A stretch of 64,000 nucleotides of DNA from Sinohyriopsis cumingii. Its lineage: Eukaryota > Mollusca > Bivalvia > Unionida > Unionidae. The notes under the pieces are model-generated. The model ran no database searches. It was not told the DNA's origin and was given only the letters and a program-made list of their open reading frames with translations. Positions 1 through 64,000 of the stretch are shown here, one piece after another. The translations under genes and the position numbers were made by a program. The first letter of the stretch is position 1. Every line of letters starts with the position of its first letter. The DNA lies in NCBI GenBank assembly GCA_028554795.2, contig CM068831.1, forward strand, positions 58,651,180 through 58,715,179, read 5' to 3'.

Positions 1-537
1 GCTAAACACATCTGGTCTTGAGGATTGTGACTTTGGACAAGGCTACGCTTAATGCTGCGAAGCTCTTTCACCAATAACATCTTTTTGCGTCCGGTCCCTT
101 GAGGAGGAGAGACGTGGGCCATTTTCAGTGTGGCTTTACCATCGGTGATGTCAAACTGATCATTAGATTGTTGTACGTGTTGAATCTTGTCCATGACTTT
201 GGAAGCAGTCAATTCTGCGGGTCTGCTAAACTCGATCCAAACAGGAGATTTCAAACCGTCGTGATCTATGGATAGTGTCAAGCGATCGTCTTCTTTGGGT
301 TGACATTGTCGCTTGAGTGCGGTGAGCAAAGAATCCCACACCCCAGTGATGAACCCTTCTGCTTTCTCCAATGGTACGTCGGACTTGAAATCTTTAAACT
401 TCACTGTGTAGGTGTAAGCGGTGGTTCTAAATTTTCTAGAGGAGCGCTTTTCCGTCTCTCGAATGGAATAGTATTTTTCAGGATTAACTAAGGGTGGTGA
501 ACTTGGTTTAGAGGGTTCGGATTCTGGTTCACTCATG
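1..537 (-). pseudogene. Polinton pPolB, amino-terminal part (fossil, cut by window edge)
   Basis: The minus strand is the counterpart of the start of the pPolB gene of the complete element (to about 60066). It encodes an acidic, serine-rich start followed by the region preceding the exonuclease domain. The gene runs off the left edge, so exonuclease and polymerase motifs are not visible. The frame is not open throughout, so it is broken. It is transcribed away from the zinc-knuckle gene from a shared spacer. Confidence 0.75.
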
Positions 538-639
538 TCCTCTTCAAAATCACTAGCATGAATTTGTGCCAAGATTTCAGCCCTGGTACGAGGCGATAGA
601 TCACGTTTCTGCCTCTTACTTTCTTCTTCTTTCTACTCG

Positions 640-793
640 AATGAATGGGATCGTTTCATCTTGAGTGCAAAACGTCAAATGACTCAAGTTTAAACACCAT
701 AGACTATTTTATAGTCATGGCAGACCAGCGTATATAAAAGGGTGTGTGTCTTGTTCTTTCACTATTCATTTCACTCTCAAGCTGAGCACAACG
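640..793. promoter_or_regulatory. Divergent promoter, pPolB / zinc-knuckle gene (Polinton 1)
   Basis: A TATATAAAAG box lies at 731-740, about 55 bp before the ATG at 794, serving the plus-strand gene. Just left of it is an imperfect palindrome with half-sites AGACTA and TAGTCA whose centre gives a TATAAA-type box on the minus strand for pPolB. The same layout recurs in the second element at about 60170-60294. Because the TATA box sits at 731, the longer reading frame opening at 746 would start at or near the transcription start, which supports the ATG at 794. Confidence 0.7.
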
Positions 794-1261
794 ATGGAAG
801 AGACTACCCAGATGGAACGTTTCGTCAGAGCTTTGCGAGGGGTCATTAGAAAATTCTCTTCAGACCAGCCGACGGACTACTCTCCTTCCTTTCGAGATAA
901 AAGTCAAGATACTTGCTATATCTGTCAGAAGAAAGGGCATTGGTCTTCAGAGTGTCCAGACCGTCAAAAAAGAACAAAAACAGGGGCTAAAAAAGACAAA
1001 AGTCAAGATACCTGTTATTATTGTAAAGAAAAAGGACATTGGTCTCCAGATTGCCCAAAAAAGAAACAAGAGGAGTCAGAAGAAAAAAGGAATTCTTCAG
1101 AAGAAGAGAGGGATTCTTCGGAAGAAGAGAGGGATTTTTCAGAGGAAGAAAGCAGACAGGTGAAGAAAAAGAAACAGGAGAAGAAAAGAAGGGAAGAAAG
1201 TGAGGAGGAAGAAGAGGAAAAGAGTGCGACGGTGAAGAAATTCAAAAAACAGAGAGACTAA
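794..1261 (+). CDS. Polinton accessory protein with two CCHC zinc knuckles
   Basis: This gene encodes 155 residues starting MEETTQMERF. Two CX2CX4HX4C zinc knuckles lie in the middle: CYICQKKGHWSSEC and CYYCKEKGHWSPDC, each with the aromatic and glycine positions of retroviral nucleocapsid knuckles. The carboxy third is a run of SSEEER-type repeats, rich in casein-kinase-2-like sites, ending in lysine-rich sequence. Single-stranded nucleic acid binding is a family-based expectation; a packaging or replication role is inference. No histone-type stem-loop follows it; an AATAAA lies about 85 bp after the stop. It is nearly identical to the copy at 60295-60765 in the first two thirds and differs in repeat number in the tail. 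Confidence 0.8.
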   Translation: MEETTQMERFVRALRGVIRKFSSDQPTDYSPSFRDKSQDTCYICQKKGHWSSECPDRQKRTKTGAKKDKSQDTCYYCKEKGHWSPDCPKKKQEESEEKRNSSEEERDSSEEERDFSEEESRQVKKKKQEKKRREESEEEEEEKSATVKKFKKQRD

Positions 1262-1494
1262 ATAAGGAGACAAGAGAAGTCAATGAACTTTTAATTAAAG
1301 TGTTGCGTTGTGAATTGTGAATTGGATTGTAACAATGGATAAAAGAATAAATTAATGATATAAGGTAAGTGTCTTTGAGTTATGATTTTAAAATAAGAAC
1401 GTACACTCACGCACTCATAGAAAGACACGTACTATAGGGGTAAAATGGGCTGTTCATTATTTATTTTTTGAGTTATTGGCAATTGAAATTATAT

Positions 1495-1531
1495 TTCTTT
1501 TCGAGAAATGTGGGCGGCCCTGAAAAGGGCC
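1495..1531 (-). terminator. Histone-type 3' stem-loop for the coiled-coil gene (Polinton 1)
   Basis: On the minus strand, GGCCCTTTTCAGGGCC (1516-1531) starts about 26 bp after the stop codon of the 1557-2135 gene and is followed by GCCCA and then TTTCTCGAAAAGAAA. The 16-nt core fits the histone 3' stem-loop rule (six-pair stem, UUUC loop), and the purine-rich tail sits where a histone downstream element would lie. It matches the copy at 61012-61027. Confidence 0.85.
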
Positions 1532-1556
1532 TTTTTATTTTGGTGTAGGGGTGAGT

Positions 1557-2135
1557 TTAAGCAATCAACTTTAACTGCCTTAAGCCTTTGCCACGGCCAA
1601 GGCCTACTTCTGGACTGCGTAATGTTGATGATGATGATGATTGGGTTGAAATCACTAAGGGTGGTACGGTAGGCTTAGTCACAGGGTTAACGTGTTTAGC
1701 TCGGGAAGGTCGTAATCTCTTCGGTCGTAATAAAGAAGTCTGATACATTTGTTTCAGACTTCTTAACTCCGCTAAAATGTTCAACAGTACCGTGACCGTT
1801 TGATTTTCACCCTCTTGTTTCTTTGCTGCTACTTCTTCTTGCTGTTGTTGCTGTTGTTTTTTTCTTACCTGTTCTTCTTGCTGCTGCTGTAAGAGAAAAG
1901 CTTGTTCCGCTTCCTTTTGTCGTTGTATAAATTTCTCCAATTCTTCTTTCTGTCTCTGTCTAAAATTCTCCACTTGCGGTAATGAAGAAGGTAACGAAGG
2001 TAAAGGAACAAATTCTTGCGAGGAGAGAAAACCCACAAAATCCCAATTCACCTCTTCTGAAAGTAAGTCCGGGTTCCCTTGGGCAGTCTCCCCTGCTGGT
2101 GCACCCCAAAGGATCGTTTTCTGAGTTTCCGTCAT
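1557..2135 (-). CDS. Polinton glutamine-rich coiled-coil protein, 192 aa
   Basis: I do not recognise the family. The 192-residue product begins MTETQKTILW. From about residue 55 to 105 it is a charged, glutamine-rich helix (QRQKEELEKF, QQQQEEQVRKK) that should form a coiled coil. A short leucine-rich segment follows (LLNILAELRSLKQMY), then a basic proline-containing stretch (RPKRLRPSRAKH). The counterpart at 61055-61615 has a shorter serine run and different glutamine numbers. It shares a divergent promoter with the small basic gene on the right and ends at a histone-type stem-loop. Function unknown. Confidence 0.75.
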   Translation of the reverse strand: MTETQKTILWGAPAGETAQGNPDLLSEEVNWDFVGFLSSQEFVPLPSLPSSLPQVENFRQRQKEELEKFIQRQKEAEQAFLLQQQQEEQVRKKQQQQQQEEVAAKKQEGENQTVTVLLNILAELRSLKQMYQTSLLRPKRLRPSRAKHVNPVTKPTVPPLVISTQSSSSSTLRSPEVGLGRGKGLRQLKLIA

Positions 2136-2354
2136 GTTGAATCACTGTCGCACAGATTGACTGTATACAAGCACTAGCGAATCTATATAGACCACGTGAC
2201 GTCACAGACTACTCTCTTCGGATTGGATGCGGGCTGACTGAATTTTGTAACGCGTGTTCGGATTGGTGAATGAACTCAATCCGTTTCAATCCTTCCTCTA
2301 CCTATAAATAAGCGCAGTTCACTGCATTGATTCACCTGTTCTCGTCGCTTCAAG
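2136..2354. promoter_or_regulatory. Compact divergent promoter with CRE, E-box and CCAAT boxes (Polinton 1)
   Basis: This 219-bp spacer separates two divergent genes that both end in histone-type stem-loops. A minus-strand TATA box lies at about 2182-2189, an E-box CACGTG at 2193-2198 overlapping a perfect CRE TGACGTCA at 2197-2204, two inverted CCAAT boxes (GATTGG at 2221 and 2261), and a plus-strand TATAAATA at 2303-2310. All are conserved in the second element. The combination resembles divergent histone gene-pair promoters; protein binding is inferred from motifs only. Confidence 0.75.
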
Positions 2355-2588
2355 ATGTGGACCACAGTCGAATCATCCACCCTTGTGTCTTCCATGATGT
2401 TTAGGACGGACATGCTCATGTATGTCCGATCCAAGTGGACCGTTGTACACAGGACAAACACCAGTCTGTGGATACGTAGGATCTACGTAGAAAGACAAGG
2501 ATGCCTCAAAAGAGTGCTGATTTACGGGTCAACAGTGAGACGCAGCCTAAGGACAAGAAGAAGACCAATGCGGTGCCCTTTATGTTAA
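2355..2588 (+). CDS. Polinton small basic protein, 77 aa
   Basis: I do not recognise it. The 77-residue product begins MWTTVESSTL and ends in an arginine-rich segment (RTRRRPMRCPLC). The copy at 61835-62068 is identical for about 30 residues, then differs at many residues and even more synonymous sites, keeping the arginine run and final cysteines. The preserved coding sense argues for past selection on the protein. A DNA- or RNA-binding role is a guess from charge. The stop codon sits inside an inverted repeat (TATGTTAAT...ATTAACATA), followed at once by the histone-type stem-loop. Confidence 0.7.
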   Translation: MWTTVESSTLVSSMMFRTDMLMYVRSKWTVVHRTNTSLWIRRIYVERQGCLKRVLIYGSTVRRSLRTRRRPMRCPLC

Positions 2589-2607
2589 TGGATACATTAA
2601 CATAAAC

Positions 2608-2652
2608 CCAAAGGCCCTTTTCAGGGCCACCCATATTTCTCGAAAAGAGAAT
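2608..2652 (+). terminator. Canonical histone-type 3' stem-loop (Polinton 1)
   Basis: GGCCCTTTTCAGGGCC at 2613-2628 is preceded by CCAAA and followed by ACCCA, matching every position of the metazoan histone mRNA 3' stem-loop consensus including both flanks. TTTCTCGAAAAGAG follows about 7 nt later as a possible histone downstream element. It starts 24 bp after the stop of the small basic gene. This is the best copy in the window. Confidence 0.9.
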
Positions 2653-2694
2653 GACTTTTCAATTGCCTACCCCTTTTTTAAATTTTTTAAAAAA

Positions 2695-2925
2695 AAATAA
2701 TCCCATGTTCAATTCCCTTGAGGCTATAGTGACCCAAGACTTTTTCTTCATGTTCAATTCCCCGTGAGGCTATAGTGACCCAAGACTAATTCCCATGTTA
2801 AATTCCCTTGAGGCTATATTGACCCACGATTTTTCTCCATGTTAAATTTCCATTGAGGCTATAGTGACCCAGGGGTGTCTGTAATGCTAATTCCCATTGA
2901 GGCTCTAGTGACCCCATTCACTACT
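2695..2925. repeat. Polinton 1 terminal repeat with about five 44-bp iterons
   Basis: Four to five units of about 44 bp, each of the form CCATGTTAAATTCCC, then GAGGCTATAGTG, then ACCCA. The outer frame of each unit is the same as in the terminal repeats of the complete element, but the core GAGGCTATAGTG replaces that element's GTACGTATA core in every unit. The outermost bases read inward AGTAGT. CTACTTATGTT recurs about 26 bp outside the end, so the exact boundary carries a small doubt. Confidence 0.8.
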
Positions 2926-3470
2926 TATGTTCCCTGCTTTACGTGACTACTTATGTTTGTGAACAAGAGTAGATTTCCTGAAGAGAAAGCTACACTTGTA
3001 TTACCCTAGATGCCTTTCAGTTACACTATCCATTTTTTTAAATAACCCAATTAGACGATGTTATAATCATTCTCAAAATATGCCCCTCAGAAATGTATTT
3101 AATTCTCCATACCTTGTTCACCAACAATCCGTTCTTTTGCAATGGTGAATACAACAAAAATATCAGCCCGATCTACGTTCCGTTGCGCTGCTTTGAATCC
3201 GTCCAATATTCGTCACAAAACATATATATTTATATAAACATATAATATTACGATCATTTTAAATAGAAGTAAACATGTTTAAAAATTGTAAGCTCAGGGT
3301 CTCGGCTTTATTTTAAGAACTTAAAAATGCTCTCGAAGCAAGTTGTTTATAAATTTCACGGGAAGTTGACCCTCAACCTTGCTCTGTTATTGTGTCTTTG
3401 CTTTTTACATTGATGTTGTTAGTACAAAATTATTAAGTTCATATCTTAACATCAATCTTACAGGAATCAA
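2926..3470. other. Host spacer without recognised gene
   Basis: AT-rich flank of Polinton 1. I see no convincing exon, RNA gene or repeat beyond what is listed. Confidence 0.5.
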
Positions 3471-3474
3471 TTTA

Positions 3475-3885
3475 AGTTGCGTTTCAGTTAATTTGCGAGG
3501 GTTTATTCATTTAAATTATTCACATGAATTATAATGTGCTCAGTATTTTTGGATTAAATCACTCTTTTCCATTCAAGGACATTTTGAATTATATAATTTT
3601 GATACATCAAGACTGTTAACACATCGCAACCTTCCATGATATTGGTGAATCAGCACATTTAAAGTTGGAATTAATTCGGATGACCACTAGAATTCATTTG
3701 GTACTGTATACTTTTGGACTCATCATAGAACTTTTAGGACTATTTGGGATTTAAATCACAATACCGTTAGTTCTTTTTTTTTTACTTTTCACTTTCTGTT
3801 CTAGGGAAAAAAATTATTTGTTGAATTTTAGAAAACTTGTTGGCTTTTCCTATTTTCTGTTATTTAATTTAAGATCTTAGAGTCA
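3475..3885 (+). repeat. Dispersed repeat family, copy 1 (LTR-like?)
   Basis: One of three diverged copies in the same orientation (also 6440-6800 and 8770-9230). Shared blocks include GATACATCAAGA, GGACTTGTG-like and GGGATTTAATTCACAAT sequence, then AATAAATTATTT near the right end, then TTCTGTTAAT. The polyadenylation-type signal near one end, and a TATA-like box before two of the copies, resemble solo LTRs, but no clear TG...CA ends or target duplications were found, so the class is open. If LTR-derived, these are old fossils. Confidence 0.55.
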
Positions 3886-3889
3886 TCGC

Positions 3890-4145
3890 CCCGGTACCCT
3901 AGTGGTTAGAGCGTCCGCCTCATATGCGAAAGGTTGCGGATTCAAACCCCGGCCGAAACAAACCAAAGGCTTATAAAAATGGCACCAAGAGCTGCCTCGC
4001 TAGACGCTCAGCATTAAGATGTTAGTGTTAGGACTGGTCGGTCTCGTTTAAGGATAATGTGACTATGACTACATGCCTGCGGCATGATGCCCCAGTGCTA
4101 GACATCACTATAAACAGACACACTGCAGACATCGTAGCGACTGAA
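3890..4145 (+). repeat. tRNA-derived SINE
   Basis: The first 75 bp look like a decayed tRNA gene: an A-box region (CTAGTGGTTAGAGC), an anticodon-arm-like stretch and a B-box (GGTTGCGGATTCAAACCCC). About 180 bp of unrelated body follow (CCCCAGTGCTAGACATCAC), ending near a CA repeat. A tRNA head plus long body is SINE structure. It is not a functional tRNA gene. Confidence 0.7.
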
Positions 4146-4185
4146 AATTTATTTTTAAACTTTCGTTAAATTACTAAATCACGCA

Positions 4186-4210
4186 CACACACACACACAC
4201 ACACACACAT
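4186..4210. repeat. (CA)n microsatellite
   Basis: An uninterrupted CA run of about 25 bp just after the SINE. Confidence 0.9.
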
Positions 4211-4506
4211 CATAGAGTCGTACAAAAGTAGAACTAATATTAAGTCCGGTACAACTCGTTACGTTTCGACAATGTAACAGTGAGAGCACGTGCTTTCGAG
4301 TTAGGTATGGGTGGGTTGCGTACAGAGATGAACGTGGGTTAAGAATATGGCACTGAAAACCACCCTACATTATTTACAACTCATTTCATTTTATGAACGG
4401 GTAAAGAGACTCACTAAATTGGCCTTTTGTTTCTATGCAAATGTGTTTTAACTCAGAAGTCAAGGAAAAGAGTATCGTAATGTATACAAGCAAACCTATA
4501 TATCAA

Positions 4507-4519
4507 CTATGTATGTATG

Positions 4520-4553
<34 letters not shown>

Positions 4554-4596
4554 TGTATGTATGTATGTATGTACGTACGTATGTATGTATGTGCAA
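4507..4596. repeat. (GTAT)n microsatellite
   Basis: About 22 units of GTAT with a few GTAC variants. The tyrosine/valine/cysteine/methionine reading frame across it is an artefact of the repeat. Confidence 0.9.
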
Positions 4597-4699
4597 TACA
4601 TATTTATTTGTCTTTGTGGTATAGGTGTACTCAGTGTATTTAACTCATGCCACATCCATGTAGATAAACATTATTTTCTCCAATGAAACTATTATCTTG

Positions 4700-5480
4700 A
4701 GAGACAAAGGAAGAAAATTGTTTTTCTTGTGTAAGTTACTACAACTTTTATGTCATTAAAACACATGAATGCAAACATAAATAAATATATGTACAAAGGG
4801 TGTTGTTTATATAATAATCATAGAGGTTCAAAATTACCGTCCGAACTTTTGGACATGCTTAGTACCAAATCAAAGTTTTGATTTTTGCATGATCAACATT
4901 TTCACACGAAAAAGGTAAGAAATAAAGTCAGCAATCACAAGAAAAACTGAAAACTTTATTTTAAATCATTTAAATTTAATGACATTGATAACAGTACACG
5001 GGTCTGAACAATAATTAATTTGTGTTGATTTGTCTAGCAATGTAAATGAAGTAAATTAAACAAATTCATCTTATGATTTTTTAAATCATCAATAATTGAG
5101 TATTTGATGCAATCTTGCTTTACCCGACTTATCTATCGTAACGATGAATATTTATCTAAAATGGCTACGTTTTTTGAAAGACATCAATTACAACGCTGAG
5201 CTCATTAAGTTCTCCAGTATTGTTTTTGACAGACAGTTTTCAAGAACAAAACTACCTTTACAAAATATAAGCATGTAACAAAGTGTATAAAGGTTCTTAA
5301 AGTTTCATGGAACCATAGAAAAAGTTCTAAAAATTCCGTTCAGCTAAGACACACCGGTATGTCTGCTACGTTATGAATATTTTTAAATAGTAGTATGTTG
5401 TATTTATTAATAAAACGACCTTTTCAAATGTAAGTGTACCGTCACCATCTAAACATAATTAAAGATTCATAGCGTTGTAT
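4700..5480. other. Host spacer without recognised gene
   Basis: AT-rich sequence downstream of the 3' end of gene A. I see nothing else in it. Confidence 0.5.
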
Positions 5481-5490
5481 AAATTCTTTA

Positions 5491-8400
5491 TTATTGATGT
5501 AAAGTTTCTTCAGTCTCAGACATGCGGTCCGCTTTCTCCCGAATATTGTCATTTTCACCTGATGTTTTCTCACCTGAAAGATAATCAAACGTTTGCATGA
5601 ATAAAGAGATGTTAGGAAATGAAGGACAACATTTAAAATATTTGCGGTATAAAGAAGAGCTTGTTTTCTGCAGAAAATATACAATAAATCCATTTCATTT
5701 AAAATCATATGGTGTCAAGATGTATAACAATAACTACAAAAAGACATTCTCACTGAGAAAACTTTCAATTGCTGTCTAAAGTGTGCAGCTTGTTCTCGTT
5801 GTTTATTGCATCTCGACATGTAGATGAATCGATTCTGTACAAATAGCACCGCTGATCTACATATGACATTAACATATTTGGATTAATTTTCACTAAGTGC
5901 AGGCCCCTCTGATGGCACGTAAATGATTATATCGATTTGGTTGAAATATTTTTCATCAAATGCACTCTGACTGCTGTGCCTTATATGTTTCTTTGTGTGG
6001 TGGTTGGGTATGTTCATCTCTTTTCTATGGTTTCTGAGAGCAAACGTGTATCAGAACATTGAGGCAAACACGCTCTAGGGTGTTTAAAATTCACCGTAAA
6101 TTGTTAAACTGCACAAACAATATATTTGCCCTAAGCAGCCGAATTCGGCCGTGTAGAATGTTATGTTTTTTAAATTGGGTGCTTAACTTTCGTCCATGAT
6201 TCGAAATTGTACTTTAAAATAACGGTTATTTGGAAACATGTTGTTTACATAACTAACTTTTGCCCATGATTATGAATTGTAAATAACAAGTTCACATAAC
6301 ATTTTAGCTCAAAAAGTTCCAAAAACAGACGTGTTTATAATTTTTCATTCGAAATTTCCGTTGAATGGCTTACATGTAGGTGAAACCTTTTATAAATAGA
6401 GACTTGATAAACAAATAATTTACTCGTTTTAAAATCAATCTGTGTGAATCAGTTACAGTTGTGTTATGTTTTGAGAGGAATTATATATTTAAATTATTCA
6501 TTAGAATTTGTAAGTGATCATTGAGAGTGGATTAACACATTGTTTTTGGAAGTATTGTGAACTCATTCAAAGACCTTCTGGATTACATCATTTTGGTACA
6601 TCAGGACGTTCAAAGCTGCTGGAATTCATTATGTACATTGTATTCCATTAGACTTGTGATAGCACATTTAGGATTTGTTGGTATTTAATTCACAATTTTC
6701 TAAGTGTCTCTTAAATTGTCAATTTTGTGTTGTGAAGAAATAAATAAATTATTTATTTTATTTAAATTGTTGGTTTCACTTCTTTCTGTTAATTACTTAA
6801 AGACCTACAGTATAAGAAGAAGCTAACTTCGCCAAGGTAGATCCGAATTTGTTGTCATCTGCTGTTTATGATTATCATTGGTTTTGCAAGGATCACGCAG
6901 CCTTCTTGCAAAAATCATGTTAACAGACATCTTTATGAACGAATACAATGACAAGGAGATCATGAACTTCGAATGTAGATTGGATTATAGTTTTCAAAAT
7001 GATTGAAGGGATATAACTCTTGATAGATACGTATCTGTCTATTTTCCCTTAGTGACTTTACGTCTAATGTATTGGAAAACGACAAAATATATGTTGAAAA
7101 GACGGTTATACATTAATGTAATAAAATGAATAATGATACAGTCGAATATATAATGCGTTTATCTTAAACGTGTAGTTTCTCTTTAGCAAATTATTTAATT
7201 GATACTTATAAATATAAAACTTACTTTCAAAAATAAATGGAGCCGCAGCTATTTCTTCTTCATCCAACTTGTCATCTCCTTAAAAAAATAAGAAGAAAAA
7301 AATAAGATAGAGGGAATAGTCAAAAAAATGTACCGTATTTTATTAACAACGAAAGCAATCCCAATAATCATTTATTTCTCTCGTTTTATGAGTGGCTTGT
7401 GAAAATTTTATTTTATGGCACAGTAGGCTACGTTTTACAAATAACAGGAATTACATCCAGGTTCGCATGTTTACGGGAGGAGGAGGAGAGATTGTAAAAC
7501 CGAAATTAAATGGCTTAACTGCTGTCATAGTATTCGGCAACTCTTTCAAGATAGCAAAAGATATATTGCTAATATCATTAATACAGGATCAATAAATAAA
7601 TGTAAATCAATTATAGAATAACCTACACGACAAACATAATTAATTCAATAGGATCCTCATTTCACACTATTTTCATCCGGCATATACACAGTTTGATTTC
7701 CTATTTGGCCAATCTGATTAAAATCCAGATCCCCAGCATTACTGAAATCTGACGGACACAAAAAAGATGCCAGGTTCTACTGATCATCAGAATCACCAAT
7801 CAGATTACTGCATCAACGGATGAAAATGAAAATTTCATTCGGAACATATAGTCTCTAACTATAAATCTCCCTAACAGAAATGCAATGCTTTATCTGAAAG
7901 GTTACTAAAACATTAACCATTGTGCATTAAAGGTCGACTTATTATAAGCAAATTTCGATTTCATTCAAATTTTCTCATAGGTATAAATGCTGTAGAGTTT
8001 GATTAGGCTTGTACCGTATGCAATTTTCACAGCTCACCATTTTTGTCAGCAAATTGAAACACATTATAAACTTCATCCAGCGGAACTTTCTGAGCATTTG
8101 CAAACTCTTCGGGTGATATAAGTTTGTCGTCGTTCAGGTCATAATGACGGAAGTCTCGGGACATGGGTACAACTTGATAATCTTCATCAGCCGCTGCCAA
8201 CTCAGGGATCTAAAAATAATGATTAAAGACTGAAAGACGATGTAAGAAAGAGAGTGAAACTTAAAAACTGTATTGCTTATATAGACTATGACTTGGACGT
8301 ACTCGAAATTCCTTGTATACCATGATAAAACTGTTGTTCGCAAAACCAGTCAGTCAACTGACAAAGGTCTTTTTTGCAGGAAGTAAGTTTTTTCATTTCC

Positions 8401-9630
8401 TTGCATACCAACATTTTTTCACAAATGTTTGTTTAAAACTAGTGAACGATTTTTTTACAAAATTCATTAAAACAAGCTTCAAACTGCGATTTCAAAGCAT
8501 GGGTACGGATAACAGACTTATTTGTATTGTGTGATTGATCTTAATCCAAAATTGAGGGGGTACTAGTAGGGGTCACATGTTTAATGTCATGCCGTGTAAA
8601 TAAGTTTACTAAGTTTGAAGTATGGGTACAGCCTTGATTCTGACCTTAGAATTTTCTAGAACCAAATTATGTTTACAGGTTGATGGATATTTCCGTTGTG
8701 CCGAATGTTCTGAAAAAGAACTTTTGACCCTTATCCCATATCATACAATTTTATTTCAAGATCGATTACATTAGAATCATTCATTCCTATATAAGTATCC
8801 AACGTTTAATTACTCTTTTTATCGTATTCAGTTTTATATTGAGAGGACATTTGATAAATTATTTTTTGGAATTACAAAGTACACAGCATTTTCAGACTAA
8901 ATCATTGTTTTGAATTATTGTTAATTCATGCAAGATCATCTTGGATTATATCACTGTGATACATCAAGATTGTTAGCACCTTCCAGACTACAAGCATATC
9001 AGAACGTTCAATTTTAGAATTCATTCAAAACACCACTGGAAATCATTAGGAATACTCAATACTTTTGGACTTGTGAACATTTAGGACAATCGGGATTTAA
9101 TTCACAATAATGTAAGTTATTTTTAAATTTCACTTTGTATTCTAGGGAAATAAATTATTTTTTTAGTTTTACAAAACGTGTTGGGTTCATTCTATTCTCT
9201 TCTGTGGTTAATATCTTTAAATCTTTGCATGTCTTTCTGGGTAAATCGATTTCGATTCCAATTATTTCAAGAGATCGAGCGACATAATATGGGATGATCG
9301 GCATTCATTTATTACTGGGTAAAGTTAAATACGTTATGAAAAAATTTCCTAGTATACATACATACATATATATATCGTAGAATCATTTCAAGAACATAGT
9401 TTACTTACGCTTCTCTTGCAAACCCTTCGGCATGCTAAATGACACAAATGTGCCGTGATGGCTGGGTGCCACCCTGCATTATCGCCAAAGTTGGGACATT
9501 CCGTGTGGCAGACCTCTTGACATACGGGCACTGGGATGTGAATCCGCGGTAGTCGAAACCGCCAGGCTACAGCACCATCTAGCAATACTACTGTCACAAC
9601 CAAGAGAATCAAACACGCCCCAGTATACAT
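5491..9630 (-). CDS. Gene A: secreted six-cysteine, EF-hand-tailed antimicrobial-like precursor
   Basis: Coding exons, 5' to 3' on the minus strand, are 9630-9409, 8209-8038, 7278-7225 and 5573-5491. All junctions are GT-AG and the frame closes at 176 residues. Residues 1-22 are a signal peptide ending AVA. Residues 23-74 are a cationic peptide with spacing C-x3-C-x3-C-x17-C-x3-C-x3-C, ending in a dibasic KR. The rest is acidic with two canonical EF-hand loops (about 98-109, DLNDDKLISPEE; 129-140, DKNGDDKLDEEE), then a short polar tail. EF-hand pro-regions behind an antimicrobial peptide are known in mussel mytimycin, which has twelve cysteines, so this is similar in plan but not the same family. 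Antimicrobial function is inference. It is the most diverged of the three copies. Confidence 0.8.
6440..6800 (+). repeat. Dispersed repeat family, copy 2 (LTR-like?)
   Basis: A diverged copy of the family at 3475-3885, in intron 4 of gene A. A TATAAATAGAG box lies at about 6393 and AATAAATAAATT near the right end. Confidence 0.5.
8770..9230 (+). repeat. Dispersed repeat family, copy 3 (LTR-like?)
   Basis: A diverged copy of the family at 3475-3885, in intron 2 of gene A. A CTATATAAGTATCC box lies near its left end and AATAAATTATTT near the right end. It is the closest of the three to copy 1. Confidence 0.5.
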
Positions 9631-9738
9631 ATTTGAGTTGGTTGATGCCTATATGTGGAAAAATTAGATTTCGAGAAAATGCTGCATGTAATGAAAATAT
9701 GGTCTCCAATCAAACCATCAGTTAATTAATTCATATAT

Positions 9739-9905
9739 CTATGAAAACAGCACCTGCTTGCAAATCATATCAAATATTGTTACATTTTATATTCGTGAAA
9801 ACATCACTTGTTTACAAATCACATCAGATATTGCTACATGTTATATCCATTAAAACGCCACTTGTTTACACATCATATCAAATAGTGTTACATATAATAA
9901 TCCCT
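9739..9905. repeat. Minisatellite, three units of about 57 bp
   Basis: Three imperfect units with core AAATCATATCAAATATTG(T)TACAT, just upstream of exon 2 of gene A. The 66-residue frame across it is repeat-derived. Confidence 0.75.
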
Positions 9906-10099
9906 AGTTTGCTTGCCACTGATCTACCGCTTGTTTCCTAAGTGTTTCACTGTTGCCGTGTAGGAGAATAAAGATAAAAGAAAATGACTTAACATTCAGA
10001 AAGGGTAAAGGAGAACAACAACAATGATGGGATGTAAAAGGAAACGACTAATATATTCGATAAACAATGTCATGTAAACCAGACAAGGAAAGTAAGACG

Positions 10100-10103
<4 letters not shown>

Positions 10104-10144
<41 letters not shown>
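10104..10144. repeat. (GA)n microsatellite
   Basis: A run of about 20 GA units in intron 1 of gene A. Confidence 0.9.
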
Positions 10145-10145
<1 letters not shown>

Positions 10146-12712
10146 ACAAGGTAAGACAAAAAATTGACTGGCCTACCAGCCACAAAACCAAAAGTACAAC
10201 TATCAAGAAGAGCCGACAATAGCTTCGAATATTAAGAAGGCTATCATATAACGATTTTAGATGAGCAGTTAAAGCATTCAAAAATATAAGAGTGTTAAGA
10301 GTAAACATTTCATAAACATCAACCGATATCAGAACATAAGTTCAAAAACAAAAGTAACAAGCGTATCCTTACTGGAAATTACTCCATTTATTCTGAGAAA
10401 ATTTATCAAAACGAATCCTTCCATTATATTTTTCTGTCATTTTTAATTATTAACATTAACATTCTAAAAATTGCACACGTTTAGACTTAATGCATTAGAG
10501 TTATGCTTTTATGTAGAAAGTTTTAATCCTTATCCATGATGTGTGTAACGGATGAATTATTATCAGTTCTTATAAAATTATCCAATAGTTTCCAGAAAAA
10601 AATCTTAAGTAATCGGAAATTTTGTATAGTGTTGTCACACTAGCCTTAGTGTATTCAATAGATGATCGTCACAACATATCTATCTTTAAAATAAGGTAGG
10701 TTGTTTATGTAGGAAAGGCTTTGATTTTGTAAGCAATGGAATAGCGGTAGTGTACCTTATCATCCAACTTTGAACCTACATACCTAATACAACTTTGGAC
10801 CTAAATACCTAAAAGGTTTTTATTTCTTTGTTCTTTCGCTTGTTTTACTATGATCCTTAAGATAAAAGGATCAGTAAATAGTTCTGTTTAAATACTTATT
10901 GGATGCGTAACTACAAGAATAGTGAAAACCACCTAAGACGATTAAAAATAATCTTTAAGAATGATTACCAGCTTGAAAGGTAACCAATGTGCATCAGCAG
11001 ACTGGAGAAAATAAATATTTAAGTCAATGTGGAAAGAAAGAAAAGTATCCCACTTAATGATGGTTTGACACGTAAATGTTAAATTAAACCTTTCAATGTG
11101 CCATTTCTAAAGACGAATAGAATTGCCGTACAAACACCACGAAACGAAACATCTAGTTCGTATAAAGTGGTGAGTTCCGTAGTGTATGAATAGCCTAAAT
11201 TTTTAAAAGCCTTTGAATCAGTTCATAAGAAACAATGTGGACGTTAATAAAATACAATGGTATACCATGCAAATTAACGAAAATGATGCGGCGTTTATAC
11301 AAAAAGAGTATCTAAACTTGAATGCGCATTTGTACAACTCATATATTCACCGATTCATCCTCACCCAACCCTACCCCACTCCCAGCCCCATCGCCACCCC
11401 AAAAATAAAAAAAAGAATCCTACCAGTTAGCGTAACACGGCATCCCTCTAATCGAAATGTTTCAAAAGACGCACAGAAACCAAACAATCACTCCGTTTAT
11501 AATAGTGATATAACGCAACGAGCGAAATCAATTAAACCGTTTTTATGTGGGGTGGGGGGTAACATCACTTAAACGAGAGGATCCAGTGGGGTAAAATATA
11601 TTATAAAATGAAACAACAATATTGTAGAGTTATTACTATACATTGTATTACTTTTTAGTGCAACTGCCCTGTTTTTAAATACAAGGTGAATGTTCTGGAA
11701 CACCAAGATATATCTTCTAATTTACACAAGTGTCTTTGTACAAGTCAGTTATCTTATGTTGTGGAACACCAAGATATACTTTATATGAAACAGCGCTGTA
11801 TAGCAACAATACAGACTAATAGTTAGGGCACAATCACTGACAGGGGTGAAGACTAACGTTACAGTAATTGTTCAGCCAATGAAGTCAAATACATTTCGTT
11901 ACTAAAGGGCAAATACCTTTGGAATAACATCAACTTTATAATAAATTTTAAAGTAAATACACTGAGAAACAGACAGACAGACCGAATGGGTCAGAGATAG
12001 GATTAAGGCTTTCCAAATAGTCGCAGCAGAGAATACGTGATTAAAATTAACCTTTAGTTGACGTCCTTAGAAACGCGTGGTAATGGAAAGTCCTTTAAAA
12101 TATACCTTTGAATTCTGAAATACTTGTTTATATCTAAAAATGTCATATTTTTCTTTCTCTACAAATAAAGCCAGAACAATAAAAACAATCGTTACCAACA
12201 AACATTTGCAATATCTAGAGCTAGTTTGAGAAGGAGATAGGAAGAGAGTAAATGGACAGAGAGACATGAACAAATCAAAGAAAACCAAAGCGAAAATGCA
12301 ATGGCTTACATATCTTTGAATGAAACAGTTTAATCTAAATAGTTTTCCTTGTGTTTTAAGTATAGCTTTGAAAATCACAATCTACGAATAGGAAAAGTGT
12401 GAAAATAAATGAAAAGAACTGTAACACTCCGGTAATCCAACACATAAAATTAAGTCAGAGATTGTGCAGTTGAAATTTTGATCGAATCATATATGATATC
12501 AAAATATGTCAATAACATTCAATTAAATCTTGCTGAGTATTAATAAGAAAAAATTATGTAATTATCTACACTAGTAGGAAAAAAAAAACAATTATGAACA
12601 ATGAATAAAGAACTCGTACACATAAGAGAATCAAACGGAGAAAAACTCTTCACGGCATTACAGAACAATTAGATGTCAAGATAAAAGTTAATTATAATAA
12701 TATAGGATGCAT

Positions 12713-12786
12713 ACTTACGATGTATACTTGTAATGATCACCGGTCGTGGAATACATCAACTACTTGCAATCAGCAGCTTTATATAC
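12713..12786 (-). promoter_or_regulatory. Gene A promoter and non-coding exon 1
   Basis: On the minus strand a TATATAAA box (12778-12785) is followed by about 30 bp and a short non-coding exon ending at 12719 with a GTAAGT donor. The partner acceptor is the AG before 9648, making a roughly 3-kb first intron. Genes B and C have the same arrangement. The transcription start, near 12750, is estimated from the TATA position. Confidence 0.65.
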
Positions 12787-13572
12787 GATGGCTGAATTAA
12801 ACGTGTAGGAGAAAAACTGACCAAAAAGGAGAAAATACTACAGTTGCTGACTTGACATTTTAAATAGAATAAGGAGTGCACATAGAAGTGGACCACTTGT
12901 TATATTAAGTACTAAAATGATCTATTTCCTCCCAATTCCCATCAACGGCACTTTTATTAAAGCTCGAACAAACTTCATTTGTTCTCATATGAGGAAGGAC
13001 TCGAGAAGCCTTTCACATCAGTTTTACTGCGGATTGCTTTATTAAGTCTTATAAAATTATCCATCCAAAACAGCTGCATTTAAATGCAAATTTTGTACAA
13101 ACATCTTCAACATTCGTAGAGACTATGAAAAGGTTTACAAAATGTTATGAATATGTTGATTCCCACCGTCTTATATTTTATTAATCGAAGGAAAATTATT
13201 TCTTTTCTTTTTAGGATGCAGGAAACAGACTTCAAGTTCAGTATTGAAAGAATGATAAGACCCAATCAAGCTATTCTATGTATTTCAATTAAATATGTCT
13301 CCCGTATATTGAGGAAGTACTTGAATTAGACCCATATGTTAAGGATGAGTGGTCAGACTAAATTTTGTATTTTATGAAGGAGGACGTTGTGCTTATCCTC
13401 TTATCCATACAGATCAGGTTATCGCTGACATTTTTATTTCTTAATAGAGACGAGATAAGCTTCCTTGTAAAAAGTTAAAACTGCATCTTCAACGCCAATC
13501 CATAATACCTGTGTCATACATAAGCAAGTGCATTGCACATGCCGATACATTATCTTGAGCATTTCGAAGAGC

Positions 13573-13828
13573 AAATGCCATTGAGCGTTGAAACTCTCCT
13601 ATCTGCAAGTTACATAACCAGAATACTTCCAGACACAAGATTCAACCTCACTGCCTTCTAACAGTTATGCAATATACAGTGATTCACAAGGTAATTCAAC
13701 AAATGCCACTGCGCGTTGAAACTCTCCTATCTACAAGTTACATAACCAGAATACTTCCAGACATAAGATTTAACTTAATTTTTTTATAAAAGTTATGCCA
13801 TATATAGTGATTCACAAGGTAATTCGAC
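13573..13828. repeat. Tandem duplication, two units of 129 bp
   Basis: Two adjacent units beginning AAATGCCA(T/C)TG and sharing CTCTCCTATCT, ACATAACCAGAATACTTCC and GTGATTCACAAGGTAATTC, with few differences, so the duplication is fairly recent. Confidence 0.85.
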
Positions 13829-14760
13829 ATCTATAAGCATATAGTTTAAATTTCAGTATAAATGTATAACATTATTAGCTCCATTTTACTGTTGAGAGGA
13901 GAAATTGTTTCGTTGAAATGTGAAAAATTATGGAGATGATTGAACTTATTCTTACATATTCAGTAAAACTATTAAGAATTAATTTTGCTTCGATACACTT
14001 CCAGAATATGAGTACATTATGAGGAGGATTTAATAAACTCAATAATAAATGAGAAACTTTTGACAGGACCATATTTTTAATAACTCCGTATTTACCATTT
14101 CAAAATAATATTTCGAACTTCCCTAACTTTAGTCTCATATGTTTATTTAACCACATCATTTTAGTCTGCAGAGATGATCAAACCGACGAAAGTAAATTTA
14201 GATATTTCCCAATAGAAATGATATTCTGTACAATACGCAACATTACTATTGTTCTACTGCCAGTGCAGACTGCATTAGTTCTTTCATCGTTTATGTTAAG
14301 ACATGAACATTTGGAATATTGATATCGTAGGTCCAAAAATGATTTAAGAGGCATTTCAAAGCCATTAAGAGTCAATGATGCGTCAACTGTATTCTACAAA
14401 AATTACATACCTTCCATTGTTTATAGTAATCTCCTTATATTTAAACATCATATTATTATTATATGGGATAATAATATATCTAATCATATAGGATGAAAAT
14501 GTCAAGAGAGATTTGGTCCCCTTGTGTCCAGTGTCTCCTAAAATGAGAATCTGACGAAACACAATTACACAAGATATTCAATTAGTGTAAAATATTTATC
14601 CAATGTTGTAAACTCATCTACAATACTTAAACACTGCGAAACATAATGGATGAAAAACTAGTTTTTTGAACATTCAATAAATATGCGACTTTGTATACTT
14701 CACATACAGCCATGTTTGAAACTTAAAGCTTTAATTGTAGTCCATAATGTTAATATTATT

Positions 14761-14762
<2 letters not shown>

Positions 14763-14819
<57 letters not shown>
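14763..14819. repeat. (TA)n microsatellite
   Basis: About 28 uninterrupted TA units. Confidence 0.95.
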
Positions 14820-14820
<1 letters not shown>

Positions 14821-16734
14821 TACTATGAACGATTGGGCTTCACGAGATACATAAATAGTAATAAGAACTATATTGGCATCACCTCAAAGTCACACGCACA
14901 GATTTAATTGTCGTATCTTGGTCATTTCCAATTATAAAGACATTTTTGACAAATTGTATTTAAAGGTTTAAGATTACAAGAGGATTCGTTAAGTAATATG
15001 AAGAAGGTTTAATGTATATTTATAGAAAATGTATATAAGAATCAAAAAATGTCACGACTGAACTAGTTGCCGATTGTATTTCGAAATAAAAGTGGAAAAT
15101 GTGGTGATTTATATTTGTGTACTATAGAAAATGATCTTCCTTATATGAATTTCATCACTTTTAAATGATTATCAAAAACCCTTTGTTAAAGGAAAGTCCA
15201 AAAATACTGAGTGTTAAAGAGATGGAGTCCACTTACTAACCGCAAAAACTACAAGTCATTGCACAGACTGTAAATATTTAAAAGATAAGTATGCACAAAT
15301 AACTCACATGTTTGTACTGAATTTACAAAAGGGTATAATTTGTGTATTAATTGCAGGAATGAAATGGAAATGGCATGAAAAGGAAATCTAAATTTTATAT
15401 TCTTTAAAATGAAGACAATGAAGTCTGATAGTTCCATCAATCTTTAAGTAAGAATAAAACATCAGAGTGGAACCAAACTCTTCTCTTTAATAACGTCATC
15501 TGGGATATAAGACATGGGTCTTTAAATTTATCTAATGATTGTAGCCCAGCAGGTATGAAACCTTAATCTCAAAACTCCTTTGATCAAAGCAACTTTGGCT
15601 AAAGCTGTAAAAGTAAATCAATATGAAACCGCAAATACACAGAGGTTGTAGAAATTTGGCCTGGAAGGTATTCGTTTGTACAAGTGTAAGAATATGAACA
15701 AAATCGTAATATTGTCTTGAATATTGCAGTCAAAGTTTTCAGGAATACTGTACCAGAAATTAACCATTTTTCAGGGATTCCGTGAAGCGAAATTAGTAAT
15801 CTGGAAATCGTTCCCTAGTAGCTCTGACTAAGCCGGTGGTTACTTGCTATGATAATCGAATATTGATCTTTGCATTTGACATCTTCATGCTTCAGGTGCA
15901 ATTTAGTAAATTATTTATGTAGACCGTTCAGGAGAAGAAACATAGCGGGACAAAGCTATAAGTTAATACCGATGGAAAATATGTGATTTAACATGCTTAT
16001 TTTGAAGAACCAGAGTCAAGACGAAACGTCACTATGATTACCAAATTTTATCGTGCTCTGAGAAAAGACGAATATTGGATAAATAAGGTTTCAGTCTCCT
16101 CGATTATCAGCTTCCATTAAAAAATGATACTTAACGTTACTTTCATGTTTAAAACAATATATCTATATCTAAAATAATTATGATACCAATCCATAATGTT
16201 TACCACCATTTCTTGCGTCTTAAGGTCAATGTACAGTCTAACCTTACAATTAATCCACATGCAATATCTTCAGATCAAATCATATTATTCGTAGAAATTT
16301 TGACATGAACTTCCATATAACTTTGTAACAGAATCGGTGTCTCACATTGCAGGTCAGTTCCCCACCCCCCCCTTCTTAAAGGTTAAACACATGCAAATCC
16401 CTTTTTGTTTCAAACAAGAAAGAAAACCTATTTGATTTTGGTGTACTAAAAATATTTGCTCGAATGTGAAAACACCTTATCTTGATCTGCACAGTTCGCA
16501 GTACTTGTTCCTGTGCTGAATGAACTGCACATATCTTCTCTAAATTATATCCCTTGTTTAAGACGTAAAAGGATATGCAAATGTGCATAATGTGTTATTT
16601 GATCCAGGACCACAATAAATTATGTTTTCTAACATAGCTAATAAAAAAAAATTTCTTTTTGCTTTGTTTTGTTAATCGACGTTTTGTAAGCTAATAACAT
16701 ACACAAAATTGTTACTAAAGAAAACTATTCAGGT

Positions 16735-16905
16735 TGATTAGTTAGGTGTTTACGACACTGTATGATTAGTAATGAGTATTACGGCACATCATGATTAGTT
16801 AGGCGTTTTACGGCACAGCATTATAATTTTGGTAGTTTACGGCACAACATGTTCAGCTAGATTAATTACGGCACTGCCTAATTAGTAAGGTATTTTACGA
16901 GGATA
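16735..16905. repeat. Minisatellite, about four units of 40-45 bp
   Basis: Units of the form ATTAGTTAGG(T/C)GTTTTACGGCAC, degenerate. Confidence 0.65.
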
Positions 16906-17694
16906 CTGTTTAGTACCAAAGCTTTTATGAAAACAAAAAATAAAGAAATGAATGCATCTGATGGAAACTTTTCCACTGCCCACTCTCCCATCAGCCGTTC
17001 CCTGACTTCTGTGTCCTTTTGTGAGTTACGCATATTTTAATCTCTGATAAAATGTAAATCAAATGTCCTCATAAATTATCTACGATGACCTTCAAACCTT
17101 TTCAAAGGATCCATGAGGTCAAAACCATCGTTAAGATTCCTCCAAATTTGTCACAAATATGAGACTATCCGGTTTCGGGTTTACTCAGTTTATCGAAACA
17201 TTATCATCACCCCGTGTGATTTTTGAATATCTTTGTTATAATTTAATTGCCAGCTGTAAATTTTTGCTAAACATTCAGCAGGCATTACGAATTCAAATAA
17301 GGTCATCATTCCTAGAAATCTCATGCAGAGTCTTTCTTTGTAAATGAGCAAAATTTGAGAATATTCTCAAATTTATGGAATACGTGAACACTTTTTCAAT
17401 AGCAAAAATATATTCCCATATGATATTATTTCTCCCCTAACAAAAGTATCATCAGCAAAACAAAATTTAATTCTCAGCATGAGTATATATTTTGAGATCA
17501 CTAATGAAACTGACCCCCTGTATAACCTTTGGTGTTCAAGAAAATAAGCCCCAGTAGACTGTCTGACAGACAGACGGACGCATAAAAAACGGGCAGACAA
17601 TAGATTATAATACAATAACGCTTCTTCAAGAAAGTGTTGGTGTTATTTTCTGAATATTGTATGTTAAATATCTCCACATTGCTTTATACATCAA

Positions 17695-18075
17695 AAATAT
17701 AACGGAGGCTAGCAGGTAAATTATATTTAACGGAAATTATCGCGTACATTATTTATGATGGAGACTAAAAAGGTACATTATTTATAAAGGAAGCTAACTG
17801 ATACAAACTTACACGTACATTATTTATAATGGAGGCTAAAAAGGTACATAATATATAAAAGAGGTTAACCGGCACATCAGTTATAAAGTAAGCTAACAGA
17901 TTCATTATAAAACAGGTTAACATGTAGAATATTATCAAGGAGGATAATAGGTACGTTATTTATAACTGTTACATTATTAATAAAGGAGTTTAAGCAATAC
18001 ATAATTAATAAAGGGCTCTCACATTTATATTATTAATAAAGGGGGATAACAAGTATATTATTTGTAAGTTAATAT
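17695..18075. repeat. Minisatellite, about 12 units of 30-35 bp
   Basis: Degenerate units of the form GGTACATTATTTATAAAGGAG followed by GCTAAC. Confidence 0.7.
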
Positions 18076-19875
18076 TATTAATTAATAGGTGAGCGAAGAT
18101 AGAGGCATGCTTATGCATGTTATTTTATGATATCAAACCCCAGTCGTGAACCAGTTTTACACATGTTGTAATGTGATTTTCCTAGTAATATAAACATAAT
18201 TTACATTTTAATAGAATCTGAATATCAAGATTATTTTCTTTTCAACTCAGTGTGTAGTTTGCTATCGACTTGTAAGTGCAGATAATATGCTTAAATGATA
18301 TCATAGTACAGAATAGAATATCGCAATATGCAATATTGTGAAGTTGGGGAATAGGATTACAGAAGATCTAATACGAATTAGGTTCAAAACCATGTGATAC
18401 CGGTTGAACATAGCAGATTGTACCTGTGTAACTTACGCATGGTCATTCTTCTCTCCAGAGGGATACTTGAGATTATATAACCATTTATCACCTGTGAGAT
18501 TTATTAAAGAAAAAATAACTTTTGTTTTAAGAACTGAATATATTTTAAGTTTGCGTATAATCAAGAACCTGATCAACAAGCTGACAGCATTCATCCTGAA
18601 CAAGCATTGGCACTGACATGCTTATGTCAGTGTCAAAACATGGAAAAGATCGCCAAAACAAGTACAAAAACAATTTCAAAAGAGTTTGTAAACACGTGAA
18701 TGATATTATTTTTGGCATCCATGGAGAACATCTCTTCATGGACAATAATATGCATTCATTTAAACACATCGCACTTCAGTCAAAATTACCTGTTAACTAT
18801 ATATCCTCCATTGGCGTCTTACAAGTTCCTTTATTTCTCGTGTAAAGAGAAGATACGCAGATAGATTCTGTACACGTATATAACAACTCCCAAGCATATT
18901 TACAGGTAAGACCAGAGAGAGGGGAGGATGTGGTGTAACTTTTTTTTGAAGGGACAGCTGTTATAATGCTACCAATATAACTTTTGTGGACAGTGGCCGA
19001 AAGGTAAAATAATCAATAAATCAACAGCCCTTAGTGAGACGGTTTTGTCTGGCAGCAAAAAAATCCCCTGAAATTTCAACTCAAGAAAAGTGTGCCATAC
19101 ATACTTTAAAATGTACAATAGTGAAGTCCGTTAGACTATTTATTACCTTGCAATCACATTGAATATATACAAATTGAATACCATTGGATCAATTATGATC
19201 TAAATGTATTTATTTCAAATAACTCATCCGCCATGTAACGACTTATATTTGATTAGATTCCAGTTGAACAGTACATTGAAAAAAATTACGGAGACAAAAT
19301 GTGTACCGTCCTTGTACATTAGGACACAATGCATGACAAAATGATAGAAATAGCATTCCTGTCCTTAATCATACTATATGACGTGCGTTTTAAATTGAGT
19401 ACAGACACCGTGAACTTCAGAGCGCAAGATAGCATTAATATAGTGTAAAAAAAGAAAAACCACAATCCTGTCCAGACAAGTTTAAAGATTTATTTTCATC
19501 CACTGAAAAAATGGCCCTAATTATAATATTAGTTATTAAATTTTGATGTGGAATCATCAAATAGTATTATATCATTGAAACTATGCACCAAATACATTCT
19601 CAAAACATTTTAGAAAGTATCACCTTTCGTTCTTTAGTTCGCCCATATACTCTATAAATATTTGCGTTATATAAGAAAATGAAAATATATAAGAAAATAT
19701 AGGTCTCCGACTTTCCTCAGACAAGGTGCTGGCAGTCTCACGTTTTCCACACTTTTATGAAATAGCAGTAGTATTAGCACATACTACAGTTTTATTCGAC
19801 ATATCAGTCCAAACTAACAACATAAACACAAACACAATCTAAATATGGAGACGTATATTATTCCAGAATTTCACA

Positions 19876-22502
19876 TCACTGTTGTGTTGTAACCTCATTC
19901 ACCGACTTGGGGCTCGTGCTCGTCCCAATCATGGCATTTACACCATCAGCACCATCACCTGTAAAGATAAGTTTATTGAAGGGAAGATGGAGGAAATGAA
20001 ACATAAAATGGTACATCAGAACACGCAAATCTGATTCCTACTGACCATCCCTCTAAAGGCAGTTTGGTTGAAAATCACGCAACATACTTTGCAATACTTG
20101 TTCATTCATAATTTCTTATTTGGTAAGACTTTTCAAATAGGATTTCAAAGACTGCATACGAATACTTGCAATTGGCGCTATTATTTGATAACACCCATCA
20201 TTAAAAACATGCTCCTGGATTTTCTAAAATACGTGTGGTCATTTTCCTTTGGTGAAACAATTATTTTTAGGTGCTGAGGTATAGTTGATTTATTCCGATT
20301 TAAGAAGGCATACATTTAAATGAAAAAAACATTATTTTCTAAACGTTCTATAAAAAGAGACAGACTATTAAATGATAAGTAAATTATACGGGGTGTTCAG
20401 TATAACATAATTTGTACCTGCCATTTTCGTACACGCATAGGCTCGGTCAAAGATTCGTGTTTAAGTTTTGATAACTAAATCCAACAATTTATTTTGATCC
20501 CTGAATGCAAGAAATCATTGTCAAGAGGTTGATTACTTTACAAATGACATAGTTGTGTCCAATCAGACATTGGCATGGTATAATTTTAATTCCCATTGCT
20601 TCCTCCAGAACTCGCTATTTTGTAATCACCGCTAAATTAATTGTGCTTCCTTTCCTAATTAAGAATTGTCACATGTAAATATAATTGTTCTTTCTACCAT
20701 CAGTCAAGTATATCTTGTAGCCAAAGGAAGGCTTTACAACTAACCAAGTAAATCACACAAACTTGTATCTCGAAACCAGCCGTTCTACTTGTTGCTGATT
20801 TTTGTTGATCTTTTGTGTTTTCTATCTTTTTTCCTGTTTTAACAGTTGCGTGTCTTATTTGCATTCAAATAAAAACTTACTGGTAAAAATGAATGGTGCT
20901 GTCTCGAATTCATCTACATCCAACATCTGATCACCTATATAAAAAAATTGTGGAATAAAAACCAAAATAATTTGATATCACAATATTTACGAAGGAAACT
21001 AACTAGGACATAAACTCGATGCATTTTCATTTTGAAGGATAATTAACAATAAATGATTTGATTATTGCTAACCAAGCCACATTTAAGCTTACAAGATCCA
21101 TGGTGGTAAATCACTAGTTACAGATACAGAACGTAAACTGGGGATTATGTCATTTTATATACTCTGTTCTTCATTTAAAAAATATTACGTATTGAAAACA
21201 AACAAGCTATGTTCTAACTATAAGTGGCTTCCATCTAGGTATTGTTTTGAACATTGTGTTATTCAAATTAGTACTTGAAACTGTAAATCTTAAATTATTT
21301 AGGTAGGGAATACAATATACCAACTTACCATCAACATCAGCAGACTGGAATAGATCGTACACCTCCTCCAACGGCAGTTTCTCGGCTGATGCGAACTCTT
21401 CTGGAGATATCAACTTGTCGCCGTTCAGGTCGTAATGACTGAAATCAGGCGACATTGGTACAACTTGGTACCGGACGTCTGAAGTCACAAGATCGGGAAT
21501 CTAAATTGATATATATAAACAAATCGAGAGACCGTATATCGCAGATGCCTTATTGCTAACATAATTCATGAATTTTATTAATTCAGTATGTTTCAAGACA
21601 TAAAATGGTTTTTAATTTAAAGTTTAAAAGAGATTTTTAAAAAGTATAATCCTTAACGAATCAAACAATTCTGTCGTTTCTCATACAGTAACAGTTAAGA
21701 AACAGAGTAAAGCTCATTTTTGCACTTACTTAACCTTTCATTAATATGTTATCAATATGATTTATTTAACCGATATAATTATAGTCTTTGATCGAAATGA
21801 ATTGCATGGCTGTATATGTCTTCACAGCACATTTCAGGTTTTAGATAATGGGCTTGACTTGTTGTTTTGAAAGAATATCCATGCTGTACAATACGATTAA
21901 AGAGAAAGGTATCCTTTCTAGCAAACGTTATTTGTATATCCGTCGCTTGCATTGTTAATTCTAATGAGAAAATATAGAGTTAGAGAGTACAGAAAGTGCA
22001 CAATAATTGAAAATTAACAATATAATTTAGAATATTTTTGTGCAAACTAAGAAATTAAAAACTAAAATGTTCAAAATCGCATAAAAGGGGAAGAGAACGT
22101 GCATTTCATATATATTTTATTCACTATTAGAACTGGTCGTTAGAGAGCTGTTACATACATTTTGTCATTTATCGAAGACATTTGAATTGATAACTTAATT
22201 TCTACATATAAGAACTTTTTTCTTACACTTCTCTTACAAATCCTCCTACATACAGCATGACATCCAATTCCGGTGACAGCAGGGTGTAGGCCTACAGCTG
22301 AACCTACACCAGGGCACACCTTCGAACAGGTAAGTGGACATATCACTGGTTCAACGACTCTCCGAACCTCATGACCTACTCTCCTTACTGCATTGACCAC
22401 GCGGCTCTTAAAACGACGGAATCGGAAGGCTTCAGAATCATTCAGCAATGCAGCAGTCAGAACAAAGAGAATCAAACACGTCCTGGGGTTCATTTTGAAC
22501 AT
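19876..22502 (-). CDS. Gene B: secreted six-cysteine, EF-hand-tailed antimicrobial-like precursor
   Basis: Coding exons on the minus strand are 22502-22227, 21500-21329, 20934-20881 and 19958-19876, all GT-AG; exons 3, 4 and 5 have exactly the lengths found in gene A (172, 54 and 83 bp). The product is 194 residues. Residues 1-25 are a signal peptide ending SEA. Residues 26-92 are strongly cationic (about +12), with an arginine-rich helix (FRFRRFKSRV) then C-x3-C-x3-C-x17-C-x3-C-x3-C and a dibasic CKRS. Two canonical EF-hand loops follow (116-127, DLNGDKLISPEE; 147-158, DVDGDQMLDVDE), then a polar tail ending TTQQ. Read-through of the exon 2 donor gives the 120-residue frame, which is not the product. 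An antimicrobial role is inferred from architecture. Confidence 0.85.
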
Positions 22503-23001
22503 GTCTACACCTATAAATGAAATATATAAATGTCAAAGCATGTTTGGAAAACAAGCAAAATTTAAATGATAATACGCAAATGCTCAAAAGATCAGGAATC
22601 ACGGTCAGATCAACATATGTTACATCTAATTAATTTTAACGAACGATTATCTTAATTATATACCTCTTCCAAACAAAATGAACCAAGAGCCAAAACGAGT
22701 CAGTGGTAAGCGGGTTGGATTCGCCACCAGAAGTAGATTAGTTCGAGAACTTACCATCAAATCAGCTCGGGTCAGTGAACATGGTATATCGCTGTTTTAG
22801 AAACCTTGCTCCAGTTGCCTTGGCACTAAATAGCTTTCACGTCTTGCTGTGAAGTCAAACTCAGTACGAATTAAAAGCAAATAATCTAACTAAAAATAAA
22901 GAACATGAATTTGTATTCCTCTATCTTGCGTGAGAAAACATTTGTTCATTAAAATGTAATCTTATGTGCATGCATGAACCTATCTTGAACCGGTAACGGA
23001 T

Positions 23002-23071
23002 ACTTACACCATCTGCAACAAACTTCAGGATGCATAATGCTATCTATTGTGGTCCTTTTATCTATATAGCT
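23002..23071 (-). promoter_or_regulatory. Gene B promoter and non-coding exon 1
   Basis: A minus-strand CTATATAGATAAAAG box (23056-23070) precedes a short exon ending at 23008 with a GTAAGT donor. It aligns with the gene C promoter and exon (32912-32980), including a shared TTTGTTGCAGATG just before the donor. Confidence 0.65.
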
Positions 23072-23583
23072 CGGTCAATTCGTTTATTCCAGGAAAGATG
23101 GCGAAACTTCCTGCTGTTTATGGTGCCCATTTCCAGGAATGCCGGACATGCGAAAACCAGATTGGGAAAATAAAATACGTCAGTCTTTGTCAATCCACTT
23201 CAAGTAAGAGCGTTACGTCATACAAGCGTAAACTGTTACAATATGAATCACTACTACAATAGGTAACTAAATAAGACTCGTCCGTACAACAATGCATATA
23301 ACGATAACACTTTTGGATGCAGATTGATGCAGTGCAGAGCCATGCATTTTTAAATTTGAGATTGTAATGATTGTCAGTTTACCTATTAGTTAATTTGCAG
23401 TCCCTGCTTTCAGACGTGAATGTGTGGCTTTGAAAGTGATACACCTTAAATTTTGTAATTAACTAGTTTTTAGTATGATATTTGTTCCAGAGTTATGCCC
23501 TGAAACCTTTCTAGTTTGTATAAGGGTGAATGATGCCATAATGACTGAATGATTATCGCATACTAGTGATTTATCTAGTAGGC

Positions 23584-23585
<2 letters not shown>

Positions 23586-23632
<47 letters not shown>

Positions 23633-23633
23633 C
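23586..23633. repeat. (CA)n microsatellite
   Basis: A CA run upstream of gene B, with a counterpart upstream of gene C at 33560-33616, so it predates the duplication. Confidence 0.9.
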
Positions 23634-24254
23634 GAGTGCGAAACAACTGGAACTTTTCCTACCGTAAGTTTTCTTTACAGGTAGGTAATTATAATTATAG
23701 CCTGAAACGATTAAGAAAGAGATGGTTCTTTTCCAATAAACCGTCAGCTCAATTCCCTACTCCCACAATATTTCTGGATCCGCCATTGGCATAGAAACGG
23801 TTAAAACTTAAAACTAAATTTCAGTCCATGACAAGTTGTAGAAACCATATGGAAAATATCTTTGATTAGCGAATACTTGTAACCTACCAGTTCTTGTTGT
23901 CGGAATTTTTTAACAATCATTTTTACTGCATCCGCTCGCTCTTTGCTTAAATATAAAGTGATGTTATATTTTATTTGTTATCAGTTCATCCTGTCTGAGT
24001 GTGTTGGGGATCGGGTGGGTTGAAGAAAATGCTGTCCTTCCCTTGTCTGAAGGGGGAGGGGGAATGAACGCCAAGAAAAACGAGGAAGAACAGTAGAAGT
24101 TTTAAAAAATACGAATAGTTATCATATTTAAGAGCATATATTTCCGAAAAACAGAAAATAAAACAGTTCCAGAGTTCGATATCGCCAGTGGTGATACCAT
24201 TTTTATCGTCACTATTAATTGTTCACGCACTGATGCATTTATGTATCTCTTTAT

Positions 24255-24372
24255 GTAGATGTAAGGAAATAATTCACACGTGAAATGGAAATATTATGTT
24301 GACAGGATTGGTGAAGCTATTTGTGCAAAATGCAAAATATTTCCACTTCACAAGCGAAATATTTTTTTTACA
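24255..24372. repeat. Imperfect hairpin upstream of gene B
   Basis: Inverted arms of about 35 bp (GGAAATAATTCACACGTGAA and its imperfect complement) around a roughly 45-bp loop. The homologous hairpin upstream of gene C lies at 34265-34385. It looks like a foldback or MITE remnant older than the duplication. Confidence 0.5.
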
Positions 24373-24390
24373 TCTACAAAACAAATTAGT

Positions 24391-24441
24391 TTCCTATTAT
24401 TATTATTATTATTATGATAGATAGATAGATAGATAGATAGT
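24391..24441. repeat. (TTA)n and (GATA)n microsatellites
   Basis: A short TTA run followed by six GATA units. Confidence 0.85.
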
Positions 24442-25131
24442 CAAAGGAAGTCAATATGCATGGATTTTAGCCGATCTTTAGAGAGTATCAACGTTAGTAC
24501 TTAAACAAATTGCAGAGATGAGATGGTATCGTGCAGCTCACGTATATGTCACTTATACCTTGATTGTGTTTTCCTCCTTATGAATGAACCTTAGAGTGCA
24601 TACTCTGTCAGTGTACACTGACAATGGATCGTGTGCAAACATCGTCAGTACCCACATACAATGGACCATGGGCATACCTTTTCAATGTCCACCAAATGTG
24701 GAGTTTCTGAGTGTATCGATTTGGACTTTTGATATTTTATGATCTGACCTCAGTTAAGAGCATTCCGATGACAACATTTTACCGGTACTATATTTAGCCA
24801 GATAATTTCTGATTTACCCTTAATATATAATATGTATGTATGTGAATAAGACCCCTTTCTGTAGTCATTCGCCCCATGCGCCGTAACAACTTCTTCCTTG
24901 TAGTCAGAGAGCCAATTGTATAAGGTTATGCCTTTCAACACCCACATCATCCACTTAAAGCACTAAATGTTTATTTGATACTTATGTATGGGGAAAATTT
25001 ATATATACTTCCTACTTTATCTATTGCTGAAAATGGCGTCTAAAGTGCTACCGGAAATTGTTCAATGTCGATTAATACTACGGTTGCTATCGTACATGTC
25101 AGTTTTAAAGCATCCAAAACTTAGGTAGGGG

Positions 25132-25290
<159 letters not shown>

Positions 25291-26502
25291 GTATTAGGGC
25301 AATAGACATATCAGACTGTAGGGTTGATAAATAAGGTAATAGGCGTATAAAACATAACATATGAGACTTTCACGTACACGGGAATATCATGATCTGCACA
25401 CAAAAATGTCACCATATTTGTGATGTCCTTACACTCTTCGTCCATTTGTATGATGTGTAAACCTAATATATATTGTCGGAAATTAAATGATATAATTAGT
25501 TTGGTTTACTCGTCCATTATGAAGTCGAGTCCGGTTCACACGTTGATCCGTATACCAGTCTAATGCCCATTCAAGTTCAACGAGTTTTTCTCAGTCAAAA
25601 AATCACCACAGTAGTTAATGAAGCTCCCAAAAATAATGTTTTATCCTTGCCAAGCCTACCAGGAATTCGCTTATTTTCAGAGATGAAATAAGAGCCTCAT
25701 ACAGTGGTCATATGTTCTCTATGCAGACGATTCAAAAGATGGAACCAAGGTAACAGCTGATGCTATAACACCCCATAGCATTATCTCTAGCTAGTTTTCA
25801 ATTCAGTCTCCACCTTTGCAACATGTTACTGGCATATTTAAATCATGACACTGTATTAAAACCCCACAAAAAATCCTTTCATTATCTTTTAGTAATTGCT
25901 CTCCATACGGACGATCTTTACAAGACAGCCTACGAATATTTTAGTTAACCCTAACGTTGACACACAATCATACCTAGAACTCACGTACGTGTTTAAGTCA
26001 AATTAAAGAGTTAGAAATCATTGCCAATACTCTGTACAAAACAATTACAACAGAGTTTATAAACATGTGACTGGTATTATATGCTTTCATCCATGAAGAA
26101 AATGTCTTCCTGACCAATGGTCTACACTGCTTTAAAACATCGAAATTCAGTCCAAATTATCCGTCACCTACATATGTTCCAATCAAGTCTAATAAGTTCA
26201 TTTTCCTCGTGCAAAGAGAAAGATACCCTGATAGACTCTGAAAAAGTGCATAACAAGTCTCAAACATATGAACATATAAGACAAGAGACAGACAGTTGAG
26301 CGACTCTTTTTCTTCGAGGTTACAGATCAAATAAAGCTACAAAAAAATTTTATATCTTCTGGTCATTGTCCGAAATCTCAAATAAATTAACAAATCAACA
26401 AACCGTGGTGCGTCGGTATTGTCTGGCTAGAAAGAAACAAGAAATTCCAACTGGTCCTGTAATGTGTCACGCATATACATTGGCAATATTTATAAATTAA
26501 AG

Positions 26503-26640
26503 TCCATTAGAGTATTTTTTATTTTTTGATCCAAATGAGTATTTACGAATTGATGTCTAATGGATAGTTTATTAATTTATCATCTAAATAACTATTTACA
26601 AACTGATGTCCACTGGATCATTTATTAATTTATGATCTAA
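26503..26640. repeat. Local tandem amplification, two to three units of about 60 bp
   Basis: Units with TTTACGAATTGATGTC-type cores. The matching place in block B (about 19120-19210) has one unit, so the amplification happened after the duplication. Confidence 0.6.
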
Positions 26641-26935
26641 TATGTATATTTTCGCGACATATATAGTTTTTCAAATAACTCATCCGTCATGTAAAGATCT
26701 ATAATTTTTTAGATTCTGACGGAATAGTACATTGAAATGATTACGGGGGGGGGGGGATGCGTATTCCTTCATACAATAGCACATAATGTATCACAAAATG
26801 ATGGAAATCGAATTCCGTTAATTAATTTCCTAGTATGACAAGATAGCATCCGTATACAGTACCAAATAAAACAAAAACTCTATCGAGACAAATTTAAAGA
26901 TTTAATTGTATCTACCAAAATAAAATGACCTAAAT

Positions 26936-26963
26936 ATTAATAATAATAATAACAATAACATCA

Positions 26964-26994
<31 letters not shown>

Positions 26995-27000
26995 GTATTG
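26936..27000. repeat. (AAT)n and (ATT)n microsatellite
   Basis: Trinucleotide runs of AAT then ATT, imperfect. Confidence 0.85.
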
Positions 27001-27391
27001 TCATTATTATTACATTAATTTATTGCATCGTGATGTAGAATTATCTCTTTTGAAACGATGCAACAAATACTTTCTCAAAACATTCTACAATGTATGACCT
27101 TTTGTTCTTGATAACAGAATAGTTGAACAATCTTCCAGCGCACCATATGTTGTTATATAAGCATTTCCGTTATGTAAGAGAATGAGAATATATAAGAAAA
27201 TGTCATCCCAATTGATTCAATATAGGTCTCCAACTTTCATCAGTCACGGTGATGCCACTATTACGTTTTCCACTATATTTTTTAAGTAAAAAGAGTGTTA
27301 GAGTATGATTTTTCATTCGATATATCAGTTCAAACTAACAGCACAAACACAGTCAAAATATTGAGACGTTACCTATTCCATTATTTCCACA

Positions 27392-30300
27392 TCACTGTTG
27401 TGTTGTTTCCTCATTCACCGACTTGGGGCTCGTGCTCTCCCCAGTCATGTCATTTACACCATCAGCACCATCACCTGTAAAGATAAGTTAATTGAAGGTA
27501 AGATGGAGGAAAGGAAACATAATCTGGTACATCAGAACATGAAAATCTGATTCCTACCTATCGTCCCTAGATAGGCAGTCTAGTTGAAAATCACGCAGCA
27601 TGGTTTGCAATACTTGTTCATTCATAGCTTTATATTTGTAAGACTTTTCAATTTGGGTTTCAAAGAATGCATACTAATACGTAAAATGGGTTCTACTATT
27701 TAATAACGTTTGAAACATTAATGGGTGTTTGTGAATTGTCTAAAATACTTGTTCATTAATTCTGGAAAAAGTAATTTTATATGCTAAATGTTGTAAATCA
27801 TAAAACATTTTGTTCTTAATATACTTTTGAAGTTACAGTACCATAATATGATAATGCAAACTCGAAAGGGTTTTTAATACAGTATATATAGCTGTCATTT
27901 TTTCAAGCATGATATTAGGCTCATTCGAGGTCCATGTTTAAGCTTTGAAAACCAAATTTAACACTTCATTTTGATCCTCTAATGAAAACGGTCAGTGTCA
28001 AAATGTTGATTAACTTTGCAAACAACCTAGTTGTGCTCAATCATACATTTACATGATATAATTTTATCCCCCTTTATTGCTTCCAGTATTCGCAATTTTG
28101 TTCCTCACCAGATAATTAATTGAGGATTTTTTAATAATTATGAAATATCACATTTATGTAAAATTCCTCCTTCTGCCATCAGTCAGGTTGTCTTCCTGAA
28201 TAGTGTCAAAAATTAGTTGTTGTTTTTGTTGTTGTTGGGTTTAACGCCATTTTTCAGCACACGATAGGTTATATATACATGGCGGCCAGTATTAATGGTG
28301 GAGGAAGAACAAGGGAAAACACCGGAAAGAACCACCGACCCACGAGAACCTACTGGCAAGCTTTCTCACATACCCACATTAGCCGAATCCGAGACTCGAA
28401 CCCGTGCAAACAGAGGTGAGATGGCAGTGATCCGTAACGGAGAGCGCTTTAGACCACTCGGCAACTCGGGGCCCCCTCAAAAAATAGTACTAACAGTTAA
28501 ATGTTATAACTACTTTACATAATTAGTATATACTGTATAAGTGTGCTTTATTTATTCATACGCATTAACGTTGCGATATTATGAGAACCTCCGTATGTCC
28601 TCCACCCGTCCATTGGTCTGCCTGTCACAACAGGTGAAAATTCACGTCATCTGGTATCTTATCCATATGTTTCACTTTTCCGGGAGATTATATATTATAT
28701 TTTCAATTATTATTGTGACTAAAGTTAATGGCTGCAGTTATACCAGCAAGTCAACATCATGTTTGATTCCGGGAGAATTTCTATTATATTCTCCATTGTT
28801 ATTGTGACCAAAGTTAATGAACACATTTATACCAGCAAATCAACATCATATATGAAACGGGATTATAGGTTACTGCAGTTGTATGGGAAAATATTAACGA
28901 GTTTTTTGGATGGAAATACTGCATGACCTTGGGAGTGCAGTATATCCATCCAACAAAACGAGTTCATATTTTCCCATACAAATGCAGTAACTATTCATGA
29001 TATGCTCATTTTCTCATTCTACCTAAGGCTTAATTATATAAACAAAAATACACTACAAGAAACAAAGTAACCGAATTCATGCCGTATTCCAAACTAAATA
29101 CACAAGCGCAGATTCATCATTACACAACAACAACATTATTAATGCTCACATAACTCCGCCCAGATAAACTTAAATTTAGTCGCGCGCTAGACATAACTTT
29201 CTAAAAAAAATGGCATTTGGGTCTACTTAAAATTGAAATTTTGAGTCATATTGTGAATGAATGCGCATTGCATCAACTTTTCCATTTGATCTGGAATAAA
29301 TAAAGTGTGGTATTTTTGTCGTTTCTACGAAATTTCGTGATTATGGACTGGATTTATCTGTACCAATTCTACATGAAGTACGTCGGATTTCAGCGGAGAC
29401 GGAACAGCGTGTTGACATCTGCAAGTGTGTTTCTGTTCTGTCATGGAATGTTTGAAATTATGATGTGGGGAAAATATGAAGTCTTTCAATTGCAATTAAC
29501 AGAAAGACGCTATGGAATATAATATTTATTTCATTTTTAGTGCAGTAAAGAGGGTGTAATTGCACTTGGAATATAGTCGAAATTACAGAACAATATCGAA
29601 ATGTGTAATCAAGCTTGATAACCCATGACATGGCTCATGTAATTCGGATTTGCAGAACTAAGAAAGTACATTTTGAAGAAATTCAGGATGTGAAACTGTC
29701 AGTATATTTTTGCTACTCTTATTACCAGCCAAAGAAGACAGTTTATTCCTTGTCGCTTGCATGTTACTTGTAGGAACCCAGCAATTTTATGAAATATGGC
29801 GTCTATCGCCCGCCTAAATCCGAAGCATTGTATCAAAAAAGTTAACGCGGAATGTGGCAAAGCAGCTGCTATGTGGCAGTATACGAAACATCTACTTTGG
29901 TTCATTCAGAAAGAAATTTAATCAACCAAAACGTAAAGCGCCTACTACGTGCGTGTACATGATTTGCTTACAAAGTAATCATGCAGCCATCGCTGCACAT
30001 TTCTGATATCACTTTCTGTTGCCTGCTTCGTTGGAAGTTTTTCCTTCTGAGTATATAAATTCATCCACACTGTCAACGTTGGCATCTCTATTTTCAGATG
30101 GCTCAGACAGTTGGTTTACTTCATCCGCAGACAAATAAAATAATCAAAAGTGCTGGCGTCTGCGTCCGTTGTTTGTTTCCAAATAGAAAATAGTTCCTTT
30201 ATTCACGTGAGTTAAATATGAAGTGAGCGCCAGTGCAATATCGTAATATATTGCACGATTCTGACAATACAAATTTAACGGAGAAAAAAATTAGTATATA

Positions 30301-32403
30301 ATAATATGAATTGTTTCTGAGTAGCTCTCAAGTATTCGGTAGATGGGGGAGGTGGGAGATTATTATATATAATAAACCCATGGGGATTTGGAATGAAAGG
30401 CCACTGTGGTTGCTCTATTTGTTGTTCATTTAGTTATTTTATTGTTTTTCTGTCCTGCTTTTTGTTTTTAAACAGGTACGTGTCTTATTTATCACTCATA
30501 TAAAAACTTACTGGTAAAAATGAGTGGTGCTGTCTCAAATTCATCTACATCCAACATCTGATCACCTAAATAAATGAAAATTGTGGAATTAAAAGCCAAA
30601 ATAATTTCATAGCACTATATTTACGAGGGAAACTAACAAGGTATAGGATAGCGATTCTTTCATATACAAGGACTATTCCCAAATAATAATTTCATTATAG
30701 CATAGTGTCATTTAGTCATGGTATTTGTGAACATCATAAACGGATCTTCTTCCACAACTCCAGAATCAATATGCGGATTAATGAAATTTTCTTTTAAACA
30801 AAATATGCTCAGCACAAGGAAAAATGCATCGAATATGTCGGTCTTGCGGAAAGACATCAACAATCAATGATTCTTTACGCCATGAAAATTCTAAATTAAT
30901 TTTTCAATATTATAGTTGCTAATGCTTCTCGAGCCGCATTTAAGCCTTATATGTTAATGATGTTAAATACATAGCTAGGAATGTAGAACATCCTGTAAGT
31001 ACACTGGGGATTATGTTATTCTAACGTACGTGTGCAGATACATACATGCTGGAGAGAAAATAATAAATATATCTGAACATATCATATCATTCATTTAAAA
31101 TAGTATTAAGCATTGAAAACAGACATGTACGTATATAAGGGCTTACATCTAGGCATGGCTTGGGACATATTGTTAGATCAGTTAGCAATTCAGACTGTAA
31201 ATCTTCCTTTAGTTACGTTGGGAATACATGATATCAACTTACCATCAACATCAGCAGACTGGAATATATCGTACACCTCCTCCAGTGGCAGTTTCTCAGC
31301 TGATGCAAACTCCTCTGGAGATATCAACTTGTGTCCGTTCAGGTCGTAATGGCTGAAATCAGGCGACATTGGTACAGCTTGGTACTGAACATCTGATATC
31401 ACAAAGTCGGAGATCTAAAATGATGAAGAATGACCCTGAGAGACCGTGTTGCTAGTATTATGAATGTATTGTATTCATGTAATCTTTTTTGAAAGCATGA
31501 AGTGGTTGTGAAGTTTTAAAGAGATTGTTTATATATAAAACTCGATTCCTTACAGCATCTATCGAATCTGCCGGTTGTCACAGAGTAAATTAAGCAATTA
31601 AGTAAGCTCTATTCTATTAAGTAAGCTCTATTCTATGTTCTTACCTGACCTTTCATTAATATGTGTTCAATATGATTTACATAACCGATACAATTATAAT
31701 CGTTGATCGAAACGAACTGCGTTCGGCATACGTCTTTGTATCACATTTCAAGTTTTGGACAATGCGCTTGTTGTACAAATGATCGAAAAAAATAGATATC
31801 TTACCTATGAAACGTGTTTTGTTTCTCTGTCGCTTGAATTATTAATTCTAGCTGAGAATTCGAGATCTAGAGAGCACAGAAAGTGCTCAATAATTGAAAA
31901 CTGTCAATATATTTTAAAATTCTTGTAGAAACAATCAAATTAAGATTGCGCCTTACAGATCTTGAAAAGTCCTAAACTGCCTAAAAGGTTAAAAGAAAAT
32001 GCATGCCATACAAATTTCTTCTAATTTTAAAACTGCTACCCAGAGAGTTGTTATATACAGTTTGCAAGTTATCGAAAGACATTTCAATTTATAACTTAAT
32101 TTATACATAGAAGAACTTTTTTCTTACACTTCTCTTACAAATCCTCCTACATACAGCATGACACCCAATTCCGGTGACAGCAGGGTGTAGACCTACAGCT
32201 GAACCTACACCAGGGCACACCTTCGAACAGGTAAGTGGACATATCACTGGTTTAATTATTCTCCGAACCTCACGACCTACTCTCCTTACTGCATTGACCA
32301 CGCGGCTCTTGAAACGCCGGAATCGGAAGGCTTCAGAATCATTCAGTAATACAGCAGTCAGAACAACGAGAACCAAACACGTCCTGTGGTTCATTTTGAA
32401 CAT
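27392..32403 (-). CDS. Gene C: secreted six-cysteine, EF-hand-tailed antimicrobial-like precursor
   Basis: Coding exons on the minus strand are 32403-32128, 31414-31243, 30565-30512 and 27474-27392, all GT-AG, giving 194 residues. Signal peptide, cationic helix, six-cysteine pattern and dibasic site are as in gene B. In this copy the peptide is more basic (about +15; H44R and E51K against B) while the last exon is more acidic (three new acidic residues). The first EF-hand loop has histidine at loop position 5 (DLNGHKLISPEE), which should weaken calcium binding; the second loop is canonical. The last intron is about 3 kb against 0.9 kb in gene B because of inserted repeats. Nothing suggests it is a pseudogene. 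Confidence 0.85.
28217..28477 (-). repeat. tRNA-derived SINE with conserved central domain
   Basis: On the minus strand a tRNA-like head (GTTGCCGAGTGGTCTAAAGC as A-box region; GGGTTCGAGTCTC as B-box) is followed by a conserved central block (GGTCGGTGGTTCTTTCCGG) and a tail GGCGTTAAACCCAACAACAA. Flanking 10-bp direct repeats (28207-28216 and 28478-28487, one mismatch) look like its target duplication. This is the plan of the metazoan Meta-SINE type known from bivalves. It sits in intron 4 of gene C and is absent from gene B. Confidence 0.85.
28690..28855. repeat. Tandem duplication, two units of about 86 bp
   Basis: Two units sharing TCCGGGAGA, ATTATTGTGAC(T/C)AAAGTTAATG and TATACCAGCAA(G/A)TCAACATCAT. 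Confidence 0.8.
28869..28991. repeat. Long perfect-like hairpin, 55-bp arms
   Basis: The two arms start GTTACTGCA(G/T)TTGTATGGG and are inverted copies with about seven mismatches and one small length difference around a loop of about 12 bp (TGACCTTGGGAG). It could be a foldback element or a small-RNA precursor; no clear target duplication was seen. Confidence 0.7.
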
Positions 32404-32911
32404 GTCTACGCCTACAAATGAAATATATAGATGTCAAAAAATTATTCGGAATGCAAGTAATCATTAAATTATAATAGGCGAATACTCGAAAGACCTGGGA
32501 TCACAGTGAGATGTATATTTATTACATCTAATTATTTTTAACAAAAAGATTTTTCTGAATGATATACCTCTCCTAGACAAAATAAAATAAGGGCCATGAT
32601 GAGTCAGTGGCTATCATGTCTTACTCGCCACCAGAAGTATACAACTTCGAATCCTACCATCACATCAGCCAGGGTCAGCTACCGTGGTGTATACCTGGCT
32701 AAGACGCCTTGTTCCAATTGCCTTGGCACTAAATAACTTTCATGTCTTCCTGTGAAATAAAACTTCTAGTCCAGCCAAATGAAAGGAAACTAACTACATA
32801 GTGAGAACACAAATTAGTATTTGTATTCCTCTGTCGGAAATTGATAGAACATTTGTTTATGAAATGTTTCCTTATGTGCATGAACAAACTTATCTTGACT
32901 GAGTGATCGAT

Positions 32912-32981
32912 ACTTACAGCATCTGCAACAAATTTCAAGACGTATACTGCGATTTATTGGGACACATTTCTTTATATAGAT
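32912..32981 (-). promoter_or_regulatory. Gene C promoter and non-coding exon 1
   Basis: A minus-strand TCTATATAAA box (32971-32980) is followed by a short exon ending at 32918 with a GTAAGT donor; intron 1 ends at the AG before 32411. Confidence 0.7.
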
Positions 32982-33558
32982 TGGCCAATTCGTATATTCC
33001 AGAAAAATATTAACAGATGGCGCCCATGTCCACGAATACGTGACATGCAAAAATGAGATTGGGAAAATAAAGTACATCTGTAATCATGCAACTTAAGATA
33101 AAAGCGTTACATGATACAAACGTAAACTGTTTCACTTTTGCAAGACTACAACAATAGGTATTTAAATTGCATGATTCGTCTGTTAAAAAATCCATATAAT
33201 GATAACACCTTTGGATGTGGATTGATACATTGCAGAGACAAGTATTTTTACACTTTAAAGAAATTAAAATTGTTTACCTATTATTTAATTTCCTATCCCT
33301 GCCTTCAGACGTGAATTATGAGGCCTTGATAACCTTGCAGGCAGATTTGCCAACAGACGCTTCGCCCAAATTCAGATTATTGGTTAATTTCGGTATCCAA
33401 TCAAGGCTCGTGTCCTCCTCGACCCTATTTTATTTTTCCGTTGTTTTAAATCATAGATATGAGAACGATGCACGTTAACATATGTAATTCACAAGTTTTT
33501 ATTATGATATTCTTTCGAGAATTCTATCGCATACACTGGTGGATCTTGGAGGTGGACC

Positions 33559-33559
<1 letters not shown>

Positions 33560-33602
<43 letters not shown>

Positions 33603-33616
33603 ACACACACACACAA
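33560..33616. repeat. (AC)n microsatellite
   Basis: The counterpart of 23586-23633 in block B. Confidence 0.9.
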
Positions 33617-34264
33617 ACACCTAAACATGCGTGCGAAACAAACGGAACCTATCCTACAGTAAGTTTTCTTTACAGTTAGATGATTAAATTTTGCCTGTTA
33701 CATAGATTATCTGTCTACGTGTTTATCTTCCAACTCCCCCTACCCTAATAATTCTGGATCCGCCATTAGCATAGAAACAGGTAATACTTAACGTTTAAGT
33801 TCGGTCAATGACAAGTTGTATAAACAATGTATGAGACTATTTTAGATAAGCCAATTATTGTGACCCACCTGTTGTTGTTTGGGGTTAGTTTTAAGCATTC
33901 TTTACTGCACCTGCTTGTTAATTTTATAAATATAAAGTGATGGCATATTTTATTTGTTATTTGTTAATCCTGTTTGTGTGTGTCAGAGAAAGGTGATATG
34001 GAGAAAGCTGTTCATCCGAGAAGAGTTCGAGAGTGAGCACGAAAAAAAAACGGTGTAGATCAAATCGAAATTGAAGTCAGCAAGCACGGTTATCATATTT
34101 AAGTGTATATATTTCCTAAAAACAGGAACGAAAGCAGTTCCAGAGTTTAATACCGCCACTTGGCAATACCAATTAAATTGCCACTGTGGCGATATAAATT
34201 CTTCTCTCTCGTTCGTTTCTGTGTCTCTTTATGAGATATGTAATAAACAGAGGATATCTACTTT

Positions 34265-34385
34265 TTCTAGATGAAAGGAAACATTTCACTCGTTAAGTGG
34301 AAACCTTGTATTGACACGAGTTGTGAAGCCATTTGTGGAACACAAAATTTTTCTACTTCTCGAGTGAACTATTTCCTGATATCTA
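34265..34385. repeat. Imperfect hairpin upstream of gene C
   Basis: Homologous to 24255-24372. Inverted arms include GGAAACATTTCACTCG and its imperfect complement. Confidence 0.5.
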
Positions 34386-34617
34386 CTCAGAAAAGGCAGA
34401 TGTTTTTCTATTAATACGTTGCTTTTAGAACAAAAGACATCGATATCCAAGGTGTTTAGCTTCGGAAAATGAAATCGGTCATCAGAGAGTATCAACCTTC
34501 GTACACAACAAATTGCAGAGATGAGGTGGTAGCAAGGCGCCCAGATATATGACACATATACCTTACCTATGCATATATATAGTCACACTTTTACTGACGT
34601 GCCGTTAAACGCTTTAC

Positions 34618-34682
34618 ATGCGTACGTACGTACGTACATACATACATTCATACATACATACATACATATATACATACATATA
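34618..34682. repeat. (GTAC)n/(CATA)n microsatellite
   Basis: Mixed tetranucleotide run. Confidence 0.85.
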
Positions 34683-35443
34683 CTCCAGAAAACGTTTACT
34701 GTACTGTTTGCCATCCAGTCATCTTGGTATTACGGAGAATGATAGTACAGATAAAACAGCCAAAGCTGCTCTCCAGTCATCTGTTTCTGAATGGAAGATT
34801 CTTTATAGGGAATTTTATTTTCTCAAACAATATGTTTTACTTGACAATATATGCGGAGAGAAAACTCCATAAACAGGCTTCGCAACATAAAACCACTGGG
34901 GCATAATTTCATGTAGAACATATCACATAGATGAGGAGGTATTGTATTCTTCATTTATAGGGCACGCATACTAGAATCATGCATTACTCCTGAAGACTGG
35001 ATCTCTGCTGCAATGCGTACCGTACCTGTGTCAACTGTGGCACATTGTTGTCGAGTTATCGATTTCCAAACTGCGAGACACATTTTATAATGTCAGCTCA
35101 ATCAAACAGAATTGCAATGATGTTCCGCTCGAAAAGACACGTGACTATCTAAAAGAATACGGTTTACATAAAAGATCATAGCCATATATTTTAATGCTTT
35201 AACCTTTCAACCTTTTTGTTTTAAATACTTTTTTTACAAATTGATAGAAGTGTTTCTTTTTCTGAAAAATGTGTACATTTGTAACCTTTCTGTTGTAACA
35301 ATTAATATATAATCTTTACATGTAACTTCAAAAGACAGCATGTTTACGTTTATTAGGAAGGGTTTATGTTCATAAATTGTTTAACAATCTCCCCTCCATA
35401 ATTATCGAAAATATATTGCGAGGATTGTACTGATGTTCCGTTA

Positions 35444-35448
<5 letters not shown>

Positions 35449-35512
<64 letters not shown>
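35449..35512. repeat. (TC)n microsatellite
   Basis: About 32 TC units. Confidence 0.95.
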
Positions 35513-35515
<3 letters not shown>

Positions 35516-35619
35516 AATCTTCAGCAGTACATACTTGCACTTTATATGGTCGTGAACTGCTGTTAATTATTTTTTCAGATTTATATGCAGTTTGCTGTGT
35601 GCAAAATGATTGCCGCTGA

Positions 35620-35822
35620 ATGATTGAAGAATTTATTCCCGAATGTTCAAAACATCCCCCAAACGTTTTGATAAACGTTTCTGCAAACCAAAATGTGTAT
35701 GGGCATTATAGTTATAAGTTAAATTATTACAAGCACTTGAATTATATACTAAATATCACGAAACGGAGATTTTTTCATTCTTGTAAATGTCAAAATATGT
35801 GCATTCAAATAGAGTGTCCAAT
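35620..35822 (+). other. Possible host coding remnant split by the LINE
   Basis: An open frame of about 67 codons runs into the LINE target site and continues in the same frame after the LINE (39161 to the stop at about 39235), which suggests that the LINE entered a reading frame of about 93 codons. A polypyrimidine-AG acceptor lies near 35578, but the frame from it meets a stop before this start, so it may be a pseudogene. The product is cysteine-rich (CKCQNMC). No family recognised. Confidence 0.3.
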
Positions 35823-38800
35823 GATGTTCGTCCATCGGTGTCGATCAGGACCATTTAATGTCATCAGTTCACTGGGGGTGGGTCCGGAGATGGCTGATCA
35901 GTCAGAACTTGGCCCAGAAGAGTTTATTGCAGTGGGGACGTGGATGTACAGGTTGCTGACCGGGAGTTGCGGAACTGCTGTTCCTGGATTTGCGCAGATC
36001 ACGTTTCTCAGCTGCGTCCGCCAGTCTTTTCTGCTCAAAGGCTGCCGCACCAGCATTGACTTGACTGCACCAAGCAGATCGGTTAGAAGCGACACTCTCA
36101 CAGCTGTCAGGATCAATGCCTAGGTTCTTCAGCGAAGCCTTGAGGGTGTCCTTGTGCCTCTTTTTTTTACCACCGTAAGATCTCTTGCCTTGGTGTAGCT
36201 CTCCATAGAAGACCTTCTTAGGTAGGCGTTCTACCGGCATGCGGACAACATGGCCGACCCTTCGGAGTTGTGCTTTGCACAGCATAGTGTGGATGCTTGT
36301 CATGCCGGCCTTAGTGAGAACCTCTGTGTTCGGTATCTTGTCCTGACATCTGCTTTTAATAGTTTTCTCAGGGAGCTCATATGGAAGTGGTTCAGTTTTT
36401 TAAGATGGCGGCTATACACAGTCCATGTCTCGTAAGCATAGAGGATGGTGGGAAGAACAGCCGCTGCGTAGACTTTGAGTTTGGTGGCAAGCTTAATGCC
36501 TCTCCTTTCCCAGACATTTGAGCAGAGTCTGCAATCCTGGTGTTGACTTCATCGTCTATGTGGACTGCTTGTGAGAGGGTGCTGTCGATGTATGTGAACC
36601 TGTCTACATTTTTGAGCTTTTGACCTTTGATAGTGATGGATCGTTCCAGGTAATCTTCTCCAGGACTGGCTGATGCAGAACCTCGGTCTTGCTGGTAAAA
36701 ATGGTGAGTACGACTTGCTGCACGCTGTGGAAAAGAGGCTGCATGCCTGCCTCCGTTCTGAAGTTGAGGACACAGTCATCTGCAAAGAGGAGGTCGGGAA
36801 TGTTCTCAACTTGGACTTTGGTTTATGGCTTGAAGCCTACTCAGGTTGAACAACGTTACATCCAGACGGTATCGGAGACCTACTCCAACATAGCTGTTCT
36901 TGAAAGCATCCATCAACATTGCGGAAATCCTGAGGCTCAAGAGAGTGGAGGCTAAGACGGATCCTTGTTTCACACCATTCGTAACTGCAAAGGGTTCGGA
37001 ATGGTTACCCTGGTCCTGGACTCTGGCAAGCATGCCATCATGAAAATGCCATACTATTTCAATCAAGACTTCTAGGCATCCAAATTTGGCCATGATATTC
37101 CACGAAGGTGGTGTATAGCTGCACATTTAGTTCAAGACCCTTTTCTTACATCTGCCTGGAAGCAAAGATCATGTCGATGGTGCCTCTCTCCTTTCTGAAG
37201 CCACACTGACTTTCTCGCAGTAGGCCATGATCAAGATGTTCTGTGAGTCTGTTCAGCAGTAGCCTGGCGAAGACCTTGCCAGCGATGCAGAGTATAAAGA
37301 TTCCTCTACGGTTGTCGCAGGATTGGCGGTTTCCTTCGCGTTTATAAATGTGGATGATTGATGCATCTTTGAATTCCTGGGGTATGCGTTTCATCTTCCA
37401 CATCCCACAGAACATCTCTGTTAATCTTTCCATTAGCTTAGGCCCACCAGACTTGTAGATCTCAGCTGGGATGGAGTCTGCTCCTGGAGCTTTCCCACTA
37501 GACAGGGGCTCAATGGCCTTATGAGTTTCCAGCACTGTTGGAGGGTCAGACAGTCCATCGTTGATCTCCACCTGGGGTAGACGGTTGATCGCTTCATCGT
37601 TGATTCAAGAGAGTCTATTGAAGATACCGTCAAAGTGTTCCGCCCAGCGATCCAGTAACTTCTCCTTCTCGGTTATGAGAGTGCTGCCATCGGAGCTCAA
37701 GACTGGGGCCGTGCCTGATGTTACTGGGCCATAAACACGAAGAACATTATAGAAATTCTTCATGTCATGTCTGTCGGCAAAAGACTGAATATCATCAACC
37801 TTTCGACTAAACCATGTGTCCTGCATCTCACTCAGTTTCTTCTGCACAGCATGGCGGAAATCATCTTTCTTTGCAGCGGACTTGGGGTCGATGTTGTATG
37901 CACGATGGAGACGATGCTTTTCCTCTAGCAAGGACTGTATTTCTTCACAGTTTTCGTCGAACCAGTCTTTGTGCTTTCGCGCAGTGACGCCAAGGGTTTC
38001 AGATGCAGTAGAGTACACCAGATGTTTGAAGGCCTCCCAGCATATCTCTACGTCGTTGGTATCAGAGTATGTGGTTTCTAGCTCGCTTGTCAGAGCTTCA
38101 GACAGAGCATATTCAGTGTAGCGAACTTTCAGCGAATCTAACTCCAGCCACATGACGTTCATCGGTGTCACGTCCCTTCCCGAAAAAGGTGTAACAAGCT
38201 CCAACTTCAGTCAATTGGCCCTCGTCGGCCAGGCGAGTTTCACTCAGGGCTGCTATCTATATCTTGTAGCGAGAAAGTTCTCTTGCAATCAGGGCAGTTC
38301 TTCTCTCTGGTCTTACAGCCTCTGCACGATCCAATAGAGTGCGTATGTTCCTCGCACCAAGAGTGAGTGGACCTTTTGGGGTTTTCTTTGTGTTTCGACT
38401 GCAAGAAAGGGATTCCCTCCAGCCGCGGTAAGCTGGTCAGAGAAGATGAAGCAGGCTTTTTAGGGCACCTTTTCTAGCCCTTTCCTCATGATATGGAGGT
38501 AATCAGCGCTATCGTGAAGAGGTCTGCTTGGTAGCTCAGACGTCTTCCGACATCCATTTCTGCTTCAGGTCAATGGAAGACGACCATATGACCTGAACCG
38601 CCTACGTGCAGGTCCGCCACTACGGCTGCCAGTGCATCCACACCTGTCGCGACATACATGAATTGCGCGTGAGTTGGATTAAAGTGAGGAAGAGTTGCGC
38701 TGCGTCAGCCTTACTCTCTAGTCCAGACTCCACTTTGTGCAGTTGCAAGACGTAGTCAAGACGGTTGGAATGGAGACTGGATGCAGTGGATGACCAAGGT

Positions 38801-39158
38801 GTCCTACGTGTCTTGCCGTGCTCTTAGCGCTCCACATCGCTTTTCTGGATCCGCCTTCCTGCCGGTTGACCAGCTGGTGGTTCCTCCACGCAGACCGCCG
38901 GGTCCAGTCTTCACATGCAATGGGTGACAATCCCTGACTCACTGAGGGTTTGAGACCCGTCGGTTACCCTCAACCTGGTCTGGCTGGCCAGTCGAAGCCG
39001 TTGCCTGTGGTGTGGCCACTGCGCATGCTACAGCTTCTTGGAGCCACAGGTGAGAGCTGAGCACCAAGTGGATACCAAAGGTGGACTAACTATCCCAATG
39101 GAGTACGAGTGCTACCCCCACCAGAGGTACTACCCCTCCATGAGCACCCCTTACACCA
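35823..39158 (-). mobile_element. LINE (non-LTR retrotransposon), decayed
   Basis: GC-richer than its surroundings and flanked by a 22-bp target duplication with one mismatch (35801-35822 and 39159-39180). On the minus strand, in order: 5' leader; start of an APE-type endonuclease (RRTALIARELSRY, ALSETRLADEGQL); an abrupt jump, at about 38150, into the linker, showing that most of the endonuclease domain is deleted; linker (WFDENCEEIQ); reverse transcriptase motifs (SSGKAPGADSIPAEIYKSGG, SQCGFRKERGTIDM, FAVTNGVKQGSVLA, FADDC); and the carboxy region (HVVRMPVERLPKKVFYGEL). Several frameshifts and stops split it, so it is not active. It is of the common invertebrate APE-type LINE kind; I do not assign the clade. 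Confidence 0.9.
37146..37571 (-). pseudogene. LINE reverse transcriptase, fingers/palm part
   Basis: The longest clean reverse-transcriptase piece of the LINE, 141 codons, from the conserved start LSSGKAPGADSIPAEIYKSG to GFRKERGTIDMIFASRQ. The palm continues in other frames downstream (36806-37126 with VTNGVKQG; FADDC near 36790), because of frameshifts. The linker part lies at 37605-38204. Confidence 0.85.
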
Positions 39159-39494
39159 GCATTCAAACAGAGTGTCCAATACGGATGTTTGAAGAAGACA
39201 GACATCAAGTGTCCAAACTGTCAAACCAGTTATAAATCTCATGATCATGTAAGAATTTGGCATTATAGATTTGTCCCTTTTTTGTTGTTAAAGCTGTTGT
39301 GTTCCAAACTGATGATATTCTGTATAATGTAACGTCATGTTAGTATTTTTGGCATTTTGTACACATTTGGGATGAATTAAACAAGTTGAACATAAAAACT
39401 CCTTGAGAAGTGTATACACATTATCAAAGATCAACAAAACGTTCAAAATATACTATGAAGCTGAGATCGAGTAATCAGTATCGATGAGAATATA

Positions 39495-39806
39495 ATGATT
39501 TTGATAGGGAGAATCAAACTCAAGTGGGAGAAGGCAATTAGAACACATTTACATCGAGAGGGTGTACTCATTCCACCAAATCAGGCAGTTTGCTTCTATG
39601 TCAAGGATGGAACCGGAACATTGTTTATAAATGATTCTGCAAACTCTTCACATTGTTTTCTTTTACTGTACATGAAGTCTGATAAATGTCTGATTGCCAT
39701 AAGAATACGTAATTATGTTGAATCCATGTCTTTTAAAAAATTAGAATCAAACTTTATAACTATATTGTTTCAAAGCTCTCCGATGAATTCAGTTTTTTTC
39801 CATTAA
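39495..39806 (+). CDS. Hypothetical 103-aa open frame
   Basis: An open frame of 103 codons beginning MILIGRIKLK, with a hydrophobic middle and no motif I recognise. Codon use is compatible with host DNA but the frame could be chance or one exon. No splice sites or promoter could be fixed. Confidence 0.2.
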   Translation: MILIGRIKLKWEKAIRTHLHREGVLIPPNQAVCFYVKDGTGTLFINDSANSSHCFLLLYMKSDKCLIAIRIRNYVESMSFKKLESNFITILFQSSPMNSVFFH

Positions 39807-39809
39807 CAT

Positions 39810-40825
39810 TGAATCGACGTATGTTTCTTCATCACCTTATTTCTTGTGCTTACAATTCCATAGCCACAGTGTCTCTGATGAGATCCCCAATCAAGTTTTA
39901 TATGATCAAGGAGGTTGTACTTGTTTTCACACGTGCTATTGGTTTTGTTTCGTATGTCAAGAGTATTTAAACATCGGAATGGCACGCGCTTCTTGAGTAC
40001 AAGTTGCATGAGACTTTTGCTCTAATATCTCCTTTTTGATGGGTATTTTTGGTATATAATTACTATATTTATTAATTAATTACGATACAATTTTTTCTAT
40101 CTACCAACACTTTCCGGAGCACAGTGAAAGGACTCCGAAACCTCGGGCTTGTCGCTTGAAATGTGCTCCCGTTTGTCATCCCTATTCATCTATGGTTGAA
40201 TTATTTGTCGAACCTAGTTCTTTAACACAAACTCAGCGGTTGTTATAAATGTTTAATATCATTTCCTTTTAAAGATTTACATCAATAAATATTGCAGAAG
40301 TCTGATTTTCAACATAATTTGTACAGTCTAAATCATAATTTATAAATCATTGTTTTAGCTTAGATATTATTGATTTTACCAAAATATTATGTTGACATAT
40401 TAAAACTAAGCAAATCAGACCGAATAAGCGTGATGCACAAATGACCTGCCATTAGCAACTTAAAGCAAAATAAAGTAAACACCAGTAATCCTTTTGTGGC
40501 TTATTTCCTTTCGTGGTTAGAACTAAATTAAGGACAAGGCATTATTATCACTTTCCTTACTCAATTAAATTATATCCTTACTTTTGCATCATACATCTTG
40601 AACAATCTGTAAACAGATTCTTTTTCGATTTCGCTTCAAGTCTGGAGTAATGCCAACGATAAGATAGCTTCTTTGTAAAATTAATAGGATATAGATATAT
40701 ATAAAAAAATTATATTTGCAACCACTGTTTCCGTCCGTAGTAATGAAACACTTTACAGTCATTCAACTATACTACTATATTATTAAATGAGCGTTTTGTA
40801 ATGACATTGATTTAAGTCTTCATTT
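39810..40825. other. AT-rich host spacer
   Basis: No gene or repeat recognised. Confidence 0.5.
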
Positions 40826-40827
40826 CA

Positions 40828-41530
40828 TCATGTAGGTCCAGGTGTGATTGTTTTAGAATTGTTATATGTCATCTGTTAGTCATGTAGGCCCAGGTCGTTT
40901 TGTATTGACATTGATATAGGTCCTCAGTTAGTCAAGTAGTCCCAGATCGTTTTGCATTGGTCATGTGATAGGTCCTCATTTATTAATGTAGGCTCAGGTC
41001 TGATTGCACTGGCATTGTTACAGGTCCTCATTTAGTATTGTAGGATAACGTCGTTTTGTATTGACCTTGGTATAGGTCCTCATTTAGTCATGTAGGCCCA
41101 CGTCGTTTTGTATTGACATTGTTATTGGTCATCCGTTAGTCATGTAGGCCCAGATCGTTTTGCATTGGTCTTGTGATAGGTCCTCATTTATTAATAATAG
41201 ACCCAGGTCTGATTGCATTGGCATTGTTACAGGTCCTCATTTAGTATCGTAGGATAACGTCGTTTTGTACTGACCTTGGTATAGGTCCTCATTTAGTCAT
41301 GTAGGCCCACGTTGTTTTGTACTGGCATTGTTATTGGTCATCCGTTAGTCATGTAGGCCCACATCGTTTTGTATTGGCATTGTTATTGGTCCTCACTTTG
41401 TCATGTAGGGCAGGTATGGTTGTATTGGCATTGCTATAGGTCCTGCGTTAGTCATGTAGGCCCAGATCTTTTTGTATTGGCATTATTATAGGTCCTCAGT
41501 TAGTCGTGTAGGCCCGAGTCTGGTTGAATT
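40828..41530. repeat. Minisatellite array 1, about 13.5 units of 52 bp with higher-order structure
   Basis: Units read CATGTAGGCCCAGGTCG, TTTTGTATTGGCATTGTTA, then GGTCCTCATTTAGT. Unit types recur with period four: units 3-6 match units 7-10, making a 208-bp higher-order repeat inside the array. Confidence 0.85.
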
Positions 41531-41639
41531 GCTTAGAGGAAGTGTCGAATGCCAATACAACGAGCCCTGGCCGAGAACCTATAAAAAAGACTAGTGCAAA
41601 AACACCCATTTCATGTTATTGTCATTATGTAACTTTCAT

Positions 41640-42412
41640 CTTCCTATTCTGTGTCAATGCATACAATATGTATACTGTGTCAATACATAAACTGTATATA
41701 CTGTACTGTGTCAATACATAAACTCTAGGGACTGTTTCAATACCCTAAACTCTGTATATTGTGTTAATACATAAATTATATATACTGTACTGTGTCAGTA
41801 CGTAAACTCTGTATATTGTGTCAAAACCCTAAACACTGTATACTCATTCTATACCCTAAATGCATATACTGTGTCAATACCCTAACTCTGTTTAGTGGGT
41901 CAATACATTAAACTCTGTATACTGTGTCAATACCCTAAACTGTATATACTGTGCCAATACATATACTCTTTATATTGAGTCAATACCCTAAACTCAGTAT
42001 ACTGTGTCAATATCCTAAACTCTGTATATTGTGTTAATAGATAAACTCTGTATACTGTGTCAATAAATAAACTCTACAGACTGTGTACTGTGTCAAGACA
42101 TATACTCTGTATATTAAGTCAATAGCCTAAACTCAGTATACTATGTCAATACCCTAAGCTCTGTATATTGTGTTAATAGATAAACTATCTATAATGTGTT
42201 AATACATAAACTCTGTGTACTGTCTTAATACATAAACTCTTTATACTGTGTTAATACCCTAAACTCTGTATATTGTGTTAATAAACTCTGCATACTGTGT
42301 TAATATATAAATTCTCTATACTGTGTTAATACATAAACTCTCTATACTGTGTCAATCTCCTAAACTATGTATACTGTGTCAGTATATAAATTATATATGC
42401 TGTGTCGGTAGC
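41640..42412. repeat. Minisatellite array 2, about 30 units of 26 bp
   Basis: Units of the form ACTGTGTCAATACCCTAAAC followed by TCTGTAT, degenerate, almost abutting array 1. Confidence 0.85.
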
Positions 42413-42539
42413 ATCATTTTAATTTTATGGAAATAGTGAATTCATTTTTTATTACCAGTTAGGAAATTAAATGGATAAAGGCATACATGTACCGATATAA
42501 ACATCAATATGTCAATATATATTAACTTGCTTTGTCTCA

Positions 42540-42930
42540 GTTAGAATAAGTTTGTAAATAGAACAAGTAGTGACATGGAAAATGCCATTAAAAAGAACAA
42601 GTCATGATATGGAAAACGTCATTAAATGGCAAAAATCATGACATGTAAAATAACATTAAATAGAACAAGTCATGGCATGGAAAACACCATAAAATAGAAC
42701 AAGTCATGACATGGAAAAACATTGAATAGAACAAGTCATGACATGGAAAACACCATTAAATAGAACAAGTGATGACATGAATAATAACATTAAATAGAAC
42801 AAGTCATGACATGGATAGTAACATTATACAGAACAAGTCATGACATGGAAAACACCATTCTATATAATAAATCCTAATATGGAAAACACCATTAAATAGA
42901 ACAAGTCATGACATGGGATACAGAATTTAA
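42540..42930. repeat. Minisatellite array 3, about 11 units of 34 bp
   Basis: Units of the form AATAGAACAAGTCATGACAT followed by GGAAAACACCATTA. Confidence 0.85.
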
Positions 42931-43288
42931 TAGAAAAAGAAATGCACTTATTGACCTTTTTATGAATGAACTGTGTGCACTGTTAAAAAACTTAAGTTCT
43001 TTTTTTATTGTATCGATAAAGTAATTCAAGAATAGCATAACTTGTATCATAAACTGAAAAACAGCTATGTCTGACGATGTAGGTTTTGTACAGGTTGTAA
43101 ACGACTCTTGTCTACTGTCAGCTCTAGAAAGGGTCCTATAGACCCTATTTTAAGCTACTTACAAAATTCTGTGTATGTCAGTCTTTGCCATAATATGTTA
43201 TCGGCAGTTTTCGAACTCATGGATAGAAAAAATTGTAATATATATCCTCCAATTATCTGTACACGTATATGGATACTAATGAACATAA

Positions 43289-43432
<144 letters not shown>

Positions 43433-43467
43433 TTACAAATCACATTGCAAAAGCACTGGATCAAAAA

Positions 43468-44225
43468 AGTAAATTGTCTTAACTTTAGGACTTCCGTTGG
43501 TGAACTTGGCTGCATGCTATAAGGCTCTAGTTATCTCCGTCCATGCGTCCATCCGTCACTTCGATAGCATATTAAAATATCAAGTTATTTTATTAGCTTT
43601 GAATTGGTTAAATGCGAGGTAAAGAGCTCTCAGCTCGAGTATTTTAGCAACCTGCAGGGAAAGGGTTTATACTTTTTGGGAATTAGTTACATACATATAT
43701 TTATGGTGTATTTAGTGACATTTATTATGTTTGTGTTGAATGCTGATTCGTTTTGTTGTGTGTGACAGCTAAACACTTTGTATGTACTTTTATCGTACTA
43801 CAGTCAGTTTTGCATTTACAAAGATATCAGTTGTGTACAGTATTGTAGTTCTACATAAAGAAGTGACAGAACGCAATAAAGAAATGAGGGAACGCATCTT
43901 ACTCAGATGCGGGGGGGGGTGGGGGGCGAGGGATGGCGAAAACAAAAAATAAGGCAAGGTACGAAAAAGGAAGGGAACGAAATTTTCACGCGTTCCCACA
44001 TCACTGCACCACTGGTTGCGTAACAAAGAACAATTTAAGAAGTCGATTTATTGCTTTCTGGTCGATAAAGTCGCTAACATAGGCAAGACGTAATGGAGAT
44101 AGTGCATGAATAAATAAGAAGGTGGAACTGTAACGTGTTCACAAATTTAGGTATCCACCATATGAAATGATACAGAAGAAAGTAACCATTTTTTGGTAGC
44201 ATATTCCTATTCAGCGTCATTGGAA
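43468..44225 (+). repeat. Direct repeat D1, left of Polinton 2
   Basis: About 750 bp closely similar and in the same orientation to 63268-64000, starting AGTAAATTGTCTT(A/G)ACTTT and including a G-run (about 43910-43925). The right copy is cut by the window edge. A 40-bp sequence just before D1 (43430-43469) recurs at about 45384-45425 next to the Polinton insertion site. Nature unknown: dispersed repeat, segmental duplication or ends of an older element. Confidence 0.85.
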
Positions 44226-44649
44226 GCGACAGGTTTTTCATCACGATAGTAAAAATGCTAGCGAAAGAATCAAATAGGCTGTAGACACTGTGGATGGCAA
44301 CAAACGATAAAACTAAAATGTCTGAAAGAGGACATCATTGAAATCTCCACTCATTGTTTATGCAAGGGATCCATGAGGATAGCAGAGGATGGTGGCTGTC
44401 CTGTAACCTTGCATACAAAAAGTCATAAAAGGGGACTAGCTAGTATTTTAACGTTCATTTAACATGGTCGGTATAAACGTTTGGCATACGTTCTCATTAT
44501 TTCTTTTACCAAATAACATGTACAAATGTCATTGTGTTTCTCATAAACTGATCCTTATGGCCAGCACATGATTTTATACTTTACTTTTAAGAACTAACTA
44601 AAAATGTTTTTATATTTGCAAACAGCATGTGCAGGGAAACATTGACGTC

Positions 44650-44765
44650 AAGTTGGTTACTTATTCCTTATTCCTTATTCCCGATTGAATAAGGAATAAG
44701 TAACCAGTTACCGATTGAATAAGGAATAAGTAACCAGTTACTTATTCCCGATTCAACTATTTATG
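44650..44765. repeat. Nested palindromic repeat
   Basis: Several copies of GGTTACTTATTCCTTATTC and of its complement GAATAAGGAATAAGTAACC alternate here and near 44780, able to form hairpins and cruciforms. Confidence 0.8.
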
Positions 44766-45504
44766 CATACATTTGGTTACTGATTCCTTATTCACATCCA
44801 GTTGGGTATTCATTATTTATTTATAGTTCCAGAAATAATTGGTTAAAACTTCTTGAAGATTAAAAGCCCTTCAGGGCATGCATTGGTGTTATTCTAACCC
44901 AGTTAGAGAAATAAGAGTGTTCTTTGGTGCCAGCCATATATAGCTGACTAGAGACAAATCATGGACTACGTGGAGGAAGGGGTTAGGATATTGATAGGTA
45001 TACATAATTAGTAATTTGAAATAGGATTAATTAGTTGTGTTAGATGTTGGGGTCGCGTCCTGTTTTGCATGGCGCGAAATATTAGTATTTGTGTTCGAAA
45101 GCTTACTAATGGCTCAAGTAAACGTGAAACCACAAGAAAAACCATACAAGTGTGAAATTGGACATTTCTCTTATGTGGTCATAATGTGCTTAGAGAAGAA
45201 TTATTTCAAGTATCTACGGGTTTAGGAAGCCCTCATTTGACATAGAATGTTGTCTTGAAGTCATTGGAACTGGGTAAACAATCATACGCGTAGGTGTATG
45301 AAACACGCTCAGTGTGAGGCAAATCTAATAATACATAGTGCGAATTAAACCCGTACCTAAACGATTTCGATTGCAACTTATATATAAGTTACAAATCACA
45401 TTGCAGAAGCACTGGGTCAAGAAAGACCGTGTCCGTCTGTGACACCATCCAAAGTGCTTTCGAAATAGACCGATTCATATTTCAGGAGCACAAAGTCACA
45501 AAGA

Positions 45505-45510
45505 CAGCAT
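45505..45510. repeat. Polinton 2 target-site duplication, left
   Basis: CAGCAT directly before the element; the identical copy follows the element at 62409-62414. A 6-bp duplication is the hallmark of Polinton integration. Confidence 0.9.
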
Positions 45511-45839
45511 AGTAGTAAGGTGGGGCACTATACGTACATTGGAAATTAGCATTACTGAGACCCCTGGGTGAATATACGTACAATGGAAATTTAACATGGC
45601 GAAAAATCGTGGGTTAATATACGTACAAGGGGAATTAACATGGGAAAAAATTGTGGGCCGACATACGTACAAGGGGAATTTAACATGGGAATAGAGTTTG
45701 GGGGTTATTTAGGGACAAAGGGGAACTGAAAATGGGATCTTTTTTTTTTTTAAATTTTTTTTTAAAAAAGGGGTAGGCAATGGAAAGGCTATCTCTTTTC
45801 GAGAAATATGGCTGGCCCCTGAAACGGGCCTTTGGGTTT
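45511..45839 (+). repeat. Polinton 2 left terminal inverted repeat
   Basis: About 329 bp, the inverted counterpart of 62084-62408. The outer 200 bp hold four to five iterons of about 44 bp with a GTACGTATA-type core; the inner part holds a T/A run, GGGGTAGGCAATGGAAAGGC and a histone-type stem-loop. Confidence 0.9.
45795..45830 (-). terminator. Histone-type 3' stem-loop, left TIR copy (variant)
   Basis: On the minus strand GGCCCGTTTCAGGGGCC (45814-45830) follows the stop of the 45862-46251 gene by about 30 bp and is followed by AGCCA and TTTCTCGAAAAGAG. One base longer and less regular than the other copies. Confidence 0.65.
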
Positions 45840-45861
45840 TCTTCTTCTTCTTCTTCTGCTT

Positions 45862-46251
45862 CTAGTTTCTTCTTTTTGTCCACCAAGTTTTTATTTTATC
45901 TCCAACACTCTTTCTCTTCTTTTCTTTCTTTTTTTTCTCCTGCTCTTCTTTCTTCTTCTCTTCCTCCTCTTCTTTCTTCCTCTTTTCATTTTCTTCTTCT
46001 TTTTCAATTTTTTCATTCCATGCTCTCATCCTTATCCTTTCCTCTTCATCCTCCTTCTCCTCCTTTATTTCTTTCAACAGATCACTGATGATTACCTTTA
46101 TTTTTCGTAAATTGTTTATCTCCATCTTCACTCGACGGGGACTATAAGAATAGTGATCCTCGTTTAGGTTAACCAACATTTGCTCTATCATTCCTAAATT
46201 GTCGAGGACGTTTTGCAATTTTTCCATTTTGTCCATTTGGTTAGAAGCCAT
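45862..46251 (-). CDS. Polinton accessory protein L1, coiled coil, 129 aa
   Basis: 129 residues. The amino half (KMEKLQNVLDNLGMIEQMLV ... DLLKEIKEE) resembles the starts of the two neighbouring small genes, so these are tandem paralogues. The carboxy half is a lysine/glutamate helix (KKEEEEEKKKEEQEKKKKEK) ending KTWWTKRRN. Promoter block at 46312-46341 and histone-type stem-loop at 45814-45830. I do not recognise the family; function unknown. Confidence 0.65.
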   Translation of the reverse strand: MASNQMDKMEKLQNVLDNLGMIEQMLVNLNEDHYSYSPRRVKMEINNLRKIKVIISDLLKEIKEEKEDEEERIRMRAWNEKIEKEEENEKRKKEEEEEKKKEEQEKKKKEKKRKSVGDKIKTWWTKRRN

Positions 46252-46311
46252 CTTCTTTTTTTATTCTTTGCAGAATGGTTTGAACGACGAATACTGTGGG
46301 TTCTTATACGA

Positions 46312-46341
46312 AAAGCGCGGACGTGAAGGAAAACATCCCCC
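46312..46341 (-). promoter_or_regulatory. Shared 30-bp promoter block, copy 1
   Basis: On the plus strand it reads AAAGCGCGGACGTGAAGG then AAAACATCCCCC. It is repeated almost exactly at 47275-47304 and 48141-48170, each time 40-60 bp before the start of a left-end gene and directly before a TATA-like sequence (here GTATAAGAA). Confidence 0.8.
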
Positions 46342-46363
46342 TACTTTTTCATTTCATATAATA

Positions 46364-46718
46364 AAACCCTAACTATACTTTCCGCATACCCTAAGAAACA
46401 ATTAACAAAATCCATAATCTACTATCCACACCATCCTACGTGAGCGCTTACAAAACCCAAACTATATTCTCCACATACGCTAAGAAACAATAAACAAAAT
46501 CCATAATCTACTATCCACACCATCCTACGTGAGCGCTTACAAAACCCAAACTATACTCTCCACATACGCTAAGAAACAATAAACAAAATCCATAATCTAC
46601 TATCCACACAATCGTACGTGAGCGGTTACAAAACCCAAACTATACTCTCCACATACGCTAAGAAACAATAAACAAAATCCATAATCTACTATCCACACAA
46701 TCGTACGTGAGCAGTTAC
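46364..46718. repeat. Polinton-internal minisatellite, four units of 89 bp
   Basis: Near-identical units containing CACATACGCTAAGAAACAAT and ATCTACTATCCACAC(C/A)ATC. A decayed unit lies at about 47435-47535, showing that a gene-plus-spacer module was duplicated. Confidence 0.9.
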
Positions 46719-46790
46719 AAACACAAACACACAAACACATACTCTCGCACTATGAAAAAAGAGTTAGTGTTTATAATCACACTACTCTAC

Positions 46791-46822
<32 letters not shown>

Positions 46823-46841
46823 TGGCAAATCGATAGTTATT

Positions 46842-46877
46842 TCTTTTCTAGAGTATTGGGTAGCCCTTAAAAGGGCT
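46842..46877 (-). terminator. Histone-type 3' stem-loop with compensatory stem change (L2)
   Basis: Minus strand AGCCCTTTTAAGGGCT (46862-46877), six-pair stem and UUUA loop, followed by ACCCA and then CTCTAGAAAAGAAA. Compared with GGCCCT...AGGGCC, the outer G-C pair is replaced by A-U on both sides. It starts about 28 bp after the stop of the 46906-47214 gene. Confidence 0.85.
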
Positions 46878-46905
46878 GTTTTTTTTTAACTCCAGATGCA
46901 CCTAT

Positions 46906-47214
46906 CTAATGGTTGCACCTTCCTGGCCTGGCGCCACACACGCATCTTCTTCCCCAGTCTCCTTTCACCTTTCTTCTGGGGAGCGCAGAGGGAGGATGAT
47001 TCGCTTCAACACCCCAATCCTCTGTTTCGGGAACATTGTACGACATCCTCTCTTCTAGTTTCTTTTCCTCCTCTTCCCTCTGTCTTCTCTCCTCCTCTTC
47101 GTTCTTCATTCTTTCCTCTTCTACTATAGCCTCCGCGGCCAGTTCATTTAACAGGCGCCTGACATATTCCAGATGTATCTGGAGTTCAAGAAGTTTGCTT
47201 ATTCTGCTATTCAT
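46906..47214 (-). CDS. Polinton accessory protein L2, 102 aa
   Basis: A paralogue of L1: start MNSRISKLLELQIHLEYVRR, then an acidic helix (EEERMKNEEEERRQREEEE), then a tail rich in basic residues and cysteines (GRRCVCGARPGRCNH) not found in L1. Promoter block at 47275-47304 with TATAAATTG after it. Function unknown. Confidence 0.6.
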   Translation of the reverse strand: MNSRISKLLELQIHLEYVRRLLNELAAEAIVEEERMKNEEEERRQREEEEKKLEERMSYNVPETEDWGVEANHPPSALPRRKVKGDWGRRCVCGARPGRCNH

Positions 47215-47274
47215 TCTTGTGTTGATCTATCAACAAGGGTAGCTAGACTGCCCAGCGAGTTTCAATTTATAGTG

Positions 47275-47304
47275 AAAGCGCGGACGTGATGGAAAACATC
47301 CCCC
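47275..47304 (-). promoter_or_regulatory. Shared 30-bp promoter block, copy 2
   Basis: Differs from copy 1 at one base; followed on the minus strand by CTATAAATTG. Confidence 0.8.
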
Positions 47305-47654
47305 TAAAACATAAAATTGATCTTACCTAGATCATAACCAAAAAACAACAACGCGCCGACCTAAAAGAAACACTCACTCACTTTTTTATGCTACCCATCA
47401 CTATTTTAAAATTTTTTTATAAATCACTTCAATAGACTATCCACATACGCAAAGCAATCCAATCTAACCCCAAGTTTACACCTCAAACACCAAAAAAAAA
47501 AGACATCATTTTAATCTACTATCCATACCAACTTACTTAACCACTTACAAACACAAACACACAAACACATACCCTCACTTTTTTTTTATAAAAAAGAGTT
47601 AGTATTTATATTCACACTACTCTAACTACACACATTGGCAAATGGATTGTTATT

Positions 47655-47689
47655 TCTTTTCTAGAGTATTGGGTAGCCCTGAAAGGGCT
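47655..47689 (-). terminator. Histone-type 3' stem-loop (L3), one loop base shorter
   Basis: Minus strand AGCCCTTTCAGGGCT (47675-47689), then ACCCA and CTCTAGAAAAGAAA. The A-U outer pair is as at 46862. Confidence 0.75.
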
Positions 47690-47699
47690 GTTTTTTTGT

Positions 47700-48101
47700 T
47701 TGCTATGACATTCTTTTTTAGTTTCTAAGAATGCGATGTCCTCTGAGGATAGACTTTCTGGCGATAGGTCTGCTTCTTCGAAAAGAGAAGAAGAACTCTT
47801 TGGTGTCGATACGACAATCGACAAAGCCTCTGTCAGCTTCAGGTTGCTGCTGCTGTTGTTGTTGTTGCTGCTGTTGCTGCTGTCTCTGAAGTCTGTACTT
47901 CTCTGTCTATTCTTCTTTTTCCCTGTTCATTTCTTCTCTGAAGAGCTCTTCTATCAGGTCTTCAGTGATTTTTAACATTCTCACATTCTCTATTTCTTCT
48001 GGCTTCGGTATCAGACTGTGTCTGACCCGATGCAAATTCACGTAGGCTTCGTTGAGTTTAGCTAGTTTGGAGCACATCTTCTTAGGAGGATGAGTCGACA
48101 A
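47700..48101 (-). CDS. Polinton accessory gene L3 (broken)
   Basis: The third left-end paralogue. Its start has the same helical pattern (KLAKLNEAYVNLHRVRHSL ... DLIEELFREE), followed by a glutamine-rich run and a serine-rich acidic end (SPESLSSEDI). The coding region is interrupted about once, and its right boundary is set by the following stem-loop. Promoter block at 48141-48170. Confidence 0.55.
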
Positions 48102-48140
48102 TGGATGGTTAGACTGGAAACAACCCCGGTTCTTAAAGTC

Positions 48141-48170
48141 AAAGCGCGGACGTGAAGGAAAACATCCCCC
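48141..48170 (-). promoter_or_regulatory. Shared 30-bp promoter block, copy 3
   Basis: Identical to copy 1 over the block; followed by CTTTAAGAACC as a weak TATA-like box. Confidence 0.75.
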
Positions 48171-48282
48171 ACACGGTTTTTGAGTCGCAACGTTTAGTGA
48201 GTGTCATGAGAGGGATAGTAAGAAATGAAAGAGCATCAATCCAACATTCTTATAGCTAAACAAAAGACAAAGGCATTTTTTT

Positions 48283-48462
48283 CAAAACACAACATTTTTT
48301 ATTCAAAAATCACTTAACACTAAACAACAACTCTAACATTTTTAACAATAATCCAACAATATAACATCAAACAATTTTTTTTCAAAACACAACATTTTTT
48401 ATTCAAAAATCACTTAACACTAAACAACAACAACTCTAACATTTTTAACAATAATCCAACAC
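48283..48462 (-). terminator. Polyadenylation signals in a 100-bp duplicated unit after the capsid gene
   Basis: Two near-identical units, each with TCAAAACACAACATTTTTTA and a minus-strand AATAAA (48298-48303 and 48398-48403), lie about 110-210 bp after the capsid gene stop. No histone-type stem-loop is here. Confidence 0.7.
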
Positions 48463-48510
48463 TAAAAGTTTCTCCACTAGGTAAAGAGGGATAACAGTCT
48501 TCCATGGTTT

Positions 48511-49824
48511 CTAGTAATCTAGGATGACTTCTCTCAAACTGTTGATTTCTATCGTATTGTCGAAATCTGCATACAGGATGACGTTCACCGTTTCATCAGG
48601 GTCTCGGTCTTTAAACTGAATTTCCACACGAATCTGGCCGGATTTTATAGGGTGGAAATGTCCCTCGTCGCTGCCTTGGTCTGGAGTGAAATCGAAAGCC
48701 CACAAAGCGTAGCCTCCTGCATAATCCTCGTACGTAATACCGTGACTGGTATTGGTTCCTAACTGTCCGGTGGCTTCGTACAGGGACAAGTACGATCTCA
48801 AGTAATTCTTCTTGGTAAAGTCAGGTTCGAAAGGTCGGGTACACAAGGTCTTGCCATCGCGACTGACTTCGATTTTGGACACGCCAAAGTGTTGAAAGTA
48901 GAAAGGATTTTTTTCGGCAGCTCCGTTGAAGGCTGTATTCTCGACGATACCAACGATCAAACGTTTGGGTAACTGTCCTTGGAACAGATGATCTTCGATC
49001 ATGGATCGCTGTCCCTTGGGAATGGTGAAGGTTTTCACTTCCACGCGTCGTATGGGATACTTGGCGGTCGTTCTGCTCAACGTCTGACTGATGTCGTTTC
49101 CCACTTTAGGTAACACTTCCACACGGCGTACGTAGAGTCTGGCTTCTAGGATTTTGGTTTTGTAACCGTCACTATCAGCCATCAAATGGAAAGCGGCACT
49201 GCTACGATTCAGTCTCAGGCGGACATCCACCCCGTTCAGCAAATACTTTTCTTGCAACCACATGTCCAAATGCAAACGATCCATCAGTTCTAAACTTGTG
49301 TCGGCTCCCGTGATTCTCTTTCTTCGTTCTACAAATCCATCATTGTTGTCTTTCTTTTCATCAGTTTCCAATATTTCAAATTTGGTAGGTTCGTCAGCTT
49401 CCCATACCACACAGTCATTGAGATGAGTGTTCTTGGCATCTATTCCGTAGGTCGAGAGATTTTCCAGGTAGGCACGATAAGGGTAAGTATCCATGCTGCT
49501 ACTGACTAGTTTGTTATTCAAGTACAAGTCCACTCCACTGAACAAGGAATGCATGAAATTGTTGACGGGAGCTACTGCTTCATCGTCTATAGCACCTCCA
49601 GTCTTATCTAGAATTTTGACTTTCAGGTACAAGTAACTGCTATTCAGATCGATGTAATCTTCGGGCTGTCCTTTGATTTCAAACTCGATGGGAGCGGAAT
49701 CGGTCAGTGAGGAGACGGGGTGAAATTCCACCCACTGGGATTCTTGCATCGTCATCATCGTGGGGAGCATAGCAAACAGATCCAGTTCCGTCTTGGAACA
49801 AGCGCAAGATACTCGGTGCATCAT
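48511..49824 (-). CDS. Polinton major capsid protein (double jelly-roll), 437 aa
   Basis: Recognised by the Polinton capsid signature near the start (FHPVSSLTDSAPIEFEIKGQ; NNFMHSLFSGVDLYLNNKLV; DTYPYRAYLENLSTYG). Length fits the family, whose members are predicted double jelly-roll proteins that form icosahedral shells. The frame is open throughout. The first 20 or so residues may be upstream of the true start. It lies next to the minor virion gene with a 25-bp gap. Treated as a fossil component. Confidence 0.9.
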   Translation of the reverse strand: MMHRVSCACSKTELDLFAMLPTMMTMQESQWVEFHPVSSLTDSAPIEFEIKGQPEDYIDLNSSYLYLKVKILDKTGGAIDDEAVAPVNNFMHSLFSGVDLYLNNKLVSSSMDTYPYRAYLENLSTYGIDAKNTHLNDCVVWEADEPTKFEILETDEKKDNNDGFVERRKRITGADTSLELMDRLHLDMWLQEKYLLNGVDVRLRLNRSSAAFHLMADSDGYKTKILEARLYVRRVEVLPKVGNDISQTLSRTTAKYPIRRVEVKTFTIPKGQRSMIEDHLFQGQLPKRLIVGIVENTAFNGAAEKNPFYFQHFGVSKIEVSRDGKTLCTRPFEPDFTKKNYLRSYLSLYEATGQLGTNTSHGITYEDYAGGYALWAFDFTPDQGSDEGHFHPIKSGQIRVEIQFKDRDPDETVNVILYADFDNTIEINSLREVILDY

Positions 49825-49849
49825 TTTTTTTTTTTTTTTGTCTCTTTTC

Positions 49850-50266
49850 TCAATAATCGAAAACGTCTAAGTCTCGAACGGTTCTTCTTTTCTTGACCTT
49901 TCTCGCTTGAAGTCTGGTGAAAGGGTGTTTTCTTCGTCGTCTCTTTCTGCCTTGTCCTTGCTGAATGCCTGACTCGGTAGCGTGCAGGGCATTTATAGGT
50001 GTTTCTCGTTGGCCTAAAATGTCTTTGCCCGTTTGCAGCAAGACATTTTTGCCTGCCCTCATGAAGGCTTCTTTAGGGTTTTGTTTGTCGATGATGACAT
50101 TTTGGAGAAATTCTTTGCCTTGCGTCAGTGCCGCATCTTTCAAGGCGTGCAATCCGCGTGTCACCATCGGTTTCAACACCGGGGCCACCGAACGAAAGGC
50201 CGATTTTAACATATCTCCTAAACCGTGTCCTCGCTGTCGAGCAACCCCTCGGTACACTGGATACAT
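49850..50266 (-). CDS. Polinton minor virion protein candidate, 138 aa
   Basis: Starts MYPVYRGVARQRGHGLGDML, a glycine/arginine start followed by amphipathic helix, typical of the small Polinton protein next to the capsid gene; ends with basic clusters (GRKRRRRKHPF, KVKKRRT). By position and composition it compares with adenovirus pVI/pX-type proteins, which is inference. A TATAAAAG lies about 95 bp upstream (50360-50367). Confidence 0.65.
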   Translation of the reverse strand: MYPVYRGVARQRGHGLGDMLKSAFRSVAPVLKPMVTRGLHALKDAALTQGKEFLQNVIIDKQNPKEAFMRAGKNVLLQTGKDILGQRETPINALHATESGIQQGQGRKRRRRKHPFTRLQARKVKKRRTVRDLDVFDY

Positions 50267-50274
50267 GACTTACT

Positions 50275-51199
50275 TACGAGTCGTGAGAGAACCGTTTTCG
50301 AAAATGGAGTTTCACCGTGACTTTTCCTTTGGTGAATGGAATATTTTGTCCCAAATCTCCTTTTATAGCAATGTTGACCGTGTCCAAATACGACTTACTG
50401 ACAGGCAAATAGTGAGGATGGACAAATTCGCGGTGGACGTGGTGTTTCCACCTTCCTCGTCAGTGTTCGTGGCAGAATCCACTTTGAAAGGAATGACACG
50501 CAGTAACGGGACGGAGGTGTGTCCCACCACGTTGTACTCCACCACATCGGAGTATACGAACATCAAATTCAGTCCTTGGTTCAGTTCTACCGGGGCACGA
50601 AATAACTTGCTAAAAGACTCGTTGTCGTAAACGATGAGTAATTCGTTTTTCTTGAGCATGGTCTTTCTCATGTCCATGTCTCCGCCCAACATGTCAAACA
50701 ATTCAGGACAAAATAAAATGGACATGATTTTATTTCGTTCAAATTTCATCAAGAAGCGACGAGCTGCTTTGTGGTACTCCATGGTGACACTTTTGTTGAC
50801 ATGCTCCAAAGCTTTCAGAAACACGACATTAAACCTGGAGGCTATGGTGCTGACCAAATGTTGACCACTAAAATAATAGCCTGGGGGAATGAACAAGTGA
50901 TAGGTGGTGTACTTTTGATTTTGTGTACAGGTTTTCTTGTCATATTTGACATTGCTATCCATCCACTGTTGCATTTGCTCGTCATGAACTTCCACATCAA
51001 AAAAATTTTGATTGGGAAGGACATTGAGGACTTGGGTCGGGTGAATCATTTCTACTAAAGCCACTTCCCAATGGGCTTCGTGATCTAACTGGATGGCCTG
51101 AGGTAATTTGGCCGAGTAACAGCACAACGTGTTCTTGGGAAACACCTCCATGGAACTGTCACTGGGTAAAGTTAAGTAAAATTGGCTTTGGTGACTCAT
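50275..51199 (-). pseudogene. Polinton penton-like minor capsid protein (broken)
   Basis: The start, FYLTLPSDSSMEVFPKNTL, and HWEVALVEMIHPTQVLNVLP are the signature of the Polinton single jelly-roll (penton) protein. The gene extends to the start of the minor virion gene and is interrupted about once. Confidence 0.8.
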
Positions 51200-51621
51200 A
51201 ATTCCAGAGTTCTGTGGCTGTCCGAGGGGTTACTGGACGTCAGAGGCGTGTCTCCGTCTAAAATGGGGTTCTGTTTGTGGTTGAAGTGGTGACTGGCACT
51301 GGCACTGGACACAAGGTTCCCGGGGTTCCCGTTCGAGGAGAATTTCAGGGAGGGATTAGGAAGCAGGTAACCGATGCAACTGCTCAATAAAATGGTCCAC
51401 AATTGTTTGTCTCCTTCTTGCAAACTCAAATTGGCGATGGCTGCCCCGATGACACAATACACCACGAAGATTTGGCAGAAAAAGACGATTTGCGTTTTAG
51501 GCACACGTTCTCCACACCACACCCACAAGGGTTGTTTTTGTAAATCTTGCACAGAAGAACTAGGTGAAGAAGGAGTGGTCGACGTAGCTCCGTCTGCTGT
51601 GTGAAAGGGCATGATGGTCAC
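51196..51621 (-). CDS. Polinton membrane protein, 141 aa
   Basis: A serine-rich start, then two hydrophobic segments (IVFFCQIFVVYCVIGAAIA and LWTILLSSCIGYLLP) separated by a short polar loop, as in the small membrane protein found in many invertebrate Polintons. The tail is polar. It overlaps the penton-like gene by 4 bp and the integrase gene by 4 bp. Role unknown. Confidence 0.65.
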   Translation of the reverse strand: MTIMPFHTADGATSTTPSSPSSSVQDLQKQPLWVWCGERVPKTQIVFFCQIFVVYCVIGAAIANLSLQEGDKQLWTILLSSCIGYLLPNPSLKFSSNGNPGNLVSSASASHHFNHKQNPILDGDTPLTSSNPSDSHRTLEL

Positions 51622-52727
51622 TTCTTTTTATAGTCGATGACTTGCGAAGCGTCGATCCAAGAATCAAAACTGGGTGGATATCCTTTCCAACGTACTTTGA
51701 CTTCTTTGACACGTCGTTTGCCCACTTTACGGGTTCTGCGTTCGAGAATGCTTTCGATGTCGTACACGTCGTCTTCTTTTTTGGTGACACGTTGTAACTC
51801 GGGCAAATAAAACGTTCCTTTGAGCACTTCTCCGTTCATGTCTTCCAATTTATAGACGGCAGGATGACGGCCATGCACTCGTCCAGTGACGCGAAACAAT
51901 TCGGTCGTCCAGTTAGGTAAGTAACCTTTGTCGAAAGTGCGTTTGGTTTTGCCAATGCGTACCCAATCTCCTACGGCCAACATTCCACTTTTCTCGGGGA
52001 CAGCCCTCGTCGGGGACGTACCAAACAGACGCTCAAACACCAACACTTCGTTGTCGGGAGTCACGTCTTGCGGGGCACGTCCGATGCTTTGATGGTAAGA
52101 TTGGTTGTACGCTTGCACCAGGTGCGGTAAGATGTCAATGTACTTCAGAGTGTGGTGATGCGTAAAATATTTCCACATGCGTTCTTTCAAAGTGCGTTGA
52201 AAACGTTCCACGATGCTGGCTTTGGTTTCGGGATTCTCGGTGGTAAAAAAATGAATGTCACGTTTCTTTAATTCTTTTTGGAAAGCTTGGTTCAGAAATT
52301 CGGTGCCTTTGTCCGTTTGCCATCGAAGAGGTTGACGACCACTTTGTTTCAACACCCGTTGCAGGGCTCGCACTAACTCGCTGCTCGATTTGGAAGTCAA
52401 GGGCACGACCCAGGCAAATTTGGAAAAGACGTCGATGACACAAAACAAATATTTGTAGCCACGATTGTAGCTGGCCAAATGAGAGACATCGGCTAAATCG
52501 GCTTGCCATTGATGATCGATGCCTTCCACTCGGGTGCGACTTCTGGCAAACTTGCGTCGAATGGGTTTGTGTAAAGTGTAGGTAGCTTGTTCTTGTAACC
52601 ATCGTTGCACTTGAGGTAAACGAAGACTTTTCAGTCGCGTTTTGGCAGCACGATACAATTTTTGAACTCCTGCGTAACCTGCAGGATGGGAGGGATCGTA
52701 GTAAATGCTGGCTAAGACTTTTTCCAT
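51618..52727 (-). CDS. Polinton retroviral-type integrase with chromodomain, 369 aa
   Basis: DDE core: first Asp in HQWQADLADVS, second in WQTDKGTEF, Glu in KASIVERFQRTLKE. A basic region precedes the core and a carboxy-terminal chromodomain follows (YDIESILERR ... VRWKGYPPSFDSWIDASQV). The enzyme family joins element ends to target DNA, and Polintons make 6-bp duplications, as seen here. The frame is open. The chromodomain may direct insertion to marked chromatin (inference). Confidence 0.92.
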   Translation of the reverse strand: MEKVLASIYYDPSHPAGYAGVQKLYRAAKTRLKSLRLPQVQRWLQEQATYTLHKPIRRKFARSRTRVEGIDHQWQADLADVSHLASYNRGYKYLFCVIDVFSKFAWVVPLTSKSSSELVRALQRVLKQSGRQPLRWQTDKGTEFLNQAFQKELKKRDIHFFTTENPETKASIVERFQRTLKERMWKYFTHHHTLKYIDILPHLVQAYNQSYHQSIGRAPQDVTPDNEVLVFERLFGTSPTRAVPEKSGMLAVGDWVRIGKTKRTFDKGYLPNWTTELFRVTGRVHGRHPAVYKLEDMNGEVLKGTFYLPELQRVTKKEDDVYDIESILERRTRKVGKRRVKEVKVRWKGYPPSFDSWIDASQVIDYKKK

Positions 52728-52748
52728 TTTTTTGTGTTGGTTGGTGTG

Positions 52749-53388
52749 TTAATAAGACACCCACTCTTGGGGGATGCTACTCTTTTTCTCTTGGGGTATT
52801 TTCTTGGATTGCAATGCTTTGCGTGTGCGGCCAGCAATAGGTGTCGAAGAGGAGAAGGATGTCTGAGCGGGGGATATCGGTTCTTGTTTCACTTCTGTCT
52901 TCACTTCTGTCTTCACTTTCTTTTTCTCTTGTGAGAAAGAAGGGGTGGCCATCATCTTTTTAATCCATCCAATTCTGGAGGTAGGTGGTGTTGTTAACTT
53001 GCATACTTTTTCTGGTGGAGTTTGAAACCCTTCCTCTTCTTCTCCTTTTTCTGTCTTGGTCACGGGTACTGGTGGCACTGGTACTGGTACTGGTACTGGT
53101 GCTGGACTTTTCATCAAGGTCTTAAAATCTTTCAGAGTGGGTAGAGCTGTTTCGTCTAAAGCTTTCTGGTGAAAGAATTGTAGTCGTTGCAAGAGTTGAC
53201 CGTACTTTTGCGATTTTTCTGTTTCGGACAAATCTTAGCGATCCATCAAGGACTGCAATTCGTGTTGTAACTGGGACATCTCGCTCAAATTGGGATTGGG
53301 AGGTAAATGCGGGGTGTGTTGTTCTTGCCACCGATGGTATTCCATCCATCGTTTGTAAGGCACTAAAGATAGTTTTCGTCCTTCCATG
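52749..53388 (-). pseudogene. Polinton accessory gene of unknown function (broken)
   Basis: The start MEGRKLSLVPYKRWMEYHRW recalls the LVPY start of a common Polinton accessory protein. The rest includes a proline/valine repeat (PVPVPVPVPP) and a lysine-rich VKTEVK repeat. Interrupted about once. Confidence 0.5.
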
Positions 53389-53435
53389 GGGTTGTCAGGG
53401 GTCGATTCTGAGATCTTGGAACTTCCGAGGCCTTT

Positions 53436-53852
53436 TTATCTTGCTCCCACCAGTCCTACCAACATGGTTCCCAAGACTCCTTTCAGTATGGGGCCTAACA
53501 AGAGAGGTAAAATACCTCCACGTTGCACTAACATCTTCTTTTTTTGACAAATGGGAATTTTCTTTTGAACCATTTGGCGAAGAACGTGACGATGTTTGCC
53601 TAAGCATTGTTTCTGGTGTTTGGACAAAGGGATCGTGCCTTTCAAAACGTTCAAACAACATTCGCACACGGTATCGATGACCTCTTTGGAGGCTGTTTGA
53701 ATGAGTTTTTTTCGTAGGGGTGGAGAAGCTTTGGACAGGACAGATAACATGTCCCCATGTTTGGCTAAACGTGGTGGCAGTCCTTTCCTTTTCTTTCCTT
53801 GGGGTTTTCTGGAGGGTGACATCTTTGAGTCTTCAGGAGCACCAAAAAACAC
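53436..53852 (-). CDS. Polinton small basic protein with hydrophobic tail, 138 aa
   Basis: Basic start (KPQGKKRKGLPPRLAKHGDM), a cysteine cluster (VCECCLNVLKG), PLSKHQKQCL, and a glycine/leucine-rich hydrophobic end (ILPLLLGPILKGVLGTMLV). The pattern recurs in many invertebrate Polintons, but its role is not known to me. Related in style to the 54543-54800 gene. Confidence 0.6.
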   Translation of the reverse strand: MFFGAPEDSKMSPSRKPQGKKRKGLPPRLAKHGDMLSVLSKASPPLRKKLIQTASKEVIDTVCECCLNVLKGTIPLSKHQKQCLGKHRHVLRQMVQKKIPICQKKKMLVQRGGILPLLLGPILKGVLGTMLVGLVGAR

Positions 53853-53880
53853 TGATACCCGACTTGGTCACAGGCCTTTT

Positions 53881-54534
53881 TCATACTGGAACGCGTCGCC
53901 ACTGATTGTCTTGACGTCGTATTAGTTTGAGGACAGGCATGACACGTCGTGCAGGGGTACGTAACGGACTAAATCGAGCCAGTTCTTGCTTGGACAAATC
54001 CAGTAAACTTTGTAACATGCCCGATCTTTCTTGAACTTTGATTTTGGGAGAAGGTACTTTGTGAGCAGCAGCCACTGCTACTAAATTGGAAGGTCCTGCC
54101 ACTGGGGAAGTTCTTTTGGGGGTCATCAACGGAGAAGTTCTTGGTGTGATCAACGTCTCCAAGTACTCTTCAGTTCTGGGTGTCATTAACGGAGAAGTGG
54201 ACAAACGTGAAGCTGCCGGAGACGCAGTCACCGCCGTGGCAGGTCGTGGTTTGCGAGTGTAAGGTTGCGTCCTGGCCGAAGTGCCTCTCTTGCGACTAGT
54301 TTTCTGTCGACTTTTCTTTTTCTGGGGGCTTCTTTTCTTTTTCCGGGGTGGTGGTGGTGTCTGGTCAGAGGAGGGTCCTGCCACTGGAGAAGTTCTCCTT
54401 GGGGACCTGGTCTTTTTCTTCTTGGGGCTTCGTTGGACTTTTGTCTTGGGTATAACTTTGGGGGCATTAGGATCCCATCTTAAGAGTGAGCGAATGATGA
54501 CCCCTCCTAGAGTACCGCTCCCTCCAGGTTTCAA
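53881..54534 (-). CDS. Polinton SPKK-rich basic protein (core-protein candidate), 217 aa
   Basis: Dominated by lysine/arginine with SPKK/SPRR/SPQK motifs (RSPKKKKTRSPRRTSP, KRSPQKKKS) and repeats TSPLMTP and TSPVAGPS. SPKK motifs are minor-groove DNA-binding units of histone H1 and sperm histones, so a DNA-condensing role is a reasonable inference. No family recognised. Confidence 0.6.
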   Translation of the reverse strand: MKPGGSGTLGGVIIRSLLRWDPNAPKVIPKTKVQRSPKKKKTRSPRRTSPVAGPSSDQTPPPPRKKKRSPQKKKSRQKTSRKRGTSARTQPYTRKPRPATAVTASPAASRLSTSPLMTPRTEEYLETLITPRTSPLMTPKRTSPVAGPSNLVAVAAAHKVPSPKIKVQERSGMLQSLLDLSKQELARFSPLRTPARRVMPVLKLIRRQDNQWRRVPV

Positions 54535-54542
54535 AATGATTT

Positions 54543-54800
54543 ATTTTTTGGTTTGAGTGTCGATGCGGGGATCGGCCAGTTGGGCCAAAGCGACTTTGTT
54601 TCGATCGAAAAAGCGTTTGGTTTGATGAGGAATCTGAATGATTCCTTGGAGTAATTGACGTGCCTTCACTGTGAACCATCGTAAGACTTCTTTGAGAAGG
54701 CTTCTAAGACACGAGCTCGTGTTTGTGGATCTTTTTCTCGACTGATGCCATACAAGGCACGAATCAATTTGACGGGAAGATGCGACTGAAGGGACGTCAT
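54543..54800 (-). pseudogene. Polinton small helical protein gene (broken)
   Basis: The start SHLPVKLIRALYGISREKDP recalls the small lysine/leucine-rich Polinton proteins. A TATAAAAA lies 41-48 bp upstream (54841-54848). Interrupted about once. Confidence 0.5.
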
Positions 54801-54856
54801 GTTCGCACTGAGAGTGAGACAGACTAAAAAGGGTCTGAGGTTTTTATAGATTTTTT

Positions 54857-55600
54857 TTATGGGGAGTGAAATGAAGTCGAGGACGGAGACGTGTACAGGA
54901 CAGGCCCTCCGTCTTGGCACCAGTGGTGAAACAAGTGGGTACGAAATCGCAAATCCTCGGGAGTCGTAGGTTTCAAATCGACGAGTAAATAGGCGTGTGG
55001 AGTTTGAGTGGCATCGTCGTACGCCTGAGTCAGCCAAGGCGTTCCTAACTGTTTGGCTAAGACTTGCACTTGCGATTTATCTCGAGGGCTTTTAAACAAG
55101 ACCACGTAATGCGCATTGAGACTGATGGTGCGATGGGCTTTACTTTGTTGAAACAAATTTTGGGTGATGTAAACGACACTGGCATTACGGTGATGCCCTT
55201 TGCGCGTGAACCACAGTTTAATTTCTTCTTCGTCTTCTCCTAACATGTCGTCGAAAATGACCAAATGGGTTAGACGGGAGTCAGAGACGATGCCATCGTC
55301 TTCTTTAGGAATGCCTTCCACAAACACGATGGAATCGCCTTGACTTTCTCGCAAGAGGCTGTACGCCGATTGCCACTCTTTGTAACACCACACGATTCGT
55401 TGAGGGGGTCGATCGATCAAATGATGTTTGTGTTCGATCAAACGTTTGACGAATTCGGTTTTGCCTGAACCGCTAGGTCCAGCAATGAGCATGTTAAAGG
55501 GATGGCGAAGATAGAAAGCCTCCCAACTGGCACGATCTAAGTGTTCGTCGATGACTTTGACAGTAGAGGAAGAGGGAGCAGAGACAGCAGAGGTAGCCAT
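54857..55600 (-). CDS. Polinton FtsK/HerA-type packaging ATPase, 247 aa
   Basis: Walker A (AGPSGSGKTEF) and Walker B (THLVIFDDMLGE) with a following VVYITQNLF sensor-like segment, typical of the genome-packaging ATPase of Polintons. A minus-strand TATATAAAC box (55646-55654) lies about 50 bp before the ATG at 55600, so the longer frame that opens at 55639 probably starts too early. The frame is open. Confidence 0.9.
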   Translation of the reverse strand: MATSAVSAPSSSTVKVIDEHLDRASWEAFYLRHPFNMLIAGPSGSGKTEFVKRLIEHKHHLIDRPPQRIVWCYKEWQSAYSLLRESQGDSIVFVEGIPKEDDGIVSDSRLTHLVIFDDMLGEDEEEIKLWFTRKGHHRNASVVYITQNLFQQSKAHRTISLNAHYVVLFKSPRDKSQVQVLAKQLGTPWLTQAYDDATQTPHAYLLVDLKPTTPEDLRFRTHLFHHWCQDGGPVLYTSPSSTSFHSP

Positions 55601-55669
55601 GGTGTGAGAAATGTCACTTGCGACACGAAAAACAAACAAGACAAGAGTTTATATACTTTTTCAGAACAC

Positions 55670-55675
55670 GTTTAT
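55670..55675 (-). terminator. Polyadenylation signal after the pPolB group
   Basis: AATAAA on the minus strand about 145 bp after the stop of the short frame at 55819-56088 and before the ATPase TATA box. Confidence 0.55.
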
Positions 55676-55818
55676 TGAATGTTTCAAACATGAATACGAA
55701 AGACAAAATGCATAAAAGCCAAAGGCTTAAGTACAAGAATAAAAGGCACATGATAACCATGAACGTGGAATAAACACAAGTGTCTGTACAACATGTTTTG
55801 GGTAAAGTTCTAACAGTT

Positions 55819-56088
55819 CTATAGTAGGGGTAAGGTCACACAAGTGTCCTCCCGAAAGGGTCTTTCAGGCCTGTCCACGACAGTCCTGTCCTGGGTGACG
55901 GGTTCTTCTGGCACCGTCACTAACACAGGTTGAAAAGTAACTTTTTTCCTTGAATAACTCTCGTGCATACTGGGCCACCTCTTGTGTCCAAGCCTCAAAA
56001 CCCTGGTCTCGGTGATGTCCAACATTTGACTCCTAACCAATCTGGTTTCTTCTTCGTCAACGACATGGTAAGTTACTTCAATGAACAA
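55819..56088 (-). CDS. Polinton short frame downstream of pPolB, 89 aa
   Basis: Starts MFIEVTYHVVDEEETRLVRS; no motif recognised. It has its own TATATAAA box (56118-56125) inside the end of pPolB, which supports it as a real gene. Function unknown. Confidence 0.5.
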   Translation of the reverse strand: MFIEVTYHVVDEEETRLVRSQMLDITETRVLRLGHKRWPSMHESYSRKKVTFQPVLVTVPEEPVTQDRTVVDRPERPFREDTCVTLPLL

Positions 56089-56092
56089 TGAA

Positions 56093-59000
56093 CTATCGAT
56101 CTTGCCTAGGGTTCCTTTTTATATACAAACCAATACCGACGTGACCGTACGGTAAGGTGAAGTGATTGGGAAGTCGCACTCGCTTCTGGTATACAATTTG
56201 ATAGACTTTTTCCAAGGGTCGACTGACGATGTGGTGAGTGGGTAAACGTACAATCTTGTTCGGTTGATAGGTGGTCACTTTAAAGTTTCCATCCTCTCCC
56301 GATTGCAAGGCTTCTTTCAATACCCCAAAGTTGACCACTCGACTGGTACGATGATTCAGAGTCAGTCCTTTCACTTTGCACGTCGTGTGCACTTCTCCTT
56401 GTTTGTCCCGGTATTCGTAGCCGTAATTTTTGGGACCACCACTGACGAAACTTAGAATTTTGTCGTCGGGATGCTCGTCTGTCCAGGCTCCTAAACGGTC
56501 TCCTTCGATGTCAGGGTGCTGTTGAATCGGGTGATGGATGTAGATGCAACTGTCCGTGTCAAAGTACAGGACGCGTTCTTCTAACAGTTCTAAAGCTTCG
56601 TACAATTTTAAGCGAGCATGAGCTGTCACGTAAGCCGCAATGACGACATTTCCAAAAGGGTCGTCTTGTACAAAGTCCAGATCTTCTTCGTAATTGACCA
56701 AGATCAAATCCTCTCGAACGACGTCCACGTGTTTCATGTATTTGGTTTTGTCGTGAATCATCTGGAAGTAGCGGGAAGGTTCTGTCAAATATTCCGTCTT
56801 GGGTAAACACGGTCGTTGTGCCATTTTACCCCACAAGCAATTTAACATCACTTTGGCAAACGATCGCCTGCCTTCGTTTTTTTCGATGTGGTCTAAAGAG
56901 ATGCCTTCTTGTGCGTAGTATTTCTCTTTGAATTGTATTTGGTCTTCGGGAGTGTGACACCAGGAAGGATAGCCGCTGGCTTCTTGTTTCAGTTTCAAAA
57001 AGGCATCCACGTAGTCGACGAAAATGCCTTTCTGAGTAGGGTCACCCTTGTGGTACTGTTGTGTCTTGGGAAAGTGACAAATTTCGTACACTTCTAACAG
57101 TTGGTATCCCATGTCCAGAGCTTTGAACAATTCCACGCTGACCCAGGTTCCCGTCAAGGCACGTTCTTCCTGGCTGTGATGGCAAGGTTGGTCCTGGTTG
57201 CACGTTTCGGCACAAGTACGGCACAAGGGAAACATCAGTTTGCCTTGACAATGGTGAGGTAAGACGGGATGGTATAGGTTCGTAAGAGGCAAAACTTTAC
57301 ACTTGATGAGACCTTCGTATTGTCGAATGTTTTTCAGGTCGATGTGTTCCGTGAACAATTGCGGGTGCCCTACAGGAAAGCGACAATATTTGCACACGTA
57401 GGGATACAGCGAACACACGTCCAAGTATTTGATTTCTTCTCCTTTCTCTTCGTCGGCTTGGTACAGCAAACAGGTGGCATTGGTCCTTCCTCCGTACAAA
57501 CTATCCCTCGGGTTCAGCGGGTCCATGAACTGGTAACTTTCCACGAGGCGTTTAAACTCGGGATCGGTTTTCAAACGGTGATCGTACTCGTGTTCCCACA
57601 TTTCCACCACTTGGTATCCTTGCTGTTCTAACTTTAGGCGTCGCTGACAAGTGTCCTGGTACAAGTCTTCCATGGTTCGTTGCAAAAACTGATTTTTAGT
57701 GTCACGGTCAGGGTAACAGACGGGACATCCGTGAAATAAGCAACCGTTAAACTCGTACACGATCTTGGGGTTTTCTAAGTCCCAGCCATCTACCGAATAC
57801 GTTCCGATGGTCTTTTCGCCTCCTCCGTTGCGGGCATGCTGAATCCATTTGTCTTCCTTGTCGCACAAGTAATGTAACCAACGTAGGGCTTTGACCGAGT
57901 ATTGACGCTTGAAATAGTGGGTCGTTTGAGGACTGATGACAGCCACGGTGTTTTCAGGCATGAATCGTTGGCGGTACACTAAGGAACACGCTTTGGCAAT
58001 GGTGCAAGCTTCTTTCAAAGGATCGACCCCTCCGTGTTCCATGAACAGTTCTCGAAATTTTCCACAGCAACGTCGTAAAATGTCCACGTCGGAACGACAA
58101 TACTTTAACATTTCTTCCTGAAAGTCGAAGGGGTCAGAGGCATGAGCCTGGTACCAAGCGTAGAAAGCTTCTCGTTGTTCGGTACGCATGTTGTCGGGGT
58201 CGTAATAGTGAGCCTCAGGTAAATGGGGTAGAACGGCATGTTGATTGGCTTCCGTATTGAAAAAGTGTGGAAAGTACCCTTTAGCCATTTCTGTCATTCC
58301 AAACGTTTTAGGCATTCGACTCAAAGGCATGGCCAAGTAACTCATCGAATCTTTAAACTGTACTTGTCCCACTTGCATGAAAGTGATTTTGACTCCGTTC
58401 AAAGTGACTTTAGGACGCTCGGTGCCTTGTTCCGCATAGTACCTCAAAAGAAACTGTCCATGGTATCCGGAGAAATTGTGAGCCATCACCGTGGCATGAT
58501 GATGACAATCTCCGTAACGTTCGATGTCCTCTTGGCTCCACGTCTTGTCGATGGGGTCTAAGACCCATTGGGCAAAATCGGCTAACGTGTTTGGTCCCCG
58601 AAAGATTTTTTCACGTCCTCCAGGAATCTTGCTGCAGTGAGGGCAATGACTGAAGATAGGTTCTTGAATGCACTTCTCGCACGCTCGATGAGCCACGCAG
58701 AAATTAGGGATGTGAATGCCGGTCTCTTGCATGCATTCGAAATCGAAAAAGATGAAATTGCCTTTCTTCTTGTGACCGTCCTCTTTCTCTGGTGGGGGTT
58801 GGTATTTTTGCACGTAACATTCGTGTTCCAAGTCCACGATGTGGTGACAAATGTGACATTTTTTCTTTCCTCGACATACGTGTGCCTTGGCATTGTTGGT
58901 AAGTATGCCTTGTCCACACGTAGGGCACAATCTCAGGAGTTGACAAGCACGTTTCTTCTGTGAACCTTGTGTTTTCAAATGTTGCTGGTAACAGGCAGGG

Positions 59001-60066
59001 CTGACAAACGTGCGCAGACAAGTTGAACAAGACACTGGTTCTTCGCTCAGACAGGGTGGAGAGGCCAAACATCCTGGGCATTTCAATCCACAATGCTTGT
59101 GTTGCTCTCGATTGTTATAACCATAATCACATTTCTCACAATAATAACTGTATCCCAGGAATCCGGTGATACTGGTAATGGTATCGAAATGGTCATCGTG
59201 ATAATAAAGGTGAATGTATTTTCCGTCCTTAAAATCCTGGCCTCGAAACAACAGAGACCCGCGCATTTCTTGAGGGTGCACTTTCAAGGTGTAGCGTGGA
59301 GCTAGGGCATCTTGCAATTTTTGCATCTCAGGAATGCCACAGGGTGTGTCTTTGGACAGGCCAGCTTGTTGCGACAGGAGTTCTGCTTCGTTTCGTTGTT
59401 TGGCTCGATCGGATCGTTGAATAGTGTTCCAGGTTCTTTTCCATTCTGTCGTGTCGTTCTTGTTGGCATAGGTTCGTCCCACCACGATGGCACGGGTAAA
59501 CACATCTGGTCATGAGGATTGTGAATTTGGACAAGACTACGCTTAATGCTGCGAAGCTCGTTCACCAATAACATCTTTTTGCGTCCTGTCCCTTGAGGAA
59601 GAGAGACATGGGCCATTTTCAGTGTGGCTTTACCATCGGTGATGTCAAACTGGTCATTAGATTGTTGTACGTGTTGAATCTTGTCCATGATTTTGGAAGG
59701 GGTTAGTTCTGCAGGTCTGCTAAACTCGATCCAAACAGGGGATTTCAAACCGTCGTGATCTATGGATAGTGTCAAGCGATCGTCTTCTTTGGGTTGACAT
59801 TGTCGCTTGAGTGCGGTGAGCAAAGAATCCCACATCTCGGTGATGAACCCTTCTGCTTTCTCCAAGGGTACGTCGGCCTTGAAATCTTTAAACTTCACCG
59901 TGTAGGTGTAAGCCGTGGTTCTAAATTTTCTAGAGGAGCGCTTTTCCGTCTCTCGAATGGAATAGTATTTTTCAGGGTTGACTAAGGGTGACGAACTTGG
60001 TTTAGAGGTTTCAAATTCTGGTTCACTCATGTCCTCTTCAAAATCACTGGTATGAATTTGTGCCAA
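56093..60066 (-). pseudogene. Polinton protein-primed family B DNA polymerase (pPolB), broken once
   Basis: About 1,300 residues. An acidic amino part is followed by a zinc-cluster region (many CxxC pairs: CEKCDYGYN, CPGCLASPPC, CPTCGQG), then the 3'-5' exonuclease (FIFFDFECMQ; AHNFSGYHGQF; YCRSDVDILRRC) and the polymerase (SLYPYVCKY; KVMLNCLWGKMAQRP; LYFDTDSCIYI; KVKGLTL). This is the standard Polinton replicase that starts on a terminal protein. The motif residues are all present, but the whole gene is interrupted about once. Confidence 0.9.
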
Positions 60067-60169
60067 GATTTCAGCCCTGGTACGAGGCGATAGATCACGT
60101 TTCTGCCTCTTACTTTCTTCTTCTTCTTCTTTCTTCTCGAATGAATGGGATCGTTTTATCTTGAGTGCA

Positions 60170-60294
60170 AAACGTCAAATGACTCAAGTTTAAACACCAT
60201 AGACTAATTTATAGTCTTGGCAAACCAGCGTATATAAAAAGGGTGTGTGTCTTGTCCTTTCACTATTCATTTCACTCTCAAGCCGAGCACAACG
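60170..60294. promoter_or_regulatory. Divergent promoter, pPolB / zinc-knuckle gene (Polinton 2)
   Basis: An imperfect palindrome AGACTAATTTATAGTCT (60201-60217) contains a minus-strand TATAAAT; a plus-strand TATATAAAAA lies at 60231-60240, about 55 bp before the ATG at 60295. Same arrangement as at 640-793. Confidence 0.7.
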
Positions 60295-60765
60295 ATGGAA
60301 GAGACTACCCAGATGGAACGTTTCGTCAGAGCTTTGCGAGGGGTCATTAGAAAATTCTCTTCAGACCAGCCGACGGACTACTCTCCTTCCCTTCGAGATA
60401 AAAGTCAAGATACTTGCTATATCTGTCAGAAGAAAGGGCATTGGTCTTCAGAGTGTCCAGACCGTCAAAAAAGAACAAAAACAGGGGCTAAAAAAGACAA
60501 AAGTCAAGATACCTGTTATTATTGTAAAGAAAAAGGACATTGGTCTCCAGATTGCCCAAAAAAGAAACAAGAGGAGTCAGAAGAAAAGAAGGATTCTTCA
60601 GAAGAAGAGAGGGATTCTTCGGAAGAAGAGAGGGATTCTTCAGAGGAAGAAGAGGAAGAAAGAAGACAATTCTATTTAAAAGAGGCAAAGAAACAGGAGA
60701 AGAAAAGAAGAAGGGAAGAAAATGAGGAAAAAACGGTGAAGAAATTCAAAAAACAGAGAGACTAA
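60295..60765 (+). CDS. Polinton accessory protein with two CCHC zinc knuckles (copy 2)
   Basis: 156 residues, the counterpart of 794-1261, with both knuckles intact (CYICQKKGHWSSEC, CYYCKEKGHWSPDC). The acidic repeat tail (RDSSEEERDSSEEE) differs in length from copy 1, as expected for slippage in a repeat. The ATG at 60295 is preferred because the TATA box lies at 60231. Confidence 0.8.
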   Translation: MEETTQMERFVRALRGVIRKFSSDQPTDYSPSLRDKSQDTCYICQKKGHWSSECPDRQKRTKTGAKKDKSQDTCYYCKEKGHWSPDCPKKKQEESEEKKDSSEEERDSSEEERDSSEEEEEERRQFYLKEAKKQEKKRRREENEEKTVKKFKKQRD

Positions 60766-60989
60766 ATAATGAGAAAGAAGAAGTGTACGAACTTTTTAAA
60801 GTGTTCTGTGGTGAATTGTGAATTGGATTGTAAAAAATGGATAAAAGAATACATGAATGATATAAGGTAAGTGTCTTTGAGTTTTGATTTTAAAATAAGA
60901 AGCTAAATTCAAGCACTCATACACAGACACGTACTATAAGGGTAAAATGGGTGGGTTTATTTTTGAGTTATTGGCAAATTGAAATTGTA

Positions 60990-61027
60990 TTTCTTTTCGA
61001 GAAATGTGGGTGGCCCTGAAAAGGGCC
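60990..61027 (-). terminator. Histone-type 3' stem-loop for the coiled-coil gene (Polinton 2)
   Basis: Minus strand GGCCCTTTTCAGGGCC (61012-61027) followed by ACCCA and TTTCTCGAAAAGAAA; it starts 28 bp after the stop of the 61055-61615 gene. Confidence 0.88.
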
Positions 61028-61054
61028 TTTTTTCTTTATGGTGTAGGAGTGAGT

Positions 61055-61615
61055 TTAACCAATCAACTTTAACTGCCTTAAGCCTTTGCCACGGCCAAGG
61101 CCTACTTCTGATGATTGGGTTGAAATCACTAAGGGTGGTAGGACAGGCTTAGTCACAGGGTTGGCGTGTTTAGCTCGGGAAGGTCGTATTCTCTTCGGTC
61201 GTGATAAAGAAGTCTGATACATTTGTTTCAGACTTCTTAACTCCGCTAAAATGTCCAACAGTACCGTAGCCGTTTGATTTTCACCCTCTTGTTTCTTTGC
61301 TGCTACTTCTTCTTGCTGTTGTTGCTGTTGTTTTTTTCTTACCTCTTCTTGTTGCTGTTGCTGTTGCTGTAGGAGAAAAGCTTGTTCCGCTTCCTTTTGT
61401 CGTTGCATACATTTCTCCAATTCTTCTTTCTGTCTCTGTCTAAAATTCTCCACTTGCGGTAATGAATAAGGTAACGAAGGTTCCGGAACAAATTCTTGCG
61501 AGGTAAGAAAATCCACAAAATCCCAATGTACCTCTTCTGAAAGTAAGTCCGGGTTCCCTTGGGCAGTCTCCCCTGCTGGTGCACCCCAATGGATCGTTTT
61601 CTGAGTTTCCGTCAT
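61055..61615 (-). CDS. Polinton glutamine-rich coiled-coil protein, 186 aa (copy 2)
   Basis: The counterpart of 1557-2135: same start (MTETQKTI), coiled-coil middle with a different glutamine run, and RPKRIRPSRAKH. Minus-strand TATA box at 61662-61669. Function unknown. Confidence 0.75.
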   Translation of the reverse strand: MTETQKTIHWGAPAGETAQGNPDLLSEEVHWDFVDFLTSQEFVPEPSLPYSLPQVENFRQRQKEELEKCMQRQKEAEQAFLLQQQQQQQEEVRKKQQQQQQEEVAAKKQEGENQTATVLLDILAELRSLKQMYQTSLSRPKRIRPSRAKHANPVTKPVLPPLVISTQSSEVGLGRGKGLRQLKLIG

Positions 61616-61834
61616 GTTGAATCACTGTCGCATAGATTGACTGCACACAAGCGCTAACGAATCTATATAGACCACGTGACGTCACAGACTGCTCTCTTCG
61701 GATTGGATGCGAGCTGACTGAATTTTTTCACGCGTGTTCGGATTGGTGAATGAATTCAATAGGTTTCAATCCTTCCTGTACCTATAAATAAGCGCAGTTC
61801 ACTGCATTGATTCACCTATTCTCGTCGCTTCAAG
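61616..61834. promoter_or_regulatory. Compact divergent promoter with CRE, E-box and CCAAT boxes (Polinton 2)
   Basis: TATA (-) 61662-61669, CACGTG 61673-61678, TGACGTCA 61677-61684, GATTGG at 61701 and 61741, TATAAATA (+) 61783-61790. Every motif and its spacing is kept relative to 2136-2354, while bases between motifs vary. Confidence 0.78.
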
Positions 61835-62068
61835 ATGTGGACCACAGTTGAGTCATCCACCCTTGTGTCTTCCATGATGTTTAGGACGGACATGCTCATG
61901 TATGTCAGGTCCAAGTGGACTGTTGTTGATAGGACAGATACTAGTCAATGGATGAGGAGAGTTTACATAGAAAGACAAGGATGTCTCAAGAGGGTACTTG
62001 TGTATGGACAGGCAGTTAGAAGGAGTTTAAGAAGAAGAAGAAGATGTGACAGATGCCATCTATGTTAA
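61835..62068 (+). CDS. Polinton small basic protein, 77 aa (copy 2)
   Basis: The counterpart of 2355-2588; ends RRRRRCDRCHLC. The first 90 bp are nearly identical to copy 1, the remainder strongly diverged at synonymous sites. The stop lies in a palindrome (TATGTTAATATT and its complement). Confidence 0.7.
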   Translation: MWTTVESSTLVSSMMFRTDMLMYVRSKWTVVDRTDTSQWMRRVYIERQGCLKRVLVYGQAVRRSLRRRRRCDRCHLC

Positions 62069-62083
62069 TATTAATATTAACAT

Positions 62084-62408
62084 AAACCCAAAGGCCCTTT
62101 TCAGGGCCAGCCATATTTCTCGAAAAGAGATAGCCTTTCCATTGCCTACCCCTTTTTTAAAAAAAATTTAAAAAAAAAAAATCCCATATTCAATTCCCCT
62201 TTGTCCCTAAACAACCCCCAAACTCTATTCCCATGTTAAATTCCCTTTGTACGTATAGCGGCCCACAATTTTTTCCCATGTTAATTCCCCTTGTACGTAT
62301 ATTAACCCACGATTTTTCGCCATGTTAAATTTCCATTGTACGTATATTCACCCAGGGGTCTCCGTAATGCTAATTTCCATTGTACGTATAGTGCCCCACC
62401 TTACTACT
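62084..62408 (-). repeat. Polinton 2 right terminal inverted repeat
   Basis: Inverted counterpart of 45511-45839 with about a dozen substitutions, excluding A/T-run length. It contains iterons with TGTACGTATA cores, and its inner part carries the stem-loop of the small basic gene. Confidence 0.9.
62088..62132 (+). terminator. Histone-type 3' stem-loop, right TIR copy
   Basis: GGCCCTTTTCAGGGCC (62093-62108), preceded by CCAAA and followed by AGCCA, then TTTCTCGAAAAGAG. It starts 25 bp after the stop of the small basic gene. Confidence 0.88.
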
Positions 62409-62414
62409 CAGCAT
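62409..62414. repeat. Polinton 2 target-site duplication, right
   Basis: CAGCAT, identical to 45505-45510. Confidence 0.9.
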
Positions 62415-62735
62415 AACATTACACAAACTTGCGACGAATATAAAAGTCAACACTGTGTTTGCTGTATATAAGTACAATTAAATACAAAAGGTTGAACCAT
62501 GTTGAGTTGTTACATTTTAGTGTTATCAAGGCAGGAGTGTCTATAACTACTGATCCCAGTCCTTGGCTTGAGCAGGTCAGCAATGACATGTTTGCGCCGT
62601 CAATCCCGAATATAAGAGTGTATCCAACATGATATATCGTTGCATGTTTTCCTGGAACACTATATGTATGGCACGATAAACTTTACGAAATGTACGCTAC
62701 TGTGCAATACAGTGATTGTAATTAAAATAGCAACT

Positions 62736-62789
<54 letters not shown>

Positions 62790-63265
62790 CAATTTTGATT
62801 CTTACATTCTACCAATTTAATTGAATTAATACATCCAATAAGAACTGGAATAACTCAGTACCAGAGAAGATTATTTCCTCTATTACCCAGGCGTAAATAC
62901 GACCACATCTGAAGTTCACCAACAAAACTAAGGTCTAATTTTAAGTCTTGATTTACAATACTGGACTCTGGCTTTGGGAAATTTGAGTCCGACTTAAAAT
63001 CTACCAATCAGCATCAACTTTCAACAACATCGGTCTTAATGTTAGGTCGGATGTAAGTTTTTTGATTGGTCTATTGTGAGCCACACTTAAATTTCAGACG
63101 GGCAGATGACCGGATTATTGACCTAAATGTAAGTCCAGACTTAAATTATGTGGGTCAACTCTAGGCTTAACTGAAGTCTCATGTCGTTGAAATTGCTAGA
63201 TTTCACCAACACGGTTTTAGTCTGGACTTTATCTGGCTGAAATTAATGTGTGATTTAAAAATTGA
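62415..63265. other. Host flank right of Polinton 2
   Basis: AT-rich sequence with a (GA)n microsatellite at about 62741-62781. No gene seen. Confidence 0.5.
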
Positions 63266-63267
63266 CG

Positions 63268-64000
63268 AGTAAATTGTCTTGACTTTCGGACTTCCGTTGT
63301 TGAACTTGGCTGCAGGATATAAGGCTCGAGTTATGTCCATCCATCCGTCACTTCGATAATATATTAAAATATCAAGTTATTGTATTAGCTTTGAATTTAT
63401 TAAGTGCGAGGTAAAGGGCTCTCAGCTCGAATATTTCAGCAACCTGTAGGGAAAGGGTTTATACATTTTGGGAATTAGTTACATACATATATTTGTGGAG
63501 TATATAGTGACATTTATTATGTTTGTATTGAATATTGATTCGTTTTGTTGTGTGTGACATCTTAACACTTTGGATGTATTTTTTATCGTACTACAGTCAG
63601 TTTTGCATTTGCAAAGATATGAGTTGTGTACAGAATTGTAGTTCTACAAAAAGACGTGACAGAACGCAATAAAGACGTGAGGGAACGCATCTTACTCAGA
63701 TGCGGGGGGGGGATGGCGAACACAAAAAATAAGGGAACGCACAAAAAAGGAAGGGAACGACATTTTTACGCTTTCCCACATCACTACACCACTGGTTGCG
63801 TAATAAGAACAATTTAAGAAGGCGATTTATTGCTTTCGTGGTCGAAAAAGTCGCAAACATAGGCAAGACGTAATGGAGAGAGTGTAAGAATAAATAAGAC
63901 GGTGGAACTGTAACGTGTTGACAGATGTAGGCATCCACCATATGAACTGATACAGAAGAAAGCAACCATTTTTGGTAGCATATTTCTATTCAGCGTCATT
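63268..64000 (+). repeat. Direct repeat D2, right of Polinton 2 (cut by window edge)
   Basis: Closely similar to 43468-44225 in the same orientation. Without the Polinton, D1 and D2 would lie about 2 kb apart. Confidence 0.85.

Follow-up and report, generated by a model that had tools for sequence, protein, structure and literature searches.

Two Polintons and their accessory genes

The window, i.e., the whole 64-kb stretch of DNA analysed here, contains one complete Polinton and the right part of a second. The complete element (45511-62408; 16,898 bp) starts with AGTAGT and ends with ACTACT, lies between the two copies of a 6-bp target duplication (CAGCAT/CAGCAT, 45505-45510 and 62409-62414), and is bounded by terminal inverted repeats at 45511-45843 (plus strand; complementarity of the two pairs of arms, 95% and 88%) and 62079-62408 (minus strand; located by an inverted-repeat search). 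The second copy, cut by the window start, occupies positions 1-2925, ends by eye in ACTACT (2920-2925), and has homologues of ORF242, CCHC, Qrich, and MWTT.

The minus strand of the complete element encodes an integrase with rve and chromodomain (51618-52727; PF00665, E 1.7e-14), an A32/FtsK-like packaging ATPase (54857-55600; PF04665, E 1.8e-7, above the cut-off), and a family B DNA polymerase (56093-59326; DNA_pol_B_2, PF03175, E 5.7e-40 for a match spanning 56093-59503); a CCHC zinc-knuckle protein gene lies on the plus strand (60295-60765). Judging from its position, the 437-residue product of 48511-49824 (minus strand) is probably the major capsid protein (MCP). This predicted MCP had no match in Pfam or among PDB sequences and has 986 relatives; among the 120 listed, those from Mercenaria share 51-52% and those from oysters 43-47% identity with it, and the bivalve ones are named "uncharacterized". 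The terminal inverted repeats, the target duplication, the (AGT)2//(ACT)2 ends, the rve integrase, and the A32-type ATPase identify the element as a Polinton. With its family B polymerase and the chromodomain of its integrase it resembles both Polinton/Maverick elements, for which this form of the ends is quoted in the text of PMC8097293, and animal adintoviruses, and its predicted capsid protein has relatives in Mercenaria and oysters, so that a bivalve host is probable.

The remaining genes considered here are five accessory genes, for which we coined the names MWTT, Qrich, K129, R102, and S56. MWTT is present in both Polintons (2355-2588 and 61835-62068, plus strand) and encodes a protein of 77 residues, basic and with an Arg-rich C-terminal part in the left copy. 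Qrich is likewise present twice on the minus strand (1557-2135, 192 residues; 61055-61615, 186 residues). K129 (45862-46251; 129 residues), R102 (46906-47214; 102 residues), both charged, and S56 (47907-48077) all lie on the minus strand. K129, R102, and S56 are similar in charge and look coiled-coil-like by eye, but sequence comparison gave no clear kinship (best cross-match among the five accessory genes, E 0.033), and we rejected the idea that the three form one coiled-coil gene family. Pfam assigned none of the five to a histone family, and nothing meaningful was matched in NCBIfam or PHROGs by those submitted to them. The predicted structure of MWTT had a mean pLDDT of 52.8 and was set aside; a role of the accessory proteins in nucleic-acid binding or assembly is a guess.

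Histone-type gene ends in the Polintons and in the host

The preliminary description had reported a perfect histone stem-loop, flanked by CCAAA and ACCCA, 24 bp past the stop codon of a Polinton gene. This stem-loop is real, and its occurrence is wider than first noted. The Rfam Histone3 model matches 2608-2653 (plus strand) at a score of 40.8 bits against a cut-off of 34 (E 1.4e-8), well above background; the 16-mer stem-loop GGCCCTTTTCAGGGCC (2613-2628) has CCAAA before and ACCCA after it and starts 24 nt past the MWTT stop (ORF 2355-2588), and a downstream element, GAAAAGAG, follows at 2642-2649 (plus strand). Three further sites in the window, each comprising stem-loop and downstream element, pass the cut-off: the end of the left Qrich gene (1491-1536, 16-mer 1516-1531, minus strand; 35.1 bits, 25 nt past the stop), that of the right MWTT gene (62088-62133, 16-mer 62093-62108, plus strand; 35.6 bits, 24 nt), and that of the right Qrich gene (60988-61032, 16-mer 61012-61027, minus strand; 41.2 bits, 27 nt). 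All four have the RF00032 form, with a 6-bp stem, a 4-nt loop, and an ACCCA-type flank, and the two top-scoring sites reach E values of about 1e-8.

Two more sites on the minus strand fall below the cut-off. R102 ends in a stem-loop of an A-T class (46837-46882, 16-mer 46862-46877; 31.1 bits, E 5.6e-5) 28 nt past its stop, and S56 in a shortened one with one base fewer in the loop (47650-47694, 15-mer 47675-47689; 20.5 bits, E 0.54); both are accompanied by the downstream element. In the window, S56 stops 216 nt before its stem-loop, compared with 23-32 nt at three loci elsewhere in the genome (L015, L022, and L024), relative to which the open reading frame ends early; we conclude that the S56 frame is shortened in the window copy. 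Finally, reading of the sequence behind K129 revealed a degenerate stem-loop in the left terminal repeat (45814-45830, minus strand), with one extra base and one change, which the Histone3 model does not match. The window thus contains a degenerate site besides four that pass the cut-off and two that fall short of it; they are spread over two Polintons, and every one of these hairpins stands 3' of an accessory gene in the sense orientation. The Histone3 scan gave no match near the ends of the polymerase, ATPase, or integrase genes, nor elsewhere in the window; the CCHC and MCP genes likewise have no sense stem-loop, and the MCP gene has AATAAA/ATTAAA signals at 48403 and 48303.

The signals were compared with those of the histone genes of the same species, whose genome has 114 H4 matches, most of them about 8.3 kb apart in tandem. 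In one histone repeat (L079), the genes for H4, H2B, H2A, H1, and H3 all have a stem-loop 27-38 nt past the stop, with Histone3 scores of 35.0-39.4 bits; the hairpin is of the same kind as in the Polinton genes and lies at a similar distance. The downstream element is AGAAAAGA in H4, H2B, H3, and H1 and CGAAAAGG in H2A, and begins 12 nt (H4, H2B, and H3) or 13 nt (H1 and H2A) after the stem, so that AAAAG starts 14 or 15 nt past it (the H4 value of 14 was obtained by reading). The purine element of the Polintons has the same core and offset as that of host H1, H2A, H2B, H3, and H4. Since the host's own histone genes carry this element at the same spacing, the purine-rich stretch that had been noted at the expected position of a histone downstream element can be equated with the downstream element of this host. 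When the words common to the Polinton and the histone repeat were compared, the three longest were a 24-nt promoter element, discussed below, and two 17-nt stem-loops; the fourth, a 16-mer that the integrase end has in common with the coding sequence of H3, was taken for chance. In total, 41 14-mers are common to the two sequences, against 0-6 in 20 single-base shuffles.

The position of some hairpins raises the question of whether they act as DNA, in replication, packaging, or terminal-repeat recognition. The stem-loop of the right MWTT gene sits within the right terminal inverted repeat, at its inner edge, and the degenerate one lies in the left repeat, as this reading would have it. We nevertheless consider it very improbable: the other stem-loops follow internal genes in sense, and neither the host-matched element 14 nt further on nor the absence of hairpins after the CCHC and MCP genes would be explained. 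Because internal genes also carry the stem-loop, we rejected a DNA-only role at the terminal repeats as the main role of these hairpins.

When gene ends were folded, the downstream element folded on itself in three of four cases and paired partly with upstream sequence in the fourth. The left Qrich copy has AATAAA immediately 5' of its stem-loop, so that polyadenylation may be possible there. Searches for the trans-acting factors in the genome were uninformative: neither U7 snRNA (Rfam RF00066) nor, in unspliced genome DNA, the SLBP domain (PF15247) gave a match, and in both searches the controls were silent too. A U7 pattern search gave 40 matches against 54 for the control, and none of six small stretches taken from it was U7-like. 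Repeated units at G000:C10:118969360-119022060, five of them 2.6 kb apart, contain GAATTTGTCTAGGAAAAGAAATG in the two that were read; as U7 candidates these units were rejected by Rfam and by the fold of two stretches.

Recurrence and conservation of the stem-loop

Throughout the genome (2.90 Gb in 1,138 contigs), the stem followed by 14 nt and AAAAG has 48,466 exact matches, host histone copies included, while the reversed control has none. Given this count and the E values of the two best sites in the window, the probability that the hairpins arose by chance is negligible, and we rejected such an origin on the Rfam scores and the reversed control. Stem-loops elsewhere in the genome score up to 45.6 bits (75 places scored). 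From these 75 places, drawn from 589,472 first-look candidates, the best 48 were analysed as loci, each called by one hairpin. Every one of the 48 has a match to one or more Polinton genes (in L032, to MCP only), and none has a match to H2A, H2B, H3, or H4, the four histones searched for. Across the 48 loci and the two window copies, the stop and the start of the hairpin are 15-36 nt apart in 87 of 99 accessory-gene rows: 32 of 34 for MWTT (the others at 7 and 88 nt), 32/33 for Qrich, 6/11 for K129, 14/16 for R102, and 3/5 for S56. The outlying distances come from rows in which the protein match stops short or the frame is broken. The CCHC and MCP genes are without a sense hairpin across the loci (for MCP, two rows only), and the notion that every Polinton gene carries the stem-loop was therefore rejected.

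As each locus had been called by a hairpin, we avoided circularity by separately counting the 53 gene ends whose hairpin did not call their own locus. The stem-loop is present in 51 of these, at no fewer than 13 of its 16 positions (MWTT 10/10, Qrich 21/23, R102 15/15, S56 4/4, and K129 1/1), GAAAAG follows downstream in 49, and all six pairs are intact in 42; L013 and L027, which have none, are Qrich matches that end short of the C-terminus. K129 has a perfect 16-mer in all ten rows besides that of the window, and in nine of the ten this 16-mer was the one that called the locus. We also located MWTT genes via the protein alone, picking 20 from the best 150 copies (18,118 first-look candidates) and reading 110 nt beyond the coding end. 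All 20 have both stem-loop and downstream element, 18 of them exactly and two with one change. Since the 20 are young copies (96-99% identical to the window MWTT, with 96-100% for the best-scored 150), they are evidence of presence and not of selection. Within this genome, the motif is present in related Polintons.

A look beyond the genome was made in IMG/VR. The strict stem pattern had no match there, and the three matches to a looser pattern, whose distance to the nearest closed 40-codon frame is 63-250 nt or more and which have AAAAG at offset 9 in two cases and not at all in the third, were judged to be background. No relatives of the polymerase, the capsid protein, or the MWTT relative P0001 were found in the same collection by a search that reaches close relatives only.

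In the gene-anchored alignment, 97 of 100 rows have a stem-loop, the misses being L013, L027, and the shortened loop of S56 in the window. Pairs 1-6 are formed in 95, 96, 94, 99, 99, and 98 of the 100 rows, and 87 rows have all six. G-C is the outer pair in 75 rows and A-T in 19, so both sides change; the A-T form is found on R102 and S56 genes. In 91 of the 97 rows with a stem-loop, AAAAG starts 14 nt past the stem, and in three it starts at 15 nt. A previous tally of every stem word in the loci (118 places, 120 counted), in which the 13/16 filter favours paired stems, left 14 of 120 without AAAAG[AG], including 11 of 31 in the A-T class; the background frequency of AAAAG[AG] is 0.27% per position.

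Mean pairwise differences between copies of MWTT (n = 12, non-callers and window copies) are 0.010 for the stem-loop, 0.021 for the downstream element, and 0.021 for the 8 nt before the stem, compared with 0.117-0.219 in the remaining blocks. For R102 (n = 16), the stem-loop differs by 0.061, the downstream element by 0.016, and positions +1 to +5 by 0.047; the spacer differs by 0.262, and sequence further out by 0.114-0.187. The Qrich values are 0.038 for the stem-loop, 0.117 downstream, and 0.049 upstream after removal of two rows without a gene end, whose inclusion had raised the stem-loop value to 0.149 in a first pass. A contrast of column conservation in a second alignment was significant for MWTT (p 3e-8) and Qrich (p 0.032) but not for R102 (p 0.097); in that alignment, the MWTT downstream element differs by 0.128 (n = 34, callers included).

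These values bear on the possibility that an ancestor captured pieces of a histone gene as passengers, and that the copies inherit the signals without using them. The 24-nt and 17-nt words that Polinton and host share without mismatch could be remnants of such a capture, and many copies are young, as seen in the 150 best MWTT genes. The evidence on the other side makes this reading improbable. Five genes without clear kinship all have a sense stem-loop near the stop, the MWTT stem-loop and downstream element differ far less between copies than most other blocks do, and the A-T class retains pairing through change on both sides. Moreover, the stem-loop is still recognisable in all 15 rows of R102 genes whose proteins are 39-81% identical to that of the window, and all pairs are formed in 12 of them.

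A histone promoter element and proposed S-phase expression

The 24-mer GATGTTTTCCATCACGTCCGCGCT is present in exact form in two promoters, that of host H2B and that of R102 (47277-47300, minus strand; 24/24 nt identical to the H2B element); a single mismatch separates it from the copies in host H1 and upstream of K129 (46314-46337, minus strand) and S56 (48143-48166, minus strand). The H2B and H1 copies lie at 779-802 and 4181-4204 of histone repeat L079, 83 and 81 nt before the ATG. Host H2A has an inverted copy upstream with four mismatches; no copy was found upstream of H3, and the best match upstream of H4 has nine mismatches. In 20 single-base shuffles of the window, searched on one strand, the best match to the 24-mer had seven mismatches. 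Across the loci (at most four mismatches, within 250 nt upstream), the element precedes all 23 starts tested for the three genes (K129 10/10, R102 12/12, and S56 1/1), 51-71 nt before the ATG, compared with none of 119 other starts (MWTT 34, Qrich 33, CCHC 29, ORF242 10, polymerase 9, and one each for ATPase, integrase, MCP, and mCP). Rows were dropped if the match began past residue 4 or if less than 150 nt of upstream sequence was present, which left 23 of 32 for K129, R102, and S56.

The genome contains 24,895 exact copies of the promoter element, host histone copies included, against none of the control. In the opening 3.8 Mb of contig C1, which contain the first 100 of the listed stem-loop places, an exact stem-loop unit follows the promoter element within 1.5 kb downstream on the same strand in 39 of 47 cases, and on the opposite strand in 0 of 47. 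The distance is 424-785 nt in 31 of the 39 and 1,271-1,475 nt in the other eight, where the stem-loop is probably that of the next gene. A stem-loop on the same strand upstream of the element (20/47) is expected for neighbouring genes. The same 3.8 Mb contains 18 Qrich/MWTT pairs.

MWTT and Qrich are transcribed divergently from a common 219-bp promoter (2136-2354 and 61616-61834), an arrangement that resembles divergent histone gene pairs. The right copy of this promoter contains two CCAAT boxes, TGACGTCA, CACGTG, and TATAAA. That it was copied from the host is unsupported, as it has 11 9-mers in common with the histone repeat, compared with a shuffled mean of 20.6. As a separate observation, TTTCTTTTAGGTCCGCGCG upstream of a host H4 gene (L055, about 61 nt before the ATG) resembles TTTCTTTTAGGTCGGCGCG upstream of R102 (47352-47370, minus strand), which is perhaps a second borrowed histone box.

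With the stem-loop and downstream element at all five genes and the promoter element at K129, R102, and S56, the Polintons have histone-type signals, and these three genes have them at both ends. We consider it probable, judging from these sequence signals, that MWTT, Qrich, K129, R102, and S56 are expressed like the replication-dependent histone genes of the host, in 3' processing as well as in regulation as a whole. SLBP binding, pairing with U7, cleavage, and a missing poly(A) tail are established for histone mRNA, and the 3' signal confers S-phase coupling on animal histone mRNA. By analogy, host SLBP would bind the stem-loop of an accessory transcript and U7 snRNP would pair with the downstream element, AGAAAAGA and CGAAAAGA being the candidate pairing sequences; the pre-mRNA would be cut about 5 nt past the stem, and the mRNA would carry no poly(A) tail. 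Transcription and stability would then track S phase, such that accessory proteins would appear during host DNA replication, the core genes being without promoter element and histone 3' end.

A rival reading, clearly less likely in our view, retains the 3' processing and places its benefit elsewhere than in S-phase timing, e.g., in export, in storage (for instance in oocytes), or in escape from poly(A)-dependent surveillance. MWTT and Qrich lend it some weight, since they have the 3' signal without the histone promoter element, and selection may therefore keep the 3' end alone. K129, R102, and S56, on the other hand, also carry the H2B/H1 promoter element, which points to transcription together with the histones. 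As our confidence in histone-like expression refers to processing and regulation jointly, and this rival includes the same processing step, the two likelihoods overlap. S-phase coupling is the natural reading of the signals, given what the 3' signal does in animals and the presence of the promoter element on three of the five genes. That element adds weight to the earlier suggestion of a tie between the accessory genes and host DNA replication, the tie itself being something we infer.

The accessory genes resemble metazoan replication-dependent histone genes (RF00032) in stem, loop, proximity to the stop, downstream purine element, short unbroken reading frames, and H2B/H1 promoter element, but their products are not histones by Pfam. 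To our knowledge, no animal mRNAs other than those of replication-dependent histone genes normally have a stem-loop end in place of poly(A), and we know of no earlier mobile element with its own non-histone genes on the histone programme. Giant viruses have palindromic hairpins at gene ends; as far as we know, these are not of the histone type and have no U7 element. Compared with other Polinton/Maverick elements, those described here are set apart by accessory genes with histone 3' ends, three of them with histone promoter elements. The preliminary description knew of no account of the signal in Polintons. This still holds for the open-access papers listed by our searches: no title or opening abstract lines among them describe a histone 3' signal on genes of a mobile element or virus, and in the main text of PMC8097293 neither "histone" nor "stem-loop" occurs. 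Related elements have, however, yielded a bare count: six matches to the Rfam histone 3' UTR stem-loop among 8,300 polinton-like virus and virophage genomes (PMC12220804). The family is the same, but the text of that survey, which covers protist elements, gives the number and says nothing of genes, hosts, a downstream element, a promoter, or function. The text of PMC11071296 mentions histone-like proteins in other animal viruses and does not contain "stem-loop", and histone mRNAs of the clam Lucina are described in PMC6210712 as having stem-loops, with purine elements partly missing.

The 48,466 stem-loop units and 24,895 promoter copies amount to signals in the order of a hundred-fold more than those of the assembled histone genes. 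On the bolder proposal that this Polinton lineage is an S-phase satellite of the host histone system, and the first mobile element with non-histone genes on the histone expression programme, we are evenly divided. If true, it would constitute a new route by which selfish DNA senses DNA replication, the histone 3'-end pathway would not be exclusive to histones, and a possible absence of accessory transcripts from poly(A)-selected RNA-seq would be explained. Transcription of even a small part of the copies could bring competition for SLBP, U7, and the factors of the histone locus body. The timing of Polinton expression becomes testable, and natural variants of all three signals (stem-loop, downstream element, and promoter element) are available in the thousands.

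Some minor observations concern MWTT. A second inverted repeat, TATGTTAAT...ATTAACATA, spans the MWTT stop codon directly 5' of the stem-loop (2581-2604 and 62061-62084); its two window copies differ in mid-sequence, and both are foldable. Among 5.8 billion proteins, MWTT has two relatives only, P0001 and P0002. By our own reading of the protein, P0001 starts upstream, in sequence that fits the MWTT promoter, and P0002 reads past the gene end into a peptide that fits the stem-loop and downstream element in frame, a hint at the protein level that the same gene end may be present there.
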